A model generated the notes under the pieces. The model was given only the letters and a program-made list of their open reading frames with translations. It searched no databases and was not told the DNA's origin. A program made the position numbers and the translations under genes. From the NCBI GenBank assembly GCA_026129465.1, contig JAHCIA010000001.1:3734001-3798000 (forward strand): 64,000 nt of DNA, written 5' to 3'. Below, one piece after another: positions 1 through 64,000 of the stretch (positions are counted from its first letter, which is position 1; each line of letters begins with the position of its first letter). The DNA is from Flavobacteriales bacterium (GTDB lineage: Bacteria > Bacteroidota > Bacteroidia > Flavobacteriales_F > PHOS-HE28).

Positions 1-429
1 TATGGACCCATCGGCCGGTTGCGCTACCACAACAATGTGGATGGCACGGACATGGCCCTGCCCACAGGAATCCTGGGATTGAGCAACCATCTGTTGGACA
101 CACCGTGGCCCAAAGTGCAAAGGGCCAAGGGGCACTTGGAAGAAGTGCTCGCGGGCCATGGGGCCGATCCCACGGAAGACCTCTTCGACATGCTTGCGGA
201 CGAATGCCCGGCACCCGTGGAGGCGCTGCCCGATACGGGTGTGGGCGAGGCATGGGAGCGCGCCCTGGGCAGCATTTTCATCCGCACTCCCAGCTACGGC
301 ACCCGGGCGAGTACGGTGCTGCTGGTGGATGCCGGGGGGGTGGCCACCTTCATCGAGCGGTCGCACGATGGCGGGGGTGAAAGCCGGCATACCCTGGATC
401 TCGGTGCGGCCTGGGCTGACCGTGGGTGA
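1..429 (+). CDS. NRDE family protein (TANGO2-like), C-terminal part
   Basis: The reading frame is already open at base 1 (YGPIGRLRYHNNVDG), so the 5' part lies outside the window and 142 residues are visible. The stretch GLSNHLLDTPWPKV is characteristic of NRDE/TANGO2-family proteins, and the closing segment (FIRTPSYGTRASTVLLVDA) matches the usual C-terminal end of that family, where the text 'YGTRSSTVLL' is typical. The family has an N-terminal-nucleophile-hydrolase-like fold and its cellular function in bacteria is not established. The catalytic N-terminus cannot be inspected here. It is followed after 43 bp by a small gene on the same strand. Confidence 0.75.
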   Translation, partial: YGPIGRLRYHNNVDGTDMALPTGILGLSNHLLDTPWPKVQRAKGHLEEVLAGHGADPTEDLFDMLADECPAPVEALPDTGVGEAWERALGSIFIRTPSYGTRASTVLLVDAGGVATFIERSHDGGGESRHTLDLGAAWADRG

Positions 430-472
430 ACCACTTGCCTGCAGATGGTGTTCCATCAGGGAACCCCGCCCC

Positions 473-649
473 ATGTTCGGACTCTTCAAGAAGAAAGACC
501 CGCGCGCCGCCCTGGAGCGGCGCTACCGCCAATTGTTGGAGGAAGCGCATCGCCTGGGCCATGTGGACCGCAAGGCGAGCGATCTGAAGCGTGCGGAGGC
601 GGAGGAGGTGCTGGCGGAGATCGAGCGATCCGGTCAGGCGCGGAAGTGA
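473..649 (+). CDS. Small charged protein, DUF6435-like
   Basis: A 58-residue protein that starts with the recognisable MFGLFKKKDP and continues as a strongly charged, helix-forming sequence rich in E, R, K and A (LERRYRQLLEEAHRLG, EAEEVLAEIE). The start and composition resemble the small DUF6435 proteins found in many bacteria, whose function is unknown. There is no signal peptide or membrane segment, so it should be cytoplasmic. The ATG at 473 is the only good start; reading further upstream in frame would run through the NRDE gene. Same-strand neighbours suggest it may be co-transcribed with the NRDE gene. Confidence 0.6.
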   Translation: MFGLFKKKDPRAALERRYRQLLEEAHRLGHVDRKASDLKRAEAEEVLAEIERSGQARK

Positions 650-752
650 TCCCCATCCGGTGGTGATCGGTGCTGAAGGGTGCCGTCCCACCGACGGATA
701 AGCACGCACACCATTGGATCGATCGTGCTGGCAACAGGGCCAGGGAGCGGGC

Positions 753-760
753 TACCCTTG
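753..760 (+). promoter_or_regulatory. Possible -7 box of the beta-barrel/TANFOR operon
   Basis: TACCCTTG, one mismatch from the Bacteroidota -7 consensus TAnnTTTG, lies 23 bp before the ATG at 784. No convincing -33 TTTG is seen at the right distance, so this is weak evidence. Confidence 0.25.
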
Positions 761-783
761 CCCGTTGCCAACAACCACCCGCC

Positions 784-2538
784 ATGCCGGAACCATCCCG
801 TCCACTACGTGCCGGTCTTCGCGGGGTCATGCTCGCATCGTGCATGGTGCCGGGTGTCATGGTCTCCGGCCAGGACATCGGGGCGATAGACCTGAAGAAG
901 CCGGTCACCATCAGCGGCAACCTGAACTTTTCGCTCGAGACCTACAGTGTGGATGGCATCACGGCACGGCGCCAGCCCTTTACCTGGATGCTCAGCGGCG
1001 CCCCCACGGTAACCGTGTTGGGCGTGGCCATGCCTTTCCAACTGCTGTTGGGCAATTTCGAGAACCGCTTCTACCAGCCCTTCAACCAGTATGGTGTAAG
1101 CCCGCGCTACAAGTGGCTCACGCTGCATGCGGGCTACCGGAACGTGAACTTCTCGCAGTACACGTTGGCCGGATATCGCATGCTGGGAGGCGGTTTGGAG
1201 ATCAATACGGCCTACAAGCCTGATGGGCCGCGCTCGGGCTTGCGCATGGGCTTCATGTACGGACGGCTGAACCGCAGCACGGCGCTGGATTCCGCCCAGT
1301 TCGCCAATCCGCTGGCCTTCCGTCCGATGCCCAGCTACCGGCGCATGGCCTATGCGGCCAAATTGGGCATGGGCCACCACGAGGGTTTCGTGGACCTGAC
1401 CTACCTGCATGGCTGGGATGTGGAGAATTCATTGACCTCGCTGCAGCGCGACAGTGTGCCACCGCAACGCAACACCGCCGTGGGCATAGCCTGGCGCAAG
1501 GACCTCTATCGGAAAGACAAGCGACGCCTGTTCTGGAAGGCGGACCTGGGAGCCAGTGCCTACACGCTGGACGATCGCCAACCGGCGAGGGCCACCGATG
1601 GCGAAGTGGGGCTTGTGCAGGAAGTGCTGGGCGGCTGGCTCGGGGCGAAGATCTCCACCCAGTTCCTCAGTGCCGGCGAGACCAGCCTGAACTACCAGGC
1701 ACCCAAGGGCGGGCTTGCCCTGCTGTACAAGCGGGTGGACCCCGAGTACCGCAGCATGGGCGCCTATTTCTTCCAGAACGATATCGAGCAGTTCACCGTG
1801 GCGCCCAATCTGCGTTTGGACAGTGGCCGGGTGAGCCTCAACGGCAGCTTCGGCCTTCAGCGCGACAACCTCAGCGGCCAGCGGCTGGTGACCAGCGAGC
1901 GGCTCATCGGCAATGTGGGCATGAACTGGAACCCCACGCAGCGCTTCGGCCTCAATGCCAGCTGGAGCAATTTCGGGGTGACACAGAACCCCACGCGCGT
2001 GTCGCCGGAGTCCGAATTGTTCAAGCAGGTGAGCAACAACTGGACGTTGGTGCCCTACCTGAACCTCATCACGGACAAGACGGTGCGCAGCATCCAGCTG
2101 GTGGGGGTGTATCAATCGCTCAACAGTCCGGTGGCCACTATCAACGCGGCACCCGACCAGCACACGCTGGTGGGGGCCCTGGTGTACAGCCACACGTGGA
2201 TCCACCGGGCCATCACCACCACCGCATCGCTCAACTACAACAACACGGTGCTGGCGCAGGGGGATGTGGGTTCGCTGGGTGCGGGATTGGGCATGGGCTT
2301 CCCGGTGCTCAAGCGGAAGCTGCAATTGGGCTTCAACACCATGTACAACCGCAACCATTTCAATGGCACGGAGAACGGCTACACCCTGAGCGGCATGCTG
2401 GACCTGGGCATCGCGGTGCACAAGAAGGGGCGCCTGTCCCTGCAAGGGATCTACCTGCGCAACGAGGCTGCGGACGAAACAGTGTTCCAGACCTTCCATG
2501 AGATCACCTCCCGGATCACATACGGGATCAACTTCTAG
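784..2538 (+). CDS. Predicted outer-membrane beta-barrel protein, first gene of TANFOR unit
   Basis: A 584-residue protein. The ATG at 784 gives a normal signal peptide (hydrophobic stretch around residues 12-28 ending near VSGQ); in-frame non-ATG starts farther upstream would put a charged leader before it. The mature part has the alternating polar/aromatic pattern of long beta-strands with short turns (for example FYQPFNQYG, LTLHAGYRNVNF, TTASLNYNN) and ends in phenylalanine (TYGINF), the usual last residue of outer-membrane barrels. I do not recognise a named transporter family. It ends 3 bp before the TANFOR gene, so the two are almost surely co-transcribed, which suggests it anchors, exports or is partnered with that giant protein. 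That role is inference from position only. Confidence 0.75.
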   Translation: MPEPSRPLRAGLRGVMLASCMVPGVMVSGQDIGAIDLKKPVTISGNLNFSLETYSVDGITARRQPFTWMLSGAPTVTVLGVAMPFQLLLGNFENRFYQPFNQYGVSPRYKWLTLHAGYRNVNFSQYTLAGYRMLGGGLEINTAYKPDGPRSGLRMGFMYGRLNRSTALDSAQFANPLAFRPMPSYRRMAYAAKLGMGHHEGFVDLTYLHGWDVENSLTSLQRDSVPPQRNTAVGIAWRKDLYRKDKRRLFWKADLGASAYTLDDRQPARATDGEVGLVQEVLGGWLGAKISTQFLSAGETSLNYQAPKGGLALLYKRVDPEYRSMGAYFFQNDIEQFTVAPNLRLDSGRVSLNGSFGLQRDNLSGQRLVTSERLIGNVGMNWNPTQRFGLNASWSNFGVTQNPTRVSPESELFKQVSNNWTLVPYLNLITDKTVRSIQLVGVYQSLNSPVATINAAPDQHTLVGALVYSHTWIHRAITTTASLNYNNTVLAQGDVGSLGAGLGMGFPVLKRKLQLGFNTMYNRNHFNGTENGYTLSGMLDLGIAVHKKGRLSLQGIYLRNEAADETVFQTFHEITSRITYGINF

Positions 2539-2541
2539 AAC

Positions 2542-5500
2542 ATGGCGACGAAGCGATGCGAAGAGGTGCCGGGCACCAACGGACCCGGGAGATGTGGCGT
2601 CAGCGGATCCTATGCAGGTCGATCCGCACTGATGCTTCTGCTGGGGTGCTTGTCATTATCACCTCTCGCGATGCGCGCGCAGCAGATCATCGTCTCCCTG
2701 AACCTGCTGCCTCCGTACTCCGCCTATGTGTATGACTATGCCGACCTGAGCGGCCAGGCGATCATCACCCTGACCAATACCACCATGGACCTGAAGGAGG
2801 TGCGCCTCGAGGGCAGCCTGGTGAACGTGTCGGCGGGTGTGTTCATCCGCACCGAGGCAGGGCATCGCGGCGCATCGCCCATTCTGGTGCCACCCGGTGG
2901 TACCGTGGTGCTGGGCACCCAGCCAGGCGTGCTGGATTTCTTCGATCCGCAGTATGTCACCACCAATGCCAGCCAGTCCACCCAGCAGGCCATTGTGCAA
3001 ACCGGCCAGTTGCCCGAGGGGCTGTACCAGCTCTGTGTGGAGGCCTTCGACTACAACGGTCCGCAATTGCTCTCACAGCCCGGTGGAGGATGCTTCACAT
3101 TCGGACTCAGCTATGCCAACCCGCCCATCATCACGCAGCCGGTGCATGGCATGGAGCTGTCGCCCTACCTGGTGAATCCGGTGTTCAGCTGGACCCCGCC
3201 CTTGGGCAATCTGGCCGGAGCGTTGATCGCCTACGACCTCTTGGTGACACCGGTGTTCGAGGGGCAGAACCCCAATGACGCCATCATCGCCGCACGCAAC
3301 TGGCAGATCGGGCAGCCCGTGCTGCGGAAGGAGGGCTGGATGAGCAATGTGTACGTGCGGCAACCGGCCGATCTGCCCTTTGAACAGGGCAAGACCTACG
3401 CCATGCAGGTGACCGCGAAGGACCTGAACAACAATGTGGGCATCAGCAACCAGGGGCGCAGTGAGATCAGCGTGTTCACCATCGGCATGTCCGAAGTGCC
3501 CATCATCCCTTACGTTGGTGGGGGGGGCGGCGGCACGATCATCGATCCGGGCGTATCGCCTGAATTCCTGGCCAATACCCTTTCGGGCAAGCTTCACTAC
3601 TTCTGGCACAACCTCACCAACCATGGTGAAAGCCAGGGTGGTGGCGGTGGCGTCGGTGGTGGCGTGATCGGTGATGTGGGGATCGTGCAGGTACCCGGCA
3701 TGATCATCACGGACCTGGATGGCGGCAACCGGTCGGGATTCGGTGGCTTCACGCAATCCGCGCTGGCCGGGGTCACGGTGCAGCTCATCCAAGCGGTGCA
3801 ATTCCAAAGTGCGCCGGTCATGAGCGTGAATGCGGACAAGCTGCTGCCCGGCAACATATTGGTCTCGGAGACCGACCAGCTGGTGGTGCATGACCAGCCC
3901 ACGCTCACCTTTCCCGTGCTGGCCACCGCCACCACCGATGCGCAGGGCAATTTCCACTTCAATGTGCCGCACGTGGAGGCGATCGACTTCGGCTGGAAGC
4001 AGGGCATGGTGAGTTCCACAGGCGGATGGACCGGTGAGTTCAACCAGACCTACACCGGGACCTTCAGGCGGGTGTTGATGGTGCGCGTGGGCAATCCGGC
4101 GCGCAAGTATTACGCACAACCCATCCAGTTCAATGCCGTGCTGCCCGCCAACGGCGACCTGGGCCTGTTCCATGCGCAGGTGAAGAGCTACGATGTGCGT
4201 GTGGTGGTGGCCGAGAAGCAGGACTTCCAATTGGTCAAGCCCAACATGGAGGTGCTGCTCTTGCGCAAGACCGGGTCGAAGCCTTCCCATGTGCCCAAGG
4301 ATGAGGCATCGCGGGGGGACCTGGCGGCCCATGAGACCATCACCATCAACCTGCTGCAGTATGAGATCCTCGCCAAGGCGGTGACCAACAGCGACGGCCT
4401 GGTGGAGTTCCGCGATCTGGTGCGCTTCGATTGCGCCACGGAGTCGAACAACAACCTGTACTTCACCTGGGCGCGGCCCACGGACGAATTCACTACGCAG
4501 TGGAGCCTGAGCAACCTGCCCCAGCCGGTGAACTACGCCTACCAGAACGATTGGGGCGGTTCCTGCTTCAATGTGGCCAACAACGCGCTGATGACCGTCT
4601 GCACCAAGTGCCTCCTCTCGTTGCGCGATGGCTTCAGCACCCTGAGCCGGAGTCATGCGCGGGCCTTCAAAGGACAGGACGCGTGGCTCTACCACGTGAA
4701 CCGCACCACCATCAAGAAGCCCGCGATCACCGCCACGGTGAAGAACCAGCAGGCGGGCACGCAGGCGAACATGGCCCTGGCCGAACCGCTGGCGCCCTGG
4801 AAGCTCTGGCGCATCAGCAATGCGGGCATGCAGCACCTGATGCAGGGTGGCCCCGCGTGGGGCGCCAGCCTGGAGGGCAATGAGCCCGATGGATTCATCA
4901 TGCTGAAGAACGCCCTGGCCGGTGCGGGCAAGCCGATGGTGCTCGAGGCCTTCGGGCAGACCGGTAACGATGGCCGCATACACGCGCAGAACCTATCGGT
5001 GGAAGGACCCTTCAGCGCGCCCCAGGGCTACTTCTATGTGTTGGATGTGGAGAAGGCGGGATTCGGTCGCCGCATCAAGGTGGTGAACCGCATGAACATC
5101 AGTCCCGGTGGCGGCACGGTGCCCGCAGGGGGGCTGCTGAACTTGGGCGTCTTCGGCAATTTCCTGGGCGGCATGGGCGGGGGTTCCAGTCCGTCGGGTG
5201 GCGCGCCATCCGGTGGCGGCAGTACACCGATACCCTTGAGCATGTACGGCGATGTGGGCATGGTGAGACCCGGCTACCAGTACAGTGCGGGTGAGATCTG
5301 GCTTTCGCCCAAGGGCAAGGTGCGCGTGGTGCTGAACAACGAAGCCGGACAGAGCCTCGGCGCCAGCGCGCATTACTGGGATCCGGCCAGTGGTCAGCAG
5401 GGCGTGATCGTCTCCTCCTCGTTCAACTGGTTCAGCAACAAGCAGGAGATCCTGCTCGATGTGCCCAGTGGCAATGGACGTAAGATCATCATCATTCCCA

Positions 5501-8500
5501 ACAACCTGGACCTGTACGACCGGGACACCATCACGGTGAACGTACCCGCCACGGGCACCCATGTGGTGAATGCCGTGGTGCCCTACAAGCTGCACCGCAT
5601 CCATTTCACCGTCCATGGCGAACCACAGAACCCCATGCCCACCCTGCCGGGCCAGGACCCCGGATTCCAGGGGCCCAAGCTGGCCGGTGCGCGCGTGGAG
5701 TTGATCGGCACCAATGCCATCCTGTACCCCGCCATTGCGCATCCGGCCACCGCCGCCGGCGGTCCGGTACCGGCCTCACCTCCGGGGCAGCCCCTGGTGC
5801 GGTCCACCAACAACGGTGGCATGGTGGATTTCGCGGTGAAGGTTTCGGGCGGCGAGCCGCTCAAATTCCGCATCTACGCACCGGACAACAGCGGCTTCGT
5901 CACCCGCGAGGTGGAGGTGAGTTCCGTGCCCGGGAAACACTGGTACGACAAGCCGTTGGAGTTGCAGCGCGGGCGCACCGTGCAGGGTCATGTGCGCATC
6001 GACAGCGCTGCCGTGGCCGGTGCCAACGTGCGCTATACATATCTGGGCATCACGGCCGAGGCGCAGACCGGCGCGGACGGTTTCTACTCCCTCACCAATG
6101 TGCCGAAGCAGGCCCTCACCTTCATCGCTTCCAAACAGGGCCAGTATGTGGGCATGGAATACGTGGAGGGTGGTGTGAACACCAATGCCTACGGTGCCGC
6201 CATCGCCACTTTCGATGCACAGCAAGTGTTGCAGGGCAACGTGGTGCTGAACCTCGATTTCCAGCTCAGCATCTACGATGGCATGGATTTCAGCCGGATC
6301 CTGGGCTTCCCGTTGGAGGTGACAGCCTTCACGGAACTGCAGGGAGGGCAGGCGCGCATCAACGGTTGGGTCACCGTGCCGGATTCGGCCAACGCCACCT
6401 TCCGCCTGAAGCAGGCCTCGGCCAGCGGCAACGACCTGGGTTGTGTGCGCTTCGAGCAGGTGGTGGTGGAGCCGGATGTGCTGGTGAACCAGGTGAACGT
6501 GCCGCTTGTCCGTCCGGTCGCATTGCCCATGCCGCTCAGCGTGAACGAGGTGGCCATTGGCATGTATCCGAAAGCGGCCGATGATGACTTCGCCTACCAT
6601 GCCACGCTGCGCGACACCCAACAGGGCATCGCCTTGGAACGGCCACCCGGTGGCGATCAGCGGGGCGCCGTGACCGGCGGCGTGCAGGTGGCGGTGGCCT
6701 CCTTCACCGACAACAACTTCACCATGCCATCGGGCCAGGGCATCGGGCTGGCGGCACCCACCGGTGGCATGCGCATACCCGCCTTCGCCAGTGATGCGCA
6801 AGGCTGGTATCCCACGGCACAGGCGCTGCGGGTGGCCAATACCAATGGTCAGCCGCTGGCCTACACCCTGCATGGCTTCCAGGCGAACAGCATCACGGCG
6901 GGTTCCTACTTGTATCCCGACTCGCTCGTGCTGGACACGCGACTGCACACCGACCTGGAGTTCATTCCGGCGCCGGACAACGACCTGGACCTGGCCATCG
7001 GCTCCATCAAGCTGGTGGAAGGCCAACTCGTGCACTTCAGTGGTCCGCGCAACTTCAACATCCCCCTGGGCCAGTTCGATCTGGCGGGCAGTGAACTGAC
7101 CATGGACAACAGCGGCTTCGCCTTCAAGGGCGTGCTCAACGCGGCGGGCATGGAACTGGCCGTGGAGCAGGGCAGGCTGGGCCCCACCAGCTTCTCGCTC
7201 GGTGAGATGGGCGTGCAGAACATGAAGCTCATGGGCACCATACCCGTGGATGCCCTGCGCCCTGCGGAGTTCGGCTATGACGCGGCACGGCCCATACCCG
7301 CCTGGTATGTGGTGGTCACCAGCCGCGACGACCAGGTGACCGGGGCCACCATCAGCGGTGCGCACTTGGACGGCATACCGGCACAGCGCGACATCGCCAT
7401 CACCTCCATCTGGCTCTTCAGCAATGGTGCGCAGGAGGTGGCCTTGCGCAGCGGCATCGCGCCGTATCCGTTCCACGGTGTGAGCGAGTTCCACCTGATG
7501 AGCATGATCATTTCGCCGGACCTGCTCACCCTCTCCGGCGAGTTGAACCTGGGGATCCCCGGCTTCCCCACCTTCACCACGGGTCTGCTCTACGACAAGA
7601 ACCCCGGTGGCATGAGCGACTTCAGCCTGCAACCCTTCGCCATGCCACATGTGGACGTGAACGGGGTGCAGATCGCCTTCAACAAGGGCAGCCTCAAGGG
7701 CAGCCACAGCACGCCGGGCAACAGCAACTGCCTCACTTTCGAGCCGGGCAAGCTCACCATACGGGGAGTGATCGGCGACCAGGACCCCCAAGTGTTCAAG
7801 GACCTGGCGTACACGCTGGAGCGCACCGCACAGCTCACCAAACTCACCGTGGACCGGGAGCCGCAGCAGAGCATGCGCCTGGGCGGCGACAACCCCGGCA
7901 GCCGCATCCTGATGACCGATGTGGAAGGTGAGATGTGGGTGCAGAACGGGGCCAACGGGCCGGCTTGGAACACCTTCTATGTGAAGGGCGACATGCCGGA
8001 GGAGATGGGCTTCGAGACGCAGAATGGCCAGCCGCAGCGCATGCGTTTCGAGGTGCATGGCGATCTGCAGGTGGAGAACCAGCAGGTCAAGCTCAAGGAC
8101 ATCGAAACGCCATTCGGCAACATCAACATGGTGTATGACATGCAGCACCATCGCTTGAGCGGATCGGTGAATGTGGCGCATGGCGTGAGCAATGGGCCGA
8201 GCATGAGTGGTGCCGCGGCCATCGTGATCGATCGCGATGGGTTCTACTTCATGAGCGGGCTCCAGGTGAACCTCAGCGATCCGAAGATCACCGGCATGGC
8301 CTTCATCCTGCTGGGCGACTACGCCACGCGAACGCCCGAGATGGATGCCATGCTGATGCAGTACAGCCTGCACGTGCAGAAGAAGATGGAACGCCAGGTG
8401 CCCGCCTACCTCATACCGTCCATCCAGGAGCTGTTGGTGCAGCAGCCTGCGGCGGGCGTGGCGATCGCACAGGCCATGTATCCCTCCGGCGACCTCCTGC

Positions 8501-9051
8501 CGCCCACCTATCTGGGGCTCTTCGGCAGCGGCCGCTTCAACGGGTTCTACTTCAACGCCGGGGCGCAGATACCCTGGCCCATGATCCCCACCTTCAGCAT
8601 CGATCTCAGTCCGCTGGCCTCCTTGGAGATGGGTTGCGAGGCCGGCATCGATGTGCGCTTCGGGGCCAACTTCGGGTCGGGCATTTACGGCGTGGGCTTC
8701 GACACCTATGTGGACATCTACATGGGTGGCGGTGGAAGCATTGGGGTGCTGTGCGTCCATGGCCGCATCGGACTCTACCTCACCGTGGGCCTCGATGGGG
8801 TGTTCCAAAGCAATGGCAACTACAACATCACGGGTTCGGGCGCGGTGGCCCTCACCGGTGACATGACGGTGGGCGGCGGATTGTGCTCGATACCCTGCGA
8901 TGACGACCTCTGCCTGCACTTCACCATCGGGGGCACCATTGGCCTGGGCATGCAGGCGAACATCAGCAACAGCGGATCGGACTTCGTGTTCACCATGGGC
9001 AACAATGGCACATCGACCACCCAGCATGATCCGCCGCCCACCGAGAATTGA
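2542..9051 (+). CDS. Giant TANFOR domain surface protein
   Basis: A 2169-residue protein. Residues 1-46 form a long signal peptide ending MRA, followed directly by the TANFOR-type module (about 48-315): NLLPPYSAYVYDY, ITLTNTTM, GQLPEGLYQLCVEAFDY and FSWTPP are hallmarks I recall for that Bacteroidota family. Glycine-rich linkers follow (around residues 328, 370 and 880-900). At least one carboxypeptidase-regulatory-like beta-sandwich lies in the middle (GRTVQGHVRIDS...AGANVRYTYLG, DGFYSLTNVP). The last 200 residues are Gly-rich, strand-forming repeats with paired cysteines. No T9SS sorting domain and no terminal aromatic barrel signature are present, so the export route is unclear. It is flanked within 3 bp and 7 bp by a beta-barrel gene and an FN3 gene. 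The function is not known; an extended adhesin or scaffold is plausible. Confidence 0.82.
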   Translation: MATKRCEEVPGTNGPGRCGVSGSYAGRSALMLLLGCLSLSPLAMRAQQIIVSLNLLPPYSAYVYDYADLSGQAIITLTNTTMDLKEVRLEGSLVNVSAGVFIRTEAGHRGASPILVPPGGTVVLGTQPGVLDFFDPQYVTTNASQSTQQAIVQTGQLPEGLYQLCVEAFDYNGPQLLSQPGGGCFTFGLSYANPPIITQPVHGMELSPYLVNPVFSWTPPLGNLAGALIAYDLLVTPVFEGQNPNDAIIAARNWQIGQPVLRKEGWMSNVYVRQPADLPFEQGKTYAMQVTAKDLNNNVGISNQGRSEISVFTIGMSEVPIIPYVGGGGGGTIIDPGVSPEFLANTLSGKLHYFWHNLTNHGESQGGGGGVGGGVIGDVGIVQVPGMIITDLDGGNRSGFGGFTQSALAGVTVQLIQAVQFQSAPVMSVNADKLLPGNILVSETDQLVVHDQPTLTFPVLATATTDAQGNFHFNVPHVEAIDFGWKQGMVSSTGGWTGEFNQTYTGTFRRVLMVRVGNPARKYYAQPIQFNAVLPANGDLGLFHAQVKSYDVRVVVAEKQDFQLVKPNMEVLLLRKTGSKPSHVPKDEASRGDLAAHETITINLLQYEILAKAVTNSDGLVEFRDLVRFDCATESNNNLYFTWARPTDEFTTQWSLSNLPQPVNYAYQNDWGGSCFNVANNALMTVCTKCLLSLRDGFSTLSRSHARAFKGQDAWLYHVNRTTIKKPAITATVKNQQAGTQANMALAEPLAPWKLWRISNAGMQHLMQGGPAWGASLEGNEPDGFIMLKNALAGAGKPMVLEAFGQTGNDGRIHAQNLSVEGPFSAPQGYFYVLDVEKAGFGRRIKVVNRMNISPGGGTVPAGGLLNLGVFGNFLGGMGGGSSPSGGAPSGGGSTPIPLSMYGDVGMVRPGYQYSAGEIWLSPKGKVRVVLNNEAGQSLGASAHYWDPASGQQGVIVSSSFNWFSNKQEILLDVPSGNGRKIIIIPNNLDLYDRDTITVNVPATGTHVVNAVVPYKLHRIHFTVHGEPQNPMPTLPGQDPGFQGPKLAGARVELIGTNAILYPAIAHPATAAGGPVPASPPGQPLVRSTNNGGMVDFAVKVSGGEPLKFRIYAPDNSGFVTREVEVSSVPGKHWYDKPLELQRGRTVQGHVRIDSAAVAGANVRYTYLGITAEAQTGADGFYSLTNVPKQALTFIASKQGQYVGMEYVEGGVNTNAYGAAIATFDAQQVLQGNVVLNLDFQLSIYDGMDFSRILGFPLEVTAFTELQGGQARINGWVTVPDSANATFRLKQASASGNDLGCVRFEQVVVEPDVLVNQVNVPLVRPVALPMPLSVNEVAIGMYPKAADDDFAYHATLRDTQQGIALERPPGGDQRGAVTGGVQVAVASFTDNNFTMPSGQGIGLAAPTGGMRIPAFASDAQGWYPTAQALRVANTNGQPLAYTLHGFQANSITAGSYLYPDSLVLDTRLHTDLEFIPAPDNDLDLAIGSIKLVEGQLVHFSGPRNFNIPLGQFDLAGSELTMDNSGFAFKGVLNAAGMELAVEQGRLGPTSFSLGEMGVQNMKLMGTIPVDALRPAEFGYDAARPIPAWYVVVTSRDDQVTGATISGAHLDGIPAQRDIAITSIWLFSNGAQEVALRSGIAPYPFHGVSEFHLMSMIISPDLLTLSGELNLGIPGFPTFTTGLLYDKNPGGMSDFSLQPFAMPHVDVNGVQIAFNKGSLKGSHSTPGNSNCLTFEPGKLTIRGVIGDQDPQVFKDLAYTLERTAQLTKLTVDREPQQSMRLGGDNPGSRILMTDVEGEMWVQNGANGPAWNTFYVKGDMPEEMGFETQNGQPQRMRFEVHGDLQVENQQVKLKDIETPFGNINMVYDMQHHRLSGSVNVAHGVSNGPSMSGAAAIVIDRDGFYFMSGLQVNLSDPKITGMAFILLGDYATRTPEMDAMLMQYSLHVQKKMERQVPAYLIPSIQELLVQQPAAGVAIAQAMYPSGDLLPPTYLGLFGSGRFNGFYFNAGAQIPWPMIPTFSIDLSPLASLEMGCEAGIDVRFGANFGSGIYGVGFDTYVDIYMGGGGSIGVLCVHGRIGLYLTVGLDGVFQSNGNYNITGSGAVALTGDMTVGGGLCSIPCDDDLCLHFTIGGTIGLGMQANISNSGSDFVFTMGNNGTSTTQHDPPPTEN

Positions 9052-9058
9052 CCCCTTG

Positions 9059-11041
9059 ATGCATACCCTCATGCGCTACATCCTCACGATCCTGGTGTCC
9101 GTCCTACTGGCGCCTTTGGCGGCGCAGCGTTCGGATCCCGAACTCGCCCGCGCCGGTGCCAAAGGCATCTTCGTCTTCACCGGTGGCCAGTTGATGCGCG
9201 CTGGCGGTCCCGTCACGGGCATACGCATCGAACGGCGCACCGAAGGGCAGGAGGAGTTCCGCAAGGTGGCCGAATTGAAGCCTGTGAACTCCGCCAAGGA
9301 GATCGCCAAGGGCATGGAGAAAGCCTCCGGCCTGTTGCCTTACCCATCGCGCTCCGGCGCGGCGAAACCCGACAGCCTCTGGCAACGCCTGCAGCGCCAC
9401 GGGTCGCGCGAGCAATTGGGCGCCGGCAGCAGTGACATGGCCGCGTTGCTGGCGGTGGGTGCCGTTTGGTGCGACACCGATGTGAAGCCCGGGACGCTCT
9501 ACCAGTACCGGGTCACGGTGCAGGGTGCCCAGAACCAGTTCCTTTCACGCTTCACCAGTTCCTCCGCCGGCAGCGTGGTGGAACCCCTGGTGCCGCTCTT
9601 CACCAGCTACCAGGAACACCAGCGACGCCTCAACCTCTTCTGGGCCTGCACGGGCACCCATCGGCCGGAGATCCTGGAAGTATCGCGCAGCGTGGACCGC
9701 GACCCGTTCGAGCGCATCGAACCGGAGATCCAAATGGACCGTCGGCAGGGCGACAGCGTATGGTATCGCATCACCGATACCACGGCCCTGCGGCACCGTG
9801 CCTTCCGGTATGTGGTGAAGGGCTGGGACCTGCTGGGCAACCCCATGCCACCCTGCGACACGGTGTACGCCGCTGGCCTGGATGCCACCCAGATGCCCAT
9901 GCCCTATGACCTTTCCGCTGTGGGCGACAGCACGGGGCGCCGCATCGGGATCAGCTGGAAACTGGACAACGCCCCCTTGGTGAAGCATGTGGTGCTGCAG
10001 CGAAGCACCAACAGTGTGGACGGTTTCAGGAACGTGGCCGAGTTGAGCACCGATCGAACCGGTTTCGTTGATGAGGACATACGCCCGGCCACCTCCTATT
10101 TCTATCGCTTCGTGCTGGAGTACAAGGCCACGCACGTGCCCATGCGCGGGGTCAGTTTCGGTGCCGTGGCCTACGATCGTTCGGCGCCGCCACCGGTGGA
10201 GGAATTCGATGCCGAAGTGACCGACCAAGGGGTGAAACTGACCTGGGTGCATCCGCATCCCGACCTGTTGGGATTCCACCTCTACCGCGGTGAGGGCGAT
10301 GGACCGTTGATGCTGGCCGCGCCGAGGTTGCCTGCCGGGTCGGAAGGTGGCTACAGCTACTTGGACACGGCGCGCAGTGTCACAGGTGGGCGCATGTATC
10401 GCTATGCGGTGCAGGCGGTCAGCACCAGCCATGTGGAAGGCGCATGGAGCGACACGGTGGCCGTGTTGCCCACCGCCCATGCACCGGTGCCCGAACCACC
10501 CAAGGGCATCACCGCCCAAGTGGATGTGGATGTGGCCATCGTGCGCTGGGAGGACCAGAGTGGTGAGGCCCTGTGGGAAGCGTACAAGGTGGTACGCACA
10601 CGTCCGCAGGGACGCGTGGACACGCTATGGCGCAGCACCAATTTCCTGGTGGACACACTGGATGCCGATGGGCGCCCCACCACCTACCGGGTGATCTCCA
10701 TCAATGCCTTGGGCCGCTCCAGCCAGCCGGGTCATGCGGTCACGGCAAGGGCCAGGGTGGCGCCGCCGGCCGCACCTGGTGGCGTGGAGGCGCGATCGGT
10801 GGGCGGCAAGGTGACACTGCTTTGGGAGCCGCCGGTGAGTGAGGTCGTCGAGCGGTTCGACATCTATCGATACACACGCGGCAGCGATCCGGTGAAACTC
10901 GGCAGTGTGCCTGCCGGGAAGCCGCTCCAATTCGAGGATTTCAATCCCGTGAAGGGTAAGCTCACCTTCTACTTCGTGCGCAGCGTGGCGGTCACAGGGG
11001 CCGAGAGCGGGCCAAGCAGGGAGGTGGGGGTGCAGCTTTGA
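9059..11041 (+). CDS. Fibronectin type III domain protein, third gene of TANFOR unit
   Basis: A 660-residue secreted protein. The ATG at 9059, 7 bp after the TANFOR stop, gives MHTLMRYILTILVSVLLAPLAAQ, a clean signal peptide; ATG 9071 is an equally good alternative that removes four residues. From about residue 125 onward there are repeated FN3 units, recognised by recurring VxLxWxxP/xLxGFxLYR and YxYRVxAV patterns (LLGFHLYRG, YRYAVQAVS, EAYKVVRTRP, TTYRVISIN, ERFDIYRYTRG). The last unit runs to the C-terminus (VGVQL) and there is no T9SS sorting domain. Position in a tight three-gene unit suggests that it works with the TANFOR protein on the cell surface or in the periplasm. No enzymatic motif is visible. 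Confidence 0.75.
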   Translation: MHTLMRYILTILVSVLLAPLAAQRSDPELARAGAKGIFVFTGGQLMRAGGPVTGIRIERRTEGQEEFRKVAELKPVNSAKEIAKGMEKASGLLPYPSRSGAAKPDSLWQRLQRHGSREQLGAGSSDMAALLAVGAVWCDTDVKPGTLYQYRVTVQGAQNQFLSRFTSSSAGSVVEPLVPLFTSYQEHQRRLNLFWACTGTHRPEILEVSRSVDRDPFERIEPEIQMDRRQGDSVWYRITDTTALRHRAFRYVVKGWDLLGNPMPPCDTVYAAGLDATQMPMPYDLSAVGDSTGRRIGISWKLDNAPLVKHVVLQRSTNSVDGFRNVAELSTDRTGFVDEDIRPATSYFYRFVLEYKATHVPMRGVSFGAVAYDRSAPPPVEEFDAEVTDQGVKLTWVHPHPDLLGFHLYRGEGDGPLMLAAPRLPAGSEGGYSYLDTARSVTGGRMYRYAVQAVSTSHVEGAWSDTVAVLPTAHAPVPEPPKGITAQVDVDVAIVRWEDQSGEALWEAYKVVRTRPQGRVDTLWRSTNFLVDTLDADGRPTTYRVISINALGRSSQPGHAVTARARVAPPAAPGGVEARSVGGKVTLLWEPPVSEVVERFDIYRYTRGSDPVKLGSVPAGKPLQFEDFNPVKGKLTFYFVRSVAVTGAESGPSREVGVQL

Positions 11042-11140
11042 GTTCAGCCTTTATTGAAGGGCAGGAAAGGCCATGATCGACACGGAACATCGGTCCGTCT
11101 CGGGCCCGGTGTTGCTGACCATCGGGCGTCGATCAGCGAA

Positions 11141-11878
11141 TCAATAGCTGATCTCCATCGGAGTCTTCTCCAGGTCGTGTAGGTCGAAAAAGTGCTCGCT
11201 CCCGACCACTGCGCGTATGGCTGCTTCACAGCGCTTCCGTTCCGGGTTGTTGAAGTCGAACGGATCGGAGGTGGTCACGATCGTGGTCGCATGATCATCG
11301 TTCCCGAACACTGCCAGGAAGGGCCGTAGGGCTGCGTTCTGCCGTATGTTGGGGACGGTGATCCGCTTCCCGAAGATGGTGACCCAGTAAAGGCCGGGGA
11401 AGAACTTCCGGTCGATGCCATCGAGTCCCAGCTTCATCTCCGTTGACTCGTCCTCGGACACCTTCCAGTTCTTCGCGTGCCATTCCGCTTCCGTGGCGAC
11501 ACCACCGAAAATAACATGATAGCGGCTCACCAGATCGTGCAGCAGACCCATGAAAGCGTGGGTCAGCGCGGGCTTCTGGAGCACCTTATCGTCGACCCAG
11601 AAGACCCATTCGGATACGCCGATAGAGCGCCAACGGATCCAGCACAGGAATTTGTGCTTGCTTCCCTTCAGGAGGATATCGCCCGAGCGGCCACCGCCCA
11701 CGAGCAGCTCACAGGCTTGGTGCAGGTTGCCCTTGTCATAGGCCATCCGCAGCGGCTCGTGCGCGCCGAACCTGCTCAACGCGACGAATGCATCGTGTCG
11801 CTCCAGCGTACCGAACAGGTCGAGCGCTTTTTTCGTGGTATCAAAGAGGTGGTCCGCGTAGAGTCTGGCAATGAGCAT
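11141..11878 (-). CDS. Uncharacterised 245-aa cytoplasmic protein
   Basis: I do not recognise this protein. It has no signal peptide or membrane segment and has a mixed alpha/beta look with many aromatic residues. The segment GIDRKFFPGLYWVTIFGKRI followed by two predicted strands vaguely resembles contact-dependent or T6SS immunity proteins (Imm52-like families), but this is only an impression. It has a good ATG at 11878 and a TGA at 11141. Neighbours are unrelated in function: an FN3 gene converges from the left (99 bp gap) and a T9SS cargo gene lies to its right on the same strand. No cognate toxin is visible in the window. Its base composition looks somewhat less GC-rich than its neighbours, which is compatible with acquisition. 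Confidence 0.6.
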   Translation of the reverse strand: MLIARLYADHLFDTTKKALDLFGTLERHDAFVALSRFGAHEPLRMAYDKGNLHQACELLVGGGRSGDILLKGSKHKFLCWIRWRSIGVSEWVFWVDDKVLQKPALTHAFMGLLHDLVSRYHVIFGGVATEAEWHAKNWKVSEDESTEMKLGLDGIDRKFFPGLYWVTIFGKRITVPNIRQNAALRPFLAVFGNDDHATTIVTTSDPFDFNNPERKRCEAAIRAVVGSEHFFDLHDLEKTPMEISY

Positions 11879-12039
11879 GGGGGCGTGTTCAAGCCGGTAA
11901 AGGCCATGCCTCGGCCTGCACGAGCGCCAAAGTTGAAGGATCCTGCTGTTGACGGCTCACTCCGCCAGATGTCCCGTTCGCTTGTCTTTGGGCGATTGGT
12001 TCTGCTTCCTGGCCCGGATGCATGCGCCTTTCAAGGCCT

Positions 12040-13020
12040 TCACTCCTTCACGAACCGCACCATCGTCCGCTTGCCATTCAGCATGCAAGCCACGCTGTAC
12101 AGCCCCGGTGCCAGGTCCTGCACATCCAGCACCAGCCGGTCCGTATTCGATTGTTCGCTCAGCAGCAGTCGCCCATCCAGGGCGTGCAGGGCCACTTCGC
12201 CTAGCGGCAGGCTCTTGCTGTGCTGCACGATGAGCTGGTCGGCGGCGGGGTTGGGATGGACGGTCAGCGATGTCGTGAGCGTGATCTCCTGCGTGCCCGT
12301 GAAGCCCGTCGGTATAAGGAGGATGGCCATGTTCCAGTCCTGGTCCAACCGGTAGATGGTGAGCAGCGGCTTCAGCAGGTTGCCCAGCTTGTACCACTCG
12401 TAGCGGTGGTCGCAGATGGTCTCTCCTTTGCCAAAGGGATCGAGCCCGCAGAGCGTGGTGCGGATGAGCACCATGCCTGGGTAGCTGCCCGCCGGGGTCT
12501 GGAGCGTGCCCGATGCCAGCACCTTGCGCTCCACCGCATCGATGTCCATGCCGCAGCCCGCAAGACCGGGCAGCACCGTGGTGCCCAGCGGGGCGGGATA
12601 AGTGAGGAGCAGGCCCGGGCAATCCGGCTCCAGCGTGGCGGGGAAGCCGGGAAAGTCGAGTACCACGCCAACGCTTTCCAGTTCAGTTGTGGTGTTGCGA
12701 TAGAACCAGTGCAGATCGCCCTGGCCGGGTGTGGATTCCACCAAGCAGGTGCTCGCGGTCGGTGCCAGGCCAGCGAAGGCACTGGAACCCGCGTCCATCA
12801 CGGCGTAGGTCACTGGGTCGTCCGCTGTCCAGGCGATCGCGCTGATGTTCCAGGTGAGCCCGGTGCCGACGGTATCCAGGGTGGAACCGAAGGCATCGCC
12901 CACGAACCGGTCATGGCTGTACGCGCCATACGGCGGCACGGCTTGCGACTGGTCGAGTACTTGGGCGCTGGTCGCGTGGGCGAGCACGCTGGCGAGTAGG
13001 AGTGTGTGGCTGCGTGTCAT
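12040..13020 (-). CDS. T9SS type A sorting domain secreted protein
   Basis: A 326-residue protein with a signal peptide (MTRSHTLLLASVLAHATSAQ) and a C-terminal type IX sorting domain from about residue 250: VHPNPAADQLIV, LHALDGRLLLSEQS, LDVQDLAPGLYSV and the terminal MVRFVKE follow the usual PNP...G...L...L..G.Y.....R.VK pattern. The central part (about 20-240) has four or more cysteines and no domain that I recognise. The product should cross the outer membrane by the T9SS and be attached to the surface or released. It lies 10 bp downstream of the next T9SS gene on the same strand and could be co-transcribed with it. Confidence 0.8.
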   Translation of the reverse strand: MTRSHTLLLASVLAHATSAQVLDQSQAVPPYGAYSHDRFVGDAFGSTLDTVGTGLTWNISAIAWTADDPVTYAVMDAGSSAFAGLAPTASTCLVESTPGQGDLHWFYRNTTTELESVGVVLDFPGFPATLEPDCPGLLLTYPAPLGTTVLPGLAGCGMDIDAVERKVLASGTLQTPAGSYPGMVLIRTTLCGLDPFGKGETICDHRYEWYKLGNLLKPLLTIYRLDQDWNMAILLIPTGFTGTQEITLTTSLTVHPNPAADQLIVQHSKSLPLGEVALHALDGRLLLSEQSNTDRLVLDVQDLAPGLYSVACMLNGKRTMVRFVKE

Positions 13021-13030
13021 GGGTGGATGA

Positions 13031-14707
13031 TCAGTGTTTCACCAAGCGCGTGGCACTGCGCTGGGCGTTGTGCTGGGCGGTAAGGGTGTAGAGGCCTGCG
13101 GGCAGGTCCGTCAAGTCGATCACCAGGCGGTCCTGCTGTGGCACGCTGAACTGCTTCACCAAGCGCCCATCCGCAGCATGGATGCGCACTTCGCCCAGCG
13201 GACCACCATTGCGGCTTCGCAGGGTGATGCGGTCCGTGGCGGGGTTGGGGAACAGGCTGAACGAGGCCTGCGCGTGCTCAGCGACCGACGTGAAGTCGCC
13301 CATGCGCCCGTTGCGGTCCAGCCGGGCCGCGTAGATGGCGTTGTTGGTGGAATTGAACCAGAAGCAGGCCGCGCCGCCATCGCCATCGGATACCAAGGAG
13401 TAGGAGACCAGGTCATTGGGGGCGAAGGCCGTGGTGGTGAAGCGCGTGGTATCGCTCCAGAGGTTGGTGCCGGTGTTGGTTACCCTTCCTACACGGAAAC
13501 CAGGCGTGGCACCATTGTTCGCGAATGGCGCGATCATGGCCACGATGTGCGTGTTGTCCTCGGCTGCGATGGCGCGCGGGAATCCGTTCTGGTTGCCGTT
13601 GCACTGCAGGGCCAGTGCACCTTCCGAGGGCAGCAGTGCATTGCCTTCCGCATCGAAGCGCTGCATGAACACCTGCCTTCCGCCACCCAACGCCGCGCGG
13701 TTGTCCGCCCAGAACACCGTGGTCTCCGTGGCGGATTGCACCACGAAGGGGTTCTCCTGCACATCCGGGTGGATGCACACATCGATGGGTGCCGTGGTGT
13801 TGAACAGCACGCCCGTGGTGTCATAGATGGCCATGCGCAGGTCGTAGCCATTGGCCCAGACCGAATTCACCCGGGCAGTGGGCGCCACCGCCGAGCTCCA
13901 TTCATAGGCCAACCCGCCGCTGTTCGCGCTCACGATCAGGTTCGAAGGCCAGAGCTGATTGCCCATGCTATCCACCCGCATGGCGTAGAGCGGCGCACCG
14001 GCTCCATTGCCCCAGCGTTCTTCAAGCAGCAGCCCGCCGTTCAGGTCGTGGCGCATGGACCAGGGGCCTGAAAAGATGGAGTTGTTCATGTTGGGTACTT
14101 CGATGCCTTGCACGGGCATCAGGTTGGTGCCATCGTTCAGCACGCGGGCCAGGTGTACATAGTCGGCACCGCCCACCGGCCAGGAGCCCCAGCCCACGAA
14201 CATGCCGTTCAGGACGGGTGTCAAGCGCGGATAGAAGTTGGCGTAGCCGGTGCCGCCACCGGGCAGCATGCCTGGAATGGCCAGGAGAGTGGGCTCGGCC
14301 CAGACGGCTGCACCTTCGTCATCAAAGGCCATGGCCCGCACGGTGTCGCCCGAGTTGACGTCCACCCCGGAGATGTAGGCCATGAACAGGTTGTTGTCGC
14401 TCATGCGGGCGATGGCGTAGAAGCCGATGCTGCGCCCGGGCACTTCCTGGATCAAGCGGCCGTTCGGCTCCCACTGCGGAATGCCCTGGCTGTTCACCCG
14501 CTGCCCGAATACGGCGTAGCGGTTCGCGCCCAAGCGGTTGTCGAGCCATGTCACATACCAACCACCGGCACCATCGCCAGCCAATCGGTAGTCGCGCTGG
14601 TCGCTGGGGTCGTTGCAGACCACCAGCGGATCATTGGGGTCCGTGGGCCACTGGGCGTGGGCGGTAAGAAGCAGCAGGGAGGCAGCAAGGGTGTAGAGTG
14701 CGCGCAT
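13031..14707 (-). CDS. T9SS type A sorting domain secreted protein, tandem paralogue A
   Basis: A 558-residue protein with signal peptide MRALYTLAASLLLLTAHAQ and a C-terminal T9SS sorting domain (FSLFPNPATDRITL ... GLYTLTAQH ... ATRLVKH). The body has repeated strand-rich units with recurring W and G residues (GGWYVTWLDNR, AVFGQRVNSQG, TVFWADNRAALGG, VFMQRFDAEG, YAARLDRNGR) that look like beta-propeller blades. It is clearly paralogous to the gene at 14816-16435: the two share the first nine residues apart from one, the start of the mature part (QWP..P..PLVVC..PSDQR), blade motifs and the GDFTSVAEH segment just before the sorting domain. The ligand or function is unknown. Confidence 0.82.
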   Translation of the reverse strand: MRALYTLAASLLLLTAHAQWPTDPNDPLVVCNDPSDQRDYRLAGDGAGGWYVTWLDNRLGANRYAVFGQRVNSQGIPQWEPNGRLIQEVPGRSIGFYAIARMSDNNLFMAYISGVDVNSGDTVRAMAFDDEGAAVWAEPTLLAIPGMLPGGGTGYANFYPRLTPVLNGMFVGWGSWPVGGADYVHLARVLNDGTNLMPVQGIEVPNMNNSIFSGPWSMRHDLNGGLLLEERWGNGAGAPLYAMRVDSMGNQLWPSNLIVSANSGGLAYEWSSAVAPTARVNSVWANGYDLRMAIYDTTGVLFNTTAPIDVCIHPDVQENPFVVQSATETTVFWADNRAALGGGRQVFMQRFDAEGNALLPSEGALALQCNGNQNGFPRAIAAEDNTHIVAMIAPFANNGATPGFRVGRVTNTGTNLWSDTTRFTTTAFAPNDLVSYSLVSDGDGGAACFWFNSTNNAIYAARLDRNGRMGDFTSVAEHAQASFSLFPNPATDRITLRSRNGGPLGEVRIHAADGRLVKQFSVPQQDRLVIDLTDLPAGLYTLTAQHNAQRSATRLVKH

Positions 14708-14726
14708 GGCTTGAGCTTTTCACCCG

Positions 14727-14772
14727 CCAAGGTGCACGTACGGATGGCCCTGTTCCCAAGGCTTCCTATCCG
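14727..14772 (-). promoter_or_regulatory. Conserved upstream element of T9SS paralogue A
   Basis: A 46-bp block 19 bp upstream of the ATG at 14707 that aligns without gaps to 16454-16499, upstream of the paralogue, with 12 mismatches by my count. The most conserved core is CCCTGTTC plus CAAGGCT. Probably a shared promoter or regulator site that was duplicated with the gene. Confidence 0.4.
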
Positions 14773-14815
14773 ATGGTGGCGGCGGTGATCCAGCGGTGCG
14801 GCCGCATGGATCCGA

Positions 14816-16435
14816 TCACTGCTTCACGAAGCGCTGCACGGCGCGGCCTTCACGTCCGCCGATCGTGGCGATGTAGACTCCCGCGGGCAGTCCGCTCACA
14901 TCCACAGTGGTGCGTTCCATGGCCGTGCTACCGATGTCCTGCACCACACGTCCATCCGCGCTGAGGATGCGCACCTCGCCCAAGGGTTTGCCGCCCAGGC
15001 TCTGCAAGGTGATCTGGCCCTCGGCGGGATTGGGGAACAGGCTGAAGGAAGGCACCTCGTGCTCGGCCACGGAGGTGAAGTCGCCCAAGCGGCCCCAGCG
15101 GTCCAGCCGCGCGGCATAGATGGCATTGTCGTTCCAATTGAACCAGACCGAGGCCACACCACCGTCGCCATCATCGAGCAGCGCATAGGTGCCGGGTGAG
15201 GGCATCTTCTGATACACACAGAAGCGAACGGTATCGGCCCAGGCGGTGCTGGCATCGGGCAGCACGCGTTGCGCGCGGAAGCCTCCCCACTGGCTCACAG
15301 TGGCCAGGATCACAGTGCCGTCCTCGCTGCCCATGAAGCGCGGCATGGTGCCATTGCTGTTGGGCTCCATCACCAGCGCGCCATCGGTGATCCACTGCGC
15401 CAAACCATTGGCATCATAACGCTGCGCATGCACCTGCTGGGAGGTATAGGGTGGGCGGCCATCGGCCCAAACCACCCAGGCACTGCCGTCGTGCAGCGTC
15501 ACATGCGGGCTGGAGTTCCCGCCGGGCGCGTTGTTCAGCGTGTCGGGCGTGCTGGTGAGCATGGTGCCGCTCGTGTCATAACGCGCGTGGAAGAGCTGCA
15601 GTTGGTTCTGCCACACGGTGGTCATCACCCCGGTGCTGCTCATGCGCGAGTGGTAGTCGTACCACAGTCCGGGATTTCCCTGTGTGGAAACCAAGGGCGG
15701 CGTCCACAGGCTGTTGCCGTCAGGATCCACGCGCTGCACGTGCAAGGGGGAGTTGTCGCTGCCCGCCATCTTCTCTATGATGAGTCCGCCGGCCAGGTCG
15801 CTGTGGAGGAAATAGGGCCTCGGTGCCTGGTTGATGTTCACCAAGGTGCCGTGGAAGGGGTGCAGCAGTGTCCCGTTGGTGGCGATGCGGCTCACCACTA
15901 GCCCCGTATTGGCATGCCAGGCCATGTACGCACCATCGGCCAGGGGCAGCAGGCCGGGCTGGTGGGTGTAGGACACCTGGAAGTAGGGTGTTGGCCCCTT
16001 GTGGCTCACCAGCGTGGGCGTGGCCCAGGCCGGTTGTCCGTTGGCATCAATGGCCAAGGCACTGATAGTGTCATTGATGAGGTAGCTGGCGCCGTGGATG
16101 TACAGCAGCAGGGCGTTCCCGTTGGGCAGCCGGGTTGTGGCCAGTTCGTTGATGCTCTGGTCGGGCAGGGTGAGGATCGTGCGCCCGTTCTCCTCCCACA
16201 ACAGGTTGCCCTGCAGGTCGATCCGCTGGCCGTAGATACCGTACTTCTGTGGGGCTTCGCGGTCGTCGCGCCACAGCACCAGCCAGCCACCATCGGGCTC
16301 GGGCAGCACACGGATCTCCTGCCGCTGGTCGCTGGGGTGGTCGCACACCACCAGCGGCTCCTGCGGTGTGGTGGGCCATTGGGCGTGGACGGAGAGGAGC
16401 AGGAGGGAGGCGGAAAGCGTGTAGAGTGCGCGCAT
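14816..16435 (-). CDS. T9SS type A sorting domain secreted protein, tandem paralogue B
   Basis: A 539-residue protein with signal peptide MRALYTLSASLLLLSVHAQ and a C-terminal T9SS sorting domain (FSLFPNPAEGQITL ... GEVRILSADGRVV ... GVYIATIGG ... VQRFVKQ). The middle is strand-rich with propeller-like repeats (GGWLVLWRDDRE, GIYGQRIDLQG, AWVVWADGRPP, QVHAQRYDANG, IYAARLDRWGR). It is the diverged copy of 13031-14707. The signal peptides are nearly identical, the sorting domains similar and the middles quite different, as expected when two surface proteins diversify after tandem duplication. The function is unknown. Confidence 0.82.
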   Translation of the reverse strand: MRALYTLSASLLLLSVHAQWPTTPQEPLVVCDHPSDQRQEIRVLPEPDGGWLVLWRDDREAPQKYGIYGQRIDLQGNLLWEENGRTILTLPDQSINELATTRLPNGNALLLYIHGASYLINDTISALAIDANGQPAWATPTLVSHKGPTPYFQVSYTHQPGLLPLADGAYMAWHANTGLVVSRIATNGTLLHPFHGTLVNINQAPRPYFLHSDLAGGLIIEKMAGSDNSPLHVQRVDPDGNSLWTPPLVSTQGNPGLWYDYHSRMSSTGVMTTVWQNQLQLFHARYDTSGTMLTSTPDTLNNAPGGNSSPHVTLHDGSAWVVWADGRPPYTSQQVHAQRYDANGLAQWITDGALVMEPNSNGTMPRFMGSEDGTVILATVSQWGGFRAQRVLPDASTAWADTVRFCVYQKMPSPGTYALLDDGDGGVASVWFNWNDNAIYAARLDRWGRLGDFTSVAEHEVPSFSLFPNPAEGQITLQSLGGKPLGEVRILSADGRVVQDIGSTAMERTTVDVSGLPAGVYIATIGGREGRAVQRFVKQ

Positions 16436-16453
16436 GGACGTGGCGTTGAAGTA

Positions 16454-16499
16454 CCAAGGTGCGTGCGCATGATGCCCTGTTCACAAGGCTATCTATCCG
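16454..16499 (-). promoter_or_regulatory. Conserved upstream element of T9SS paralogue B
   Basis: Partner of the block at 14727-14772, located 18 bp upstream of the ATG at 16435. It contains TAGCCTTG in the gene's orientation, one mismatch from the TAnnTTTG -7 box, so it may be the promoter itself. Confidence 0.4.
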
Positions 16500-16527
16500 T
16501 TGGTCGGTCGATCGATCCTGTGGTAGG

Positions 16528-17268
16528 CTATGCCGCCCACATCCGCTTCAGTTCCGGCCAGCGCCGCCGGCTCACTTCAAGCTTCTCGCCGTCCTTCAAT
16601 TCGGCGTGGCCATCATGTAGGCGCAGGATGGTGTCCTTGCGCACCAGCGCGCTGCGGTTGATCCGCAGGAAACCGAAGGGCGTGAGCATCTCCTCGAACT
16701 CCTTCAATGTGCGGGCCAGCAGGTAGCGGCGGTCTTGCACCAGGTACACCCAGGTGTAGTTGCGGTCGGCCATGCAGCGCTCCACCTCGGTGGGTGCCAC
16801 AAAGAAGGTGCGGTCGCCGTGGGGAATGGTGAGGCGGAAGGCCTCCACCTTGGGCTGGTTGATGTTGGCGAGGAACTGCTCCTGCACCTTGGCGCGATCA
16901 AGTTCTGCCGCGTGTCGCTCAGCATAGCGTTCGAGCGCGAAGGCCAGCTCATCGGGCTGGGCTGGCTTGGGCAGGTAGTCCAGTGCGCTGAATCGGATGG
17001 CCTGGATGGCGTAGCGCTGGAAGCCGGTGACGAAGATGACCTCGAAGTCCCAGCGCTTCAGCTCGCGCAGCAGGTCGAAGCCGCTGCCGCCGGGCATCTC
17101 CACGTCCAGGAATACCAGTGCGGGTTTCAGTTCGGAGATCAGGCGATGGGCTTCCTGGATATTGGAAGCCTCGCCGATCACCTCCACCTCGGGGTGCGCA
17201 TCGGCGAGCAGACCACGCAGGTAGCTGCGTGCCGCCGGGTCATCGTCCACCAGCAGGGTGCGGATCAT
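16528..17268 (-). CDS. LytTR family DNA-binding response regulator
   Basis: A 246-residue two-component response regulator. The receiver domain (1-120) has the acidic pocket DDD at 8-10, the phospho-acceptor Asp55 in LVFLDVEMPG, Thr81 in VTGF and Lys101 in LPKPAQ. The LytTR DNA-binding domain (about 140-243) shows the usual VAPTEVERCMADRNYTWVY, LARTLKEFEEML, FLRINRSALV and LEVSRRRWPEL segments. It lies 43 bp downstream of the histidine kinase gene at 17312-19306, and the two form a cognate pair. Targets cannot be read from the sequence. The adjacent T9SS cargo genes downstream and the divergent M36 protease are candidates by position only. Confidence 0.93.
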   Translation of the reverse strand: MIRTLLVDDDPAARSYLRGLLADAHPEVEVIGEASNIQEAHRLISELKPALVFLDVEMPGGSGFDLLRELKRWDFEVIFVTGFQRYAIQAIRFSALDYLPKPAQPDELAFALERYAERHAAELDRAKVQEQFLANINQPKVEAFRLTIPHGDRTFFVAPTEVERCMADRNYTWVYLVQDRRYLLARTLKEFEEMLTPFGFLRINRSALVRKDTILRLHDGHAELKDGEKLEVSRRRWPELKRMWAA

Positions 17269-17311
17269 GGTGGAAAGTTCGGGAAGAGTGACGATCTGGT
17301 GATGACGGCCT

Positions 17312-19306
17312 TCAACTCTCCAATTCGATCACCACCTCGGTACCGGCCGATCCGCCCTTGGGATCCTCAAGGTCATGGATGGTGTAAGAGCCACGCTGCT
17401 GCAACCGGTGGGTGAGGAGTTGCAGGCGCTCGTTGGTCAACTCGGTGCCCAGCGAGCGGTGTCCATTGGCCTTGATGCTTTTCCCATTGCGGCCCACACC
17501 ATTGTCGCGCACGGTACAGCGGAGTCCCTTGTCCGCGGCGCTGAATCGTACACTCAGCTGGCGCGGTCCTTCCTTCGCCGCGAGTCCGTGCCACAAGGCG
17601 TTCTCCACGAATGGTTGCACGAGCAGCGCCGGCAGTTCGGCTTCTTCATCCAGCAGTTCCTTGTCAGCATCCACTTCGAATTGGAGCCCTGGCATGCGCA
17701 ACGATTCGAGTTTCATGTACAGGCGCAGAAATGCCATCTCCTCCTCCACGCTGATGCGGTCGCTGACGGAATGCTCCAGCACCATGCGCATGAGTTTGCT
17801 CAGGCCCTGCAGGTAGGCCAGCGCCTCCACGTGGCGGCCTTCCTTCACCATGGCGATGGCGCTGTTCTGGCAGTTGTGGATGAAGTGCGGGTTGAGCTGG
17901 CTGCGCAGGACCTTCAATTCCAGCAGGTCGTTCATGTGCTGCACTTGGTCGCGCTGGGCTTGGAGCTCCTTGTTGAAACGCTCCACATCCTTGGTGTGTT
18001 TCCCGCGCAGGCGGTAGTTCCGGAAGAGCAGGGTGAGCAGGGCGATGAGCAGCAGGGATGCCCCGAAAGTGGCGATCCATCTTGCTTTGAGTCGCTCCTC
18101 GTTCAGGCGGCGCAGTTCGTTCTCGGTCTTCAGCAGTACGTTCTCCTGTTCGGCCTGTTCGGTCTCGAATTCGGCGCGCAGCCGCATCAGTTCGCGCTGG
18201 TTGGCCGCACCCTGCAGGCTGTCCTTCAGGGCCATGTGGCGTTGGTAGTGCGCCAGGGCCTCATCGCTGCGCCCGCGCTGAACAGCCAGGTCGCCCAGGC
18301 TCAGCTCCAACTCCATCATCAGGCCGGTGCTGCCGGTCCGTTGGGCCAGAGCCTGCGCTCCAGTGTAGCTGGCGGCGGCCTCATCATGGCGTTTCAAGCC
18401 CTTCTGCGCCTCACCCATTCGTTGGAGGATGTAGGCCTTGTCCGCGTCACTGTGCAGGCTGTCGTAATGTGCGAAGGCACGCTGGTAGTAGGGCAGGGCC
18501 TTGGCGGGGTCGCTTTCCAGGAAGAGGTCGCCGCTGTTCTCCTCCACCATGCCCGATCCGTATTGGTTGCCGGTCTCCCGGTAGAGCTTGGCGGCGCGGG
18601 CGTAATGCTCCTGGGCCTTGCGTGCATCGCCATCACTGCGCCAGGCGTTGCCGATCGCCACCAGACAGTTGCCCTGCTTGTTGCGGCGGCCCAGCCGTTG
18701 TTCGATGGCCAGTGAGCGTTCCAGTTGCGCCCTTGCCCGGCCGTACTCTTTCATCTTGTTGTAGGTGCTGCCGATGGAATAGAGGAGCACGGCCATGCTG
18801 GCGCTATCCGCTGCGAGGGTGGCTTGGTCGAGCGCCTCGTCGAAGTATTTCAGCGCACTGGTGCGGTCGCCCTGTTTGTCGGCCAGCCAGCCCAGGTTGC
18901 TGAGGGCGATGGAGGTGTAGGAGGGATTGCCGATGCTGCGAAAACCGGCCAGTGCCGCGTTGAGGTGGTCCTTTGCCTCGGCCGGTCTGCCCTGCTGGGT
19001 CTCCAGCCACCCCAGGTTGTTGTGTGCGTCGGCGATGGCCTTGGGGTGGCCGATGCACGTGGCCAGGGCCAGGGCCTGCTCTCCGCAGTGGCGTGCGCTG
19101 TCGGGTTCGGAGTTGATCAGGTTGAAGCAGAGGCGGGCGAGGGCATCGGCACGCAGGGTGTCGTTGGCGGCCGAAGCCAGTTCCGCTCGTATGGCCGGTA
19201 CCAGTGAGGCGTCCTGTGCATGCACACCGGCCGTTCGCAGGCTGGATATGGCGATAAAAGCCAGCCCATGGCAAGTGGGCCAGAAACAGCGGACGAACGA
19301 GGTCAT
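17312..19306 (-). CDS. TPR-containing LytS-type sensor histidine kinase
   Basis: The ATG at 19306 gives a 664-residue protein with a signal peptide (about 1-30, ending VHAQD); longer in-frame starts add an unlikely leader. About six tetratricopeptide repeats fill residues 90-350 (NNLGWLETQQGRPAEA, SNLGWLADKQGDRTSA, YSIGSTYNKMKEYGRA), predicted to be periplasmic. A coiled coil (about 365-408), one transmembrane helix (about 410-430) and a His_kinase domain of the LytS/YehU kind follow. The phospho-accepting histidine is His474 in QLNPHF, the N-box is PFVENALWHG (about 565-574) and the G-box is DNGVGRNG (about 601-608). It pairs with the LytTR regulator immediately downstream. TPR-LytS kinases are common in Bacteroidota; the signal sensed is not known. 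Confidence 0.92.
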   Translation of the reverse strand: MTSFVRCFWPTCHGLAFIAISSLRTAGVHAQDASLVPAIRAELASAANDTLRADALARLCFNLINSEPDSARHCGEQALALATCIGHPKAIADAHNNLGWLETQQGRPAEAKDHLNAALAGFRSIGNPSYTSIALSNLGWLADKQGDRTSALKYFDEALDQATLAADSASMAVLLYSIGSTYNKMKEYGRARAQLERSLAIEQRLGRRNKQGNCLVAIGNAWRSDGDARKAQEHYARAAKLYRETGNQYGSGMVEENSGDLFLESDPAKALPYYQRAFAHYDSLHSDADKAYILQRMGEAQKGLKRHDEAAASYTGAQALAQRTGSTGLMMELELSLGDLAVQRGRSDEALAHYQRHMALKDSLQGAANQRELMRLRAEFETEQAEQENVLLKTENELRRLNEERLKARWIATFGASLLLIALLTLLFRNYRLRGKHTKDVERFNKELQAQRDQVQHMNDLLELKVLRSQLNPHFIHNCQNSAIAMVKEGRHVEALAYLQGLSKLMRMVLEHSVSDRISVEEEMAFLRLYMKLESLRMPGLQFEVDADKELLDEEAELPALLVQPFVENALWHGLAAKEGPRQLSVRFSAADKGLRCTVRDNGVGRNGKSIKANGHRSLGTELTNERLQLLTHRLQQRGSYTIHDLEDPKGGSAGTEVVIELES

Positions 19307-19322
19307 GCGATCGGCAGGTGTG

Positions 19323-19330
19323 GAAATGTA
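19323..19330 (-). promoter_or_regulatory. Possible -7 box of the kinase-regulator operon
   Basis: TACATTTC on the minus strand, one mismatch from TAnnTTTG, 16 bp before the kinase ATG. No clear -33 element is seen. The 125-bp gap holds divergent promoters for the kinase and the M36 protease. Confidence 0.3.
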
Positions 19331-19431
19331 GCCACTGGATCGATCAACCACCGCAGGATAAGCAGGAGTGCGATGGACGATCGCAGGCAAATGATCTTGG
19401 AAGCGACGTAGACGATCAACACCTCCCGCAC

Positions 19432-22400
19432 ATGCGCCTGCCATCCCTCCTTCCGATCATGCTCTCCGTCGCCACGCTCCATGCCCAGGACCGTCCCGAT
19501 CCGCGCGCTTTGATCACCTTGGTGCAGGGTGATCTGGTGAAGGCGGGTTTCACGGAGCAGGACCTGGCCGATGTGGTGGTGACAGACCATTATACAACGG
19601 CGCACACCGGGGTGCAGCACACCTGGCTGCGCCAACGTTGGCAGGGCATCGAGGTGTGGAACGGTGAGATCGCCGTGCACCGCATGGCCGACGGTTCCCT
19701 GCTGAAGCTGAACGTGGGCGCTTTTCCACGGATCACCGGCAGGGTGAACTCCATCAGCCCCGCGATCGGTGCGGACGCTGCACTGGCACAGGCGCTCGGC
19801 AAGGAGGGCCTGCCCATGCCGCGGTTGCTGAGCACTGAGCCCGGGCACAAGCGTGTGTATGATGGCGCGGACTTCGGCGAAATGCCGGTGACCGTCCAGT
19901 TGGCACTATGGCCGGTGGATACCCTGCTGCGCCTGGTCTGGTCAGTGGATTTCCTGATGCCCAGCGGTGAGCACTGGTGGGACCTGAAGATCGATGCCCT
20001 TACCGGGCAGGAACTCGATCGGGTGGACCGGGTGATCCATTGCAGCTTCGGCGAGGGGCGGACGCATGCCCATGGTTCATGCCCCGCGCACATGCATGAG
20101 GTTCCCGAAGAGAACGCCGCATTCATGTCCGCTCCCAACACTTATCGGGTCTTCGCACCGCCACTGGTAAGTCCGAGCGAGGGTCCGCGCTCCGTCGTGA
20201 CCTCACCTTGGCTGGATGGCGGCATCGCTTCGCCGTTCGGCTGGCACGACACCAATGGTGCCCCTGGTGCGGAGTACACCATCACCCGAGGCAACAATGT
20301 GCATGCCTATGAGGATATCGATGGCGCGAATGCCACCCCGGGCTTCAGTCCGGATGGAGGCCCGACTTTGGAGTTCGACTTCCCGATGAACCTGGCGGGG
20401 CACCCGCACAACTATCAAAGCGCGGCCATCACCAACCTGTTCTTCTGGTGCAACTACATGCACGATGTGCTGTACGCCTATGGATTCGATGAGGGGAGCG
20501 GGAATTTCCAACAGAACAACTATGGCCGCGGAGGCATGGAGGGGGATCTCATCCGGGCCGAAGCAATGGACGGGAGTGGAATGAACAACGCCAATATCCA
20601 AGTACCATCGGATGGTTTGCCGCCGCGCATGCAGATGTTCCTATGGAACTACGCCAGTCCGGTCCGCACCAGCGACCTGGAGAATGGCGTGATCGGCCAT
20701 GAGTATGCACATGGCCTGAGTCAGCGGCTGGTGGGTGGCCCGGGTAGCGTGACCTGCCTGGGCAATAACGAACAGATGGGCGAAGGGTGGAGCGATTACA
20801 TCGGTCTGATGATGACCATGAAAGCATCGGACACCCGGAGCATGCCGCGTGGGGTGGGCAACTATTTGAGGGGCCAGCCACCTGGACCGGGTGGCATCCG
20901 TCCTGCACCTTACAGTACCGACTTCGCGGTGAACAACTACACCTATGCATTGACGAACCTGTACGGTGGACTATCGGCGCCGCACGGCATTGGCTTCGTG
21001 TGGTGCACCATGCTGTGGGAGATGACCTGGGATTTGATCGACCTCTACGGTTTCTCCCCCGACCTGTACAATGGCAATGGGGGCAACAACCGGGCACTGC
21101 GCCTGGTGATCGATGGCATGAAGCTCACACCTTGCAAGCCGGGCTTCGTGGACGCGCGTGATGCGATCCTGGCCGCCGACATGGCCGCCTATGGGGGGGC
21201 ACACCAGGACCTGATCCGAGCCGCCTTCGCGCGCCGAGGGCTGGGATACTTCGCATCACAAGGCTCCAGCTCTTCGCGCGACGATCAAGTGGAGTCTTTC
21301 GAGACCGGCCCCTTGAACAACAATCTGGCGCTGGAGGCCATAGTGGCCCCGGCGAACAGCGTGACCCGATCCTGCGGACCATGGGTGGCGAAGCTGCGGG
21401 TGCGCAACACGGGTCTGCTGCCTCAAAGTGGATTCACAGTGCGTTACCAGGTGGACGATGGGCCGGTGTTCAGCCAGGTGGTGGGGCAGACCCTGACGCA
21501 CCTCGGCACCGTGGATGTGGAGTACCCCATGTCCCCGATCGAACTGGTCGAACCAGGTGGGTATGTGATACGCGCCTGGGTGGAAAGTGCCGGTGATGAA
21601 CTGCCAGCGGATGATGAACGGATCAAGGTGATAGAGCTTCGGACAGGGAGGCCGGTGCCCCATTACTTTTCTTGGGACTATTACTCGGCTGATAGGTGGC
21701 TTCCCATCGAGAGCGGCAGTCCTTGGTTTGTTGATAACGAGCCACATGGATGGACATGTTCCTCCCAGAAGGTCTTCCGGAGGACCCACACTCTGCCGGG
21801 AACTGATGGATACCAAAGTCCGCTCATTGGCGTACCTGACAATGAGGTCGCTTCATTCCAATACCGCAGGGCCTATGTCCCCTGGTTGTCCGATCCCAAC
21901 AGTGTGCACAGCTTGCGCATCACCATTTCCGAGGATTGCGGCCAGACCTGGGACGTGATCCAGGAACTGGAAGCACCGGCCATGGCCACCGCACCACCGA
22001 ATGCCTCCCGCAGCCTGACCTCTTGCGCTCAGTGGGTGAATGAGAGTGTTTCGCTGCAGGCATATGCGGGAAAGACGGTCCGTCTGCGGTTCGAGGCGAC
22101 CACCGGAGCTGTACCGGGGGGCAGGACGTTCATCGACGATCTGCGCGTACTAACTCCACCACCGGCTGTGGAGGTGGCCGTCAACGAGATCCTCTCCCCG
22201 GGTGGATCCCAGATGTTCTATTGCAGCACCACCTCGCAGCCCGTTTCCATGCGGATGTATAGCGGTGGCTTTCAACCGGCCACCGGGTTCCAGGTGGGAT
22301 ATCAAGTGAATGGTGGTCCATGGGTGATGGAGACCTTCGTGGGCACGATGATGCCAGGGACCCAGGGCGTCCATGTGTTCGCCACACCGGCCCAGTTCCC

Positions 22401-24678
22401 GGGTCCTGGTTTCAATACGATCGAGGTCAAGGCCTTCATCACCGACCAGAACCCCGCCAACAATTCGCTGAACCGTGTCTTCGACCTGGTGGCGGTGAAC
22501 ACCTTCGACACGCCGCCCTGGCCCGAACCGGCGTTCCTTGTGACCAGTGAGGATGGCGTTGTTGCTCCGATCGAATGGAACCTGCAGAACTTCGATGAGG
22601 ACCGCACTTGGGAGAACGTGCAGGTGAACACCGGTCACAACTGTTCCACTTCACGCGCCCTGCGGGTTGACCACTTTGGCTACAACGCCTTCGGGAACGA
22701 GGATCGGCTGGTGAGCCCCATCTACCGCCTGAATGCGAACCACCGGGCCACCCTGCGTTTTGCCCATGCCTATGCGCCCCATACCGATCCGGCACGCGCC
22801 GATGGTTTTCGGGTGGATGTGAGCGCCGACTGCGGTTCCAATTGGACCACCGTGTTCTTCCAGGAGGGTGCGGAGTTGGGCACCACCTTCGCCACCAATG
22901 TCCCATGGGAACCCACCAATTGTGCGTCCTGGCGGAACACCATGCTCTCCTTGGAGGCATTCGACGGCCAGGAGATCATGTTGCGCTTCGTGGCCATCAA
23001 TGGTGGGGGCAACCGCTTCTTCCTGGATGACATGCGCTTGGACCAATTGCCTTACGTGAATGCCCAACTGCAGGAGATCCTGAACCCACCACCGGGCAAT
23101 GTGGTCGAATGCGACGGCTCCGGGTTGCCGGTGGCTGTCGTGGTGGGCAATGGTGGTGCCATGCCGTTGGGGGATATTCCGGTGCGCTACCGCGTGGACA
23201 ATGGTCCTTGGGTCAATGGTGTGGCGCAGGGTCCACACGCACCGTCCTCGGCCGTGGGCTACATCTTCTCCACGCCGCTACTGGGGCTGTCTCCCGGGCA
23301 GCATACCGTGCGGGTGGAGGTGCTCTATCCAGGGGACCAACGCCCGGTGGATGATATTGGCGAGGTCACCTTCGACCTGCAGGTCAACCAGATACTGCCT
23401 ACGCCTTTCTTCGAGGGCTTGGCTTCCGGCGTGGCGGTACCACCGGGATGGGAACTGGGCAACCAGGACCAGGGCAGTACCTGGTACGCGGCCTCCCTGC
23501 CGACCGGTTCGCCCGGTACAGGCTGCCTTTCCACCTGGGCCTGGGGCAGAGACCACTACAACGACCAAGGCTTCGGCTTCGATCACATCATTACACCCTT
23601 CATCGACCTCTCCTCCCTGCACGGTACCCGATTGAAGTTCGACCACGCCTATGCGAAGCATGTGGCGGGGGGCAACTTGGATGGTCTGCGGATAGAGATC
23701 CGGAACAGTTGCCAGGCGGGCTGGACCACGGTTTTCGTGCGCACCGGCAGCGCCCTGATCACCGCGCCGAACTACAGTGGAGCAAGTTGGCAACCCGCCA
23801 CCTGTGAGCAATGGGAGCACCACAACATCTCCCTCAGTGCTTATGACGGACAGACGATCCAGCTCCGGATCTCCTCACAGAACAACTATGGTGGCCAGCT
23901 CTATGTGGACAACCTGCGCCTGATGAACGAGGAAGTGCTGGTGAGTGTGAAGCTCTTTCTGGAAGGCCCTTACAACAGCGGCACCCAGACCATGTTCGAC
24001 GACCTGCGCGCAGGGGGGCTGGTGCCACTCATAGAGCCTTATTCGGCCCTGGGTTTCCAGCGGGTGGCCGATCCAGGCGCCACCTCGGTGCTGCCCGGCT
24101 TCCTGGGCAATGCGGGCAACAACTCCGTGGTGGATTGGGTGATGGTGGAACTGCGCAAGCTGAACGCGCCTTCACAGGTGGTGGCCACGCGCTGCGTGCT
24201 GGTGCAACGCGACGGGGACCTGATGCGCCCGGACAACGCAAGCACCACGTTGCGACTTCCTGGCGACCCCGGCAACTACCACATCGCCGTGCGGCACCGC
24301 AATCATTTGGGCGCCATGACGCAACAGCCGGTCTTTCTGAGTTCGGGCAATTCGGTGATGGTGGACTTCACCACGCTCTCGTTGCCGGTGTTCGGCACGG
24401 AGCCCATGCGGACGGTGGGCCCGCGGCGGGTGCTCTGGTCGGGAAACGTCACCAATGATGGGTCACTGAAATACACGGGGTTGAACAACGACCGCGATCC
24501 CATCCTGCAGGCCATTGGCGGCACCGTGCCCAGCAACACCTTCAACGGCTACCACCGGGCGGATGTGAACATGGACGGCCAGGTGAAATACACTGGTGTG
24601 GCCAATGACCGCGACCCCATCCTGCAGAACGTGGGTGGCAGTGTGCCCTCCAATACCCGTACGGAGCAGTTGCCGTAG
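19432..24678 (+). CDS. Secreted M36 family (fungalysin) zinc metalloprotease, multidomain
   Basis: The ATG at 19432 gives 1748 residues beginning with signal peptide MRLPSLLPIMLSVATLHAQ. An FTP-type propeptide region follows (about 25-200). The fungalysin catalytic domain has the zinc motif HEYAH at 423-427, in the family context GHEYAHGLSQRLVGG, and the third ligand Glu451 in GEGWSDY. The second half has three repeats of an adhesive-looking unit, each joining a CARDB-like domain to a jelly-roll 'choice-of-anchor' domain (SxxYRLNANHRATLRFAHAYA, WTTVFFQEGAE, FLDDMRLDQ). The C-terminus is not a classic T9SS PNP domain but two calcium-loop-like repeats containing KYTG..NDRDPIL. It should be extracellular and calcium/zinc dependent. 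It is transcribed divergently from the two-component system. Confidence 0.92.
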   Translation: MRLPSLLPIMLSVATLHAQDRPDPRALITLVQGDLVKAGFTEQDLADVVVTDHYTTAHTGVQHTWLRQRWQGIEVWNGEIAVHRMADGSLLKLNVGAFPRITGRVNSISPAIGADAALAQALGKEGLPMPRLLSTEPGHKRVYDGADFGEMPVTVQLALWPVDTLLRLVWSVDFLMPSGEHWWDLKIDALTGQELDRVDRVIHCSFGEGRTHAHGSCPAHMHEVPEENAAFMSAPNTYRVFAPPLVSPSEGPRSVVTSPWLDGGIASPFGWHDTNGAPGAEYTITRGNNVHAYEDIDGANATPGFSPDGGPTLEFDFPMNLAGHPHNYQSAAITNLFFWCNYMHDVLYAYGFDEGSGNFQQNNYGRGGMEGDLIRAEAMDGSGMNNANIQVPSDGLPPRMQMFLWNYASPVRTSDLENGVIGHEYAHGLSQRLVGGPGSVTCLGNNEQMGEGWSDYIGLMMTMKASDTRSMPRGVGNYLRGQPPGPGGIRPAPYSTDFAVNNYTYALTNLYGGLSAPHGIGFVWCTMLWEMTWDLIDLYGFSPDLYNGNGGNNRALRLVIDGMKLTPCKPGFVDARDAILAADMAAYGGAHQDLIRAAFARRGLGYFASQGSSSSRDDQVESFETGPLNNNLALEAIVAPANSVTRSCGPWVAKLRVRNTGLLPQSGFTVRYQVDDGPVFSQVVGQTLTHLGTVDVEYPMSPIELVEPGGYVIRAWVESAGDELPADDERIKVIELRTGRPVPHYFSWDYYSADRWLPIESGSPWFVDNEPHGWTCSSQKVFRRTHTLPGTDGYQSPLIGVPDNEVASFQYRRAYVPWLSDPNSVHSLRITISEDCGQTWDVIQELEAPAMATAPPNASRSLTSCAQWVNESVSLQAYAGKTVRLRFEATTGAVPGGRTFIDDLRVLTPPPAVEVAVNEILSPGGSQMFYCSTTSQPVSMRMYSGGFQPATGFQVGYQVNGGPWVMETFVGTMMPGTQGVHVFATPAQFPGPGFNTIEVKAFITDQNPANNSLNRVFDLVAVNTFDTPPWPEPAFLVTSEDGVVAPIEWNLQNFDEDRTWENVQVNTGHNCSTSRALRVDHFGYNAFGNEDRLVSPIYRLNANHRATLRFAHAYAPHTDPARADGFRVDVSADCGSNWTTVFFQEGAELGTTFATNVPWEPTNCASWRNTMLSLEAFDGQEIMLRFVAINGGGNRFFLDDMRLDQLPYVNAQLQEILNPPPGNVVECDGSGLPVAVVVGNGGAMPLGDIPVRYRVDNGPWVNGVAQGPHAPSSAVGYIFSTPLLGLSPGQHTVRVEVLYPGDQRPVDDIGEVTFDLQVNQILPTPFFEGLASGVAVPPGWELGNQDQGSTWYAASLPTGSPGTGCLSTWAWGRDHYNDQGFGFDHIITPFIDLSSLHGTRLKFDHAYAKHVAGGNLDGLRIEIRNSCQAGWTTVFVRTGSALITAPNYSGASWQPATCEQWEHHNISLSAYDGQTIQLRISSQNNYGGQLYVDNLRLMNEEVLVSVKLFLEGPYNSGTQTMFDDLRAGGLVPLIEPYSALGFQRVADPGATSVLPGFLGNAGNNSVVDWVMVELRKLNAPSQVVATRCVLVQRDGDLMRPDNASTTLRLPGDPGNYHIAVRHRNHLGAMTQQPVFLSSGNSVMVDFTTLSLPVFGTEPMRTVGPRRVLWSGNVTNDGSLKYTGLNNDRDPILQAIGGTVPSNTFNGYHRADVNMDGQVKYTGVANDRDPILQNVGGSVPSNTRTEQLP

Positions 24679-24686
24679 CGCCCCGC

Positions 24687-25178
24687 TCAGCTCTTCATGT
24701 TCTCGAACTGCAACGGCAGTTCGAAGTCCTTCTCACGGCACAGGGCCATCACGGCCTGCAGGTCGTCGATCTTCTTGCCTGTCACGCGGATCAAGTCGTC
24801 CATGATCTGGGGCTGCACCTTCAGGCCGCTGTCCTTGATGGCCTTCACGATCTTCTTGGCGGTCTCCCGCTCGATGCCCTGCTTCACCTTGACGATGCGG
24901 TAGAGCGTTTTGCCGCTGGGCACGGGCTCTTCGCTCAGGTCGTAGCTGCGTACGTCCACCTTCTGCTTGCCACTGCGCTCCAACAGGATGTCCAGCACAG
25001 CATCCAGTTTCAGGTGGTCCTCGGTGCTGATCCGGATGGTCAACGCCTTCTTGTCCAGTTCGATGGTGCTGTTGGTGCCGCGCAGGTCGTAGCGGGTATC
25101 TATCTCGCGCTTCACCACGTTGATGGCGTTGTCCAGCATCTGGAGGTCCACCTTGGAAAGGATGTCGACGGAAGGCAT
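24687..25178 (-). CDS. yajQ: YajQ family nucleotide-binding protein
   Basis: The ATG at 25178 gives 163 residues, the normal family length; the longer in-frame start adds 11 atypical residues. The start MPSVDILSKVDLQMLDNAIN and the segments FDIDTRYDLRGT-like (REIDTRYDLRGT), IELDKKALTI, YRIVKVKQGIERETAKKIVK and QIMDDLIRVTGKKIDDLQAVM are diagnostic of YajQ. Family members have two ferredoxin-like halves and bind nucleotides; some bind cyclic di-GMP and act as effectors. It is cytoplasmic, converges on the M36 gene with an 8-bp gap, and CATCTTTG lies 20 bp upstream as a possible -7 box. Confidence 0.95.
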   Translation of the reverse strand: MPSVDILSKVDLQMLDNAINVVKREIDTRYDLRGTNSTIELDKKALTIRISTEDHLKLDAVLDILLERSGKQKVDVRSYDLSEEPVPSGKTLYRIVKVKQGIERETAKKIVKAIKDSGLKVQPQIMDDLIRVTGKKIDDLQAVMALCREKDFELPLQFENMKS

Positions 25179-25252
25179 GGCAGGTAGGCGTTGGAGGCCA
25201 AAGATGGCCAATGCTGTTTGAAGGACGGGTCGAATGGCTGGGCCCCGAATGA

Positions 25253-25279
25253 CGAGCGCGGCCCCGGGGGCCGCGCTCG
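25253..25279 (-). terminator. GC-rich hairpin after the PA-domain gene
   Basis: A perfect 12-bp stem with a 3-nt loop lies 22 bp beyond the stop of the gene at 25302-26975. There is no T-run after it on either strand, so it could stall or protect the transcript rather than be a classic intrinsic terminator. Confidence 0.45.
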
Positions 25280-25301
25280 CACGAAAGAGGATGAACAGGG
25301 C

Positions 25302-26975
25302 TTACTTGGTCACCACCACACGGAAGGTGCTGTACTTGCCGCTGTCGAAGTTCATCTGGAAGATGTACATGCCGTTGGTCATGCCGTTCACGTTCACCAG
25401 CAGGGTCTCGTCGCCGCCCACGCTCACGCGCTGCTCGCCCACCTTGTTGCCGGCCAGATCGAAGATCTGCAGGTTGGCCGCGCCGGTCTGGCCGGCCAGC
25501 GGGATGCGGATCCACTCGGTGGCGGGGTTGGGGAAGGGGGTCAGCTCCAGCTTGTCGCTTTCGGCGATGCCCACCACAGGCGTCATCTTGATGCCTACGG
25601 AGCTGTGGTCCAGATCGGTGAAGGAGATCCACTCGCCGTCATTGTAAGCGATGTAGATGGGCTCATCGTCCTGGGCCTGCATGTCCACATAGTTCAGCAC
25701 CTCGCCCGCGCCGATGAACACATCCGTGGCGGGGGTGAAGGAGCAGAACAGGTAGCGCTGGTTGTCCTCCATGCCGAAGGGCGTGGTGAAGGGTATGTAC
25801 ACCACCTGACTGCCGAGGTTCTCGGTGTAGAAGTAGTCGGCCACATCCACTTGGAAGATCTGGTCGACGGTGGCGTCGCTCCAGCCGCTCCAGTTGCCGT
25901 TCCACTCATAGATGCGCGCCTCCAGCAGGTCGCCTTCCACACTGGCACCACCGGCCTTGGAGGACGAGGTGTAGATACCTTCCACCTTGTACTGGCTGGC
26001 CTGTGGGTGGCGGAAGTAGGTGCAGAGCCCGAAGTTCGGGGCGTTCAGCACGGCACGGATGTGCGTGTCGGGCAGGGGAACCTTGTCCACCGGGTGGATG
26101 CGCGAGTAGGCCGCCAACTCCTCGGCGAGGAAATTGAAGCTGAAGCTGTTGTCGCTGGGGAAGTCATCCGGGTTGGCCGACTGGATGGTGTAGGTGGCCT
26201 CATACAGACCCTGGTAGCTGGCCTGGGTGAAGTCGGGCAGCGAGAAAAAGGCGCTCTCGTTGAAGCCCAGTGCGGCAGGGGCCGAGGTCTGGTCGTACAC
26301 GGTGTTGGCACCATTGGTGATCACACACTTCAACGTGATGCCACTCTGGGGCTGGGACCCGAAGTTGCGGATCGTGGCGCCCATGGTGGTGGTGAGGCCC
26401 TGCGAGAAGGGTCCCGGGCGGGCGCTGTAGCGGGTGATGCGCGAAGCATCCGATGACATGGACAGATTGTAGTCATACACCCCCAGCACACTGCCGATGA
26501 GCAGTTGCACATTGCCGGCGAGGATCTCGTCGTAGAGCAGCGCACCGCTCTCGCCACCGATCATCACCACGGGGATCGTCACGTCGCCACCGCTGGCGCC
26601 GGCACCCATGGCGATCACGCCGGGCGCGTTGTTGATGATCACCACGGCGATGGCACCGGCGTTCTGGGCATTCAGGGCCTTGATGCCGAACTCACAAGCG
26701 CCGCGGTATACCATGGCGATCTTGCCGGCGATCTCCGCACCGTTCACCAGGGCATTGCAGCCCAAGCTGTCGCCTGCGGTACCATCGTTCACAAAGGCGG
26801 CCATGCCGATCACCTGGTTGGCGGGATCGTTCAGGTCGGGCGTCTGGCCCCAGGCAGGCCAGGTGAATTCCAACGCACCCTCCAGGGCGGGCGGTTGCAA
26901 CACGTAAGTGGTCACCTGCGCATGGGCGATCAAGGCGCCAATGGCAAGCACAGAAGCGAGTAAGGACTTCTTCAT
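25302..26975 (-). CDS. PA domain-containing T9SS type A sorting domain protein
   Basis: The ATG at 26975 gives 557 residues with signal peptide MKKSLLASVLAIGALIAHAQ. A protease-associated (PA) domain spans about 50-165 (VNGAEIAGKIAMVYRGACEFGIKALNAQNAGAIAVVIIN, here split by function: the G..AL..RG.C.F..K..NA..AGA..... pattern). A long strand-rich central part follows, and a C-terminal T9SS sorting domain (PFPNPATEWIRIPL, LQIFDLAGNKVGEQ, GMYIFQMNF, FRVVVTK). No protease catalytic residues are seen; PA domains in this setting usually occur beside proteases or in surface proteins as protein-binding modules. It has the best-looking promoter in this part of the window and may be well expressed. 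Confidence 0.9.
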   Translation of the reverse strand: MKKSLLASVLAIGALIAHAQVTTYVLQPPALEGALEFTWPAWGQTPDLNDPANQVIGMAAFVNDGTAGDSLGCNALVNGAEIAGKIAMVYRGACEFGIKALNAQNAGAIAVVIINNAPGVIAMGAGASGGDVTIPVVMIGGESGALLYDEILAGNVQLLIGSVLGVYDYNLSMSSDASRITRYSARPGPFSQGLTTTMGATIRNFGSQPQSGITLKCVITNGANTVYDQTSAPAALGFNESAFFSLPDFTQASYQGLYEATYTIQSANPDDFPSDNSFSFNFLAEELAAYSRIHPVDKVPLPDTHIRAVLNAPNFGLCTYFRHPQASQYKVEGIYTSSSKAGGASVEGDLLEARIYEWNGNWSGWSDATVDQIFQVDVADYFYTENLGSQVVYIPFTTPFGMEDNQRYLFCSFTPATDVFIGAGEVLNYVDMQAQDDEPIYIAYNDGEWISFTDLDHSSVGIKMTPVVGIAESDKLELTPFPNPATEWIRIPLAGQTGAANLQIFDLAGNKVGEQRVSVGGDETLLVNVNGMTNGMYIFQMNFDSGKYSTFRVVVTK

Positions 26976-27046
26976 GGGTATGGGGTTTGGGGTTTCGTTC
27001 AATGAGCTTGTGATCCATGGTCATCCATAGCTCAGGGATGACGTCA

Positions 27047-27078
27047 CAATGTTAACGCTTGGTCACCATGTTTTCAAA
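27047..27078 (-). promoter_or_regulatory. Bacteroidota-type promoter of the PA-domain gene
   Basis: On the minus strand TTTG (27075-27078), a 20-bp spacer and TAACATTG (27047-27054) match the -33/-7 consensus TTTG-N19-21-TAnnTTTG with one mismatch. The predicted 5' leader is about 65-70 nt. The surrounding gap 26976-27236 is AT-richer than the coding sequence and holds no gene that I can support. Confidence 0.5.
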
Positions 27079-27236
27079 GATCCGTTCGAACACAATGTCG
27101 CACCCTTGATCCCGCCAACCATGTGGGATCGAGGTTCTCGGCGAAGCTTGTTCGCATTCCGTCGCTCAAGAACATGCTACCGTCGATCCAACGGGGACCA
27201 GATGCTCATGTTCCTGAGGCGCATCGTCACCGCTGG

Positions 27237-29711
27237 TCAGGGCCTCATCTTCACGATGCGGGCACTGGCCTGGCGACCGTCCACGACCAAGCGGGCCAGC
27301 AGAACGCCCGGCGACAAGTGCCCCAGGTCCAGGGTCACCCGGTTCATGCCTGGATGCAGCGCATGACCCATTTCCGCCACCACCCGGCCCTGGCTGTCGT
27401 GCACCGCGATATCCGCCCGGGTATGGCGCCGCGCCACAATGCCCAATTCCACCTGTTCGGTGAAAGGGTTGGGGAAGGCCATGAGTTCTTCGCCCGGCCG
27501 GCGGAAGTAGGCGGTGATCTTGCCTGGCAGGGTGGGGTCGTACCGCAGGAAGGCACCTTCCGACAGGTCCTCATCCACCGCATCATGCTGCCAGTGGTCG
27601 AATACGAAACCGGGCGCCGCCTCGGCCCACAGGTCGATCGGATTGTCGCTGAAGTAGACACCCTCGAACGGCATCTCAGGCGCAATGGTGTTGATGCGCA
27701 CTTCACCGGCGCCGGGCGGAAAGACCTCCCAGCGGAGCGCGGTGGTGGAAGGCAGTTCGAAACGGTCCAGCACATGGTCGCGCACATAGTCCTGCCGCGT
27801 CCGGGCGAACAGGGGCAGGATGCCTTCGGCGTGCTGTCTCCAAAGGTTGATGTCCACGTCCCACCGTAGGAAATGGTGCGGCATGTCAGGCCCGATGGTG
27901 GCGCGGATACCCGCCATGGTCTCCTGCATGGAACCCGGGGAGAAGGTGGTGTTCATCAGGTCGGCCAGCCGGTTGATGAAGGTGCGCCGGAATTCGTGGT
28001 TGGCCAGCAGGGCCCGGAAGATCTCGCTGTGGGTCCAGCCTTCGCGGTGTTCCAGCACCCACCAGAACATGTCCACCTCCATGGGGATCCACTCCGCCAG
28101 GTACATGGTGGCATCCAGGTCGTGCAACAGATAGCGCCACTTGCCCTCCACCGCCGAGGGCTTCCAGTAGCGCACGTTGTTGGCCGGCCAGTCCACATTG
28201 CCGGCGAAGATCTCCGTGGCGAAGTAGTCCTTGTAGCTGGGAATGTCGAGTTGTTCTTCCAGAGCGGCCCAGTGCACCGGGTCGTTCAGGTCGTGCTGCA
28301 GTATGAACTCCTTCAATTGGAGGAAGGGCATGGTATCCCCGATGATCGGCGTGTTCTCGTCCTCCATCATCAAGATACGATCGCGGTCCACATCGTAGTG
28401 TTGGGCCAGGTAGTGCGCGCTCAAGCGTTCGCGCAGGTTCATCACGCCCCAGTAGGCACCATTGACGAAGACCTGCACGGGGCGGTAGGCGATCGCGTCG
28501 ATGTCCAGCTTGTCGCGCATGACCTGCCGATGCCAGTAAGCGTCCCGGAAATGCGCCCTGGAAAAATCGTTGCTGGCGTTGCGCAACACCAGGTGTTTGT
28601 AGTCCATGTTGGCGCCGCGCTCCGGAAAGAAGGGGTTTCGCAGACGCGCGTCGCCATAGCGCCCTCTGGCGGTGAGGCGGAAGGGTCGCTGTGGCTTGGT
28701 GCGGGCCTGCGTGCCGCCGTGCATGCGCAGATCCACCTTCTGCGACAGCCCCAGGTGGCCGTTCTCGTCGAAGAACTCCACATGCACGGGGATGTGCCGG
28801 TTGCTCCAGAAGTTGGCGCCCCAGTAGGGGAACTCGGGGTCGGCGAAAGGGCCGGTGTCGTAGATCCCCAAGGTGTCGTGGAACAGGCTGTCCGGGTGGG
28901 TGGTGATGGATAAGGTGGGCAGTCGTCTGTGGGCGTTGACCAGGTAGGTGCCCGTGAAGACCTCACTGGGCACAAGTCCGGGGGCGATGGCGATGGCCTT
29001 CACCACGGTGTTGCTTTCCAGCGAGATGGCCGAATGGTACAGGGAAGACCCTGTATTCGGGTCCGTGTTGTCCAAGGTGTAGTGGATGGCATGGCCTTGT
29101 TCGGCCATCAACACCATGGTTTCGCCTGGTTGCCGAAAACCGGGCAGCGGATCCGGCCAGGGCATCGCAGCATATCCCGCATAGGCCGTGGTGGTATTGG
29201 GGCCGCCCGGGGTGGGGTCCATGAAGATGGCCGTACCCTGTTCATGGCGGCCGAAGGAATGATCGGCCCGAAGCGTGGGAACGTCCAGGCTGGATACGCT
29301 TACCAGCGAGGCATCGGACAGGAAGACCGATTCGCCTTCACCAGAGATGCCAAAAGGGAAGTACATCGGCCCGTCGGCAGGTTCGCCTTGCATGAAGACC
29401 ACGTATTCCCCGGGACCAAGCTCCAGGGCTGGCAATGGCCACATTCCCGGCTGCATGATCCTGTCGCTCAGGTGGTATTGGCCAAGGTCAACCGCTGTGC
29501 CGCCCGCATTGAACAACTCGATCCAGTCCGGATGGCGTCCAGCCGCATCCTCCAGCACAGTGCTGTTCCGGGAACAGACCTCATTGATCACCAGCTGTGC
29601 CTGGGCGCTGTGGAGACAGAGCAACCACAATGGGGCGGTCCACCACGAAGGGCGCCCGGTACGGGGCGGGGACCCGATCCATGTTCCTGGCTCGATCATG
29701 TCGCCGATCAT
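27237..29711 (-). CDS. CotH kinase family protein with lamin-tail domain and T9SS sorting domain
   Basis: Begun at ATG 29711 (other in-frame ATGs at 29729 and 29699), about 824 residues. After a signal segment ending LHSAQAQ comes a lamin-tail domain (about 40-150: LVINEVCSRNS, DWIELFNAGGTAVDLGQYHLSD, LGPGEYVVFM). Next is a chitobiase/FN3-like strand region (IHYTLDNTDPNTG). The CotH domain (about 290-560) has LRMHGGTQARTKPQRPFRL, VNGAYWGVMNLRERL and the acidic motif in LLHDLDATMY, corresponding to the metal-binding Asp pair of the atypical kinase fold. The T9SS sorting domain closes the protein (FPNPFTEQVEL ... ARIVKMRP). CotH phosphorylates spore-coat proteins in Bacillus; what an extracellular Bacteroidota version modifies is unknown. 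Confidence 0.9.
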   Translation of the reverse strand: MIGDMIEPGTWIGSPPRTGRPSWWTAPLWLLCLHSAQAQLVINEVCSRNSTVLEDAAGRHPDWIELFNAGGTAVDLGQYHLSDRIMQPGMWPLPALELGPGEYVVFMQGEPADGPMYFPFGISGEGESVFLSDASLVSVSSLDVPTLRADHSFGRHEQGTAIFMDPTPGGPNTTTAYAGYAAMPWPDPLPGFRQPGETMVLMAEQGHAIHYTLDNTDPNTGSSLYHSAISLESNTVVKAIAIAPGLVPSEVFTGTYLVNAHRRLPTLSITTHPDSLFHDTLGIYDTGPFADPEFPYWGANFWSNRHIPVHVEFFDENGHLGLSQKVDLRMHGGTQARTKPQRPFRLTARGRYGDARLRNPFFPERGANMDYKHLVLRNASNDFSRAHFRDAYWHRQVMRDKLDIDAIAYRPVQVFVNGAYWGVMNLRERLSAHYLAQHYDVDRDRILMMEDENTPIIGDTMPFLQLKEFILQHDLNDPVHWAALEEQLDIPSYKDYFATEIFAGNVDWPANNVRYWKPSAVEGKWRYLLHDLDATMYLAEWIPMEVDMFWWVLEHREGWTHSEIFRALLANHEFRRTFINRLADLMNTTFSPGSMQETMAGIRATIGPDMPHHFLRWDVDINLWRQHAEGILPLFARTRQDYVRDHVLDRFELPSTTALRWEVFPPGAGEVRINTIAPEMPFEGVYFSDNPIDLWAEAAPGFVFDHWQHDAVDEDLSEGAFLRYDPTLPGKITAYFRRPGEELMAFPNPFTEQVELGIVARRHTRADIAVHDSQGRVVAEMGHALHPGMNRVTLDLGHLSPGVLLARLVVDGRQASARIVKMRP

Positions 29712-29755
29712 GGGGCTTGATGGACCCATTCCCCTGTGTCCCAAGGGCTGGGGCG

Positions 29756-29763
29756 GGAAGGTA
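29756..29763 (-). promoter_or_regulatory. Possible -7 box of the CotH gene
   Basis: TACCTTCC on the minus strand, resembling the TACCTTTGC/TACCTTCGC boxes found before other genes here, lies 26 bp before the ATG at 29729 and 44 bp before 29711. Weak on its own. Confidence 0.25.
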
Positions 29764-29869
29764 CGGAGGGGGCCGCGCGGTGGCCCCGGGCACGGTCAGC
29801 CGTCCAAGCTTCCCTTGCTGTCAGCCTGTCGCGGATGAACGACCGGCATGGATCATGCGTTCTCGGACC

Positions 29870-30340
29870 ATGATGAAGCGAGATACGATAGTTGAGCGGA
29901 CACTGCTGATCGACGCGGGACCTGCGACGATCTGGAAAGCGTTGACCGATCCCCAGGTCACCAAATTGTACTTGGAAGGCTGGCAGGCCAGGAGCACATG
30001 GAAGGTCGGTGCGCCCCTGTTGTGGTTCGAGAACGTGGAGGGAACGGAACATCTGCGCGCCCAAGGCACCGTGATGGCCATGATCCCGGGACGGCGCTTG
30101 CGCTACACGCGGCTGCTGACCGACGGCAAACTGCCGGATGTGCCTGCGAGCTACACCACGGTGGATATCGTGCTGGATGAGGAACGCGACGGACGTACAC
30201 GCGTGCAGCTCTGGCATGGCGACTTCGCCGGTTTGCCCCACGATGTGCGCAGGGCGCGGGCGGCGGGGCGGGTCTGGGTGGAATCGCTGGTGGGCCTGAA
30301 GCGGGTGACCGAGGAGATGCAGACGCAAAAAGCGGCCTGA
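29870..30340 (+). CDS. SRPBCC (START/Bet v1-like, AHSA1-type) domain protein
   Basis: A 156-residue cytoplasmic protein. The family pattern is clear: ERTLLIDAGPATIWKALTDP at the start, then KVGAPLLWF, GTVMAMIPGRRLRYT and a C-terminal helix (VWVESLVGLKRVTEEM). Such proteins have a helix-grip fold with a hydrophobic cavity that binds small ligands or acts as an Aha1-like domain; the ligand is not predictable. Two adjacent ATGs occur at 29870 and 29873. The gene is a single transcription unit between the divergent CotH gene and the convergent Smr gene. Confidence 0.82.
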   Translation: MMKRDTIVERTLLIDAGPATIWKALTDPQVTKLYLEGWQARSTWKVGAPLLWFENVEGTEHLRAQGTVMAMIPGRRLRYTRLLTDGKLPDVPASYTTVDIVLDEERDGRTRVQLWHGDFAGLPHDVRRARAAGRVWVESLVGLKRVTEEMQTQKAA

Positions 30341-30373
30341 TGCGGTCGCGGGCGTGGCGGGGTAGCGTGGCGA

Positions 30374-30628
30374 TCAGTGCCTGAACCGCACGAACAAGCG
30401 TCCGAAATTGTCACGGTCCTTGTCGACCCGGTGATAGCGCCGCTTCACTTCCGGCAGCTGCAGGAAGCGCAACACCTTCTTCTTCAATTGGCCACTCCCC
30501 TTGCCGGGGATGATCTCCAGCAGGTCGATCCCGCGCTCCTCACAATGGTCCATGGCTTCCCGCAAGGCCCGATCCAGCTCGTGGCCGCTGTTGTAGATCT
30601 CGTGCAGGTCCAGCTTGTGCTTGCTCAT
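30374..30628 (-). CDS. Smr domain protein (MutS2 C-terminal-like), stand-alone
   Basis: An 84-residue protein that is essentially only an Smr domain: LDLHEIYNSGHELDRAL, the family loop LEIIPGKGSGQLKKKV and the final RVDKDRDNFGRLFVRF. Smr domains bind or nick branched DNA or RNA; stand-alone versions are common in Bacteroidota and their substrates are mostly unknown. It is the last gene of a compact minus-strand unit and begins 3 bp after the GNAT stop. Confidence 0.9.
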   Translation of the reverse strand: MSKHKLDLHEIYNSGHELDRALREAMDHCEERGIDLLEIIPGKGSGQLKKKVLRFLQLPEVKRRYHRVDKDRDNFGRLFVRFRH

Positions 30629-30631
30629 GGT

Positions 30632-30916
30632 TCAGGCGCGCACATCGGCCAGTTCCGCCGCGTTCCGGTCGAACACGCTCCTGGCGAACGGGCATAGTGG
30701 AATGATCTTCAGGCCATGGGCGCGGGCATATTCCACCGCCGCCATCACCAGTTTCCTGCCCACGCCCTGGCCTTCCGACCCCGGATAGCCCTCGGTATGG
30801 TCGATGATGATCTTGTCCGTGCCGGCCACGGAATAGGTCGTTTCCCCCAGTACCTGCTCGCCTTCCTTCATCAGGAATCGTCCTTTGGTGGGGCCGGTCT
30901 GGTGCTCGATGGTCAT
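30632..30916 (-). CDS. Small GNAT-fold N-acetyltransferase (YjdJ type)
   Basis: The ATG at 30916 gives 94 residues, the typical length for the short acetyltransferase family (Acetyltransf_CG). The acetyl-CoA-binding signature appears as GSEGQGVGRKLVMAAVEYAR, followed by the usual IIPLCPFARSVFDRNAA near the end. A cytoplasmic enzyme of unknown substrate. Its ATG overlaps the TGA of the upstream ABM gene by 4 nt (ATGA), so translation is coupled. Confidence 0.88.
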   Translation of the reverse strand: MTIEHQTGPTKGRFLMKEGEQVLGETTYSVAGTDKIIIDHTEGYPGSEGQGVGRKLVMAAVEYARAHGLKIIPLCPFARSVFDRNAAELADVRA

Positions 30917-31224
30917 GTTGATGCGCGTTGCCAAAGGTCCTGGACGACCTCCAATTCGTACCTGGTCCGGATTTCCTCGCAAGCATCGCGCATGGTGGAG
31001 CGCGCGGCGGCCAATGCCGGCGTGTCAGGCGGTCCGGGAGCCTCCCAGTGCTGGCGGTCGGGCCATAGGGCGATGGCCACAAAGGTGCCGTCCTGGTCCC
31101 GGTGCAGGCGGCTGCCCAGGCTGCCGCGCGTGCGCTTGTAGTGCTCAGTGATGTGGGCCCAGCTCTGCTGGAACGCCTCCTCCTGGCCGCCCTTCACACG
31201 AAAGGTGTAGATGACGGTGAACAT
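30913..31224 (-). CDS. Antibiotic biosynthesis monooxygenase (ABM)-like protein
   Basis: The ATG at 31224 gives 103 residues starting MFTVIYTFRVKGGQEEAFQQSW, the usual first strand and helix of a dimeric ferredoxin-like ABM domain, followed by GSLGSRLHRDQDGTFVAIALW as the paired strands. Members include heme-degrading and quinol monooxygenases as well as many proteins of unknown role; no residue here distinguishes between them. It overlaps the GNAT gene by 4 nt and follows the DUF523 gene by 14 bp. Confidence 0.72.
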   Translation of the reverse strand: MFTVIYTFRVKGGQEEAFQQSWAHITEHYKRTRGSLGSRLHRDQDGTFVAIALWPDRQHWEAPGPPDTPALAAARSTMRDACEEIRTRYELEVVQDLWQRAST

Positions 31225-31238
31225 GCGATCGCTTGCGC

Positions 31239-31874
31239 TCACCCTGCGAAGTGGTTCTGGTACCACGCCTTCTCCCAGTGGTCGCATTCATCGGTGAGCA
31301 AATGTGTTCCGTCCAGCAGGTCGCGCAGCATCCTTAGCGAACGGTCGTCGCGTTGCGAGATCACCGGAATGCCTGCTCGGATCAATGCGGCGGCCGCCAC
31401 GCCCGGACCACGTTGGTAGACCTTGGTCTCCAAGAAGCGCGAACCGAGGTAGGTCACCGTGCTGCCACACGCGCCACTCATATCCATCAGGATCGCCAGC
31501 TCCACGCCTTCGCGCAGGGCCAGGTCGCGCATGGCAAACGCTCCGCCGATCATGCCTTCCGTCCAGTCGGAACCATCCTCTGCACATGAGCGCGCCAGGC
31601 CATCGAGCACATCGAAGCCGTTGCCACCATGGCTGTCAGGCGTCATGCGCGGTGTGCCGAAGGAGTGGTCCTCAGGGCAGAACCGCACCAGCCGCACTTC
31701 GGGCCGCACCAGCCAATTGCGCAAAGACGCGTGGTCGCCGTTGGTGCCGCCGTCCACACCACAGTGGATGCCACCGAGGCAGGCGCTGAGCATCACCACC
31801 AAGGGCTTCTCCGTGGTGGGCCTGGGTCGCTGATAGAATGCGTCCGGTGGGAAGTGCGTGGGCCTTGGGACCAT
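31239..31874 (-). CDS. DUF523 family protein (TudS-like Fe-S thiouracil desulfidase family)
   Basis: The ATG at 31874 gives 211 residues. The family pattern is visible: SACLGGIHCGVDG (Cys32, Cys38), FCPEDHSFGTPR (Cys66), a middle helix (MRDLALREGVELAIL) followed by the SGACGS loop, and GPGVAAAALIRAGIPVISQ at the end. In characterised members three cysteines hold a 4Fe cluster used to remove sulfur from thiouracil; Cys32, Cys38 and Cys66 are candidates. The chain is longer than the usual 150-160 residues, partly because of an insertion between FCPE and the helix. It is in a compact unit with the ABM, GNAT and Smr genes. Confidence 0.78.
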   Translation of the reverse strand: MVPRPTHFPPDAFYQRPRPTTEKPLVVMLSACLGGIHCGVDGGTNGDHASLRNWLVRPEVRLVRFCPEDHSFGTPRMTPDSHGGNGFDVLDGLARSCAEDGSDWTEGMIGGAFAMRDLALREGVELAILMDMSGACGSTVTYLGSRFLETKVYQRGPGVAAAALIRAGIPVISQRDDRSLRMLRDLLDGTHLLTDECDHWEKAWYQNHFAG

Positions 31875-31900
31875 CTGCGCCACGATCGCTGTTCGGCCTG

Positions 31901-32317
31901 CTATTTCGCCGGCAGCGGACTGCCCACAGGAACGGCGCAGTCGTGGCCGGGCTCGCCATGCGGTGGATTGATGCCTGGCGATGTGCCTCCCGATCCGGAT
32001 GAGGGCTGGATGGTGGTTTGCGGCATGGTGATCGTCTGCGAGCTGGGCATCTGGTCCACCGGCCCGGCCGCGGGCGTAGTGCCGGAAAGTGAAGCGCCCA
32101 CCGGGATCTCGCAACGGTGACCGGGTTCGCCATGGGGCGGGTTGGGGTCGGAAACCGCACCGGTCGAAGCGGTGGGCCGGTTGGTCAGCGTCGGCGGCAG
32201 GGCGTTGATGGGCGCGGCGTTGCGGTTGGCCGCGCCAGTGTCGTTGGTCTCTGGTGTTTCCGAGCAGGCCGCTAGCAGGGCCACCAAGACAAGGCTGGAA
32301 AGAGGAATGCGTCGCAT
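31901..32317 (-). CDS. Lipoprotein with duplicated NPPHGEPGHxC motif
   Basis: The ATG at 32317 gives 138 residues. The signal peptide ends in the lipobox LLAAC (Cys18), so the protein should be lipid-anchored in the periplasm or outer membrane. The rest is low-complexity, rich in P, T, S and G, apart from two nearly equal segments, NPPHGEPGHRCEIPVG and NPPHGEPGHDCAVPVG, the first in mid-protein and the second close to the C-terminus. I recall the same motif in other small Bacteroidota lipoproteins, with no known function. The His and Cys residues could bind metal or heme. It is the first gene of the unit that continues into DUF523 after 26 bp. Confidence 0.8.
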   Translation of the reverse strand: MRRIPLSSLVLVALLAACSETPETNDTGAANRNAAPINALPPTLTNRPTASTGAVSDPNPPHGEPGHRCEIPVGASLSGTTPAAGPVDQMPSSQTITMPQTTIQPSSGSGGTSPGINPPHGEPGHDCAVPVGSPLPAK

Positions 32318-32462
32318 GGGAGCTGGTGTGTCTGAGGGTGTTGGCGTTGGGAGCGCATGAAGGTAGGCATCGGCATGTCCAATGGTCCCGGATACTGCGG
32401 AGGTAAGGGAGATCATCATTCCTCCAAGGGATACTCCAGCTATGCCGGGAGGGTACAGGCGG

Positions 32463-33773
32463 TCAAAGCTTCACCAGGTGCAGCTTCCCGATCGCCTCCA
32501 CCTGCTTCGCATTCACCTCCGCCTTCTTCGTGAAGGTCTTCCACCTCTTCACGCCGGCTTTCACCTCATCGATGATCGCCTCCGCCTTCTTGATGTTCAT
32601 GTCTTTCGCCACCGCCAGCAGATCGGCGCGCGTGATGTCCAGCCGCTTGCCGTTGATGCTCAACTGGTGCTGCTTCAACCACATGTTGCCGGGGTTGTAA
32701 GCGAAGGTCACGTCGTAGGCAGGGCTCAGGTGCCACTCGCCCTGCGGGTCCATCAAGAAGGAGATGTTCTTCGTGTGGTCGTCGTGGTTGCGGGCGATGG
32801 CGTTGAAGCACATCCGGCGGAACAGTTGCGCGGCGGCGGGGTAGGGCAGGCCCAGTTGGCGCATCACCCCGAAGGCCTGTTCGTAGCTGTAGGCCACGGG
32901 ATCGTTGTAGTCCATGTGCGCGACGCCGCAGAGCGTGGCCATGTGCAGCTTGTGCAGGTTGCCCTTGGCGTCGCGTACGCGGTCGAAACGCTGCGTGAGG
33001 AAGTGTGCGCGACCGTGCTCCTCCAAGAGCCGGCAGGGCATCATCTCCACGCCGCACGCCACAGCCATCAAGTGGTAGGCGTACTCGATCCGGCCGAAGC
33101 CGAGCGGATCCCGTAGGGCATCGGCGGTCACCCCATCGAACTTGATCAGGCAGTAGGTGAAACCCTCCAGCCCTTCCACCTGCCCGCTTCGCACCTCGCC
33201 TGTCTTCGCGTTGTACGCCACGATCGCCTTCGCCCGCGCGCCACCGGCCGAGGTGCCCACGCGGATGATGTCCAGCAGCGCCTCCTCCTTGCCCTTCGAC
33301 TTGCGCGTAGCGAATTGCTTGCGCGTGTCCAGCACCTGCCCGGCCATGTTCACCAGTTCCTCCACCTGTAGCGATTCGCCCGGTGCCTCCAGCTCGTGGT
33401 GCGCCGGCTCGAATTCCAGCGCGCCCATGCCGCGCACGCCGGTGTAGCACAGCCGCTCCACGGGGTTCGCCGTGCCCGGCTGACGGCCCTGCGTCATCAG
33501 CCAAGCGTTCATCAACTGATCGCCGAAGCGGTCGGGCAGACTGTCAGCCAACAGGCCCGGCAGCCCGCGGAAGGTTTCGTCGCGCAAATTGCCGAAGGCG
33601 AAGACATGCTCGCCACCGTTCGCCTCGCTCAACGGCATCATCAGGGGGGCTACCTCCAGCTTGCCGCGCGAGAACCGGCGGTCGTATTGGAACTCCGCGC
33701 GGTGCTCTTGCTCGTTCCACACCACCAGGCCCACGGGCTGGCCCCAGAGCTTCACCGTCGCGTGGGTTACCAT
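32463..33773 (-). CDS. hipA: HipA family serine/threonine kinase toxin
   Basis: A 436-residue full-length HipA. The N-terminal couple-HipA domain is at about 5-110 (GQPVGLVVWNEQEHRAEFQYD, DSLPDRFGDQLMNAWL). The C-terminal kinase domain carries the P-loop-like VGTSAGGARAKAIV, the catalytic segment NAIARNHDDHTKNISF (Asp and Asn in N..D..KN) and the metal Asp in LSPAYDVTF. HipA of E. coli phosphorylates GltX and causes growth arrest; the target here is not predictable. Its start overlaps the end of the upstream HTH antitoxin gene by 7 nt, the usual hipBA arrangement. All visible active-site residues are intact. Confidence 0.93.
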   Translation of the reverse strand: MVTHATVKLWGQPVGLVVWNEQEHRAEFQYDRRFSRGKLEVAPLMMPLSEANGGEHVFAFGNLRDETFRGLPGLLADSLPDRFGDQLMNAWLMTQGRQPGTANPVERLCYTGVRGMGALEFEPAHHELEAPGESLQVEELVNMAGQVLDTRKQFATRKSKGKEEALLDIIRVGTSAGGARAKAIVAYNAKTGEVRSGQVEGLEGFTYCLIKFDGVTADALRDPLGFGRIEYAYHLMAVACGVEMMPCRLLEEHGRAHFLTQRFDRVRDAKGNLHKLHMATLCGVAHMDYNDPVAYSYEQAFGVMRQLGLPYPAAAQLFRRMCFNAIARNHDDHTKNISFLMDPQGEWHLSPAYDVTFAYNPGNMWLKQHQLSINGKRLDITRADLLAVAKDMNIKKAEAIIDEVKAGVKRWKTFTKKAEVNAKQVEAIGKLHLVKL

Positions 33774-34132
33774 GTGCTCTTGGGTTTGGGCGGCAGCACA
33801 TCGGGCTTCTTGCGACCCGCGCGTTTGCGCTGCTGCTTCAGGTACTTCTCCTGCGCCTCCACCAGCATGTAGGGCGTGGGCTGCGGCTCCTGGTGGAAGG
33901 CATCCAGCAGCTCCAGGCGGTCCATGGCGCGCAGCACCTGCACAAGGGTTTGCAGCGTGGCGGCGCGACCGGCTTCCAGCTTCACCACGGTGGTGCGGTC
34001 CAGGCCCGCGCGCTGGGCCACCTCGGCCTGGCTCTGGTTGCGCTCCAGCCGCATGCGCCGCAGCTCCTTGCCCAGTTGCACCACGACAGAGGCATCCTTC
34101 AGGCCCTTCCAGTTGATGTTGCTTTCAGCCAT
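33767..34132 (-). CDS. hipB: HipB-like helix-turn-helix antitoxin/transcriptional regulator
   Basis: A 121-residue protein with an XRE-type HTH at about 17-72 (LGKELRRMRLERNQSQAEVAQRAGLDRTTVVKLEAGRAATLQTLVQVLRAM), here quoted only to mark helices 1-5; recognition helix around RTTVVKLE. A basic tail rich in K and R ends the protein (RKRAGRKKPDV). HipB proteins bind both operator DNA and HipA. TATACTTG about 40 bp upstream on the minus strand may be its promoter box. No clear palindromic operator was found by eye. Confidence 0.9.
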   Translation of the reverse strand: MAESNINWKGLKDASVVVQLGKELRRMRLERNQSQAEVAQRAGLDRTTVVKLEAGRAATLQTLVQVLRAMDRLELLDAFHQEPQPTPYMLVEAQEKYLKQQRKRAGRKKPDVLPPKPKSTW

Positions 34133-34457
34133 CGTAAATGGTGTTTCAGTTCAATAACGAAGCTTTCACGCCACAAGTATACGCATTCCCCAACAACGCG
34201 TTACATCACAACGATGCCCCAGAGCATCATACTATGAACAAATGGCAAACAATGATGCGTTCGAGCAACTGGTAGAACGTGTCAGCCCGAGCGAAGTCGA
34301 GGGATGGGCGTTCCGGCTCGAAGACTCGCCGTCGGGCCATCCGCTCCAAGTCCTCGCCGTTGCTTCGTCGTTCCTCCTCGCAATGCGGCTCCGGGCTTTC
34401 CGCTGCTGTCCCTAACGCGAAATGCGGATCACAGGCATGAGCCACACTATTCGGGCA
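34133..34457. other. Intergenic stretch with repeat-like sequence
   Basis: 325 bp between the ATPase stop (34458) and the HipB start (34132), both minus strand. The HipB-proximal third is AT-rich and should hold the hipBA promoter. The middle (about 34280-34400) contains GTCAGCCCGAGCGAAGTCGA, a sequence type that recurs between genes in many unrelated bacterial genomes, followed by a GC-rich segment. Short open frames here lack start-site or composition support. I see no RNA gene. Confidence 0.5.
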
Positions 34458-35984
34458 CTATGCCCTTCCTCGGATTAAGTCTAGACCAGGCCGATACAAG
34501 AATGGTATCGAGTACACATCTGAATCTGATTTCCTCCACTTCGAAAGGAAGCCGACCGCAACCAATTTATCAACGGTGTTCTTCCAGTCCGATCCTAAGA
34601 CTTCAACCAGTGCATCCTCATCATACTCGGTCTTGCCTCCAACAAATCGTTGGATGAACTCCCACAAGTGCGGAAACTCAGCCTGCAAATAGGTTACCCG
34701 CTTCTTCTTCGAGAGTTCCTCATACCCATAGACCAGGGATGCCGAGCTGAGGATGTAGTCGTTACTGCCATCAGTATCACCCATGCATAGGGTCTGCTCA
34801 TGTTGAATAGCCCGCAGTACGAGATCCAGCACATCTCTAGGTGTCACTACGCCGCGGGCATCTTCACATCGGCTGAGAATCCACCGCAACGTGTTGCTTT
34901 GGTTCGACCCCTTGAAAACTGTCTTTGGGAATACCTTGTAAAAGCAATCGTGACGATAAGCGGCACTGGCCGCAATCTGTTCTCTATTAACATTCAGGAG
35001 CGAGGTGAGTGCATCGTTGGCGAACAAACGCTTGACCAGCAGCGTCAGCAATTGTTCTTCGGACCACTTCAGGGGATCTGCTTGCCGTACTGCGACGTGT
35101 GTCAGAGCAGTAAATCCATCCTCGGAGGTAACGAGATGCTCGAGCATGTCGTCTCGAAGGAAGATCTTGACACGAACTCGACTTGAAGAGAAGTATCGCA
35201 TTGCCCTGAGCAAACCTCGAAGGGCTCTCTGTTCGACATCTGACCGTCTCGGGAATACTTCGTCCAGCCGATCGACCATTAGCCAGAGGGAAAGGTTGCA
35301 TTTGGTCAGCACGGCTTCTAGAGCATCCTTTACTTCATGCGCGTACTTCGGTAGCTCCTTGTCCTCCGCAGATTCGGCTTGTCTGGTAACGGGCTGTCCA
35401 AAGAGGTCAACCTCAAACTCTCCTACATCTCCAGGAGGAGTGACCTTCAATTTTGGTCTCCACTGCCGTAACACGTTGAACGTCCAGTTGAGTACATCTC
35501 TTAAGGACTTACGCGCTTCAATCTCTGGAATTCGAGCACGCTCACACGCCTTGCGAAAGGCCTGAATCTCGCTTCCGGCCTCGCGGAGAAAATGCGTGTA
35601 CTTCTCAGACTTGATGAAATGCTCGTGAGCTAGCGAGACCAAGTAGATTGACCAGAAGCTGACGAACTCGTCGTCTGTTAGCTTCTCAAACTGGTCAGTA
35701 TATGCATGGAACACCGGGTCCCCAGGGGCCTGAACTCCATGGGCGACAACGACCTTGCGTTGTTCAAGTAAGTAGTTCGGAAGGAAGTCAACGAACATTC
35801 TGAAGAGAGCGCTCTTACCTGAACCTTTGGTGCCGGGTACAAGATCGACTCGATCATGCAGGATATCCGCAAAGGCTGACGTTTCAATGCGTGCCTCTTC
35901 AAGGAGATTGTCTGCCTCGGCAACAGATTGTCCAAGGTCAATCTGCTGAAGTGTAGCGGCAATCGCGCTCTTACTATAGCTCAT
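34458..35984 (-). CDS. P-loop ATPase (Sll1717-like family)
   Basis: A 508-residue protein with Walker [10 protein letters not shown] at 51-59, Walker [11 protein letters not shown] at 232-241 and a following strand with arginine ([10 protein letters not shown], 271-280), as in KAP/STAND-related ATPases. The C-terminal 200 residues look helical with a winged-helix-like end. The layout matches what is annotated as the Sll1717 family, whose role is unknown; relatives often sit near defence genes. It is clearly less GC-rich than its neighbours and uses more AT-ending codons, which points to horizontal acquisition. Its ATG overlaps the mutase TGA (ATGA at 35981-35984), so it may be translated from the mutase mRNA. 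There is no signal peptide or membrane segment. Confidence 0.78.
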
Positions 35985-38900
35985 CGCTTACGAAGTTCGT
36001 TGATGATCCCCTTCGCCGCCACCGGGATCTTCGTCCCCGGCCCGTACACATCAAAGCACCCGGCCTGCTTGAGGAATTCGTAGTCGTTCGGGGGGATCAC
36101 ACCGCCGGCCACCACGAGGATGTCGGGGCGCTTGTAGGTCTCGCGCAGTTCCTTGATCACTTCGGGCACCAGGGTCTTGTGACCACCGGCGAGGCTGCTG
36201 ATGCCCAGCACATGCACGTCGTTCTCGATGGCCTGCTTCGCCACTTCCTGCGGCGTTTGGAACAGCGGGCCGATGTCCACGTCGAAGCCGATGTCGGCGA
36301 AGCTGGTGGCGATCACCTTGGCGCCGCGGTCGTGACCGTCCTGGCCCATCTTGGCCACGAGGATGCGCGGGCGGCGACCTTCCGCCTTGGCGAATTCATC
36401 GGCGAGGCGCATGGCCTCCTTCATCTCAGGGTCTTCCATGGCAACGGCTGAATAAACACCGCCGATGGCACGCGGCACGGCGTGGTAGCGGCCGAAGGCT
36501 TTTTCGAGGGCATCGGAGATCTCTCCCAAGGTGGCGCGGGCACGGGCTGCGGTTACTGCTATGTCGAGCAGGTTGCCAGTTGTCGGTTGTTGGTTGTCAG
36601 GCTGGGTGGTCGGTAGCTCGACAACTGACAACTGGGAACCGACAACCGCTGCCCTCGTCAACGCTTCCAACGCCTCCTTCACCTTCTTCTCATCCCTCGC
36701 CTCCTTCATCTTCTTCAGCCTCGCGATCTGCGACTCCCGCACCGCACTATTATCCACCTCCAGCAATTCCATCTTCGTCTCATCCTCCGTCACGAAGGCG
36801 TTCACGCCGATGATGCGGTCCTTGCCGGTGTCGATGCGGGCCTGACGCTTCGCGGCGGCCTCTTCGATCCGCATCTTCGGCAAACCGGTCTCGATGGCCT
36901 TGCTCATGCCGCCGAGCTCTTCCACTTCCTTGATGCGCGCCCAGGCCTTGTGCACCAGCTCGTGCGTGAGGCTTTCCACGTAGTAGCTGCCACCGAGCGG
37001 ATCGATGAACTTGGTGATGCCGCTGTTCTTCTGCAGGTAGAGCTGCGTGTCGCGCGCGATCTTGGCGCTGAAGTCGGTGGGTAATGCGATCGCCTCGTCG
37101 AGCGAGTTGGTGTGCAGCGATTGCGTTCCACCGAGCACAGCGGCGAGCGCTTCCACCGTGGTGCGCGCGATGTTGTTGAACGGATCCTGGGCAGTGAGGC
37201 TCCAGCCGCTGGTCTGGCAGTGGGTACGCAGCGCGAGGCTCTTCGGGTTGGTGGCACCCACCTCCTTCAGCATCTTCGCCCAAAGCAGGCGTGCCGCGCG
37301 CATCTTGGCCACTTCCATGAAGAGGTCCATGCCGATGCCCCAGAAGAACGAGAGGCGCCCGGCGAACTCATCCACCTGCATGCCTGCTGCAATGCCCGTA
37401 CGCACGTACTCGATGCCATCGGCCAGCGTGTAGGCGAGTTCCAGATCCGCGGGCGCACCCGCCTCGTGCATGTGGTAGCCGCTGATGCTGATGCTGTTGA
37501 ACTTGGGCATCTTCTTCGCGCAATAGCTGAAGATGTCGCCCACGATGCGCATGCTGGGCCCCGGCGGATAGATGTAGGTATTGCGCACCATGAACTCCTT
37601 CAGGATGTCGTTCTGGATGGTGCCTTGCAACTGCTCGGGTGGAACACCTTGCTCTTCCGCCGCCACGATGAAGAAGGCCATGATGGGCAGCACGGCGCCG
37701 TTCATGGTCATGCTCACGCTCATCTTGTCCAGCGGGATGCTGTCGAAGAGGATCTTCATGTCCTCCACGCTGCTGATGGCCACGCCCGCCTTGCCCACAT
37801 CGCCTTTCACCCGCGGGTGGTCGCTGTCGTAGCCCCTGTGCGTGGCAAGATCGAACGCGACGCTCAAGCCCATCTGCCCGGCGGCGAGGTTGCGGCGGTA
37901 GAAAGCATTACTCGCTTCGGCCGTGCTGAAACCAGCGTACTGCCGGATGGTCCACGGTCGGATGGCGTACATGCTGCCGTAAGGCCCGCGCAGGTAGGGT
38001 GGGATGCCGGCGGCGAAGTGCAGGTGCTCCATCCCGTCAAGGTCAACGCGGGTGTAGAAGGACTTGAGGGGGAGTTCTTCGCGATTGGGGAGTCCAGTTG
38101 TCAGTTGTTCGTTGTCCGTTGTCCGGCCGCCACTGACAACTGACAACCGAGAACCGACAACCAGTTCCTTGACCAGCACATCCGTCAGCTTCTCCACGGT
38201 GTACGACCCCCCGATGGGATCCGCCACTCTCCCCAGGAAACTCTCATCGCGCAGCAGGTTGTGGATGTTGCGGACGATGCGGCGTGCCAGTACCTCACCT
38301 TCGGGCAGATGCGGTGTGGGGATGGTGAGCCCATCGCAGCCGCCGGTGACCGCGCTGATGGCTTGCAGTGTGGCGCGGATCAGGTTCTCATGCGCCGACT
38401 TCGTCTCATCAGGGTAGAAGACGACGGCCTGGATCCATGTGGTGTGCGAGCAATCGTGCAGAGGCTTGAACGCGTCCACGACAGCAGCCCATGCCTCGCG
38501 GAAGGCGCGCAGCCGGGCGGCTTCCACGAAGAGGTCGTCGCCGAGGTGCAGGCGGAACTGCAGACGGGCGCAGGCATCATCGATCGCATAGCCTTGGGCC
38601 AGCAGATGGGAGAGGAGTGCGCGACCTTGTTGAAGCGCCTCGGTGGAGCTGCGTGCGGCCCCATCGCTGACACTGAAGAGCCGGATGCGCGGGTGGGGGA
38701 CGACCTTGTCCTTCAGCGCACGGACATCCGCATCGTGCGGTAGACCGAGACACATGCTCACCTCGGCATCCGGTGTCCCCTGCTTGCGGTGAAGAGCGAG
38801 CAACTGGTCCAGTATCGCCGTATCGCCATCCAGTGACAGATCGATCGCGCCGACCCACACGTCTTGGAGTAGAACATCCAGGTCGGTGGGCTTGCCATAG

Positions 38901-39196
38901 AACTCGAGCGCGTCCGCACCGCCCATCATGGCTTCCAAGGCGAGCTTGTTCGCACGTGGTCCTGCCGCGTCAATGCCCACGGTGGCGCGCCAGGGATTGC
39001 CAGCCCGTTCCACCCCCCGGCGCCGCGAGCCCAAGGACCCGCCATCACTCGCCAAATGGAAGGGTGACGTCTCCACGCCATCCACATGCACGTTCAGGCT
39101 CGCGAGCTCCGCGCCCTTGAGTTCCTTCAGGATGACCGCCTCCCATTGTTCGCGTGTGGCGGGGGGGAAGGCGCCAAACAATTTCTCACCGCTCAT
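35981..39196 (-). CDS. mutB: Methylmalonyl-CoA mutase, small- and large-subunit parts fused, with two in-frame repeat insertions
   Basis: A 1071-residue adenosylcobalamin-dependent mutase converting methylmalonyl-CoA and succinyl-CoA. Residues 1-345 resemble the small (beta) subunit ([19 protein letters not shown] at the start, [13 protein letters not shown] at its end) but stop about 100 residues short of a normal small subunit. Residues 370-1071 are the catalytic subunit: [44 protein letters not shown], then the B12 domain with DGHDRG (His955 is the cobalt ligand position). Compared with E. coli Sbm the first 30 or so residues are missing. Residues 346-368 and 851-874 are insertions encoded by palindromic heptad repeats. 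No other frame break is visible. The enzyme probably serves propionate metabolism. Confidence 0.95.
36575..36646 (-). repeat. Palindromic 7-nt-repeat element, copy 2, inside mutase gene
   Basis: Two arms of three to four 7-nt units each (coding strand GGTTGTC, AGTTGTC on one side; GACAACC, AACAACC, GACAACT on the other), inverted about a 20-nt centre. Length is a multiple of three (72 nt). It encodes about 24 residues (VVGSQLSVV...TTG) in the linker between the catalytic barrel and the B12 domain; in E. coli Sbm the two flanks are nearly adjacent. Confidence 0.85.
38093..38163 (-). repeat. Palindromic 7-nt-repeat element, copy 1, inside mutase gene
   Basis: Same architecture, orientation and reading phase as the copy at 36575-36646: arms GGTTGTC/AGTTGTC and GGACAAC/GAACAAC/TGACAAC about a short GC-rich centre. 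It encodes residues 346-368 (VVGSRLSVV...TTG) exactly at the junction of the small-subunit-like and large-subunit parts. Confidence 0.85.
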
Positions 39197-39255
39197 CGCC
39201 GCGAAGTTCGGTGGTGGTCGACAACTTCACACGATTCCGGTTCACGCCCGGGAAT

Positions 39256-39263
39256 TACCTTGC
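39256..39263 (+). promoter_or_regulatory. Possible -7 box of the FKBP gene
   Basis: TACCTTGC, one base shorter in the T-run than the TACCTTTGC box before truA, lies 19 bp before the ATG at 39283. The 86-bp gap also holds the divergent mutase promoter. Confidence 0.3.
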
Positions 39264-39282
39264 CTGCCCGATCTTCGCCCCC

Positions 39283-39762
39283 ATGCGCATCACCAAGAAC
39301 ACCGTCGTCTCCTTCCACTACACCCTCAACGATGCCGACGGCAAGACACTGGACTCCAGTGCAGGCCGTGATGCATTCGCCTACATCCACGGCGGTGGCA
39401 TGATCGTGCCGGGTCTGGAGGAGCAATTGGAAGGAAAACAAGCCGGGGATTCCCTGCAGGCCGTGGTGCCGCCCGAGAAGGGCTACGGCACCATCGATCC
39501 GCAACTGCTGCACAAGGTGCCGGAGGACCGTTTCGGTGGCCAGAAGGTGGAGGCGGGCATGCAGTTCCAGGCCGGTGAGCAGGGTGAGATGGGTGTCTTC
39601 ACCGTAGTGGCCGTGGAGGATGGGCACGTGGTGCTCAACGGCAACCATCCATTGGCGGGCGTTACGCTCCATTTCAACGTGGACATCACCAACGTGCGTG
39701 AGGCCACCCAGGAGGAACTCGACCATGGCCATGTGCATGGCCCCGGGGGACATCATCATTGA
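39283..39762 (+). CDS. FKBP-type peptidyl-prolyl cis-trans isomerase, SlyD-like
   Basis: A 159-residue cytoplasmic foldase. The FKBP half-barrel (VSFHYTLNDADGKTLDSS, GGGMIVPGLEEQLEGKQAGDSLQAVVPPEKGYG) is interrupted by the IF (insert-in-flap) domain (about 70-125) and completed by NGNHPLAGVTLHFNVDI, which is the signature ending of the SlyD group. The tail HGHVHGPGGHHH is a short histidine-rich metal-binding extension, shorter than that of E. coli SlyD. SlyD proteins combine isomerase, chaperone and nickel-handling roles. The metal-efflux operon 600 bp downstream makes a metal link plausible but unproven. Confidence 0.93.
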   Translation: MRITKNTVVSFHYTLNDADGKTLDSSAGRDAFAYIHGGGMIVPGLEEQLEGKQAGDSLQAVVPPEKGYGTIDPQLLHKVPEDRFGGQKVEAGMQFQAGEQGEMGVFTVVAVEDGHVVLNGNHPLAGVTLHFNVDITNVREATQEELDHGHVHGPGGHHH

Positions 39763-39853
39763 TCGGGTCCTGTCCATAAGTGGGTCACCGCTCATCCGAA
39801 GGGGACCTTTCAGTTCGCCGACAACGGTCAGGGATCGAGTGGTCCCGTCGCCT

Positions 39854-39861
39854 TACCTTCG
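39854..39861 (+). promoter_or_regulatory. Possible -7 box of the His-rich/czc unit
   Basis: TACCTTCG, one mismatch from TAnnTTTG, only 5 bp before the GTG at 39867. If used, the transcript would start at or next to the start codon. Confidence 0.35.
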
Positions 39862-39866
39862 CTTTT

Positions 39867-40244
39867 GTGAAGTCCACGCTCCACCTGCTGTTCGCCGCCT
39901 TCATGGCCATGAACCTGACTTGGGGCCACGATTGGGTGCATATTCCGGGCCTTCTCAAGCACTACCAGGAACACAAGGCCGAGGACAGCGCGCTGGAGTT
40001 CCTCGACTTCCTCGCCATGCATTATGCGGATGCCGGGCACAGCGAGAACCACGGCTCCCATGAGGACCTGCCCTTCAGCCACCATCACCAGGACCACATC
40101 GGTGTGGACCACGTGTATTGGTCGCCCGTGCTGCATGGGCAACAGTTCCATCTCCCGGCCATGCAGGCGAGCACCTTCGCCCTGGCCGATGACCCGCTGG
40201 ACGGGTACCGCGCACACACTTTGCAGCCGCCCCGGCGCGGCTGA
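39867..40244 (+). CDS. His-rich secreted small protein upstream of metal efflux genes
   Basis: A 125-residue protein beginning at GTG 39867 (the later ATG codons would cut the signal peptide). KSTLHLLFAAFMAMNLTWG forms a signal peptide or N-terminal membrane segment. The mature part is acidic and rich in histidine: H..HYQEHK, HYADAGHSENHGSHED and FSHHHQDHIGVDH. I do not know a named family, but short His-rich exported proteins are commonly found just ahead of CzcA-type pumps in Bacteroidota, and a periplasmic metal-binding role is a reasonable inference. It lies 115 bp upstream of the czcA-czcC fusion on the same strand. Confidence 0.62.
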   Translation: MKSTLHLLFAAFMAMNLTWGHDWVHIPGLLKHYQEHKAEDSALEFLDFLAMHYADAGHSENHGSHEDLPFSHHHQDHIGVDHVYWSPVLHGQQFHLPAMQASTFALADDPLDGYRAHTLQPPRRG

Positions 40245-40359
40245 TCGCGCGCCGGGCCGCACCGTGCCCCGCGCCTGACCACCCTTGCATGGCCACAGGT
40301 CCGTGCATCCCGGCGGACCGTGTTCGACAACCTGTTTCCCATTCCTGATCCCGACGACC

Positions 40360-43300
40360 ATGATCGAGAAGATCATCCGGTATTCCGTCCAGCACAAGCT
40401 GGTCATCGGCCTCGGCACCTTGGTGCTGATCGCCCTGGGCATCCGCGCCATCACCCGCCTGCCGGTGGATGCCGTGCCCGACATCACCAACAACCAGGTG
40501 CAGGTGATCACCATCGCGCCCACGCTCGCCACGCTGGAGGTGGAGCAGTTCGTGAGCTACCCCATCGAACAGGCGCTCGGCAACCTGCCGGAGGTGCATG
40601 AGCTGCGCAGCATCTCACGCTTCGGGGTCAGCCAGGTCACCATCGTGTTCGACGACCGCTTCGACACCTACCTGGCCCGCCAGCTGGTGAACGAGCGGCT
40701 TCAACTGGTCCGTGGCGACCTGCCGCCCGGCGTGGAGCAGCCCTACCTGGCACCGCTCAGCACGGGCCTCGGCGAGGTGTACCAGTACGTGATCCACCCC
40801 AAGCCAGGCTTCGAGGGGATCTACGATGCCATGGCCCTGCGCGAGGTGCAGGACTGGATCATCGCCCGCCAGTTGATGGGCACGCCGGGGGTGGCGGAGA
40901 TCAACAGCTTCGGTGGCTACCTCAAGCAGTTCGAAGTGGCCGTGGACCCCATGCGCCTCCAAGGCATGGGCCTGGGCATCGGCGATGTGCTGCAAGCCCT
41001 GGAGCGCAACAATGCCAACACGGGTGGCGCCTACATCGAGCGTGGCAGCAACGCGTATTACATCCGCGGCGTGGGCATCGCCAAGGGCATGGAGGACATC
41101 GGCCGCATCGTGGTGCTCACCCCGGAGGAAGGCGCCCCCGTGCTGGTGCGCGATGTGGCCACCGTGCGGCGGGGCCACGCGCCGCGCTATGGGGCCATGA
41201 CGCGCAACGCCGAGGGCGAGGTGGTGGGCGGCATCGTGATGATGCTGAAGGGCCAGAACGCGAACGACGTGGTGGCCGCCGTGAAGGATCGCCTGGCCAC
41301 GATCGAGAAGAACCTGCCCGACGGCCTGATGATCGACCCTTTCCTGGACCGCACGGCGCTGGTGGGGCGCGCCATCGCCACGGTGCAGAAAAACCTGCTG
41401 GAGGGCGCGCTGATCGTGATCCTGGTGCTGGTGCTCTTCCTCGGTCAGCTGCGCGCCGGCCTTATCGTGGCCTCGGTGATCCCGCTCAGCATGCTCTTCG
41501 CGCTCATCCTCATGGACCTCACTGGCGTCACCGGCAACCTGATGAGCCTGGGCGCGATCGATTTCGGCCTCATCGTGGACGGTGCGGTGATCATCGTGGA
41601 GGCCGTGCTGCACCGCCTGCACCACGGGCGCGAACATGCTGTGCTGACCAAGCCGCAGATGGATGGCGAGGTGACCACTGCGGCCAGCCGCATGATGAAC
41701 GCCGCCACCTTCGGTCAGCTGATCATCCTCATCGTCTACATCCCCATCCTCTCGCTCAGCGGCATCGAAGGGAAGATGTTCGGACCCATGGCGCAGACCG
41801 TGGCCTACGCCATCCTGGGCGCCATCATTCTGAGCCTCACTTACGTGCCGGTGATGAGCGCGCTGTTCATCAAGCGGCGCACCGGGCAGGAGAAACCCAA
41901 CTTCAGCGACCGCATGATGGGCGCCGTGGAAGCGGTGTACAAGCCCACGCTGGAGCGCGTGCTGCGGCACAAGGTGGCCGTGGTGGGCACCGCCATCGTG
42001 CTGCTGGCCATCAGCGTGTACGGCTTCCAGCGCATGGGCGGTGAGTTCATCCCGCAATTGGAGGAGGGCGACTTCGCCTTCCACAGCATCCTGCCGCAGG
42101 GCAGTTCGCTCAGCGCCAGCGTGGCCAACAACAAGCTGGTAGAGCAGAAACTGATGCGCTTCCCCGAGGTGAAGATGGTGGTGGGCAAGACCGGCACCGC
42201 CGAAGTGCCCACCGACCTGATGAGCCCGGAACAGACGGACATGATGATCATGTTGAAGGACAAGCGCGAGTGGACCACCACGCAGGACTACTGGACACTG
42301 GCGGACACCATGCTGAAGGCCCTGCAGACCATACCCGGTGTGCTTTTCGAGATCAACCAGCCCATCCAGATGCGCTTCAACGAGCTGATGACCGGCGTGC
42401 GGCAGGACATCGCCATCAAGGTCTACGGTCCCGATCTGGATACCCTGCTGAAGTACGCCGAGCGCATCGCGGCCATCGTGCAGCAGGTGCCGGGTGCCGG
42501 ACCGCCGCAGGTGGAACGCGTGTCCGGCCTGCCGCAGATCACCGTGCGCTACGACCGGGAGCGCATGGCCATGATGGGCACCAGCATCGATGCGTTGAAC
42601 GGCACCGTGAGCGCGGCCTTCGCGGGTGAACATGCCGGCAGCATCTATGAGAACGAGCGCCGTTTCGACCTGGTGGTACGTGCCGATACCGGCGCCCGCC
42701 GTGGGATCGAGGACGTATCGAGGCTCTACGTGCGCACGGACAGGGGCCAGCTGATGCCGCTGGAACAGGTGGCGCACGTGGGCTATGAGAACGCGCCGGC
42801 CCAGATCACCCACGAGAACGCCCAGCGCCGCATCTACGTGGGCGTGAATGCCCACGGACGGGACGTGGAGAGCCTGGTGGCCGACATCGAGGCCCGCGTG
42901 GATGCCGCCATCAAACTGCCACCGGGCTATTACCGCACCTTCGGTGGGCAGTACCAGAACCTGGTGGAAGCCAAGGAGCGGCTCAGCATCGCCGTTCCGC
43001 TGGCCCTGCTGCTCATCCTCGGGCTGCTCTACTTCACCTTCCGATCGCTGCCCGATGCGCTGCTCATCTTCACGGCGGTTCCGCTGAGCGCCATCGGTGG
43101 CATCGCGGCGCTCTACCTGCGCGACATGCCCTTCAGCATCAGCGCTGGCGTCGGCTTCATCGCGCTCTTCGGCGTGGCTGTGCTCAACGGCATGGTGCTC
43201 ATCAGTACCTTCCAGCAGCTGGCGAAGGAGGGCGTCCTTGATGTGCTGGATCGTGTGCGCCAGGGCACGGTGATGCGCCTGCGTCCTGTGCTGATGACCG

Positions 43301-44727
43301 CCAGTGTGGCCTCGCTGGGTTTTCTGCCCATGGCCCTCAGCGGCAGCGCGGGCGCCGAGGTGCAGCGGCCGCTGGCCACGGTGGTCATCGGCGGCTTGAT
43401 CACCGCCACCTTGCTCACGCTGGTGGTGCTGCCCGTGCTTTACGTGTTGTTCAAGAAAGGCGGCAAGGCGAAGGCTCCTGCCACCGTCATACTGGTCGCC
43501 CTGCTCATGCCCACGGCATCCAATGCCCAGCACGTGGAGACCCTTCCGCTGGATAGCGCCCTGCACCTGGCCTTCCGCAACAACGGCATGCTGGAGGCAG
43601 CCGCGCTGATGGTAGAGCAGGCCGAAGCCGCGAAGGGCAGTGCCTGGAGCTTCGACAAGACCACCTTCTTCCTGGAGAACGAGGACATCGCGCCGAGCTT
43701 CCCGCAGGGCATCTTCAAGATGGGACTCGCGCAGCGCATCGAGTTCCCCACGGTGTACGGCGCCCGCAGCGCCGTGGCGCGCGAGCGTGTGGGCTGGGCC
43801 GAAGCGCGCTACGATGCCGCCGCCCGCGACCTGGAGCGTGATGTGCGCATGGCATGGACCGCGCTGGAACAGGCCCTGGCCGAAGCCACCCTGCTGCGCA
43901 CGCTGGACAGCATGTACACGGATCTGGTGCATGTGGCCGAACTCCGTCACTCCACCGGTGAAGCGCCCTTGGTGGAGAAGGCATCCGCCCTGGCGCGCCG
44001 CCAGCAGGTGGCCGTGCAACGCGACCGCGCCGATCGTGCGCTGGCCATCGCACAGCTGGAACTGCAACGCCTGCTCCGCACGGAGCGTGTGTTCGTGCCC
44101 AGCGCCGAGCAACCCGTTCCTGAGGTGAGCTTCCCGCCTGTGCCCGATGCCCTCGGAGCGCACCCGCTGCTGGAGAGCGCGCAACGCGAAGTGCGCATGG
44201 CCGAACGCCAGCGCAATGTGGAGCGCCACGCCACGCTGCCGGACCTCCAGGCCCGCTGGTTCGATCAACGCCTGTATATGAACGAAGGTGGTCCGCGTGC
44301 CGTGACCGGAGCGGACGACCTCTTCCGCGGCTACAGCCTGGGCATCGGCCTGCCCATCGCCTTCTGGGACCACCGGTCACGGATCAAGACGGCCGGTTTG
44401 CAGGAGCGCATCGCACACGAGCAGGCCGAACAGCTCCGTGCCGACCTGGACGCGGGATATCGCTCGGCACGGGAACGCGCGCAGCAGTCCCGGGAGGCCT
44501 GGCTGGCCTATGACGGTCCGCTGGCCGGACAGGCCGATGTGATCGAACGCAGCGCCACACAGGCCTACCGTGCCGGCGACATCGGCTACGTGGAACTCAC
44601 CACCCTGCTGGTCCAAAGCACCGACCTCCGACTGGGCCGCATCCAGGCACGGGCCGCCTACCTCGAGGCCCTCATCCAACTCGACCACTTCACCGGAACG
44701 CTGTTCCCATTCACCCCCGCACGATGA
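40360..44727 (+). CDS. czcA: CzcA-type heavy-metal RND efflux pump fused to CzcC-type outer-membrane channel
   Basis: A 1455-residue fusion. Residues 1-1035 are a complete CzcA/CusA inner-membrane RND pump: the start MIEKIIRYSVQHKLVIGLG, the family motif AIDFGLIVDGAVIIVEA in TM4 with the proton-relay Asp/Asp/Glu, and two large periplasmic loops. Residues 1057-1455 are a CzcC/TolC-family channel (LPLDSALHLAFRNNGMLEAA, LDSMYTDLVHVAELRHSTGE, YRAGDIGYVELTTLLVQ). They are joined at 1032-1056 by KKGGKAKAP followed by a hydrophobic stretch ending ASNAQ, which looks like a retained signal peptide. The pump exports divalent or monovalent metal ions; which one cannot be told. The stop overlaps the czcB start (ATGA). 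Confidence 0.95.
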   Translation: MIEKIIRYSVQHKLVIGLGTLVLIALGIRAITRLPVDAVPDITNNQVQVITIAPTLATLEVEQFVSYPIEQALGNLPEVHELRSISRFGVSQVTIVFDDRFDTYLARQLVNERLQLVRGDLPPGVEQPYLAPLSTGLGEVYQYVIHPKPGFEGIYDAMALREVQDWIIARQLMGTPGVAEINSFGGYLKQFEVAVDPMRLQGMGLGIGDVLQALERNNANTGGAYIERGSNAYYIRGVGIAKGMEDIGRIVVLTPEEGAPVLVRDVATVRRGHAPRYGAMTRNAEGEVVGGIVMMLKGQNANDVVAAVKDRLATIEKNLPDGLMIDPFLDRTALVGRAIATVQKNLLEGALIVILVLVLFLGQLRAGLIVASVIPLSMLFALILMDLTGVTGNLMSLGAIDFGLIVDGAVIIVEAVLHRLHHGREHAVLTKPQMDGEVTTAASRMMNAATFGQLIILIVYIPILSLSGIEGKMFGPMAQTVAYAILGAIILSLTYVPVMSALFIKRRTGQEKPNFSDRMMGAVEAVYKPTLERVLRHKVAVVGTAIVLLAISVYGFQRMGGEFIPQLEEGDFAFHSILPQGSSLSASVANNKLVEQKLMRFPEVKMVVGKTGTAEVPTDLMSPEQTDMMIMLKDKREWTTTQDYWTLADTMLKALQTIPGVLFEINQPIQMRFNELMTGVRQDIAIKVYGPDLDTLLKYAERIAAIVQQVPGAGPPQVERVSGLPQITVRYDRERMAMMGTSIDALNGTVSAAFAGEHAGSIYENERRFDLVVRADTGARRGIEDVSRLYVRTDRGQLMPLEQVAHVGYENAPAQITHENAQRRIYVGVNAHGRDVESLVADIEARVDAAIKLPPGYYRTFGGQYQNLVEAKERLSIAVPLALLLILGLLYFTFRSLPDALLIFTAVPLSAIGGIAALYLRDMPFSISAGVGFIALFGVAVLNGMVLISTFQQLAKEGVLDVLDRVRQGTVMRLRPVLMTASVASLGFLPMALSGSAGAEVQRPLATVVIGGLITATLLTLVVLPVLYVLFKKGGKAKAPATVILVALLMPTASNAQHVETLPLDSALHLAFRNNGMLEAAALMVEQAEAAKGSAWSFDKTTFFLENEDIAPSFPQGIFKMGLAQRIEFPTVYGARSAVARERVGWAEARYDAAARDLERDVRMAWTALEQALAEATLLRTLDSMYTDLVHVAELRHSTGEAPLVEKASALARRQQVAVQRDRADRALAIAQLELQRLLRTERVFVPSAEQPVPEVSFPPVPDALGAHPLLESAQREVRMAERQRNVERHATLPDLQARWFDQRLYMNEGGPRAVTGADDLFRGYSLGIGLPIAFWDHRSRIKTAGLQERIAHEQAEQLRADLDAGYRSARERAQQSREAWLAYDGPLAGQADVIERSATQAYRAGDIGYVELTTLLVQSTDLRLGRIQARAAYLEALIQLDHFTGTLFPFTPAR

Positions 44728-45896
44728 AACGCCACATTCCATCCATTCCCTTCCTTGCTGCCCTGCTGATGGCGGGATGTGGAGCCCCTGCGCCGCAGGA
44801 GGAGAACCACAGCGCCCACGCGGATGAGCACGCCCACGACGATGAGGTGGTGCTGGACTCCGCTCAGATGGCCACGCTCGGCATCACCACCGTCACCGCC
44901 CAAATGCGCGAGATGGAAGGCCACCTGCGTCTTACAGGCCGCGTGATGGCCTCGCCGGTGAGCAAGGCCCAACTCACCAGTCCCATTGGCGCCAAGGTGG
45001 TGGCGGTGATGGTGGACGAAGGCGACCATGTGCGCAAGGGGCAGCCGCTGGTGGCGCTCACCGACATGGCCTTCATCCGCATGCAGGAGGAGTACCTCAC
45101 CGTGGCGGCCGAGAGCAAGCGTACCGCTGCGGAGCTGGAGCGCCAACGCACCCTGATGGAAGGGGAGGCCACCGCGCGCAAAACGCTTGAACAGGCCGGC
45201 AGTGATGCGGCACAGCTCGATGCGCGGCGCAATTCACTGGCTGCGCAGCTTCGGTTGATGGGCGCCGACCCCGACCGTCTGGCGCAGGACGGCATAGCCG
45301 AGCGCTTCACGCTGCGCAGTCCCATCGATGGGCGCGTGAACGGCATCCGCGTCTTCCTCGACGGCCGCGTGGAGCCCACCACCGTACTGCTGGAGGTGAT
45401 CGACCTGGACCACTTCCACGTGCACCTCAACGCCTACGAGCGCGACCTGGCCCTGCTGAAGGAAGGTGTGGAGTTCGATTTCCACGTGATGAACCTTCCG
45501 GGCCGCACCTTTCGGGGCGACATCTTCAGCATTGGCCGCACTTTCGATGCCGACGGGCGCAGCATACCGGTGCATGCCCACGTGGAGGAAGGCAGCGAGC
45601 AACTGGTGGAAGGCATGAGCGTGGCGGCCATGATCCCCGCAGGAGGCGCGGAGCTACTGGCAGTGCCCGATGCGGCGATGCAACGCAGCGGCGACATGGG
45701 CTACCTCTTCCTGCTGTTGGACGACACGCCCGGGCATACCGTGTTCCAGCGTATCCCCGTGGTGCCGGGCGTCAGCCGGGGGGGATGGACGGCGTTCACC
45801 CCGGACGGACCGATCCCACAGGGAGCGCTGTTCGCGGCAGGCGGTGTGTTCTACCTGTGGAGCATGCTGGAGGGTGCGGACGGGCATGACCATTGA
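44724..45896 (+). CDS. czcB: RND efflux periplasmic adaptor lipoprotein, CzcB type
   Basis: A 390-residue membrane-fusion protein. The signal peptide ends in lipobox LMAGC (Cys19), so it is lipid-anchored. A His/Asp-rich stretch follows (HSAHADEHAHDDE), typical of metal-type adaptors. The lipoyl and hairpin regions (SPIGAKVVAVMVDEGDHVRKGQPL, then a coiled coil 115-175) and the barrel (LEVIDLDHFHVHLNAYE) are all present, and the chain ends GHDH. It bridges the CzcA pump and the CzcC channel. Translation is coupled to the pump-channel gene by a 4-nt overlap. There is no regulator gene nearby. Confidence 0.93.
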   Translation: MKRHIPSIPFLAALLMAGCGAPAPQEENHSAHADEHAHDDEVVLDSAQMATLGITTVTAQMREMEGHLRLTGRVMASPVSKAQLTSPIGAKVVAVMVDEGDHVRKGQPLVALTDMAFIRMQEEYLTVAAESKRTAAELERQRTLMEGEATARKTLEQAGSDAAQLDARRNSLAAQLRLMGADPDRLAQDGIAERFTLRSPIDGRVNGIRVFLDGRVEPTTVLLEVIDLDHFHVHLNAYERDLALLKEGVEFDFHVMNLPGRTFRGDIFSIGRTFDADGRSIPVHAHVEEGSEQLVEGMSVAAMIPAGGAELLAVPDAAMQRSGDMGYLFLLLDDTPGHTVFQRIPVVPGVSRGGWTAFTPDGPIPQGALFAAGGVFYLWSMLEGADGHDH

Positions 45897-45940
45897 GTTG
45901 GTGTAGGGCGCAGACCATGGGCAACTCCCATGGTCCCGGC

Positions 45941-45948
45941 TACTTTCG
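45941..45948 (+). promoter_or_regulatory. Probable -7 box of the MBOAT gene
   Basis: TACTTTCG, 9 bp before the ATG at 45958. The identical 8-mer precedes the FtsB-like gene at a similar distance. It implies a leaderless or nearly leaderless mRNA. Confidence 0.42.
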
Positions 45949-45957
45949 CCGGGGGCC

Positions 45958-47379
45958 ATGCTGTTCAACTCCTTCGCCTTTCTGGTCTTTCTGCCGGTGG
46001 TCTTTGTGGCCTACTGGTGGTTGTTCGCGGGGAGGGTCCGGGCGCGCAACCTCTTCCTGCTCGGCGCAAGCTGGTTCTTCTATGGCTGGTGGGATTGGCG
46101 ATTCCTGGGATTGATCATCGTGAGCTCGCTGGCCGACTTCCTCATCGGGCCGGCCATCCACCGCAGCGGCGATCCACGCCACCGCCGCTGGCTGCTTGTC
46201 CTGAGCATCGCCATCAACCTCGGCATCCTCGGCTTCTTCAAGTACTTCAATTTCTTCATCGGCGGTTTCGCAGCGCTACTCGAAACGATCGGCCTGCAGG
46301 CGCACCTGCCCGTGCTAAGGATCGTGCTACCCGTGGGGATCAGCTTCTACACCTTCCAAACGCTCAGCTACACCATCGACATCCACCGCGGGCTGATACG
46401 CCCCACGCGTGATGCACCGGCCTTTTTCGCCTTCGTGGCCTTCTTCCCACAGCTGGTGGCGGGCCCCATCGAGCGCGCGCGCGATCTGTTGCCGCAGTTC
46501 GGGTCGATCCGGCGCTTCGATCTCGACAGCGCCCGCGACGGACTGCGACAGATGCTCTGGGGCTTCTTCAAGAAGATCGCGATCGCCGACACCTGCGCGC
46601 CGATCGTCAACGACATTTTCGCGGGCGCCCCGGCCGACACGCCCGGCATCACGCTCTTTTTCGGCGCCTTCTTCTTCGCCTTCCAGATCTACGGTGACTT
46701 CAGCGGCTACTCGGACATGGCCATCGGCATGGCGCGCCTCTTCGGCTTCAACCTCAGCCGCAACTTCGCCTATCCCTATTTCAGCCGCGGCATCGGCGAG
46801 TTCTGGCGCCGCTGGCACATCACGCTCAGCTCGTGGTTCCGCGACTATGTGTACATCCCGCTCGGTGGCTGGCGCGGACGTGGTGGCCGCATGCGCAACA
46901 TCCTGGTCACCTTCGCCGTGAGCGGCCTGTGGCATGGCGCCAACTGGAACTTCATCGGCTGGGGAACGCTGCATGGCCTCTACCATGCGCCCGCCGTTTG
47001 GTCCGATCGCCGCTCGCACCGCGACGACGCCGTGCTGCGCGATCTGCCACGCATCCTCGGCACCTTCCTGCTCGTCACGCTCACGTGGGTCTTCTTCCGC
47101 GCCACGGGCATGGAACACGCCGTCTCCTATCTCCAGCACATGGCGGTGAACGTGGCGCTCCATCCGGGCGCGCTGCTGTTGCATCTGGTGCGGCCCGAGT
47201 TGTTCATGATCGCCGCGATGCTGATCGTGGAATGGCGTGCTCGACATCATCCGCATGCGCTGGTCATCCTGCCTGCTTCGACGCCGTTCCGTTGGGCCAT
47301 TTATCTGCTCATTCTGACCGTCATCCTCCTCCACCTGGATCTTCATACGAGCCGTGAGTTCATCTACTTCCAATTCTGA
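45958..47379 (+). CDS. MBOAT family O-acyltransferase (AlgI/DltB-like)
   Basis: A 473-residue polytopic membrane protein with about 10-11 hydrophobic segments. The family hallmarks are clear: LFNSFAFLVFLPVVF at the start, GISFYTFQTLSYTIDIHRG, FPQLVAGPIERARDLLPQF, GDFSGYSDMAIGMARLFGF, FWRRWHITLSSWFRDYVYIPLGG and the active-site histidine in FAVSGLWHGANWNFIGWG. Such enzymes move acyl groups, usually acetyl, across the membrane onto exopolysaccharide, cell-wall polymer or other surface glycans. The downstream SGNH/AlgJ-like protein overlaps its end by 26 bp and is the probable extracytoplasmic partner that completes the transfer. Confidence 0.93.
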   Translation: MLFNSFAFLVFLPVVFVAYWWLFAGRVRARNLFLLGASWFFYGWWDWRFLGLIIVSSLADFLIGPAIHRSGDPRHRRWLLVLSIAINLGILGFFKYFNFFIGGFAALLETIGLQAHLPVLRIVLPVGISFYTFQTLSYTIDIHRGLIRPTRDAPAFFAFVAFFPQLVAGPIERARDLLPQFGSIRRFDLDSARDGLRQMLWGFFKKIAIADTCAPIVNDIFAGAPADTPGITLFFGAFFFAFQIYGDFSGYSDMAIGMARLFGFNLSRNFAYPYFSRGIGEFWRRWHITLSSWFRDYVYIPLGGWRGRGGRMRNILVTFAVSGLWHGANWNFIGWGTLHGLYHAPAVWSDRRSHRDDAVLRDLPRILGTFLLVTLTWVFFRATGMEHAVSYLQHMAVNVALHPGALLLHLVRPELFMIAAMLIVEWRARHHPHALVILPASTPFRWAIYLLILTVILLHLDLHTSREFIYFQF

Positions 47380-48325
47380 TCAAGGGCCGGGCGCATTGCT
47401 CGTGCGGGCCGCTGGTTTCGCTGCGCTGGTGCTGTTGCCCTTGATGGCCTTGCTGTTGTGGGGGCCACCGGTGACTCCGGTGGACTACCTGGAGGCGGTG
47501 AAAGCGAAGCACGCGCGGCTGCGGTCGCTGGGATCGCCCAAAGTGGTGCTGGTGGGGGGCAGCAACATGGCTTTCGGCATGGACAGCGGTGAATTGGAAA
47601 ATGTGTTGTGCCTGCCGGTGGTGAACATGGGCATCCATGCGGGCCTTGGCTTCCGCCACATGGTGGATGAGGTGAAGTACGAGCTCGGCCCCGGCGACCT
47701 GGTGCTTGTGTCGCTGGAGCCATCCAACGTGGCACGCCCGGAGAAACAAGGCGATGTCCATTACCAGCTCATCGATCGACTGCCTTGGACACTCGGCTTG
47801 ATGCCCTGGATGGACCGCCCGCGCCTGGTGATGGGTGTCGCCGTGCTGCGGGCACAGAGCCTTTGGAGAAAGCTGCGCGGCAAATGGCGCGGCGACGGTG
47901 GGCATCCACTCTACCGCGCCGATGGATTCGATTCGCGTGGTGACATGCTCGCGCACCTTGCGCTTCCCAAGCCGGTGGAATTGGAAAGCGATGGCCTGGA
48001 CGATGATGCACCGCCGGTGGGACGGGGCACGTTGCGCATCGCGCGGGAGCTCGTGACCTCAGCGGAAGCGCGTGGCGCCCAGGTCGTCTTCCTCTGGCCC
48101 TGTCAAGCGGAAACAGGCTTCGATGCGAGCCGGGCGAAAGCCATCCAGGAAGCTTTCGACGAGGCAGCCATCCCGTGGATCGGTCGTGCTGGCGACCATG
48201 TGTTCCCGGACAGCGCCTTCCACGACACACGCTATCATCCGCGGGCCTGGGGGCGTGCGCAACGCACGGCGATCACGGTACGGGATCTCTGCGCCTTCGC
48301 ACCGGCATGGTGTTGCGCGGAATGA
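47354..48325 (+). CDS. SGNH/AlgJ-like protein, partner of MBOAT
   Basis: A 323-residue protein starting at GTG 47354, within the end of the MBOAT gene (26-bp overlap in another frame). One N-terminal membrane anchor (about 17-37) precedes an SGNH-like domain. VVLVGGSNMAFGMDS is the block-I nucleophile segment (Ser of GGSNMAFG), and DTRYHPRAWGR near the end has the Asp-x-x-His form of the catalytic pair. This matches the arrangement of AlgJ/AlgX or PatB-type proteins, which act with an MBOAT to O-acetylate glycans in the periplasm. The exact substrate is unknown. Confidence 0.78.
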   Translation: MSSSTSNSDQGPGALLVRAAGFAALVLLPLMALLLWGPPVTPVDYLEAVKAKHARLRSLGSPKVVLVGGSNMAFGMDSGELENVLCLPVVNMGIHAGLGFRHMVDEVKYELGPGDLVLVSLEPSNVARPEKQGDVHYQLIDRLPWTLGLMPWMDRPRLVMGVAVLRAQSLWRKLRGKWRGDGGHPLYRADGFDSRGDMLAHLALPKPVELESDGLDDDAPPVGRGTLRIARELVTSAEARGAQVVFLWPCQAETGFDASRAKAIQEAFDEAAIPWIGRAGDHVFPDSAFHDTRYHPRAWGRAQRTAITVRDLCAFAPAWCCAE

Positions 48326-48329
48326 GGGG

Positions 48330-48638
48330 TCAGCGCTCCTGGGGCGCCACCAGCACGAAGATGTCCTCGTTGTCGCGCTTCATCAGGTAACGCTCGCGGG
48401 CGAACTTCTCCAGCAGTTCGCGGTCGCTGTCCAGTTCGTGCAGTTGCTCGCGTGTGCGTTCGATCTCCGCCCGGTACCAGGCCTTCTGGTCCTCCATCCG
48501 GTCCAGCTCGCGCATGTTCTTCCAATTGGACCACAGATCGTTGCGGTCGAAAACGGCGATCCAGACCAGCAGGCCCAGGGCCGCGATGCCGTAGCGGTTC
48601 CGCAAGGGCCGGGGGATCCTGGCAAGCAGCTTTTCCAT
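48330..48638 (-). CDS. FtsB/DivIC-like septum formation protein
   Basis: A 102-residue bitopic protein: a short cytoplasmic N-terminus, one transmembrane helix (about 17-31, YGIAALGLLVWIAVF), a coiled coil (about 45-85, YRAEIERTREQLHELDSDRELLEKFARER) and the family-typical ARERYLMKRDNEDIFVLV ending. FtsB/DivIC binds FtsL and FtsQ at the division site. It is convergent with the SGNH gene, with 4 bp between stops. Confidence 0.88.
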   Translation of the reverse strand: MEKLLARIPRPLRNRYGIAALGLLVWIAVFDRNDLWSNWKNMRELDRMEDQKAWYRAEIERTREQLHELDSDRELLEKFARERYLMKRDNEDIFVLVAPQER

Positions 48639-48644
48639 CGTGGA

Positions 48645-48652
48645 CGAAAGTA
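48645..48652 (-). promoter_or_regulatory. Probable -7 box of the FtsB-like gene
   Basis: TACTTTCG on the minus strand, 6 bp before the ATG at 48638; identical to the box before the MBOAT gene. Predicts a leaderless mRNA. Confidence 0.42.
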
Positions 48653-48710
48653 CCCGGGGGCCGATGGAGAACGCGTAAAGCGCGGGTCGGCGTATTCCAC
48701 GATCGATCGT

Positions 48711-49211
48711 TCATCGGCCGCCACGCGGTCCCAACTCGATCACCTCCAGGTCCTTGGGCCGACCTTCCGCCAGGGTGAAGCGCAGGGCTGTGCGCACCTT
48801 GTGCCAGCCGTGGTGGCCCGCCGCACCGGGGTTCATGTACAGGCAGCCGAGGGCGGGATCGTGCTTCACCAGCAGGATGTGCGAGTGCCCACAGATGAAG
48901 AGGCCGGGTGGGTCGCGGCGCAGTTCGTCGATCACCGCGCGGTCGTAGCGCGGTGGCCGGCCACCGATGTGGGTGATCCAGACGCGGACACCTTCCACCG
49001 TGAAACGTTGGTGCTCAGGCCAGGCCTTGCGCAGGTCCGTGCCATCGATGTTCCCCCACACGGCCCGCAGCGGTTTCCAGCGTGCCAGTTCGACCGCCAC
49101 GGCCGCGCCGCCAATGTCGCCCGCATGCCAGATCTCATCGCAGGCCGCGAAGTGCTCCTCCAGCCGGGGGTCGAGCCAGCCGTGGGTGTCGGAGAGGAGA
49201 CCGATGCGCAT
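48711..49211 (-). CDS. YfcE/MJ0936-family metallophosphoesterase
   Basis: A 166-residue phosphodiesterase with all metal-binding motifs of the family: MRIGLLSDTHGWLD (DxH), EIWHAGDIGG (GD), VWGNIDG (GNxD), WITHIGG (H) and FICGHSH (GHxH). The ending NPGAAGHHGWHKVRTALRF is also typical. These enzymes hydrolyse phosphodiester or phosphomonoester bonds in vitro and most lack a known physiological substrate. Cytoplasmic. Its start is 131 bp from the divergent truA gene. Confidence 0.93.
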   Translation of the reverse strand: MRIGLLSDTHGWLDPRLEEHFAACDEIWHAGDIGGAAVAVELARWKPLRAVWGNIDGTDLRKAWPEHQRFTVEGVRVWITHIGGRPPRYDRAVIDELRRDPPGLFICGHSHILLVKHDPALGCLYMNPGAAGHHGWHKVRTALRFTLAEGRPKDLEVIELGPRGGR

Positions 49212-49281
49212 GATGGGCCGTGAAGATGGGCGATCCGCCGATGCGCTCGATGGGCGGATCGGGCAGGATATTCCCCCGGGG

Positions 49282-49289
49282 TACCTTTG
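49282..49289 (+). promoter_or_regulatory. -7 box of the truA operon
   Basis: TACCTTTG, a perfect TAnnTTTG match followed by C as in many Bacteroidota promoters, 53 bp before the truA ATG. A -33 TTTG is not evident. Confidence 0.5.
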
Positions 49290-49342
49290 CGCCCCGCGTC
49301 CTGGGCATATGGTATGGTATGCCCATGGCGGCTGTTCCGAGC

Positions 49343-50125
49343 ATGCCCCGCTACTTCCTTGAACTCGCCTTCAACGGCACGGCTTACAAGGGCTGGCAGT
49401 TCCAGCCGGCGGCGCCCAGCGTGCAGGCCGAGCTGGAGCGTGCCCTGCGTTTCGCGCTGCATTTGGAGAAGGTGAACGCGGTGGGCTGCGGACGGACGGA
49501 TACCGGGGTGCATGCGTCGCGCTACTATGCGCACTTCGATGTGCCTGACGACCGCAGCTTGGGCGAGCGCTTCGCCTACAGCCTGAACAGCCTGCTGCCG
49601 GGGGATATCGCCGTGTACCGCACCATCCCCGTGGCCGACGACGCGCATGCGCGGTTCAGCGCCACCGAGCGCGGCTACGCCTACCGCATCCACCGGGAGA
49701 AGGATCCCTTTTTGCAGGACCGCTCGCATCCGTTGCGTCCCACGCTGGACGTGGAGGCCATGAACACGGCCTGCCAGGTGCTGATCGGCCGTCAGGATTT
49801 CAGCAGCTTCTGCAAGGCGGGCAGTGATGTGAAGACGATGATCTGCGATGTACGGCAGGCGGAATGGGCCACGAGGCCCAACGGCTACCTCTTCCGCATC
49901 AAGGCCGATCGCTTCCTGCGCAACATGGTGCGCGCCATCGTGGGCACGAGCCTTCGCATTGGCAAGGGCTTGGCCACGCCGGAGCACATGGGCACCGTGC
50001 TCGCCGCGCGCGACCGCCAGGCGGCAGGGCGGGCCGCTTCCGCTTGCGGCCTCTACCTGGAACACGTCGTCTATCCATTCATCGACACGGCGACCGGGCC
50101 GCTCAACACCGGGCTGGCCACATGA
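49343..50125 (+). CDS. truA: tRNA pseudouridine(38-40) synthase TruA
   Basis: The ATG at 49343 gives 260 residues, the usual length, starting MPRYFLELAFNGTAYKGWQ. The catalytic aspartate is in GCGRTDTGVHA. Other family segments are RFSATERGYAYRIH, DFSSFCKAGSDVKTMICDV and RFLRNMVRAIVGTSL. The enzyme converts U38, U39 and U40 of tRNA anticodon arms to pseudouridine. In-frame upstream ATGs would add an unrelated leader. Its TGA overlaps the ABC transporter ATG (ATGA at 50122-50125). Confidence 0.95.
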   Translation: MPRYFLELAFNGTAYKGWQFQPAAPSVQAELERALRFALHLEKVNAVGCGRTDTGVHASRYYAHFDVPDDRSLGERFAYSLNSLLPGDIAVYRTIPVADDAHARFSATERGYAYRIHREKDPFLQDRSHPLRPTLDVEAMNTACQVLIGRQDFSSFCKAGSDVKTMICDVRQAEWATRPNGYLFRIKADRFLRNMVRAIVGTSLRIGKGLATPEHMGTVLAARDRQAAGRAASACGLYLEHVVYPFIDTATGPLNTGLAT

Positions 50126-51909
50126 GCAACGCCGCCGCCACCACCGCCACCACGTCGCCCGCATCCACCAGCGCGCAGGGCAAGGCATTCGACGGCGCGC
50201 TCTTCCGCCGCGTCTTCGCCTTCACCGGGCCCTACCGCCTCACGTTCTGGATCACCTTCACGCTCACCATTGTGCTGGCGGGCCTTGGCGTGGTGCGCCC
50301 GTTGATCATGGGCCGTATGATCGACGACCACGCCATGACCGGTGACGCGCAGGGCCTGCTGCATGCCGCCTTGATCGTCTGCGGCCTTCTGGTGGTCGAG
50401 ACCATCATCCAGTTCTACCAGGCCTACTGGACCAGCTGGCTCGGCCAGGCCGTCACCTTCGACCTGCGGCAGAAGCTCTACGCGCGGATCATGGGCTTCA
50501 AGCTCCGCTGGTTCGACCGCACGCCCATCGGCACACTGGTGACCCGCGTGGTGAGCGACATCGAGACCATCGACCAGATCTTCTCCCAGGGCCTGCTGCT
50601 GATACTGGGCGACCTGCTGAAACTGGCCGTGGTGGTGGTGGCCATGTTCGTATGGAACTGGGAGCTGGCGCTGCTGAGCATGGTGCCCATACCGCTGTTG
50701 CTATGGTCCACCAACATCTTCAAGAACAGCATCCGCAAGAGCTTCCAGGATGTGCGCACCCAGGTGGCCCGTTTGAACGCTTTCGTGCAGGAGCACATCC
50801 AGGGCATGTCCGTGGTGCAGCTATTCGGCCGTGAGCGGCAGGAGTACGAGAAGTTCCAGGCGATCAACCGCGAACACCGCAAGGCGCACATCCGCAGTGT
50901 GCTCGCCTACAGCATCTTCTTCCCGGTGGTGGAGATCCTCAGTGCCATTTCGCTCGCCTTCCTGGTGTGGTGGGGTGTGAAGGATGTGCTGGGCGGTGGC
51001 GCCACGGTGGGCGACATCTTCATCTTCATCTTCTTCATCAACATGCTCTTCCGGCCCATCCGTCAGTTGGCCGACCGGTTCAATGTGCTGCAGATGGGCA
51101 TGGTGGGCAGCGAGCGCGTCTTCAAGGTGCTGGACACCGAGGCCGGCATCGCCGATCGCGGTACGCTGGGCACGGAGGACCTGCGCGGCGACATCGCCTT
51201 CGAGGGGCTCTGGTTCGCTTATGCGGAGGACGACTTCGTGCTGAAGGACGTGAGTTTCTCCGTGCGGGCAGGGGAGATGGTGGCCCTGGTGGGCGCGACG
51301 GGGTCTGGCAAGAGCTCCATCATCAACGTGTTGAGCCGGGCCTACGACCACCAACGCGGGCGTGTGACGCTGGACGGGCGCGACATCCGCGACTACCGGC
51401 TGGCCGACCTGCGCCGCAGCATCGCCGTGGTGCTGCAGGACGTGTTCCTCTTCAGCGACACGGTCCACCACAACATCACGCTGAACGACCCCGCCATCAC
51501 CCGCGAGGATGTGATCGCGGCAGCCCAGGAGGTGGGTGCGCATGACTTCATCATGCGGCTTCCGAAGGGCTATGACACGGAGGTGCGTGAGCGGGGGGGC
51601 ATCCTCAGCACCGGACAGCGGCAGCTGATCGCCTTCATCCGCGCGGCAGTGCACCGCCCCAAGGTGCTGGTGTTGGACGAGGCCACCAGCAGCGTGGACA
51701 GCACCAGCGAGCAGCTCATCCAGCAGGCCACCGAGCGGCTCACGAAGGGGCGCACCAGCATCGTCATCGCCCACCGCCTCAGCACCGTGCAGGGCGCCGA
51801 CCGGATACTGGTGCTCGATGCGGGCCGTATCGTGGAGTCGGGCGACCACCAGGAGCTGCTGGCCCAGAACGGCCGCTACCGCAAGCTGTACGATCTGCAG
51901 TTCCGGTAG
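50122..51909 (+). CDS. ABC transporter, fused permease and ATP-binding domains (exporter type)
   Basis: A 595-residue half-transporter. Six transmembrane helices fill about 30-330, with the coupling-helix region DVRTQVARLNAFVQEHIQGMSVVQLFGRE (marking the exporter class). The ATPase domain has Walker A VGATGSGKSS, the Q-loop in AVVLQDVFLF, signature LSTGQRQL (the LSxGQ form), Walker B VLVLDEATSSVD and H-loop IAHRLST. It probably dimerises to export lipids, peptides or drugs; MdlB/YheI-like relatives have this form. Translation is coupled with truA, although no functional link is known. Confidence 0.94.
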   Translation: MSNAAATTATTSPASTSAQGKAFDGALFRRVFAFTGPYRLTFWITFTLTIVLAGLGVVRPLIMGRMIDDHAMTGDAQGLLHAALIVCGLLVVETIIQFYQAYWTSWLGQAVTFDLRQKLYARIMGFKLRWFDRTPIGTLVTRVVSDIETIDQIFSQGLLLILGDLLKLAVVVVAMFVWNWELALLSMVPIPLLLWSTNIFKNSIRKSFQDVRTQVARLNAFVQEHIQGMSVVQLFGRERQEYEKFQAINREHRKAHIRSVLAYSIFFPVVEILSAISLAFLVWWGVKDVLGGGATVGDIFIFIFFINMLFRPIRQLADRFNVLQMGMVGSERVFKVLDTEAGIADRGTLGTEDLRGDIAFEGLWFAYAEDDFVLKDVSFSVRAGEMVALVGATGSGKSSIINVLSRAYDHQRGRVTLDGRDIRDYRLADLRRSIAVVLQDVFLFSDTVHHNITLNDPAITREDVIAAAQEVGAHDFIMRLPKGYDTEVRERGGILSTGQRQLIAFIRAAVHRPKVLVLDEATSSVDSTSEQLIQQATERLTKGRTSIVIAHRLSTVQGADRILVLDAGRIVESGDHQELLAQNGRYRKLYDLQFR

Positions 51910-51986
51910 CAGGGTGGCTTGCCGCCATTGACGCAGCGGTCGTGACCGTTCCCCGTGGGGTATTAACTCGGGCGCGGCATGGTGCT

Positions 51987-51994
51987 TAGGTTTA
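51987..51994 (+). promoter_or_regulatory. Possible -7 box of the first SBBP/PKD gene
   Basis: TAGGTTTA, one mismatch from TAnnTTTG, 23 bp before the ATG at 52018. No matching -33 box was found in the 108-bp gap. Confidence 0.3.
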
Positions 51995-52017
51995 CATGAC
52001 ACCATGGTTCCACCACC

Positions 52018-55000
52018 ATGTTCCCAATATCGAACTGGCATGGTAAAGGCGACAGGGCCGCTGGTCCGATCGCGCGATGGGCATATGCTGTGATCCTGCA
52101 TATGCTGTTCGCTCCGGCGTCGGAAGCCGCGCCGATCAAGGGACTTCCGGAGGATGTGATCGCCGGGCAAGGTGCCTTCCTGGAGAACAGGGGCCAGTGG
52201 GACGATCCATCGCTGTTCAGAGCAGCCCACGGTGACCTGCATGTTTTCATGGAGCGCGATGCGATCACATTGTCGTGGGTGAGCGCAGGCGGTCCGGACG
52301 GCCATGCGGGATGTCCGAAGCAAGGTGCCATTCCATCGCCGAGCCACGTGAAAGGCCACGCCTGGCGCATGCGGTTCCAGGGTGCATCACCGGATGTGCT
52401 CGTGGCGGGGGAGCGGCCGGGCCAGGCACGATACCATTTCATCAAGGGGCAGGATCCACAGCGCTGGGCCTCGCATGTCAGGTCCTATGAGGCGGTGCGT
52501 TACCAGGGGCTGTGGGACGGTGTGGATATGCTGTTCCACCAGAACGGTACGGGTTTCAAGTACGATGTGCTACTTGCCCGGGCGGACCAAGTGGGCGTGG
52601 TGGGCTTCCTGTATGAGGGACATGACGGGATCTTCCTCGATGCCGAGGGCAGGTTGACCATTGTGACCTCCATGGGTGAATTGATGGAGATGGCGCCTGT
52701 GGCGTGGTATGCCGATGGCCGCAGGGAGGCCGTGCCATGCCGGTTCACATTGGTGGGCGACCAGGTGGGTTTCGCATTCGCACCGGGTGTGGATCCGGCC
52801 CGCCCGGTGGTCATCGATCCGCAGTTGCTCGCATGCACCCTTTCCGGTATGACCCAGTTCTGGACCGGGACGGTCAGGGCCGTTAGCGCCACCCATGACG
52901 CCATGGGCAACCCGATCATGTGCGGATACACGGCATCACTGTTCTTCCCGGTCACCCTTGGTGCCTTCGGGCAGACCTCGAACAATGTCATCGGGGATCC
53001 CGAGTGGGCATACGATATCGTCATCGGCAAGTACTCCGCCGATGGAACGCAGTTGTTGTTCGGCACATACCTGGGCGGTACGGGCACGGACCTTCCCATA
53101 GCCATGCGTGTCGCGCCGGATGGCGAGTTGATCCTTTATGCCAATACTGCATCACACGACTACCCCGTAACGCCGAATGCGTTCGACCCTTCCTTCAACG
53201 GAGTGGGGGACATGGCCATCACACGCTTCACCCAGGATGGGTCCGGGCTGGTCGGCTCCACGTACGTGGGATCCGGAAATGTGAATGGGTACAATTCATT
53301 GGTCTTCGAGTATCAGGACAATCACCAGGGAGATCTCAAGCTTGATGCTCAGGGGCGGATCTGGGTGGTGGGGGCCACGCTCGGTGCTTCGTTCCCCACC
53401 ACGCCGGGGGCCTACCAGCCACCGTTCATGAACTTCCAGAACGGTGTCATCTTCTGCATGTCGCCCGATCTCTCCACCATGGTCCACGGCGCCTACCTGG
53501 GCACATTGAGCGCGGACATGATCCACGATATCGCCTTCAACGCCGCAGGTGAACCCTACGTGTGTGGTGCGACCATGGGAGCATTGCCCACCACCCCCGG
53601 TGCCTACCAGCCCGTGAACCAGGGCGGCGTGGATGGGTTTGTGGTGCATTTCAGCGCCGATCTCTCCACCATTCTCCATGCCACCTACGTGGGTACTCCG
53701 GCCTGGGACGAGGCCAATTTCATCGTGATCGACAATGCTGGTGACGTCTATCTGCATGGTATGTCATCGGGGGTGCAAATGGAGCTTCATCCCGCGGATA
53801 TCCATCACCATGCGGATGGCACCAACTTCTTCATGAAACTCGATGCCAGCCTTTCCACGCGCATCTTCAGTTCCAGGGTGCATCCACCCCTTTCGGATGG
53901 CAACGGCAACATTTTTCCACCCATTCCGGTGGCTTTTGATGTGGACCTCTGTGGGCGGTTGATGAGTACCATCATTTTCGCCAGGCCCGATCTGGAAGTG
54001 ACCCCCGATGCCCTCTGGTCCACGGGTGGTCTGTACGTGTCGGTGTATGCGCCCAACATGGCGGGCTTGGCGCAGGCTACGTACCTGCAAGGCTCCAACC
54101 ATGCCTATGGCGGGCGGGCGCGCTATGATGAGGACGGTGTGCTCTATCTCGCCGCTTGCAATGATGTGATCCCCTTCGGAGTATTTCCCACCACCCCCGG
54201 GGCTTTCGGGCCGGCACTCTTGACCGTTTATGGGGAAGGTGGGATCTACAAGCTGCGCATGGACGAAGTGACCATTCCGCCACAGCCCTATGCATCACCC
54301 ACAGTCGTCTGTGTGAACGACACGGTGCAGTTCGGTCAGCTTGGTGTGGGAGTAATGGCCGTATGGGACTTTGGTGACGGCAGCCCGACGCAGACCTCCG
54401 TGGGGACCTGGCATGTGTATGATGCGCCCGGGGCTTACCAGATCGCCTTCATCACCATGGGCGATGGCATCTGCGACCATGGGGACACCATCTTCCTGGC
54501 CGTACAAGTACATGCCCCGGTCGCGCTATCGGCCGCGTTCGATCTGGCAACCGACTTCTGCGCAGGACTTCAGGTGGATGCCGTGGCGGATGATGTCCCG
54601 GATGTGCTGCACGCGTGGTCCACGGGCGATGGTGCGGAATATGAAGGACCGGTGCTGAGCCATGTGTACCAAGCGGCAGGCGGCTACTGGATCACGCATG
54701 TGGTGATCTCCACGGGAGTGTGCGCCTCCTCGGATACGGCGCAGCAGTGGGTCACGGTGGAACCGGGTGTCTTGGTCGCAGCCGCGTTCGATGTGGAATT
54801 GACCACGGATTGCAGCGGGGTGCTCTTTGTGGCAACGGATGCAAGCACTGGTATGGCACCGGTCCATTCCTGGGACATGGGCGATGGAACGCTGCTGCAA
54901 ACGGCTTCTGTAGAGCACCTCTTCGCGGTACCCGGTTCGTTCACCATCACGCTGTTCGTTACGGACAGCCTGTCATGCAACCTCGCCGATACGGCCCAAT

Positions 55001-56223
55001 ATGTTCTGGCCGTGCCGGATGTGACCGTGCTGGAAGCCGGCTTCACATGGGAGTTGGTGCCGGGCTGCGGCCAGGTCACCGTGATCGCTTCCGATTCCAG
55101 CATCGGGGTGGCGCCTGTGATCCTCTGGACCACCAGCGATGGTGCCAGCTACACCACAACGGACATCACCCATGTCTTCACGGAAGCCGGTGCGCATACG
55201 CTGACCCTGACCGTGAGCGACCCCTTGGGTTGTGCGCCACCTTCGAGCTTGGAACTGCCCGTGCTGGTGGAGCCGGAGGCCGTGCCCCAGGCGGCATTCG
55301 CCGCGCAGCAGGTGGGCAATTGCGCCATGCTCACGGTGGGTATCGTGGATATGAGCACCGCAGCTTCTTGGGCCATCGCCACCTGGCACATGGGCGATGG
55401 CACCACCTATGAACAGGCTCCGGAGTTACACACCTACGCCAATGCGGGTTCTTATGTGATCACCTTGTCGCTGGTGGACCCCTTGTGTGGCACTTCCGCC
55501 CAGACACAAACAACGGTGATCATGGAGGGCGCCATCCATGTGGTGATCGAAGGCGATCCGGTGTTGTGCCCCGGTGCCACCAATGAAATGATGGCCGTGG
55601 CGGAGGAGGGGGCCTTCACCTGGTCCGGCGGTCAGTCTGGCCCTTCCATCTGGGTCGATTCCCCCGGCACCTATACGGTCACGGTGGTCACGCCACTGTG
55701 CCAAGGGAACGCATCACTCACCGTTACAGAGCCGCCCCGGCTGGCTTTGGGCGACACGCTGGATGCCTGCCCTGGCAGGGCGGTACATATGGCCTCCAAC
55801 ATCGCCGGCCAGGAAGCGCTTTGGAGCAACGGGGCCACCGGCCTGTCCACCCATATCCTTACGCCCGGCGACCATTGGCTCACCCTCGTGGATGCATGGG
55901 GATGCCTGCAGTCGGATACCATCCACCTGCGCGTTATCGAGGACGATGGCGCGGTATACGTGCCCAATGCCTTCACGCCCGACGGGGACGGGTTGAACGA
56001 CCATTTCGCGGTATTCGGTGCCACAGGGTTGTTGCGGGAGATCGAGGTCTTCGACCGCTGGGGCCACCCCTTGTGGCACGCCAGGGGGGAGGGGCACCAG
56101 TGGGACGGGACCACCCGCAGTGTGGCGCTGCCGGCCGGTGTGTATGTGTATCGCATCCGGTACGACCATCCGTGCGAGGCCGGTGGACGCGAGCGCTATG
56201 GGCATGTGACCCTGGTGCGGTGA
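52018..56223 (+). CDS. SBBP/PKD repeat surface protein with gliding-motility (T9SS type B) sorting domain, copy 1
   Basis: A 1401-residue secreted protein. A signal segment (about 22-38) is followed by an N-terminal DUF7948-like domain (about 50-270: FLENRGQWDDPSLFRA, FKYDVLLARADQ, VIDPQLLA). Beta-propeller SBBP-type repeats follow (about 280-740), each with an xSTYVGG-like turn (TYLGGTGTD, STYVGSGN, GAYLGTLSAD, ATYVGTPAWDEA). Then come five PKD-like domains (about 760-1160; WDFGDGS, WDMGDGT, WHMGDGT). The C-terminus is the type B sorting domain: YVPNAFTPDGDGLNDHF, FDRWGHPLWH and GRERYGHVTLVR. It is predicted to be carried by the T9SS to the surface as an adhesin-like protein. It lies 60 bp upstream of its paralogue. 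Confidence 0.9.
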   Translation: MFPISNWHGKGDRAAGPIARWAYAVILHMLFAPASEAAPIKGLPEDVIAGQGAFLENRGQWDDPSLFRAAHGDLHVFMERDAITLSWVSAGGPDGHAGCPKQGAIPSPSHVKGHAWRMRFQGASPDVLVAGERPGQARYHFIKGQDPQRWASHVRSYEAVRYQGLWDGVDMLFHQNGTGFKYDVLLARADQVGVVGFLYEGHDGIFLDAEGRLTIVTSMGELMEMAPVAWYADGRREAVPCRFTLVGDQVGFAFAPGVDPARPVVIDPQLLACTLSGMTQFWTGTVRAVSATHDAMGNPIMCGYTASLFFPVTLGAFGQTSNNVIGDPEWAYDIVIGKYSADGTQLLFGTYLGGTGTDLPIAMRVAPDGELILYANTASHDYPVTPNAFDPSFNGVGDMAITRFTQDGSGLVGSTYVGSGNVNGYNSLVFEYQDNHQGDLKLDAQGRIWVVGATLGASFPTTPGAYQPPFMNFQNGVIFCMSPDLSTMVHGAYLGTLSADMIHDIAFNAAGEPYVCGATMGALPTTPGAYQPVNQGGVDGFVVHFSADLSTILHATYVGTPAWDEANFIVIDNAGDVYLHGMSSGVQMELHPADIHHHADGTNFFMKLDASLSTRIFSSRVHPPLSDGNGNIFPPIPVAFDVDLCGRLMSTIIFARPDLEVTPDALWSTGGLYVSVYAPNMAGLAQATYLQGSNHAYGGRARYDEDGVLYLAACNDVIPFGVFPTTPGAFGPALLTVYGEGGIYKLRMDEVTIPPQPYASPTVVCVNDTVQFGQLGVGVMAVWDFGDGSPTQTSVGTWHVYDAPGAYQIAFITMGDGICDHGDTIFLAVQVHAPVALSAAFDLATDFCAGLQVDAVADDVPDVLHAWSTGDGAEYEGPVLSHVYQAAGGYWITHVVISTGVCASSDTAQQWVTVEPGVLVAAAFDVELTTDCSGVLFVATDASTGMAPVHSWDMGDGTLLQTASVEHLFAVPGSFTITLFVTDSLSCNLADTAQYVLAVPDVTVLEAGFTWELVPGCGQVTVIASDSSIGVAPVILWTTSDGASYTTTDITHVFTEAGAHTLTLTVSDPLGCAPPSSLELPVLVEPEAVPQAAFAAQQVGNCAMLTVGIVDMSTAASWAIATWHMGDGTTYEQAPELHTYANAGSYVITLSLVDPLCGTSAQTQTTVIMEGAIHVVIEGDPVLCPGATNEMMAVAEEGAFTWSGGQSGPSIWVDSPGTYTVTVVTPLCQGNASLTVTEPPRLALGDTLDACPGRAVHMASNIAGQEALWSNGATGLSTHILTPGDHWLTLVDAWGCLQSDTIHLRVIEDDGAVYVPNAFTPDGDGLNDHFAVFGATGLLREIEVFDRWGHPLWHARGEGHQWDGTTRSVALPAGVYVYRIRYDHPCEAGGRERYGHVTLVR

Positions 56224-56268
56224 TCGGGCCACGTTCGGCGGGCGCACCGCGTCATGAGGGGGCGTTGT

Positions 56269-56276
56269 TATCTTGC
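56269..56276 (+). promoter_or_regulatory. Probable -7 box of the second SBBP/PKD gene
   Basis: TATCTTGC, 7 bp before the ATG at 56284, similar to TACCTTGC before the FKBP gene. Predicts separate transcription from the upstream paralogue with a very short leader. Confidence 0.4.
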
Positions 56277-56283
56277 ACAACCT

Positions 56284-59200
56284 ATGATCAGGACCATCAC
56301 CCTCACCGCTTCCCTGTCGATCTCCCTGGGTCTTGCCGCCCACGGCCACGACCACAAGAGCGCCGCCCTGCAATTCCACCTGAACAAGGGCCAATGGCCC
56401 CAGCAGGTGCTCTACAAGGCCAGTACCCCCACGGGTGCGGTCTTCGTTGAGCGGGATGCCTTCACCTACCTGGTGATGAGCGGAGGGGACCGGATGACGC
56501 ACGCCCAACAGGACCGTCCTGCCGAGCCCTTGCACATGCACGCCTTCAAGGTGCGCTTCGAGGGCGCTTCGGCGCAGCGCCACAACGGGAGCCATGCCTT
56601 GCCGCACTACGTGAACTACTTCCTGGGCAACGACCCCGCGCAATGGGCGGGTGGGGTGCCTGTTTATGCCCAGGTGGACCTGCACGAGCTCTATCCGGGC
56701 ATCGGCATGCGCATCGATGGGCACGACGGCATGAAGTACGACTGGCTGGTGGCGCCCGGCGCGGACCCCGCGAACATCGTGATGCGCTACGAGGGCCAGA
56801 ATGCCCTGCGCCTGGAGCATGGGGTGATCTTCGTGGAGACCACGGCCGGCCGTGTGGTGGAGCAACGCCCCGTGGCCTGGCAGATGGTGCATGGCGCCAA
56901 GCGGCCGGTGGAATGCCGATACAAGCTGGAGGGCGACCGCGTCCGATTCGACCTGCCCTACGGCCATGACAAGCGCTATCCCCTGGTGATCGACCCTGTG
57001 GTGGTGTTCAGCAGCTACAGCGGCAGTTTCGGTGACAACTTCGGCTTCACCGCCACCTATGACGACAGTGGCCATCTCTACGGGGGGGGCATGGTACGCA
57101 GCTCGGGCTATCCCGTAACGGTGGGCGTGGTGCAGCCCAACTACGCGGGTGGAGAGAATGACATCGCCATATCCAAGTTCACGCCCACCGGCAATGCGCT
57201 GGTTTGGAGCACCTACATCGGTGGATCGGCCAACGAGGTGCCGCACAGCATGGTGGTGAACAGCAACGACGAGCTCTACATCCTGGGCACGACCAACTCC
57301 CTGAATTTCCCCACCACGGCCGGCTGCTGGCAGACCTCCTTCGCCGGGGGCACCAACCCGCCTTTCGCGGTGACCTCCTATGGCTTCAGCTATTCCAATG
57401 GCAGCGACATCGTGGTGGTGCACCTGAACAGCACGGCCACGGCCTTGATAGGCAGCACATACGTGGGTGGCAGCGGCAACGACGGCCTGAACCAGCAGAT
57501 ACCCACCAACCGCAACTACGGTGACCCCTTCCGCGGAGAGATCATCATGGATCCCGAAGAACGGCCGTTGGTGATCTCCAGCACGGTGAGCGCCAACCTA
57601 TTCACCTCGCCCAACGCGGTACAATCCAGCATCGCCGGTGGTGTGGACGCCTACGTCTTCCGGATGGATCCCCAACTGACCACCATGTTGTGGGCCACCT
57701 ATTTCGGCGGCGCGGGAACGGACGCCGGCTTCGGCATCCAGATCTCCAGCACGGGCGAGATCTACATCACCGGCGGCACCACCAGCACCAACCTGCCGGC
57801 AGGCCAGGGGCCGGCGGCCTTCGCAGGTCTGCAGGGCGGCACCGATGGCTTCATCGCCCGCTTCCACCCATCCGGCGCCCCCTTGTTGTCGCGCACCTAC
57901 GTGGGCACCACCGGGTTCGACCAGAGCTACTTCGTGCAGCTCAACAACCAGGATGAGGTCTTCGTGGTGGGGCAGACCACCGGACCCTATCCGATCACGC
58001 CCGGCAAGTACAACAACCCCAACGCCACCCAATTCCTCCACAAGTTCAGCGCGGACCTCTCCACTTCCATTTGGAGCACGCGGATCGGCGGCTTGGGCAG
58101 CGAACACATCTCGCCTTCGGCTTTCCTGGTGAGCAATTGCGACCAGATCTACTTCAGCGGATGGGCCGGCAGCACCAACTCTTTCGGCTCCGCGGGCCTG
58201 AGCAGTTCCACCTTCAACCTGCCGGTGACGCCCGACGCCTTCCAAAGCACCACCAACGGAAGCGACTTCTACCTGATGATGCTGCAGCCCGAGGGGGAGG
58301 CATTGGGCTACGCCACCTTCTTCGGCGGCACCAGCGCCGAACACGTGGACGGCGGCACCAGCCGCTTCGACAAGAATGGCATCGTTTACCAGGCCGTGTG
58401 CGCCGGTTGCGGCCTGCTCTCGTATCCCACCACCCCAGGTGTCTGGAGCAACACCAACAACAGCAACAACTGCAATCTCGGTGTCTTCAAGATCGACTTC
58501 GAGCAGGCGGTGATCGTGGGCATCGACGTGGACGCCAGTGGGCTCACCGCCTGCCTCGGTTCGCCGGTGATATTCACCGCCGTTGGTACCGCCTCCGATT
58601 GGTGGTGGGACCTGGGCGACGGCACCACGGGGCTCACCGGCACACCCATCACCCACACCTACGGTGCACCAGGTGAGTATACCGTGATGCTGATCGGCAC
58701 GGACGAGAACTCCTGCAACTTCGCCGATACGGCCTACGTGTCCGTGACCATCATCGATCCGCCGGAGGTGGAGGCCATGTTCGATTGGGCCGCCACCAGC
58801 GATTGCCAGGGTTCCTCTGCGGAGTTCTTCAACATGGGCACGCCCGGCATGAACTACGGCTGGCTCTTTGGTGACGGATCCACCAGCAGCACCACCAACC
58901 CCTTGCACACCTATCCCGGCCCCGGCACCTATGAAGTGACCTTGACGGTGACCGACCCATTGTGCGGCGCAACGGCCTCCATCACCCAGACCATCGAATT
59001 GGAGGTACCATCCATCGAAATAGAGCTGCCGCCCGTGGCGTCGATCTGCGATGGCGTATCCATCCTGGTCGACGCAGGCCCTGGTTTCGATACATACAAT
59101 TGGAGTACAGGGGCCACAAGCCAGACGATCACCGTGAGCCAGGCCGGCACCTACTGGGTGATCGTGACCGAAGGCATCTGTGTGGGAAGCGACACCGTGG

Positions 59201-59715
59201 TTGTAGCCCTGCAGCCGCCGCCCCCAGGCCTGCCCGATGTGCTCGCCTGCCCCGGCGACCCCGTGTCGTTGTCCGTGCCCTTCCCGGTCTCCACCGTGCT
59301 GTGGAACAACGGCGCCACCACGCCCACGATCACCGTGGAGGACAGTGGCGAGTATTTCTATTTCGCGGTGGACACACTGGGCTGCATCGTGCGCGACACC
59401 ATCCAGGTGGAGCGCATCACCCTCTCGGAAAGTGTGACCAATGTGCCCAATGTTTTCAGCCCCAATGGCGACGGCCTGAATGATTCCTTCAAGGTGGACG
59501 GCAACTACTTGGAACGTTTCAAGATGGAGATCTTCAACCGCTGGGGCCAGATGATGTTCGAGAGCACCAACCCGCTGCTGGGGTGGAATGGTGGCCTGGA
59601 CAATTCCGGCTCCAAGGTGCCGGATGGCACCTACTACTACGTGATCTCCTTCAAGGACCGCTGTTCGGACGAGGAGCTTACCACGCGCACCGGGCACGTG
59701 ACGCTGCTGCGGTAA
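56284..59715 (+). CDS. SBBP/PKD repeat surface protein with gliding-motility (T9SS type B) sorting domain, copy 2
   Basis: The ATG at 56284 gives 1143 residues with signal peptide MIRTITLTASLSISLGLAAHG. The order matches copy 1: DUF7948-like domain (about 30-240: LNKGQWPQQVLYKAS, KYDWLVAPGADPANIVMRY, VIDPVVVFSSY); SBBP-type propeller repeats (about 245-740: STYIGGSANEV, STYVGGSGNDG, ATYFGGAGTDAGF, RTYVGTTGFDQS); two PKD domains (WDLGDGTTG, WLFGDGSTS) instead of five; an Ig-like region (YNWSTGATSQTITV); and the type B sorting domain (NVFSPNGDGLNDSF, EIFNRWGQMMFES, GHVTLLR). It is less diverged from family consensus than copy 1. Surface localisation is expected; the ligand is unknown. Confidence 0.92.
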   Translation: MIRTITLTASLSISLGLAAHGHDHKSAALQFHLNKGQWPQQVLYKASTPTGAVFVERDAFTYLVMSGGDRMTHAQQDRPAEPLHMHAFKVRFEGASAQRHNGSHALPHYVNYFLGNDPAQWAGGVPVYAQVDLHELYPGIGMRIDGHDGMKYDWLVAPGADPANIVMRYEGQNALRLEHGVIFVETTAGRVVEQRPVAWQMVHGAKRPVECRYKLEGDRVRFDLPYGHDKRYPLVIDPVVVFSSYSGSFGDNFGFTATYDDSGHLYGGGMVRSSGYPVTVGVVQPNYAGGENDIAISKFTPTGNALVWSTYIGGSANEVPHSMVVNSNDELYILGTTNSLNFPTTAGCWQTSFAGGTNPPFAVTSYGFSYSNGSDIVVVHLNSTATALIGSTYVGGSGNDGLNQQIPTNRNYGDPFRGEIIMDPEERPLVISSTVSANLFTSPNAVQSSIAGGVDAYVFRMDPQLTTMLWATYFGGAGTDAGFGIQISSTGEIYITGGTTSTNLPAGQGPAAFAGLQGGTDGFIARFHPSGAPLLSRTYVGTTGFDQSYFVQLNNQDEVFVVGQTTGPYPITPGKYNNPNATQFLHKFSADLSTSIWSTRIGGLGSEHISPSAFLVSNCDQIYFSGWAGSTNSFGSAGLSSSTFNLPVTPDAFQSTTNGSDFYLMMLQPEGEALGYATFFGGTSAEHVDGGTSRFDKNGIVYQAVCAGCGLLSYPTTPGVWSNTNNSNNCNLGVFKIDFEQAVIVGIDVDASGLTACLGSPVIFTAVGTASDWWWDLGDGTTGLTGTPITHTYGAPGEYTVMLIGTDENSCNFADTAYVSVTIIDPPEVEAMFDWAATSDCQGSSAEFFNMGTPGMNYGWLFGDGSTSSTTNPLHTYPGPGTYEVTLTVTDPLCGATASITQTIELEVPSIEIELPPVASICDGVSILVDAGPGFDTYNWSTGATSQTITVSQAGTYWVIVTEGICVGSDTVVVALQPPPPGLPDVLACPGDPVSLSVPFPVSTVLWNNGATTPTITVEDSGEYFYFAVDTLGCIVRDTIQVERITLSESVTNVPNVFSPNGDGLNDSFKVDGNYLERFKMEIFNRWGQMMFESTNPLLGWNGGLDNSGSKVPDGTYYYVISFKDRCSDEELTTRTGHVTLLR

Positions 59716-59724
59716 TGCCCGTGG

Positions 59725-62487
59725 TCAAAGCTTGAGGAACCTGGCGGTCCGCGATGCTTCGCAGGCCGCCAGTGCTTCCGGGGTGCCGGTGAACACGATG
59801 TGCCCACCTGCTTCGCCGCCTTCCGGTCCCAGGTCGATGACGTGGTCGGCGCACTTGACCACCTCCGTGTTGTGCTCGATGACGATGAGGCTGTGGCCGT
59901 TCGCGAGGAGCATGGCGAAGGCTTTCAGCAACTTGGCCACATCGTGGAAGTGCAGGCCGGTGGTGGGTTCGTCGAAGATGAAGAGCGTGGGCTTCTCGTC
60001 CTGGCCCTTGCCCAGGAAGCTGGCGAGCTTGATGCGTTGCGCCTCGCCGCCACTGAGTGTGCTGCTGCTCTGGCCCAGTTTCACATAGCCCAGGCCCGTT
60101 TCCTGCAGCGGCAGCAGTTTGTTCACCACGCGCTCACTGGCCTTGTCGCGTGGCGCGTTCTCCCGGAAGAAGGCGATCGCGTCGTCCACGGTCATGTCCA
60201 GCACATCGGCGACATCGCGGCCCGCATAGCGCGCGTCCAGGATCTCCTCCCGGAAGCGCTTGCCTTTGCAGGCGTCGCACGTGAGGCTGATGTCGGCCAT
60301 GAACTGCATCTCGATGTGCGTGACACCCTCGCCCTGGCACTCGGGGCATCGGCCGCCCTCCACATTGAAGCTGAAGAAGCTGGGCTTGTAGCCGCGCGCC
60401 TTGGCGGTCTCGGTCTCGCTGAACAGTTGGCGGATCTCGTCCCAAGCCTTCACGTAGGTGACCGGGTTGCTTCGGCTGCTGCGGCCAATGGGGTTCTGGT
60501 CCACCAGTTCCACGGCCTGCACGCGCTTGATGTCGCCTTCCAGCGCGCCGTGTTCGCCGGGCCGCTCGCCAAAGCCTTCCAGCGCGCGTTTCAACGCCGG
60601 ATGCAGCACGCGCTTCACCAAGGTGGTCTTGCCGCTGCCGCTCACACCCGTGACCACGGTGAGCATGTTCAGCGGGAACTCCACGTCCAGGTCCTTCAGG
60701 TTGTGCTCACGGGCGCCCTTCAGCACCAGTTTGTCCTTCACCGCCCGGCGGCGCTCCGGGATCGCGATCCGTTCACGGCCGGTGAGGTAGCGCGCCGTGA
60801 GGCTTTCGCTGTGCAGCAGATCGGCGTGCGTGCCGCTGAAGACCACCTGGCCGCCGTGCGTGCCGGCCATCGGCCCCATGTCGATGATGTGGTCGGCGGC
60901 GCGCATCATCTCTTCATCGTGTTCCACCACGATCACCGTGTTGCCCAGGTCGCGCAGTCGTTCCAGCACGCCGATGAGCCGCCGCGTATCGCGGGGGTGC
61001 AGGCCGATACTGGGTTCGTCCAGGATGTAGAGACTGCCCACCAGGCTGCTGCCGAGGGATGTGGCGAGATCGATCCGTTGCGTTTCACCACCGCTGAGGG
61101 TGTTGCTCCGGCGGTCCAGCGTCAGGTAGCCCACGCCCACGTCCACCAAGTAGCGCAGCCGGTTGCGGATCTCCTTCAGCAGCCGGTCGGCGATGCGCGC
61201 GTCGTGCTCATCGAGCCGCAACTCCTCGAAGAAGGTATGGAGATCGCTGATGGGCATGCGCGCCAGTTCGGAGATGTCGTGTCCACCCACCTTCACGTAG
61301 CGCGCCTCCCTGCGCAGGCGCCCGCCCTCGCAATCCGGACAGGTGGTCTTGCCCCGGTAGCGGCTGGCCAGCACCCGGTACTGGATCTTGTAGCTCTTCT
61401 CCTCCACATATCGGAAGAACGCGTCGATGCCATGCAGACCCTTGGCGCCCTTCCACAGCAGGTCGCGCTGTGCGGTGGTCAATTCGCGGTAGGGGCGGTG
61501 GATGGGAAAGTCCTGTTTGGCGCTGTCGCGGATGAAGTCGGCCTGCCACTCGCTGAGCTTTTCGCCGCGCCAGGGGGCCACGCAACCATCATAAAGGCTC
61601 AGGCGCTTGTCGGGCACCACCAGGTCGGGGTCGATGCCGATGATGCTGCCGTAGCCTTCGCAACGGGGGCAGGCGCCCACCGGGTCGTTGAAGCTGAACA
61701 GGTTGGGGCTGGGTTCCTCGAAGTGGATGCCATCCAGCTCAAAGCGGTCGCTGAAGCCCATCTGGCGGCCATCCTCGCCCAGCAGGATCAGTTCCCCCTG
61801 GCCCTCGAAAAAGGCCGCTTCAGCACTGTCGGCCACGCGGCTTTCGGTCTCGCTGTCACCCGGTGCCACCACAATGCGGTCAAGCACCAGGAACCAGGTG
61901 CCCTTCAGGGCCTTCTTCTTCGCGAGCAGGTCCTCGATGCGGTGCACGGCCTCACCATCGTGCACACGCGCGAAACCTTGTTGCTGAAGGATATCGAGGT
62001 GCTCGGCGGCCCCACGTCCTGCAGGCACATGGATGGGCGCGAGCATCAGCACGGTGGAATCGGCGGCATAGCCGTTCACCCCCGCCACCACATCGTCCAC
62101 GGTATGGCGTTTCACCACGCGACCACTGATGGGGCTGCAGGTTCGGCCGGCACGCGCGAAGAGCAGCTTGAGGTGGTCGTAGACCTCCGTGCTGGTGCCC
62201 ACGGTGCTGCGCGGATTGCTGCCCATCACCTTCTGTTCGATGGCGATGGCCGGGCTGATGCGCAGGATGCGGTCCACGTCCGGTTTCTCCAGCCGCCCCA
62301 TGAATTGCCGCGCATAGCTGCTCAGGCTTTCCACATAGCGCCGTTGCCCTTCTGCGAAGAGGGTGTCGAAGGCGAGACTGCTTTTGCCGCTGCCGCTCAG
62401 CCCGGTGATCACCACCAGCTTGCCGCGGGGGATGTCCACATCGATGTTCTGCAGATTGTGGACGCGCGCACCCTGCACGCGGATCAT
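59725..62487 (-). CDS. uvrA: Excinuclease ABC subunit A
   Basis: The ATG at 62487 gives 920 residues. An in-frame start at 62688 would add a 67-residue leader without family support, although a few upstream residues are possible. It is the damage-recognition ATPase of nucleotide excision repair. Two ABC halves are complete: Walker A1 GLSGSGKSS at 29-37 and the second GVSGSGKTT; signatures LSGGETQRI and LSGGEAQRI; Walker [16 protein letters not shown] and [15 protein letters not shown]. Zinc-binding cysteine pairs are seen as ACPRCEG/TCPDCEG in half one and RCPECQG/TCDACKG in half two. Convergent with the PKD gene by 9 bp. Confidence 0.97.
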
Positions 62488-62833
62488 GCCGCCATGGGGT
62501 TTGCGCACGCCAGCCTGTTGGCCGTTGGCCTGGCTCTTGGCGCTGTGGATCGGGGTCGGGGAAGGCAAGGGTGGGGTTCCCTTCAGGAAGCGGGCCGCGA
62601 AATTAGGCACCGGCTTGCCGCGCTTGGGGCGTGCGGCTATCTTTGGGCTGTCGCCTATCCGGAGCAAGGCACGCAATATGCCCCTCACAGGCAGCGTTCC
62701 TCCGGTCGGTAACGTCTACTGAACGATATCCCCGGGTCACATTCCCGGAAGAGCACCAACCAACACCCTTCGCCGATAAGCAGGACCTCTACCCCGATCA
62801 CGACGATCCTTTACGGACCAAAACGGGAAGGCC
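62488..62833. other. Divergent uvrA / sigma factor intergenic region
   Basis: 346 bp. The uvrA-proximal part is open in the uvrA frame but lacks conserved residues, so it is probably 5' untranslated sequence. TAATTTCG on the minus strand about 115 bp before uvrA is a weak -7 candidate. The right part contains the sigma-factor promoter at 62638 and a long leader with no gene that I can support. Confidence 0.5.
62615..62645 (+). promoter_or_regulatory. Promoter of the ECF sigma factor gene
   Basis: TATCTTTG at 62638-62645 is a perfect TAnnTTTG -7 box; TTG at 62615-62617, 20 bp upstream, may be the -33 element. It predicts a leader of about 180 nt before the ATG at 62834, unusually long for this window. 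Confidence 0.45.
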
Positions 62834-63421
62834 ATGCTTACGAAGGTGCTCAACGACCAGGAACTCGTACGTCTGTATCTCGAAGGGGATGAAAAAGCCT
62901 TCGAGACATTGCTCCACCGCCACAAGCGGAAGGTGTGGTCGCACATCTACCTGATGGTGCGCGACCGCGAGATCGCCGAGGACCTCTTCCAGGAGGCCTT
63001 CATCAAGGTGGTGCATACCCTGAAGACCGGCAAGTACAACGAGGAGGGGAAGTTCCTTCCCTGGGTGATGCGCATCGCGCACAACCTGGTGATCGACCAC
63101 TTCCGCCGCAACAAGAAGATGCCCCTGGTGCGCAGCACGGATGACCACGATGTGTTCGCCACGCGGTCCCAGCCCGGCAAGAACGTGGAGCAGCGTATGG
63201 TGAACCTGCAGATCGATGCGGACGTGCGCAAACTCATCGACCACCTGCCCGAGGAGCAGCGCGAAGTGGTGATCATGCGCACCTACCTGGGCATGAGCTT
63301 CAAGGAGATCGCCGAGCACACCGATGTGAGCATCAACACCGCTTTGGGCCGCATGCGCTACGCGCTGATCAACATGCGGAAGATGATCCGCAAGTACGAG
63401 ATGGTGCTGGACCGGGCCTGA
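62834..63421 (+). CDS. ECF-type RNA polymerase sigma factor
   Basis: A 195-residue sigma-70 family protein without region 1. Region 2 (about 10-85) has LYLEGDEKAFETLLHRHKRKVW, DREIAEDLFQEAFIKV and the -10 recognition part FLPWVMRIAHNLVIDHFRRNKK. Region 4 (about 130-185) has LPEEQREVVIMRTYLGMSFKEIAEHTDVSINTALGRMRYAL, the helix-turn-helix contacting the -35 equivalent. No anti-sigma gene follows; a strong terminator comes 20 bp after the stop, so it is monocistronic. In Bacteroidota such stand-alone SigW-like factors often control broad sets of genes, including surface and T9SS functions; its targets here are unknown. Confidence 0.94.
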   Translation: MLTKVLNDQELVRLYLEGDEKAFETLLHRHKRKVWSHIYLMVRDREIAEDLFQEAFIKVVHTLKTGKYNEEGKFLPWVMRIAHNLVIDHFRRNKKMPLVRSTDDHDVFATRSQPGKNVEQRMVNLQIDADVRKLIDHLPEEQREVVIMRTYLGMSFKEIAEHTDVSINTALGRMRYALINMRKMIRKYEMVLDRA

Positions 63422-63440
63422 GGGCCATCGGCCATTTGGG

Positions 63441-63485
63441 CTCCCGTTGCGCGGTGGAACACCGGGCAACGGGAGTCCTTTTTTG
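63441..63485 (+). terminator. Intrinsic terminator of the sigma factor gene
   Basis: A perfect 10-bp stem, CTCCCGTTGC pairing with GCAACGGGAG (63466-63475), with a 15-nt loop and a run of six T at 63479-63484. The strongest terminator in the window. Confidence 0.88.
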
Positions 63486-63595
63486 GCCCCCCTGCGTGGG
63501 GGTGGCCTGGCACCTGCCAACTTCCCTCCAACGGGTATGCAATACCGCCCCGATAACCCCGTTCATGGTCAAGTGAAACCACCAAACCCCTCTTG

Positions 63596-63766
63596 ATGAC
63601 AAATTCTACGCTCGGAAAGAAGTCGCGACGTATCCGCAGGCCCATGACGATCGACCTCCAGCCAGGCCCCCGGCAGTCCACCATCCGCATGATACTGGGT
63701 TATTCCCGGGCGGTGAAGGTGGTGGTTGCTCCGCCGGTAGGAGAGATCGCCTTGGTGCTGAACTGA
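63596..63766 (+). CDS. Candidate small protein of 56 residues
   Basis: ATG 63596 to TGA 63766 encodes 56 residues: a basic start (MTNSTLGKKSRRIRR), a middle QPGPRQSTIRMILGYSRAVKVVV and the ending VGEIALVLN. The pattern 'P....I..I..YS.A..V' near the C-terminus followed by a short strand ending in LN resembles small proteins that I recall from many Bacteroidota, often placed alone between terminators. It is bounded by the terminator at 63441 and the hairpin at 63788, which supports it as an independent unit. No function can be given. Confidence 0.5.
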   Translation: MTNSTLGKKSRRIRRPMTIDLQPGPRQSTIRMILGYSRAVKVVVAPPVGEIALVLN

Positions 63767-63787
63767 CCCCCGGCCAAGCCGGAAAGG

Positions 63788-63819
63788 CAAGCCCCCGAAG
63801 CGAATGCCTCGGGGGCTTG
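63788..63819. terminator. Hairpin between convergent genes, probable bidirectional terminator
   Basis: A perfect 11-bp stem, CAAGCCCCCGA pairing with TCGGGGGCTTG, with a 10-nt loop. It sits between the small plus-strand gene and the end of the minus-strand desaturase gene. T-runs are short on both sides. Confidence 0.62.
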
Positions 63820-63833
63820 TCCGTATGGGGGTA

Positions 63834-64000
63834 TCAAGCGGCCATCTCCCGCATGCCTATCATGCGGCCGCGGTCGGGGTCCCAGACCTTCAACCGGAAG
63901 CAACGCACGATATCCGCCGGGGCCAGCGAGGTGGTCTTCGCCTGCCGCAAGGCGGGAATGGCCCTGTAGACCTCGGGCAGACGGTAGAAGGGGATGTGGG
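63834..64000 (-). CDS. Probable fatty acid desaturase family protein, C-terminal end only
   Basis: The last 55 codons of a gene that enters from beyond the right edge. The visible protein is HIPFYRLPEVYRAIPAL, then an AP-x-DIVRCFRLKVWD segment, ending RMIGMREMAA. 'HxPFYxLPExYRAI' matches the region after the third histidine box of membrane fatty acid desaturases (HHxxPxxPFY...), and the 'CFRLKVWD' tail is what I recall for Bacteroidota members. The active-site histidines are outside the window, so the call rests on this tail alone. Confidence 0.58.
   Translation of the reverse strand, partial: HIPFYRLPEVYRAIPALRQAKTTSLAPADIVRCFRLKVWDPDRGRMIGMREMAA

What the first reader, a model, noticed from the sequence alone, without database searches (positions are those of the whole stretch)
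784..11041. Three-gene unit: beta-barrel, giant TANFOR protein, FN3 protein
Gaps of 3 bp and 7 bp show one operon. The giant protein has a signal peptide but no T9SS sorting domain, while almost all other surface proteins in this window have one. The first gene is a predicted outer-membrane barrel. A dedicated barrel-plus-giant-adhesin system independent of T9SS is a reasonable hypothesis, and I know of no described function for it.
Basis: partly seen in the sequence, partly recalled or inferred. Interest (0 to 1): 0.62.

Follow-up and report, generated by a model that had tools for sequence, protein, structure and literature searches.

The report
Barrel-docked giant surface-protein cassette
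Three neighbouring genes encode an outer-membrane barrel, a giant protein whose first domain is matched to that barrel, and a helper protein that is swapped together with the rest of the giant; this looks like a widespread, so far undescribed, mix-and-match platform by which Bacteroidota export or display large proteins.

Summary
In detail: 784-2538, 2542-9051 and 9059-11041 are three same-strand genes with gaps of 3 and 7 bp. They encode a predicted 24-strand outer-membrane barrel, a 2,169-aa giant with an N-terminal TANFOR domain, and an FN3 protein, none with a T9SS sorting domain. The pairing is phylum-wide: in 296 Bacteroidota genomes the barrel is found in 67, TANFOR in 71, both in 67. 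Barrel-giant order holds in 78 of 80 named loci, usually with the FN3 gene next; in one lineage TANFOR and barrel are fused. The strongest new evidence is modular evolution: the barrel co-varies with TANFOR, the rest of the giant with the FN3 protein, switching sharply where TANFOR ends. Between two Runella species the body-plus-FN3 cassette is replaced beside near-identical barrel-TANFOR DNA. Best reading: barrel and TANFOR form a fixed docking or export unit; body plus FN3 is exchangeable cargo. Flavobacteriaceae-type TANFOR proteins carry toxin-like ends. Independence from T9SS is not shown: every barrel+TANFOR genome tested has SprA. Adhesin function is unproven. TANFOR proteins are known (Jana 2020); the barrel, FN3 partner and cassette logic were not found in the literature searched.

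The parts
784..2538 (+). Gene A: predicted outer-membrane beta-barrel (584 aa) with an N-terminal Sec-type signal; about 24 strands in the model, no POTRA, no known family
   Evidence: ORF; no Pfam/NCBIfam/PHROG hit; AF2 pLDDT 77.4; folds; homologue alignment
2542..9051 (+). Gene B: TANFOR giant (2,169 aa), starts 3 bp after gene A
   Evidence: weak TIGR02542 hit
2680..3489 (+). B residues 47-316: TANFOR region (Ig-like plus FN3-like), the part that co-varies with the barrel
   Evidence: alignment; co-variation
3517..3534 (+). Run of six glycines (B residues 326-331) just after the TANFOR region, inside the interval where co-variation switches partner
   Evidence: sequence printed; switch between windows 287-316 and 317-346
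3535..9048 (+). B residues 332-2169: body, co-varies with gene C; exchangeable between related species
5593..6273 (+). B residues 1018-1244: transthyretin/carboxypeptidase-D-like Ig-type domains
   Evidence: CarboxypepD_reg, weak below cut-off in window but in 28 of 31 relatives; VIA-align Z 10.2-10.5, rmsd 1.7 over 76-80 residues
8062..9033 (+). B residues 1841-2164: C-terminal region of long beta-hairpins, similar in shape to outer-membrane barrels
   Evidence: AF2 model; VIA-align Z about 12 over about 210 residues
9059..11041 (+). Gene C: FN3-repeat protein (660 aa) with signal peptide, starts 7 bp after gene B; cognate partner of the body
   Evidence: co-variation

Best explanation
The three genes are one copy of a phylum-wide modular platform. 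Gene A makes a large outer-membrane barrel. The TANFOR region of the giant (residues about 47-316) is an adaptor that docks on that barrel, most likely from the periplasmic side, since TANFOR sits N-terminal to the barrel in the natural fusions. The remaining ~1,850 residues are a cargo body that the barrel exports and/or holds at the cell surface. The FN3 protein (gene C) is a partner specific to that body. Barrel+TANFOR is the constant unit; body+FN3 is a cassette replaced as a block. In Flavobacteriaceae-type loci a body homologue is a separate gene near the barrel and TANFOR proteins end in toxin-like domains. Shown here: gene order, co-occurrence, fusion, co-variation and cassette swaps. 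Inferred: physical docking, direction of transport, surface location, and what the body does.
For: Co-occurrence in 67 of 67 barrel genomes, 85 of 97 barrels within 15 kb of TANFOR, all on the same strand. Barrel then giant in 78 of 80 named loci, with FN3 in 63 of those. Fourteen distinct TANFOR-barrel fusion genes forming one clade. Barrel-TANFOR distance correlation 0.93 (partial 0.89), body-FN3 0.96 (partial 0.93), TANFOR-body within the same protein about 0 after partialling. Sharp switch at the end of TANFOR. Runella cassette swap: barrel 97%, TANFOR 97%, body unrelated, FN3 25%, flanking DNA about 95% identical. Twenty-six pairs with similar TANFOR but unrelated body: similarity ends 258-336 residues from the TANFOR start, barrel median 67%, FN3 24%, against 57.5% FN3 when the body is kept. 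Predicted large barrel.
Against: Barrel and TANFOR, and body and FN3, are DNA neighbours, so linkage alone gives some co-variation. The 26 swapped pairs share loci and are not 26 independent events; the fusions trace to one event. The barrel model is moderate (pLDDT 77, pTM 0.65) and fold similarity shows no function. No structure of a barrel-TANFOR complex could be made. All genomes with the pair also have T9SS. In two loci of the window's order barrel and giant are divergently transcribed (L025, L026).
Confidence: 0.6

Rival explanations
1. T9SS does the transport. TANFOR giants leave through SprA by a signal other than the known C-terminal domains, and the barrel is only a dedicated shuttle or surface anchor, as SprF-like barrels are for type B substrates.
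For: SprA in all 67 barrel+TANFOR genomes, Fisher P 2.8e-9. Jana et al. proposed TANFOR proteins as T9SS substrates (PMC7073777). SprF/PorP-like barrels are encoded next to type B substrates and needed for their secretion (PMC12618676).
Against: No sorting domain in 31 bodies or 18 FN3 proteins. Gene A hits no PorP/SprF model and models as about 24 strands. In the fusions TANFOR is N-terminal to the barrel, hence expected at the periplasmic side. The SprA association may be phylogenetic: many of the SprA-less genomes listed belong to one family (f18).
Confidence: 0.3
2. The giant stays in the periplasm and works with the barrel in envelope assembly or lipid/polysaccharide transport, somewhat like TamA-TamB or an LptD-like system.
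For: Barrel next to a giant beta-rich protein recalls tamA-tamB. Foldseek lists LptD, ApoB and TamA among weak matches of the body.
Against: Those matches have TM-scores near 0.1 and rmsd above 20 A, so they are not evidence of a shared fold. No AsmA/TamB or POTRA domain was found. Frequent wholesale body replacement and toxin-like C-termini with TANFOR in other genomes fit surface cargo better.
Confidence: 0.12
3. No functional partnership. The genes are simply linked, and neighbouring segments share history because recombination breaks happen to fall inside gene B.
For: TANFOR lies next to gene A and the body next to gene C on the DNA; linkage produces correlated distances.
Against: Co-variation changes as a step at the TANFOR boundary and is flat over the following ~1,800 residues. 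Breaks in swapped pairs cluster at 258-336 residues. Co-occurrence is phylum-wide, includes loci where the genes are several kb apart, and includes natural fusions.
Confidence: 0.07

Closest known systems
TANFOR polymorphic toxins of Bacteroidota (Jana, Salomon and Bosis 2020, PMC7073777)
   Same: N-terminal TANFOR after a Sec signal, large proteins, variable C-terminal part with a matched downstream gene, T9SS-positive genomes, FN3 domains in the neighbourhood.
   Different: The window TANFOR is a weak match below cut-off, no toxin domain or immunity gene was recognised, and a dedicated barrel plus a body-matched FN3 partner are present; the passages read mention neither.
T9SS type B substrates with PorP/SprF-like shuttles (e.g. 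SprB-SprF)
   Same: A giant surface-type protein encoded next to a cognate outer-membrane barrel.
   Different: The matching domain is N-terminal rather than C-terminal, the barrel gene is upstream, the barrel models as about 24 strands, no type B domain is present, and gene A hits no PorP/SprF model.
Two-partner secretion (TpsA/TpsB, type Vb)
   Same: One barrel and one giant with an N-terminal recognition domain, adjacent genes.
   Different: No POTRA or Omp85/ShlB domain in the barrel and no TPS domain in the giant by Pfam; a third, cargo-matched gene exists.
Chaperone-usher pathway (FimD/PapC)
   Same: The best-fitting large barrels by rmsd are usher translocation domains (rmsd 4.0 A over 369 residues).
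   Different: No usher N-terminal, plug or C-terminal domains by Pfam, no PapD-like chaperone gene in the operon; similarity is of barrel size and shape only.

Membership tests
TANFOR (TIGR02542) proteins | Match to TIGR02542 above the curated cut-off (67 bits) | tested here: not met
   23.7 bits, E 3.6e-5; no genome of 296 or 159 had any match above cut-off, so the cut-off excludes the wider family
TANFOR (TIGR02542) proteins | Significant match to the N-terminal TANFOR profile right after a signal peptide in a large protein | tested here: met
TANFOR polymorphic toxins | Recognisable C-terminal toxin domain with a downstream immunity gene | tested here: not met
   No toxin family in the giant; downstream gene is an FN3 protein
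T9SS substrates, type A or B | C-terminal TIGR04183 or TIGR04131 domain | tested here: not met
   positive controls in the same window
T9SS substrates of any kind | Secretion depends on SprA | not testable with these tools
   SprA co-occurs in 67 of 67 genomes, which is compatible but not proof
PorP/SprF-like T9SS shuttles | Match to the PorP/SprF family models | tested here: not met
   Gene A has no hit in Pfam or NCBIfam at E up to 1
Two-partner secretion | POTRA plus Omp85/ShlB barrel and a TPS domain in the partner | tested here: not met
   No such Pfam domain in genes A or B
Chaperone-usher | Usher family sequence and accessory domains | tested here: not met
   No Pfam usher match; barrel shape alone resembles FimD

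The most novel reading that the evidence does not exclude
A dedicated, T9SS-independent outer-membrane export system widespread in Bacteroidota: a 24-strand barrel recognises an N-terminal TANFOR adaptor and passes giant cargo to the surface, with cargo and its FN3 partner exchanged as cassettes, and with toxin-carrying variants used in competition.
Probability: 0.33. Interest if true: 0.88.

Novelty: new variant of a known kind. Interest (0 to 1): 0.7.

Why it matters
How TANFOR toxins and giants cross the outer membrane was left open in 2020, with T9SS proposed only by association. A barrel that is nearly always encoded with TANFOR, is fused to it in one lineage, and co-varies with exactly that domain gives a concrete candidate for the missing outer-membrane partner and makes the question testable by a single gene deletion. 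The body-FN3 cassette exchange adds a second testable pair and a natural mix-and-match display system found in Flavobacteriales, Chitinophagaceae, Sphingobacteriaceae and Spirosomataceae relatives.

Tried and rejected
Known families for gene A: none in Pfam, NCBIfam or PHROGs, no solved relative by profile. Toxin domain in the window giant: none. Lipoprotein anchoring: the window giant's leader contains LLGC, but the leaders of its relatives mostly do not keep it, so a plain Sec signal is assumed. Fold of the body: Foldseek's top names (teneurin, LptD, ApoB) have TM-scores near 0.1 and are not used; only the CPD-like domains (rmsd 1.7) and the barrel-like C-terminal hairpins (Z about 12) are mentioned. 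Single-sequence comparison of the separate Flavobacteriaceae-type body with the window-type body found nothing; profile against profile gave probability 88, E 2.9e-6 over 177 columns, so common origin is probable, not certain. A first filter for swapped pairs was faulty (full-length alignments were counted as lost) and was replaced. Promoter and terminator scans were uninformative. Paper searches for the barrel or the triad found nothing beyond Jana 2020; the library holds open-licence papers only.

Full report
WHAT IS THERE. One search shows three same-strand genes: A (784-2538, barrel, 584 aa from the ATG at 784), B (2542-9051, 2,169 aa) and C (start at 9059, end 11041, 660 aa). The gaps are 3 and 7 bp. 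A has no match in Pfam, NCBIfam or PHROGs. B has a weak but significant TANFOR match at residues 51-179 and a CarboxypepD_reg-like stretch at 1146-1201. C has an FN3 domain above cut-off. B and C lack T9SS sorting domains, while other ORFs of the window have them: type A in three ORFs between 12043 and 16435, type B in two between 52018 and 59712.

THE BARREL. AlphaFold2 with 25 relatives gave pLDDT 77.4 and pTM 0.65. Counting the strands in its secondary-structure line gives about 24; this is my count on a moderate model. Nearest solved folds are porins and other large barrels by Z, and usher translocation domains by fit (FimD, Z 14.7, rmsd 4.0 over 369 residues; the barrel of the Mtr complex, Z 16.8 over 452). 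This is similarity of shape, not of function.

CONSERVATION OF THE UNIT. In the window's own order, barrel relatives were followed in 45 genomes, and the neighbourhoods show A next to B wherever the contig is long enough, usually with C after B; in two loci A and B are divergent. The genome has a second, divergent copy of the whole triad (L022, barrel 34-36% identical). Across 296 Bacteroidota genomes at least 90% complete, barrel (70 bits or more) occurs in 67 and TANFOR in 71, with 67 in common; 70 of 97 barrels lie within 3 kb and 85 within 15 kb of a TANFOR hit, all on the same strand. One of the four TANFOR-only genomes (G275) turned out to have the barrel too (L234). In 80 named loci the order barrel-giant holds in 78 and C is also seen in 63 of those; some are cut by contig ends. 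These 80 are the best matches to the window's barrel, so they are not a random sample. All genomes with a TIGR02542 match in these searches also have the barrel.

FUSIONS. In one group of genomes a single ORF carries signal peptide, TANFOR and then barrel. Fourteen distinct genes were seen (19 entries including 5 duplicates), with the domain order TANFOR first, barrel last. They form one clade in a barrel tree, so this is one fusion event. Because the N-terminus of an outer-membrane barrel normally faces the periplasm (general knowledge), the fusion suggests that TANFOR meets the barrel from that side; export of TANFOR through the barrel is not excluded.

TWO EVOLUTIONARY MODULES. For 48 loci with complete A, B and C, pairwise distances were compared. 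Barrel and TANFOR correlate at 0.93 and body and FN3 at 0.96, while TANFOR and body, which are one polypeptide, correlate at 0.66. Partial correlations are 0.89, 0.93 and -0.01. Permutation of barrel labels never reached the observed barrel-TANFOR value in 999 trials. The result holds without the window's order and in random halves. Along B, windows up to residue 316 follow the barrel and windows from 317-346 on follow the FN3 protein; a run of six glycines lies at 326-331. With 80 loci and without the body, the barrel-TANFOR partial given FN3 is 0.84.

CASSETTE SWAPS. Runella defluvii (L184) and R. limosa (L187) have barrels 97% and TANFOR regions 97% identical (the giants align at 92% over their first 372 residues), then unrelated bodies and FN3 proteins only 25% identical, and again 94.7% identical DNA downstream. 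In all, 26 locus pairs keep TANFOR (at least 55%) but have unrelated bodies; similarity ends 258-336 residues from the TANFOR start, the barrel stays at a median of 67% and FN3 falls to 24%, against 57.5% in pairs that keep the body. These pairs share loci, so they are not independent events.

OTHER ARCHITECTURES. In Flavobacteriaceae-type loci (L098, L099) TANFOR proteins have singleton C-termini and lie some genes away from a barrel, which in L098 has a C-terminal extension of about 250 aa. The gene after the barrel encodes a giant without TANFOR (P0003) that matches residues about 740-2020 of TANFOR giants elsewhere at E down to 1e-129. One C-terminus (L100, 1,726 aa) reads like an HNH nuclease; this is from reading the sequence, not a tool result. 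So the same parts occur joined, split, or fused differently. The window-type body is probably related to this one (probability 88).

BODY. The last 1,169 residues of the window giant model well (pLDDT 80.4) and are almost all beta. Two CPD/transthyretin-like domains are clear (rmsd 1.7 over 76-80 residues); the last ~320 residues form long hairpins shaped like outer-membrane barrels (Z about 12). What the body does is unknown; S-layer, adhesion, or toxin-carrier roles are all open.

T9SS. SprA is present in all 67 barrel+TANFOR genomes and in 161 of the other 229 (Fisher 2.8e-9). This is compatible with T9SS dependence and may also reflect phylogeny, since many of the SprA-less genomes shown belong to one family.

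KNOWN WORK. Jana et al. (PMC7073777) described TANFOR proteins as polymorphic toxins, noted that toxins are sometimes encoded by the next gene, found FN3, SprB and sorting-domain genes enriched nearby, and proposed T9SS export. SprF/PorP-like shuttles for type B substrates are the nearest functional precedent (PMC12618676). No described barrel-TANFOR-FN3 system was found.

CERTAINTY. Shown: gene content, order, co-occurrence, fusion, co-variation, cassette exchange. Supported by prediction: barrel, all-beta body. Inferred: docking, transport, surface display. Not tested: any function of the giant.

Noticed in passing
L107:514-7435 and L227-L232: A distant sister of the barrel (about 800-920 aa, about 260-300 aa before the barrel) sits in a conserved operon with a FecR protein and a CHASE2-adenylate/guanylate cyclase, plus in some loci a ~396-aa protein; this looks like an envelope sensing system and the barrel hits no family model.
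   Followed up: partly
L184:8313-18959 versus L187:8313-21575: Between two Runella species the body+FN3 cassette is replaced between near-identical barrel-TANFOR DNA and near-identical downstream DNA.
   Followed up: yes
L098:16735-19000 and L099:1-4608: In Flavobacteriaceae-type loci a giant without TANFOR follows the barrel and is homologous to the bodies of TANFOR giants in other families.
   Followed up: partly
L098:14197-16653: The barrel of this locus carries a ~250-aa, apparently helical C-terminal extension without any family match.
   Followed up: no
L022:7498-16695 (same genome as the window): A second, divergent barrel-giant-FN3 triad in the window's own genome, so the system is present as paralogues.
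   Followed up: partly
L187:17585-18675, L104:3189-4379: An extra gene or gap of about 1 kb lies between giant and FN3 gene in some Spirosomataceae-type loci; not identified.
   Followed up: no
window 52018-59712: Two adjacent giant proteins with type B T9SS sorting domains (1,401 and 1,153 aa); whether an SprF-like gene lies next to them was not checked.
   Followed up: no
L025:12481-19001 and L026:1124-8882: In two loci of the window's order the barrel and the TANFOR giant are divergently transcribed instead of in one operon.
   Followed up: no
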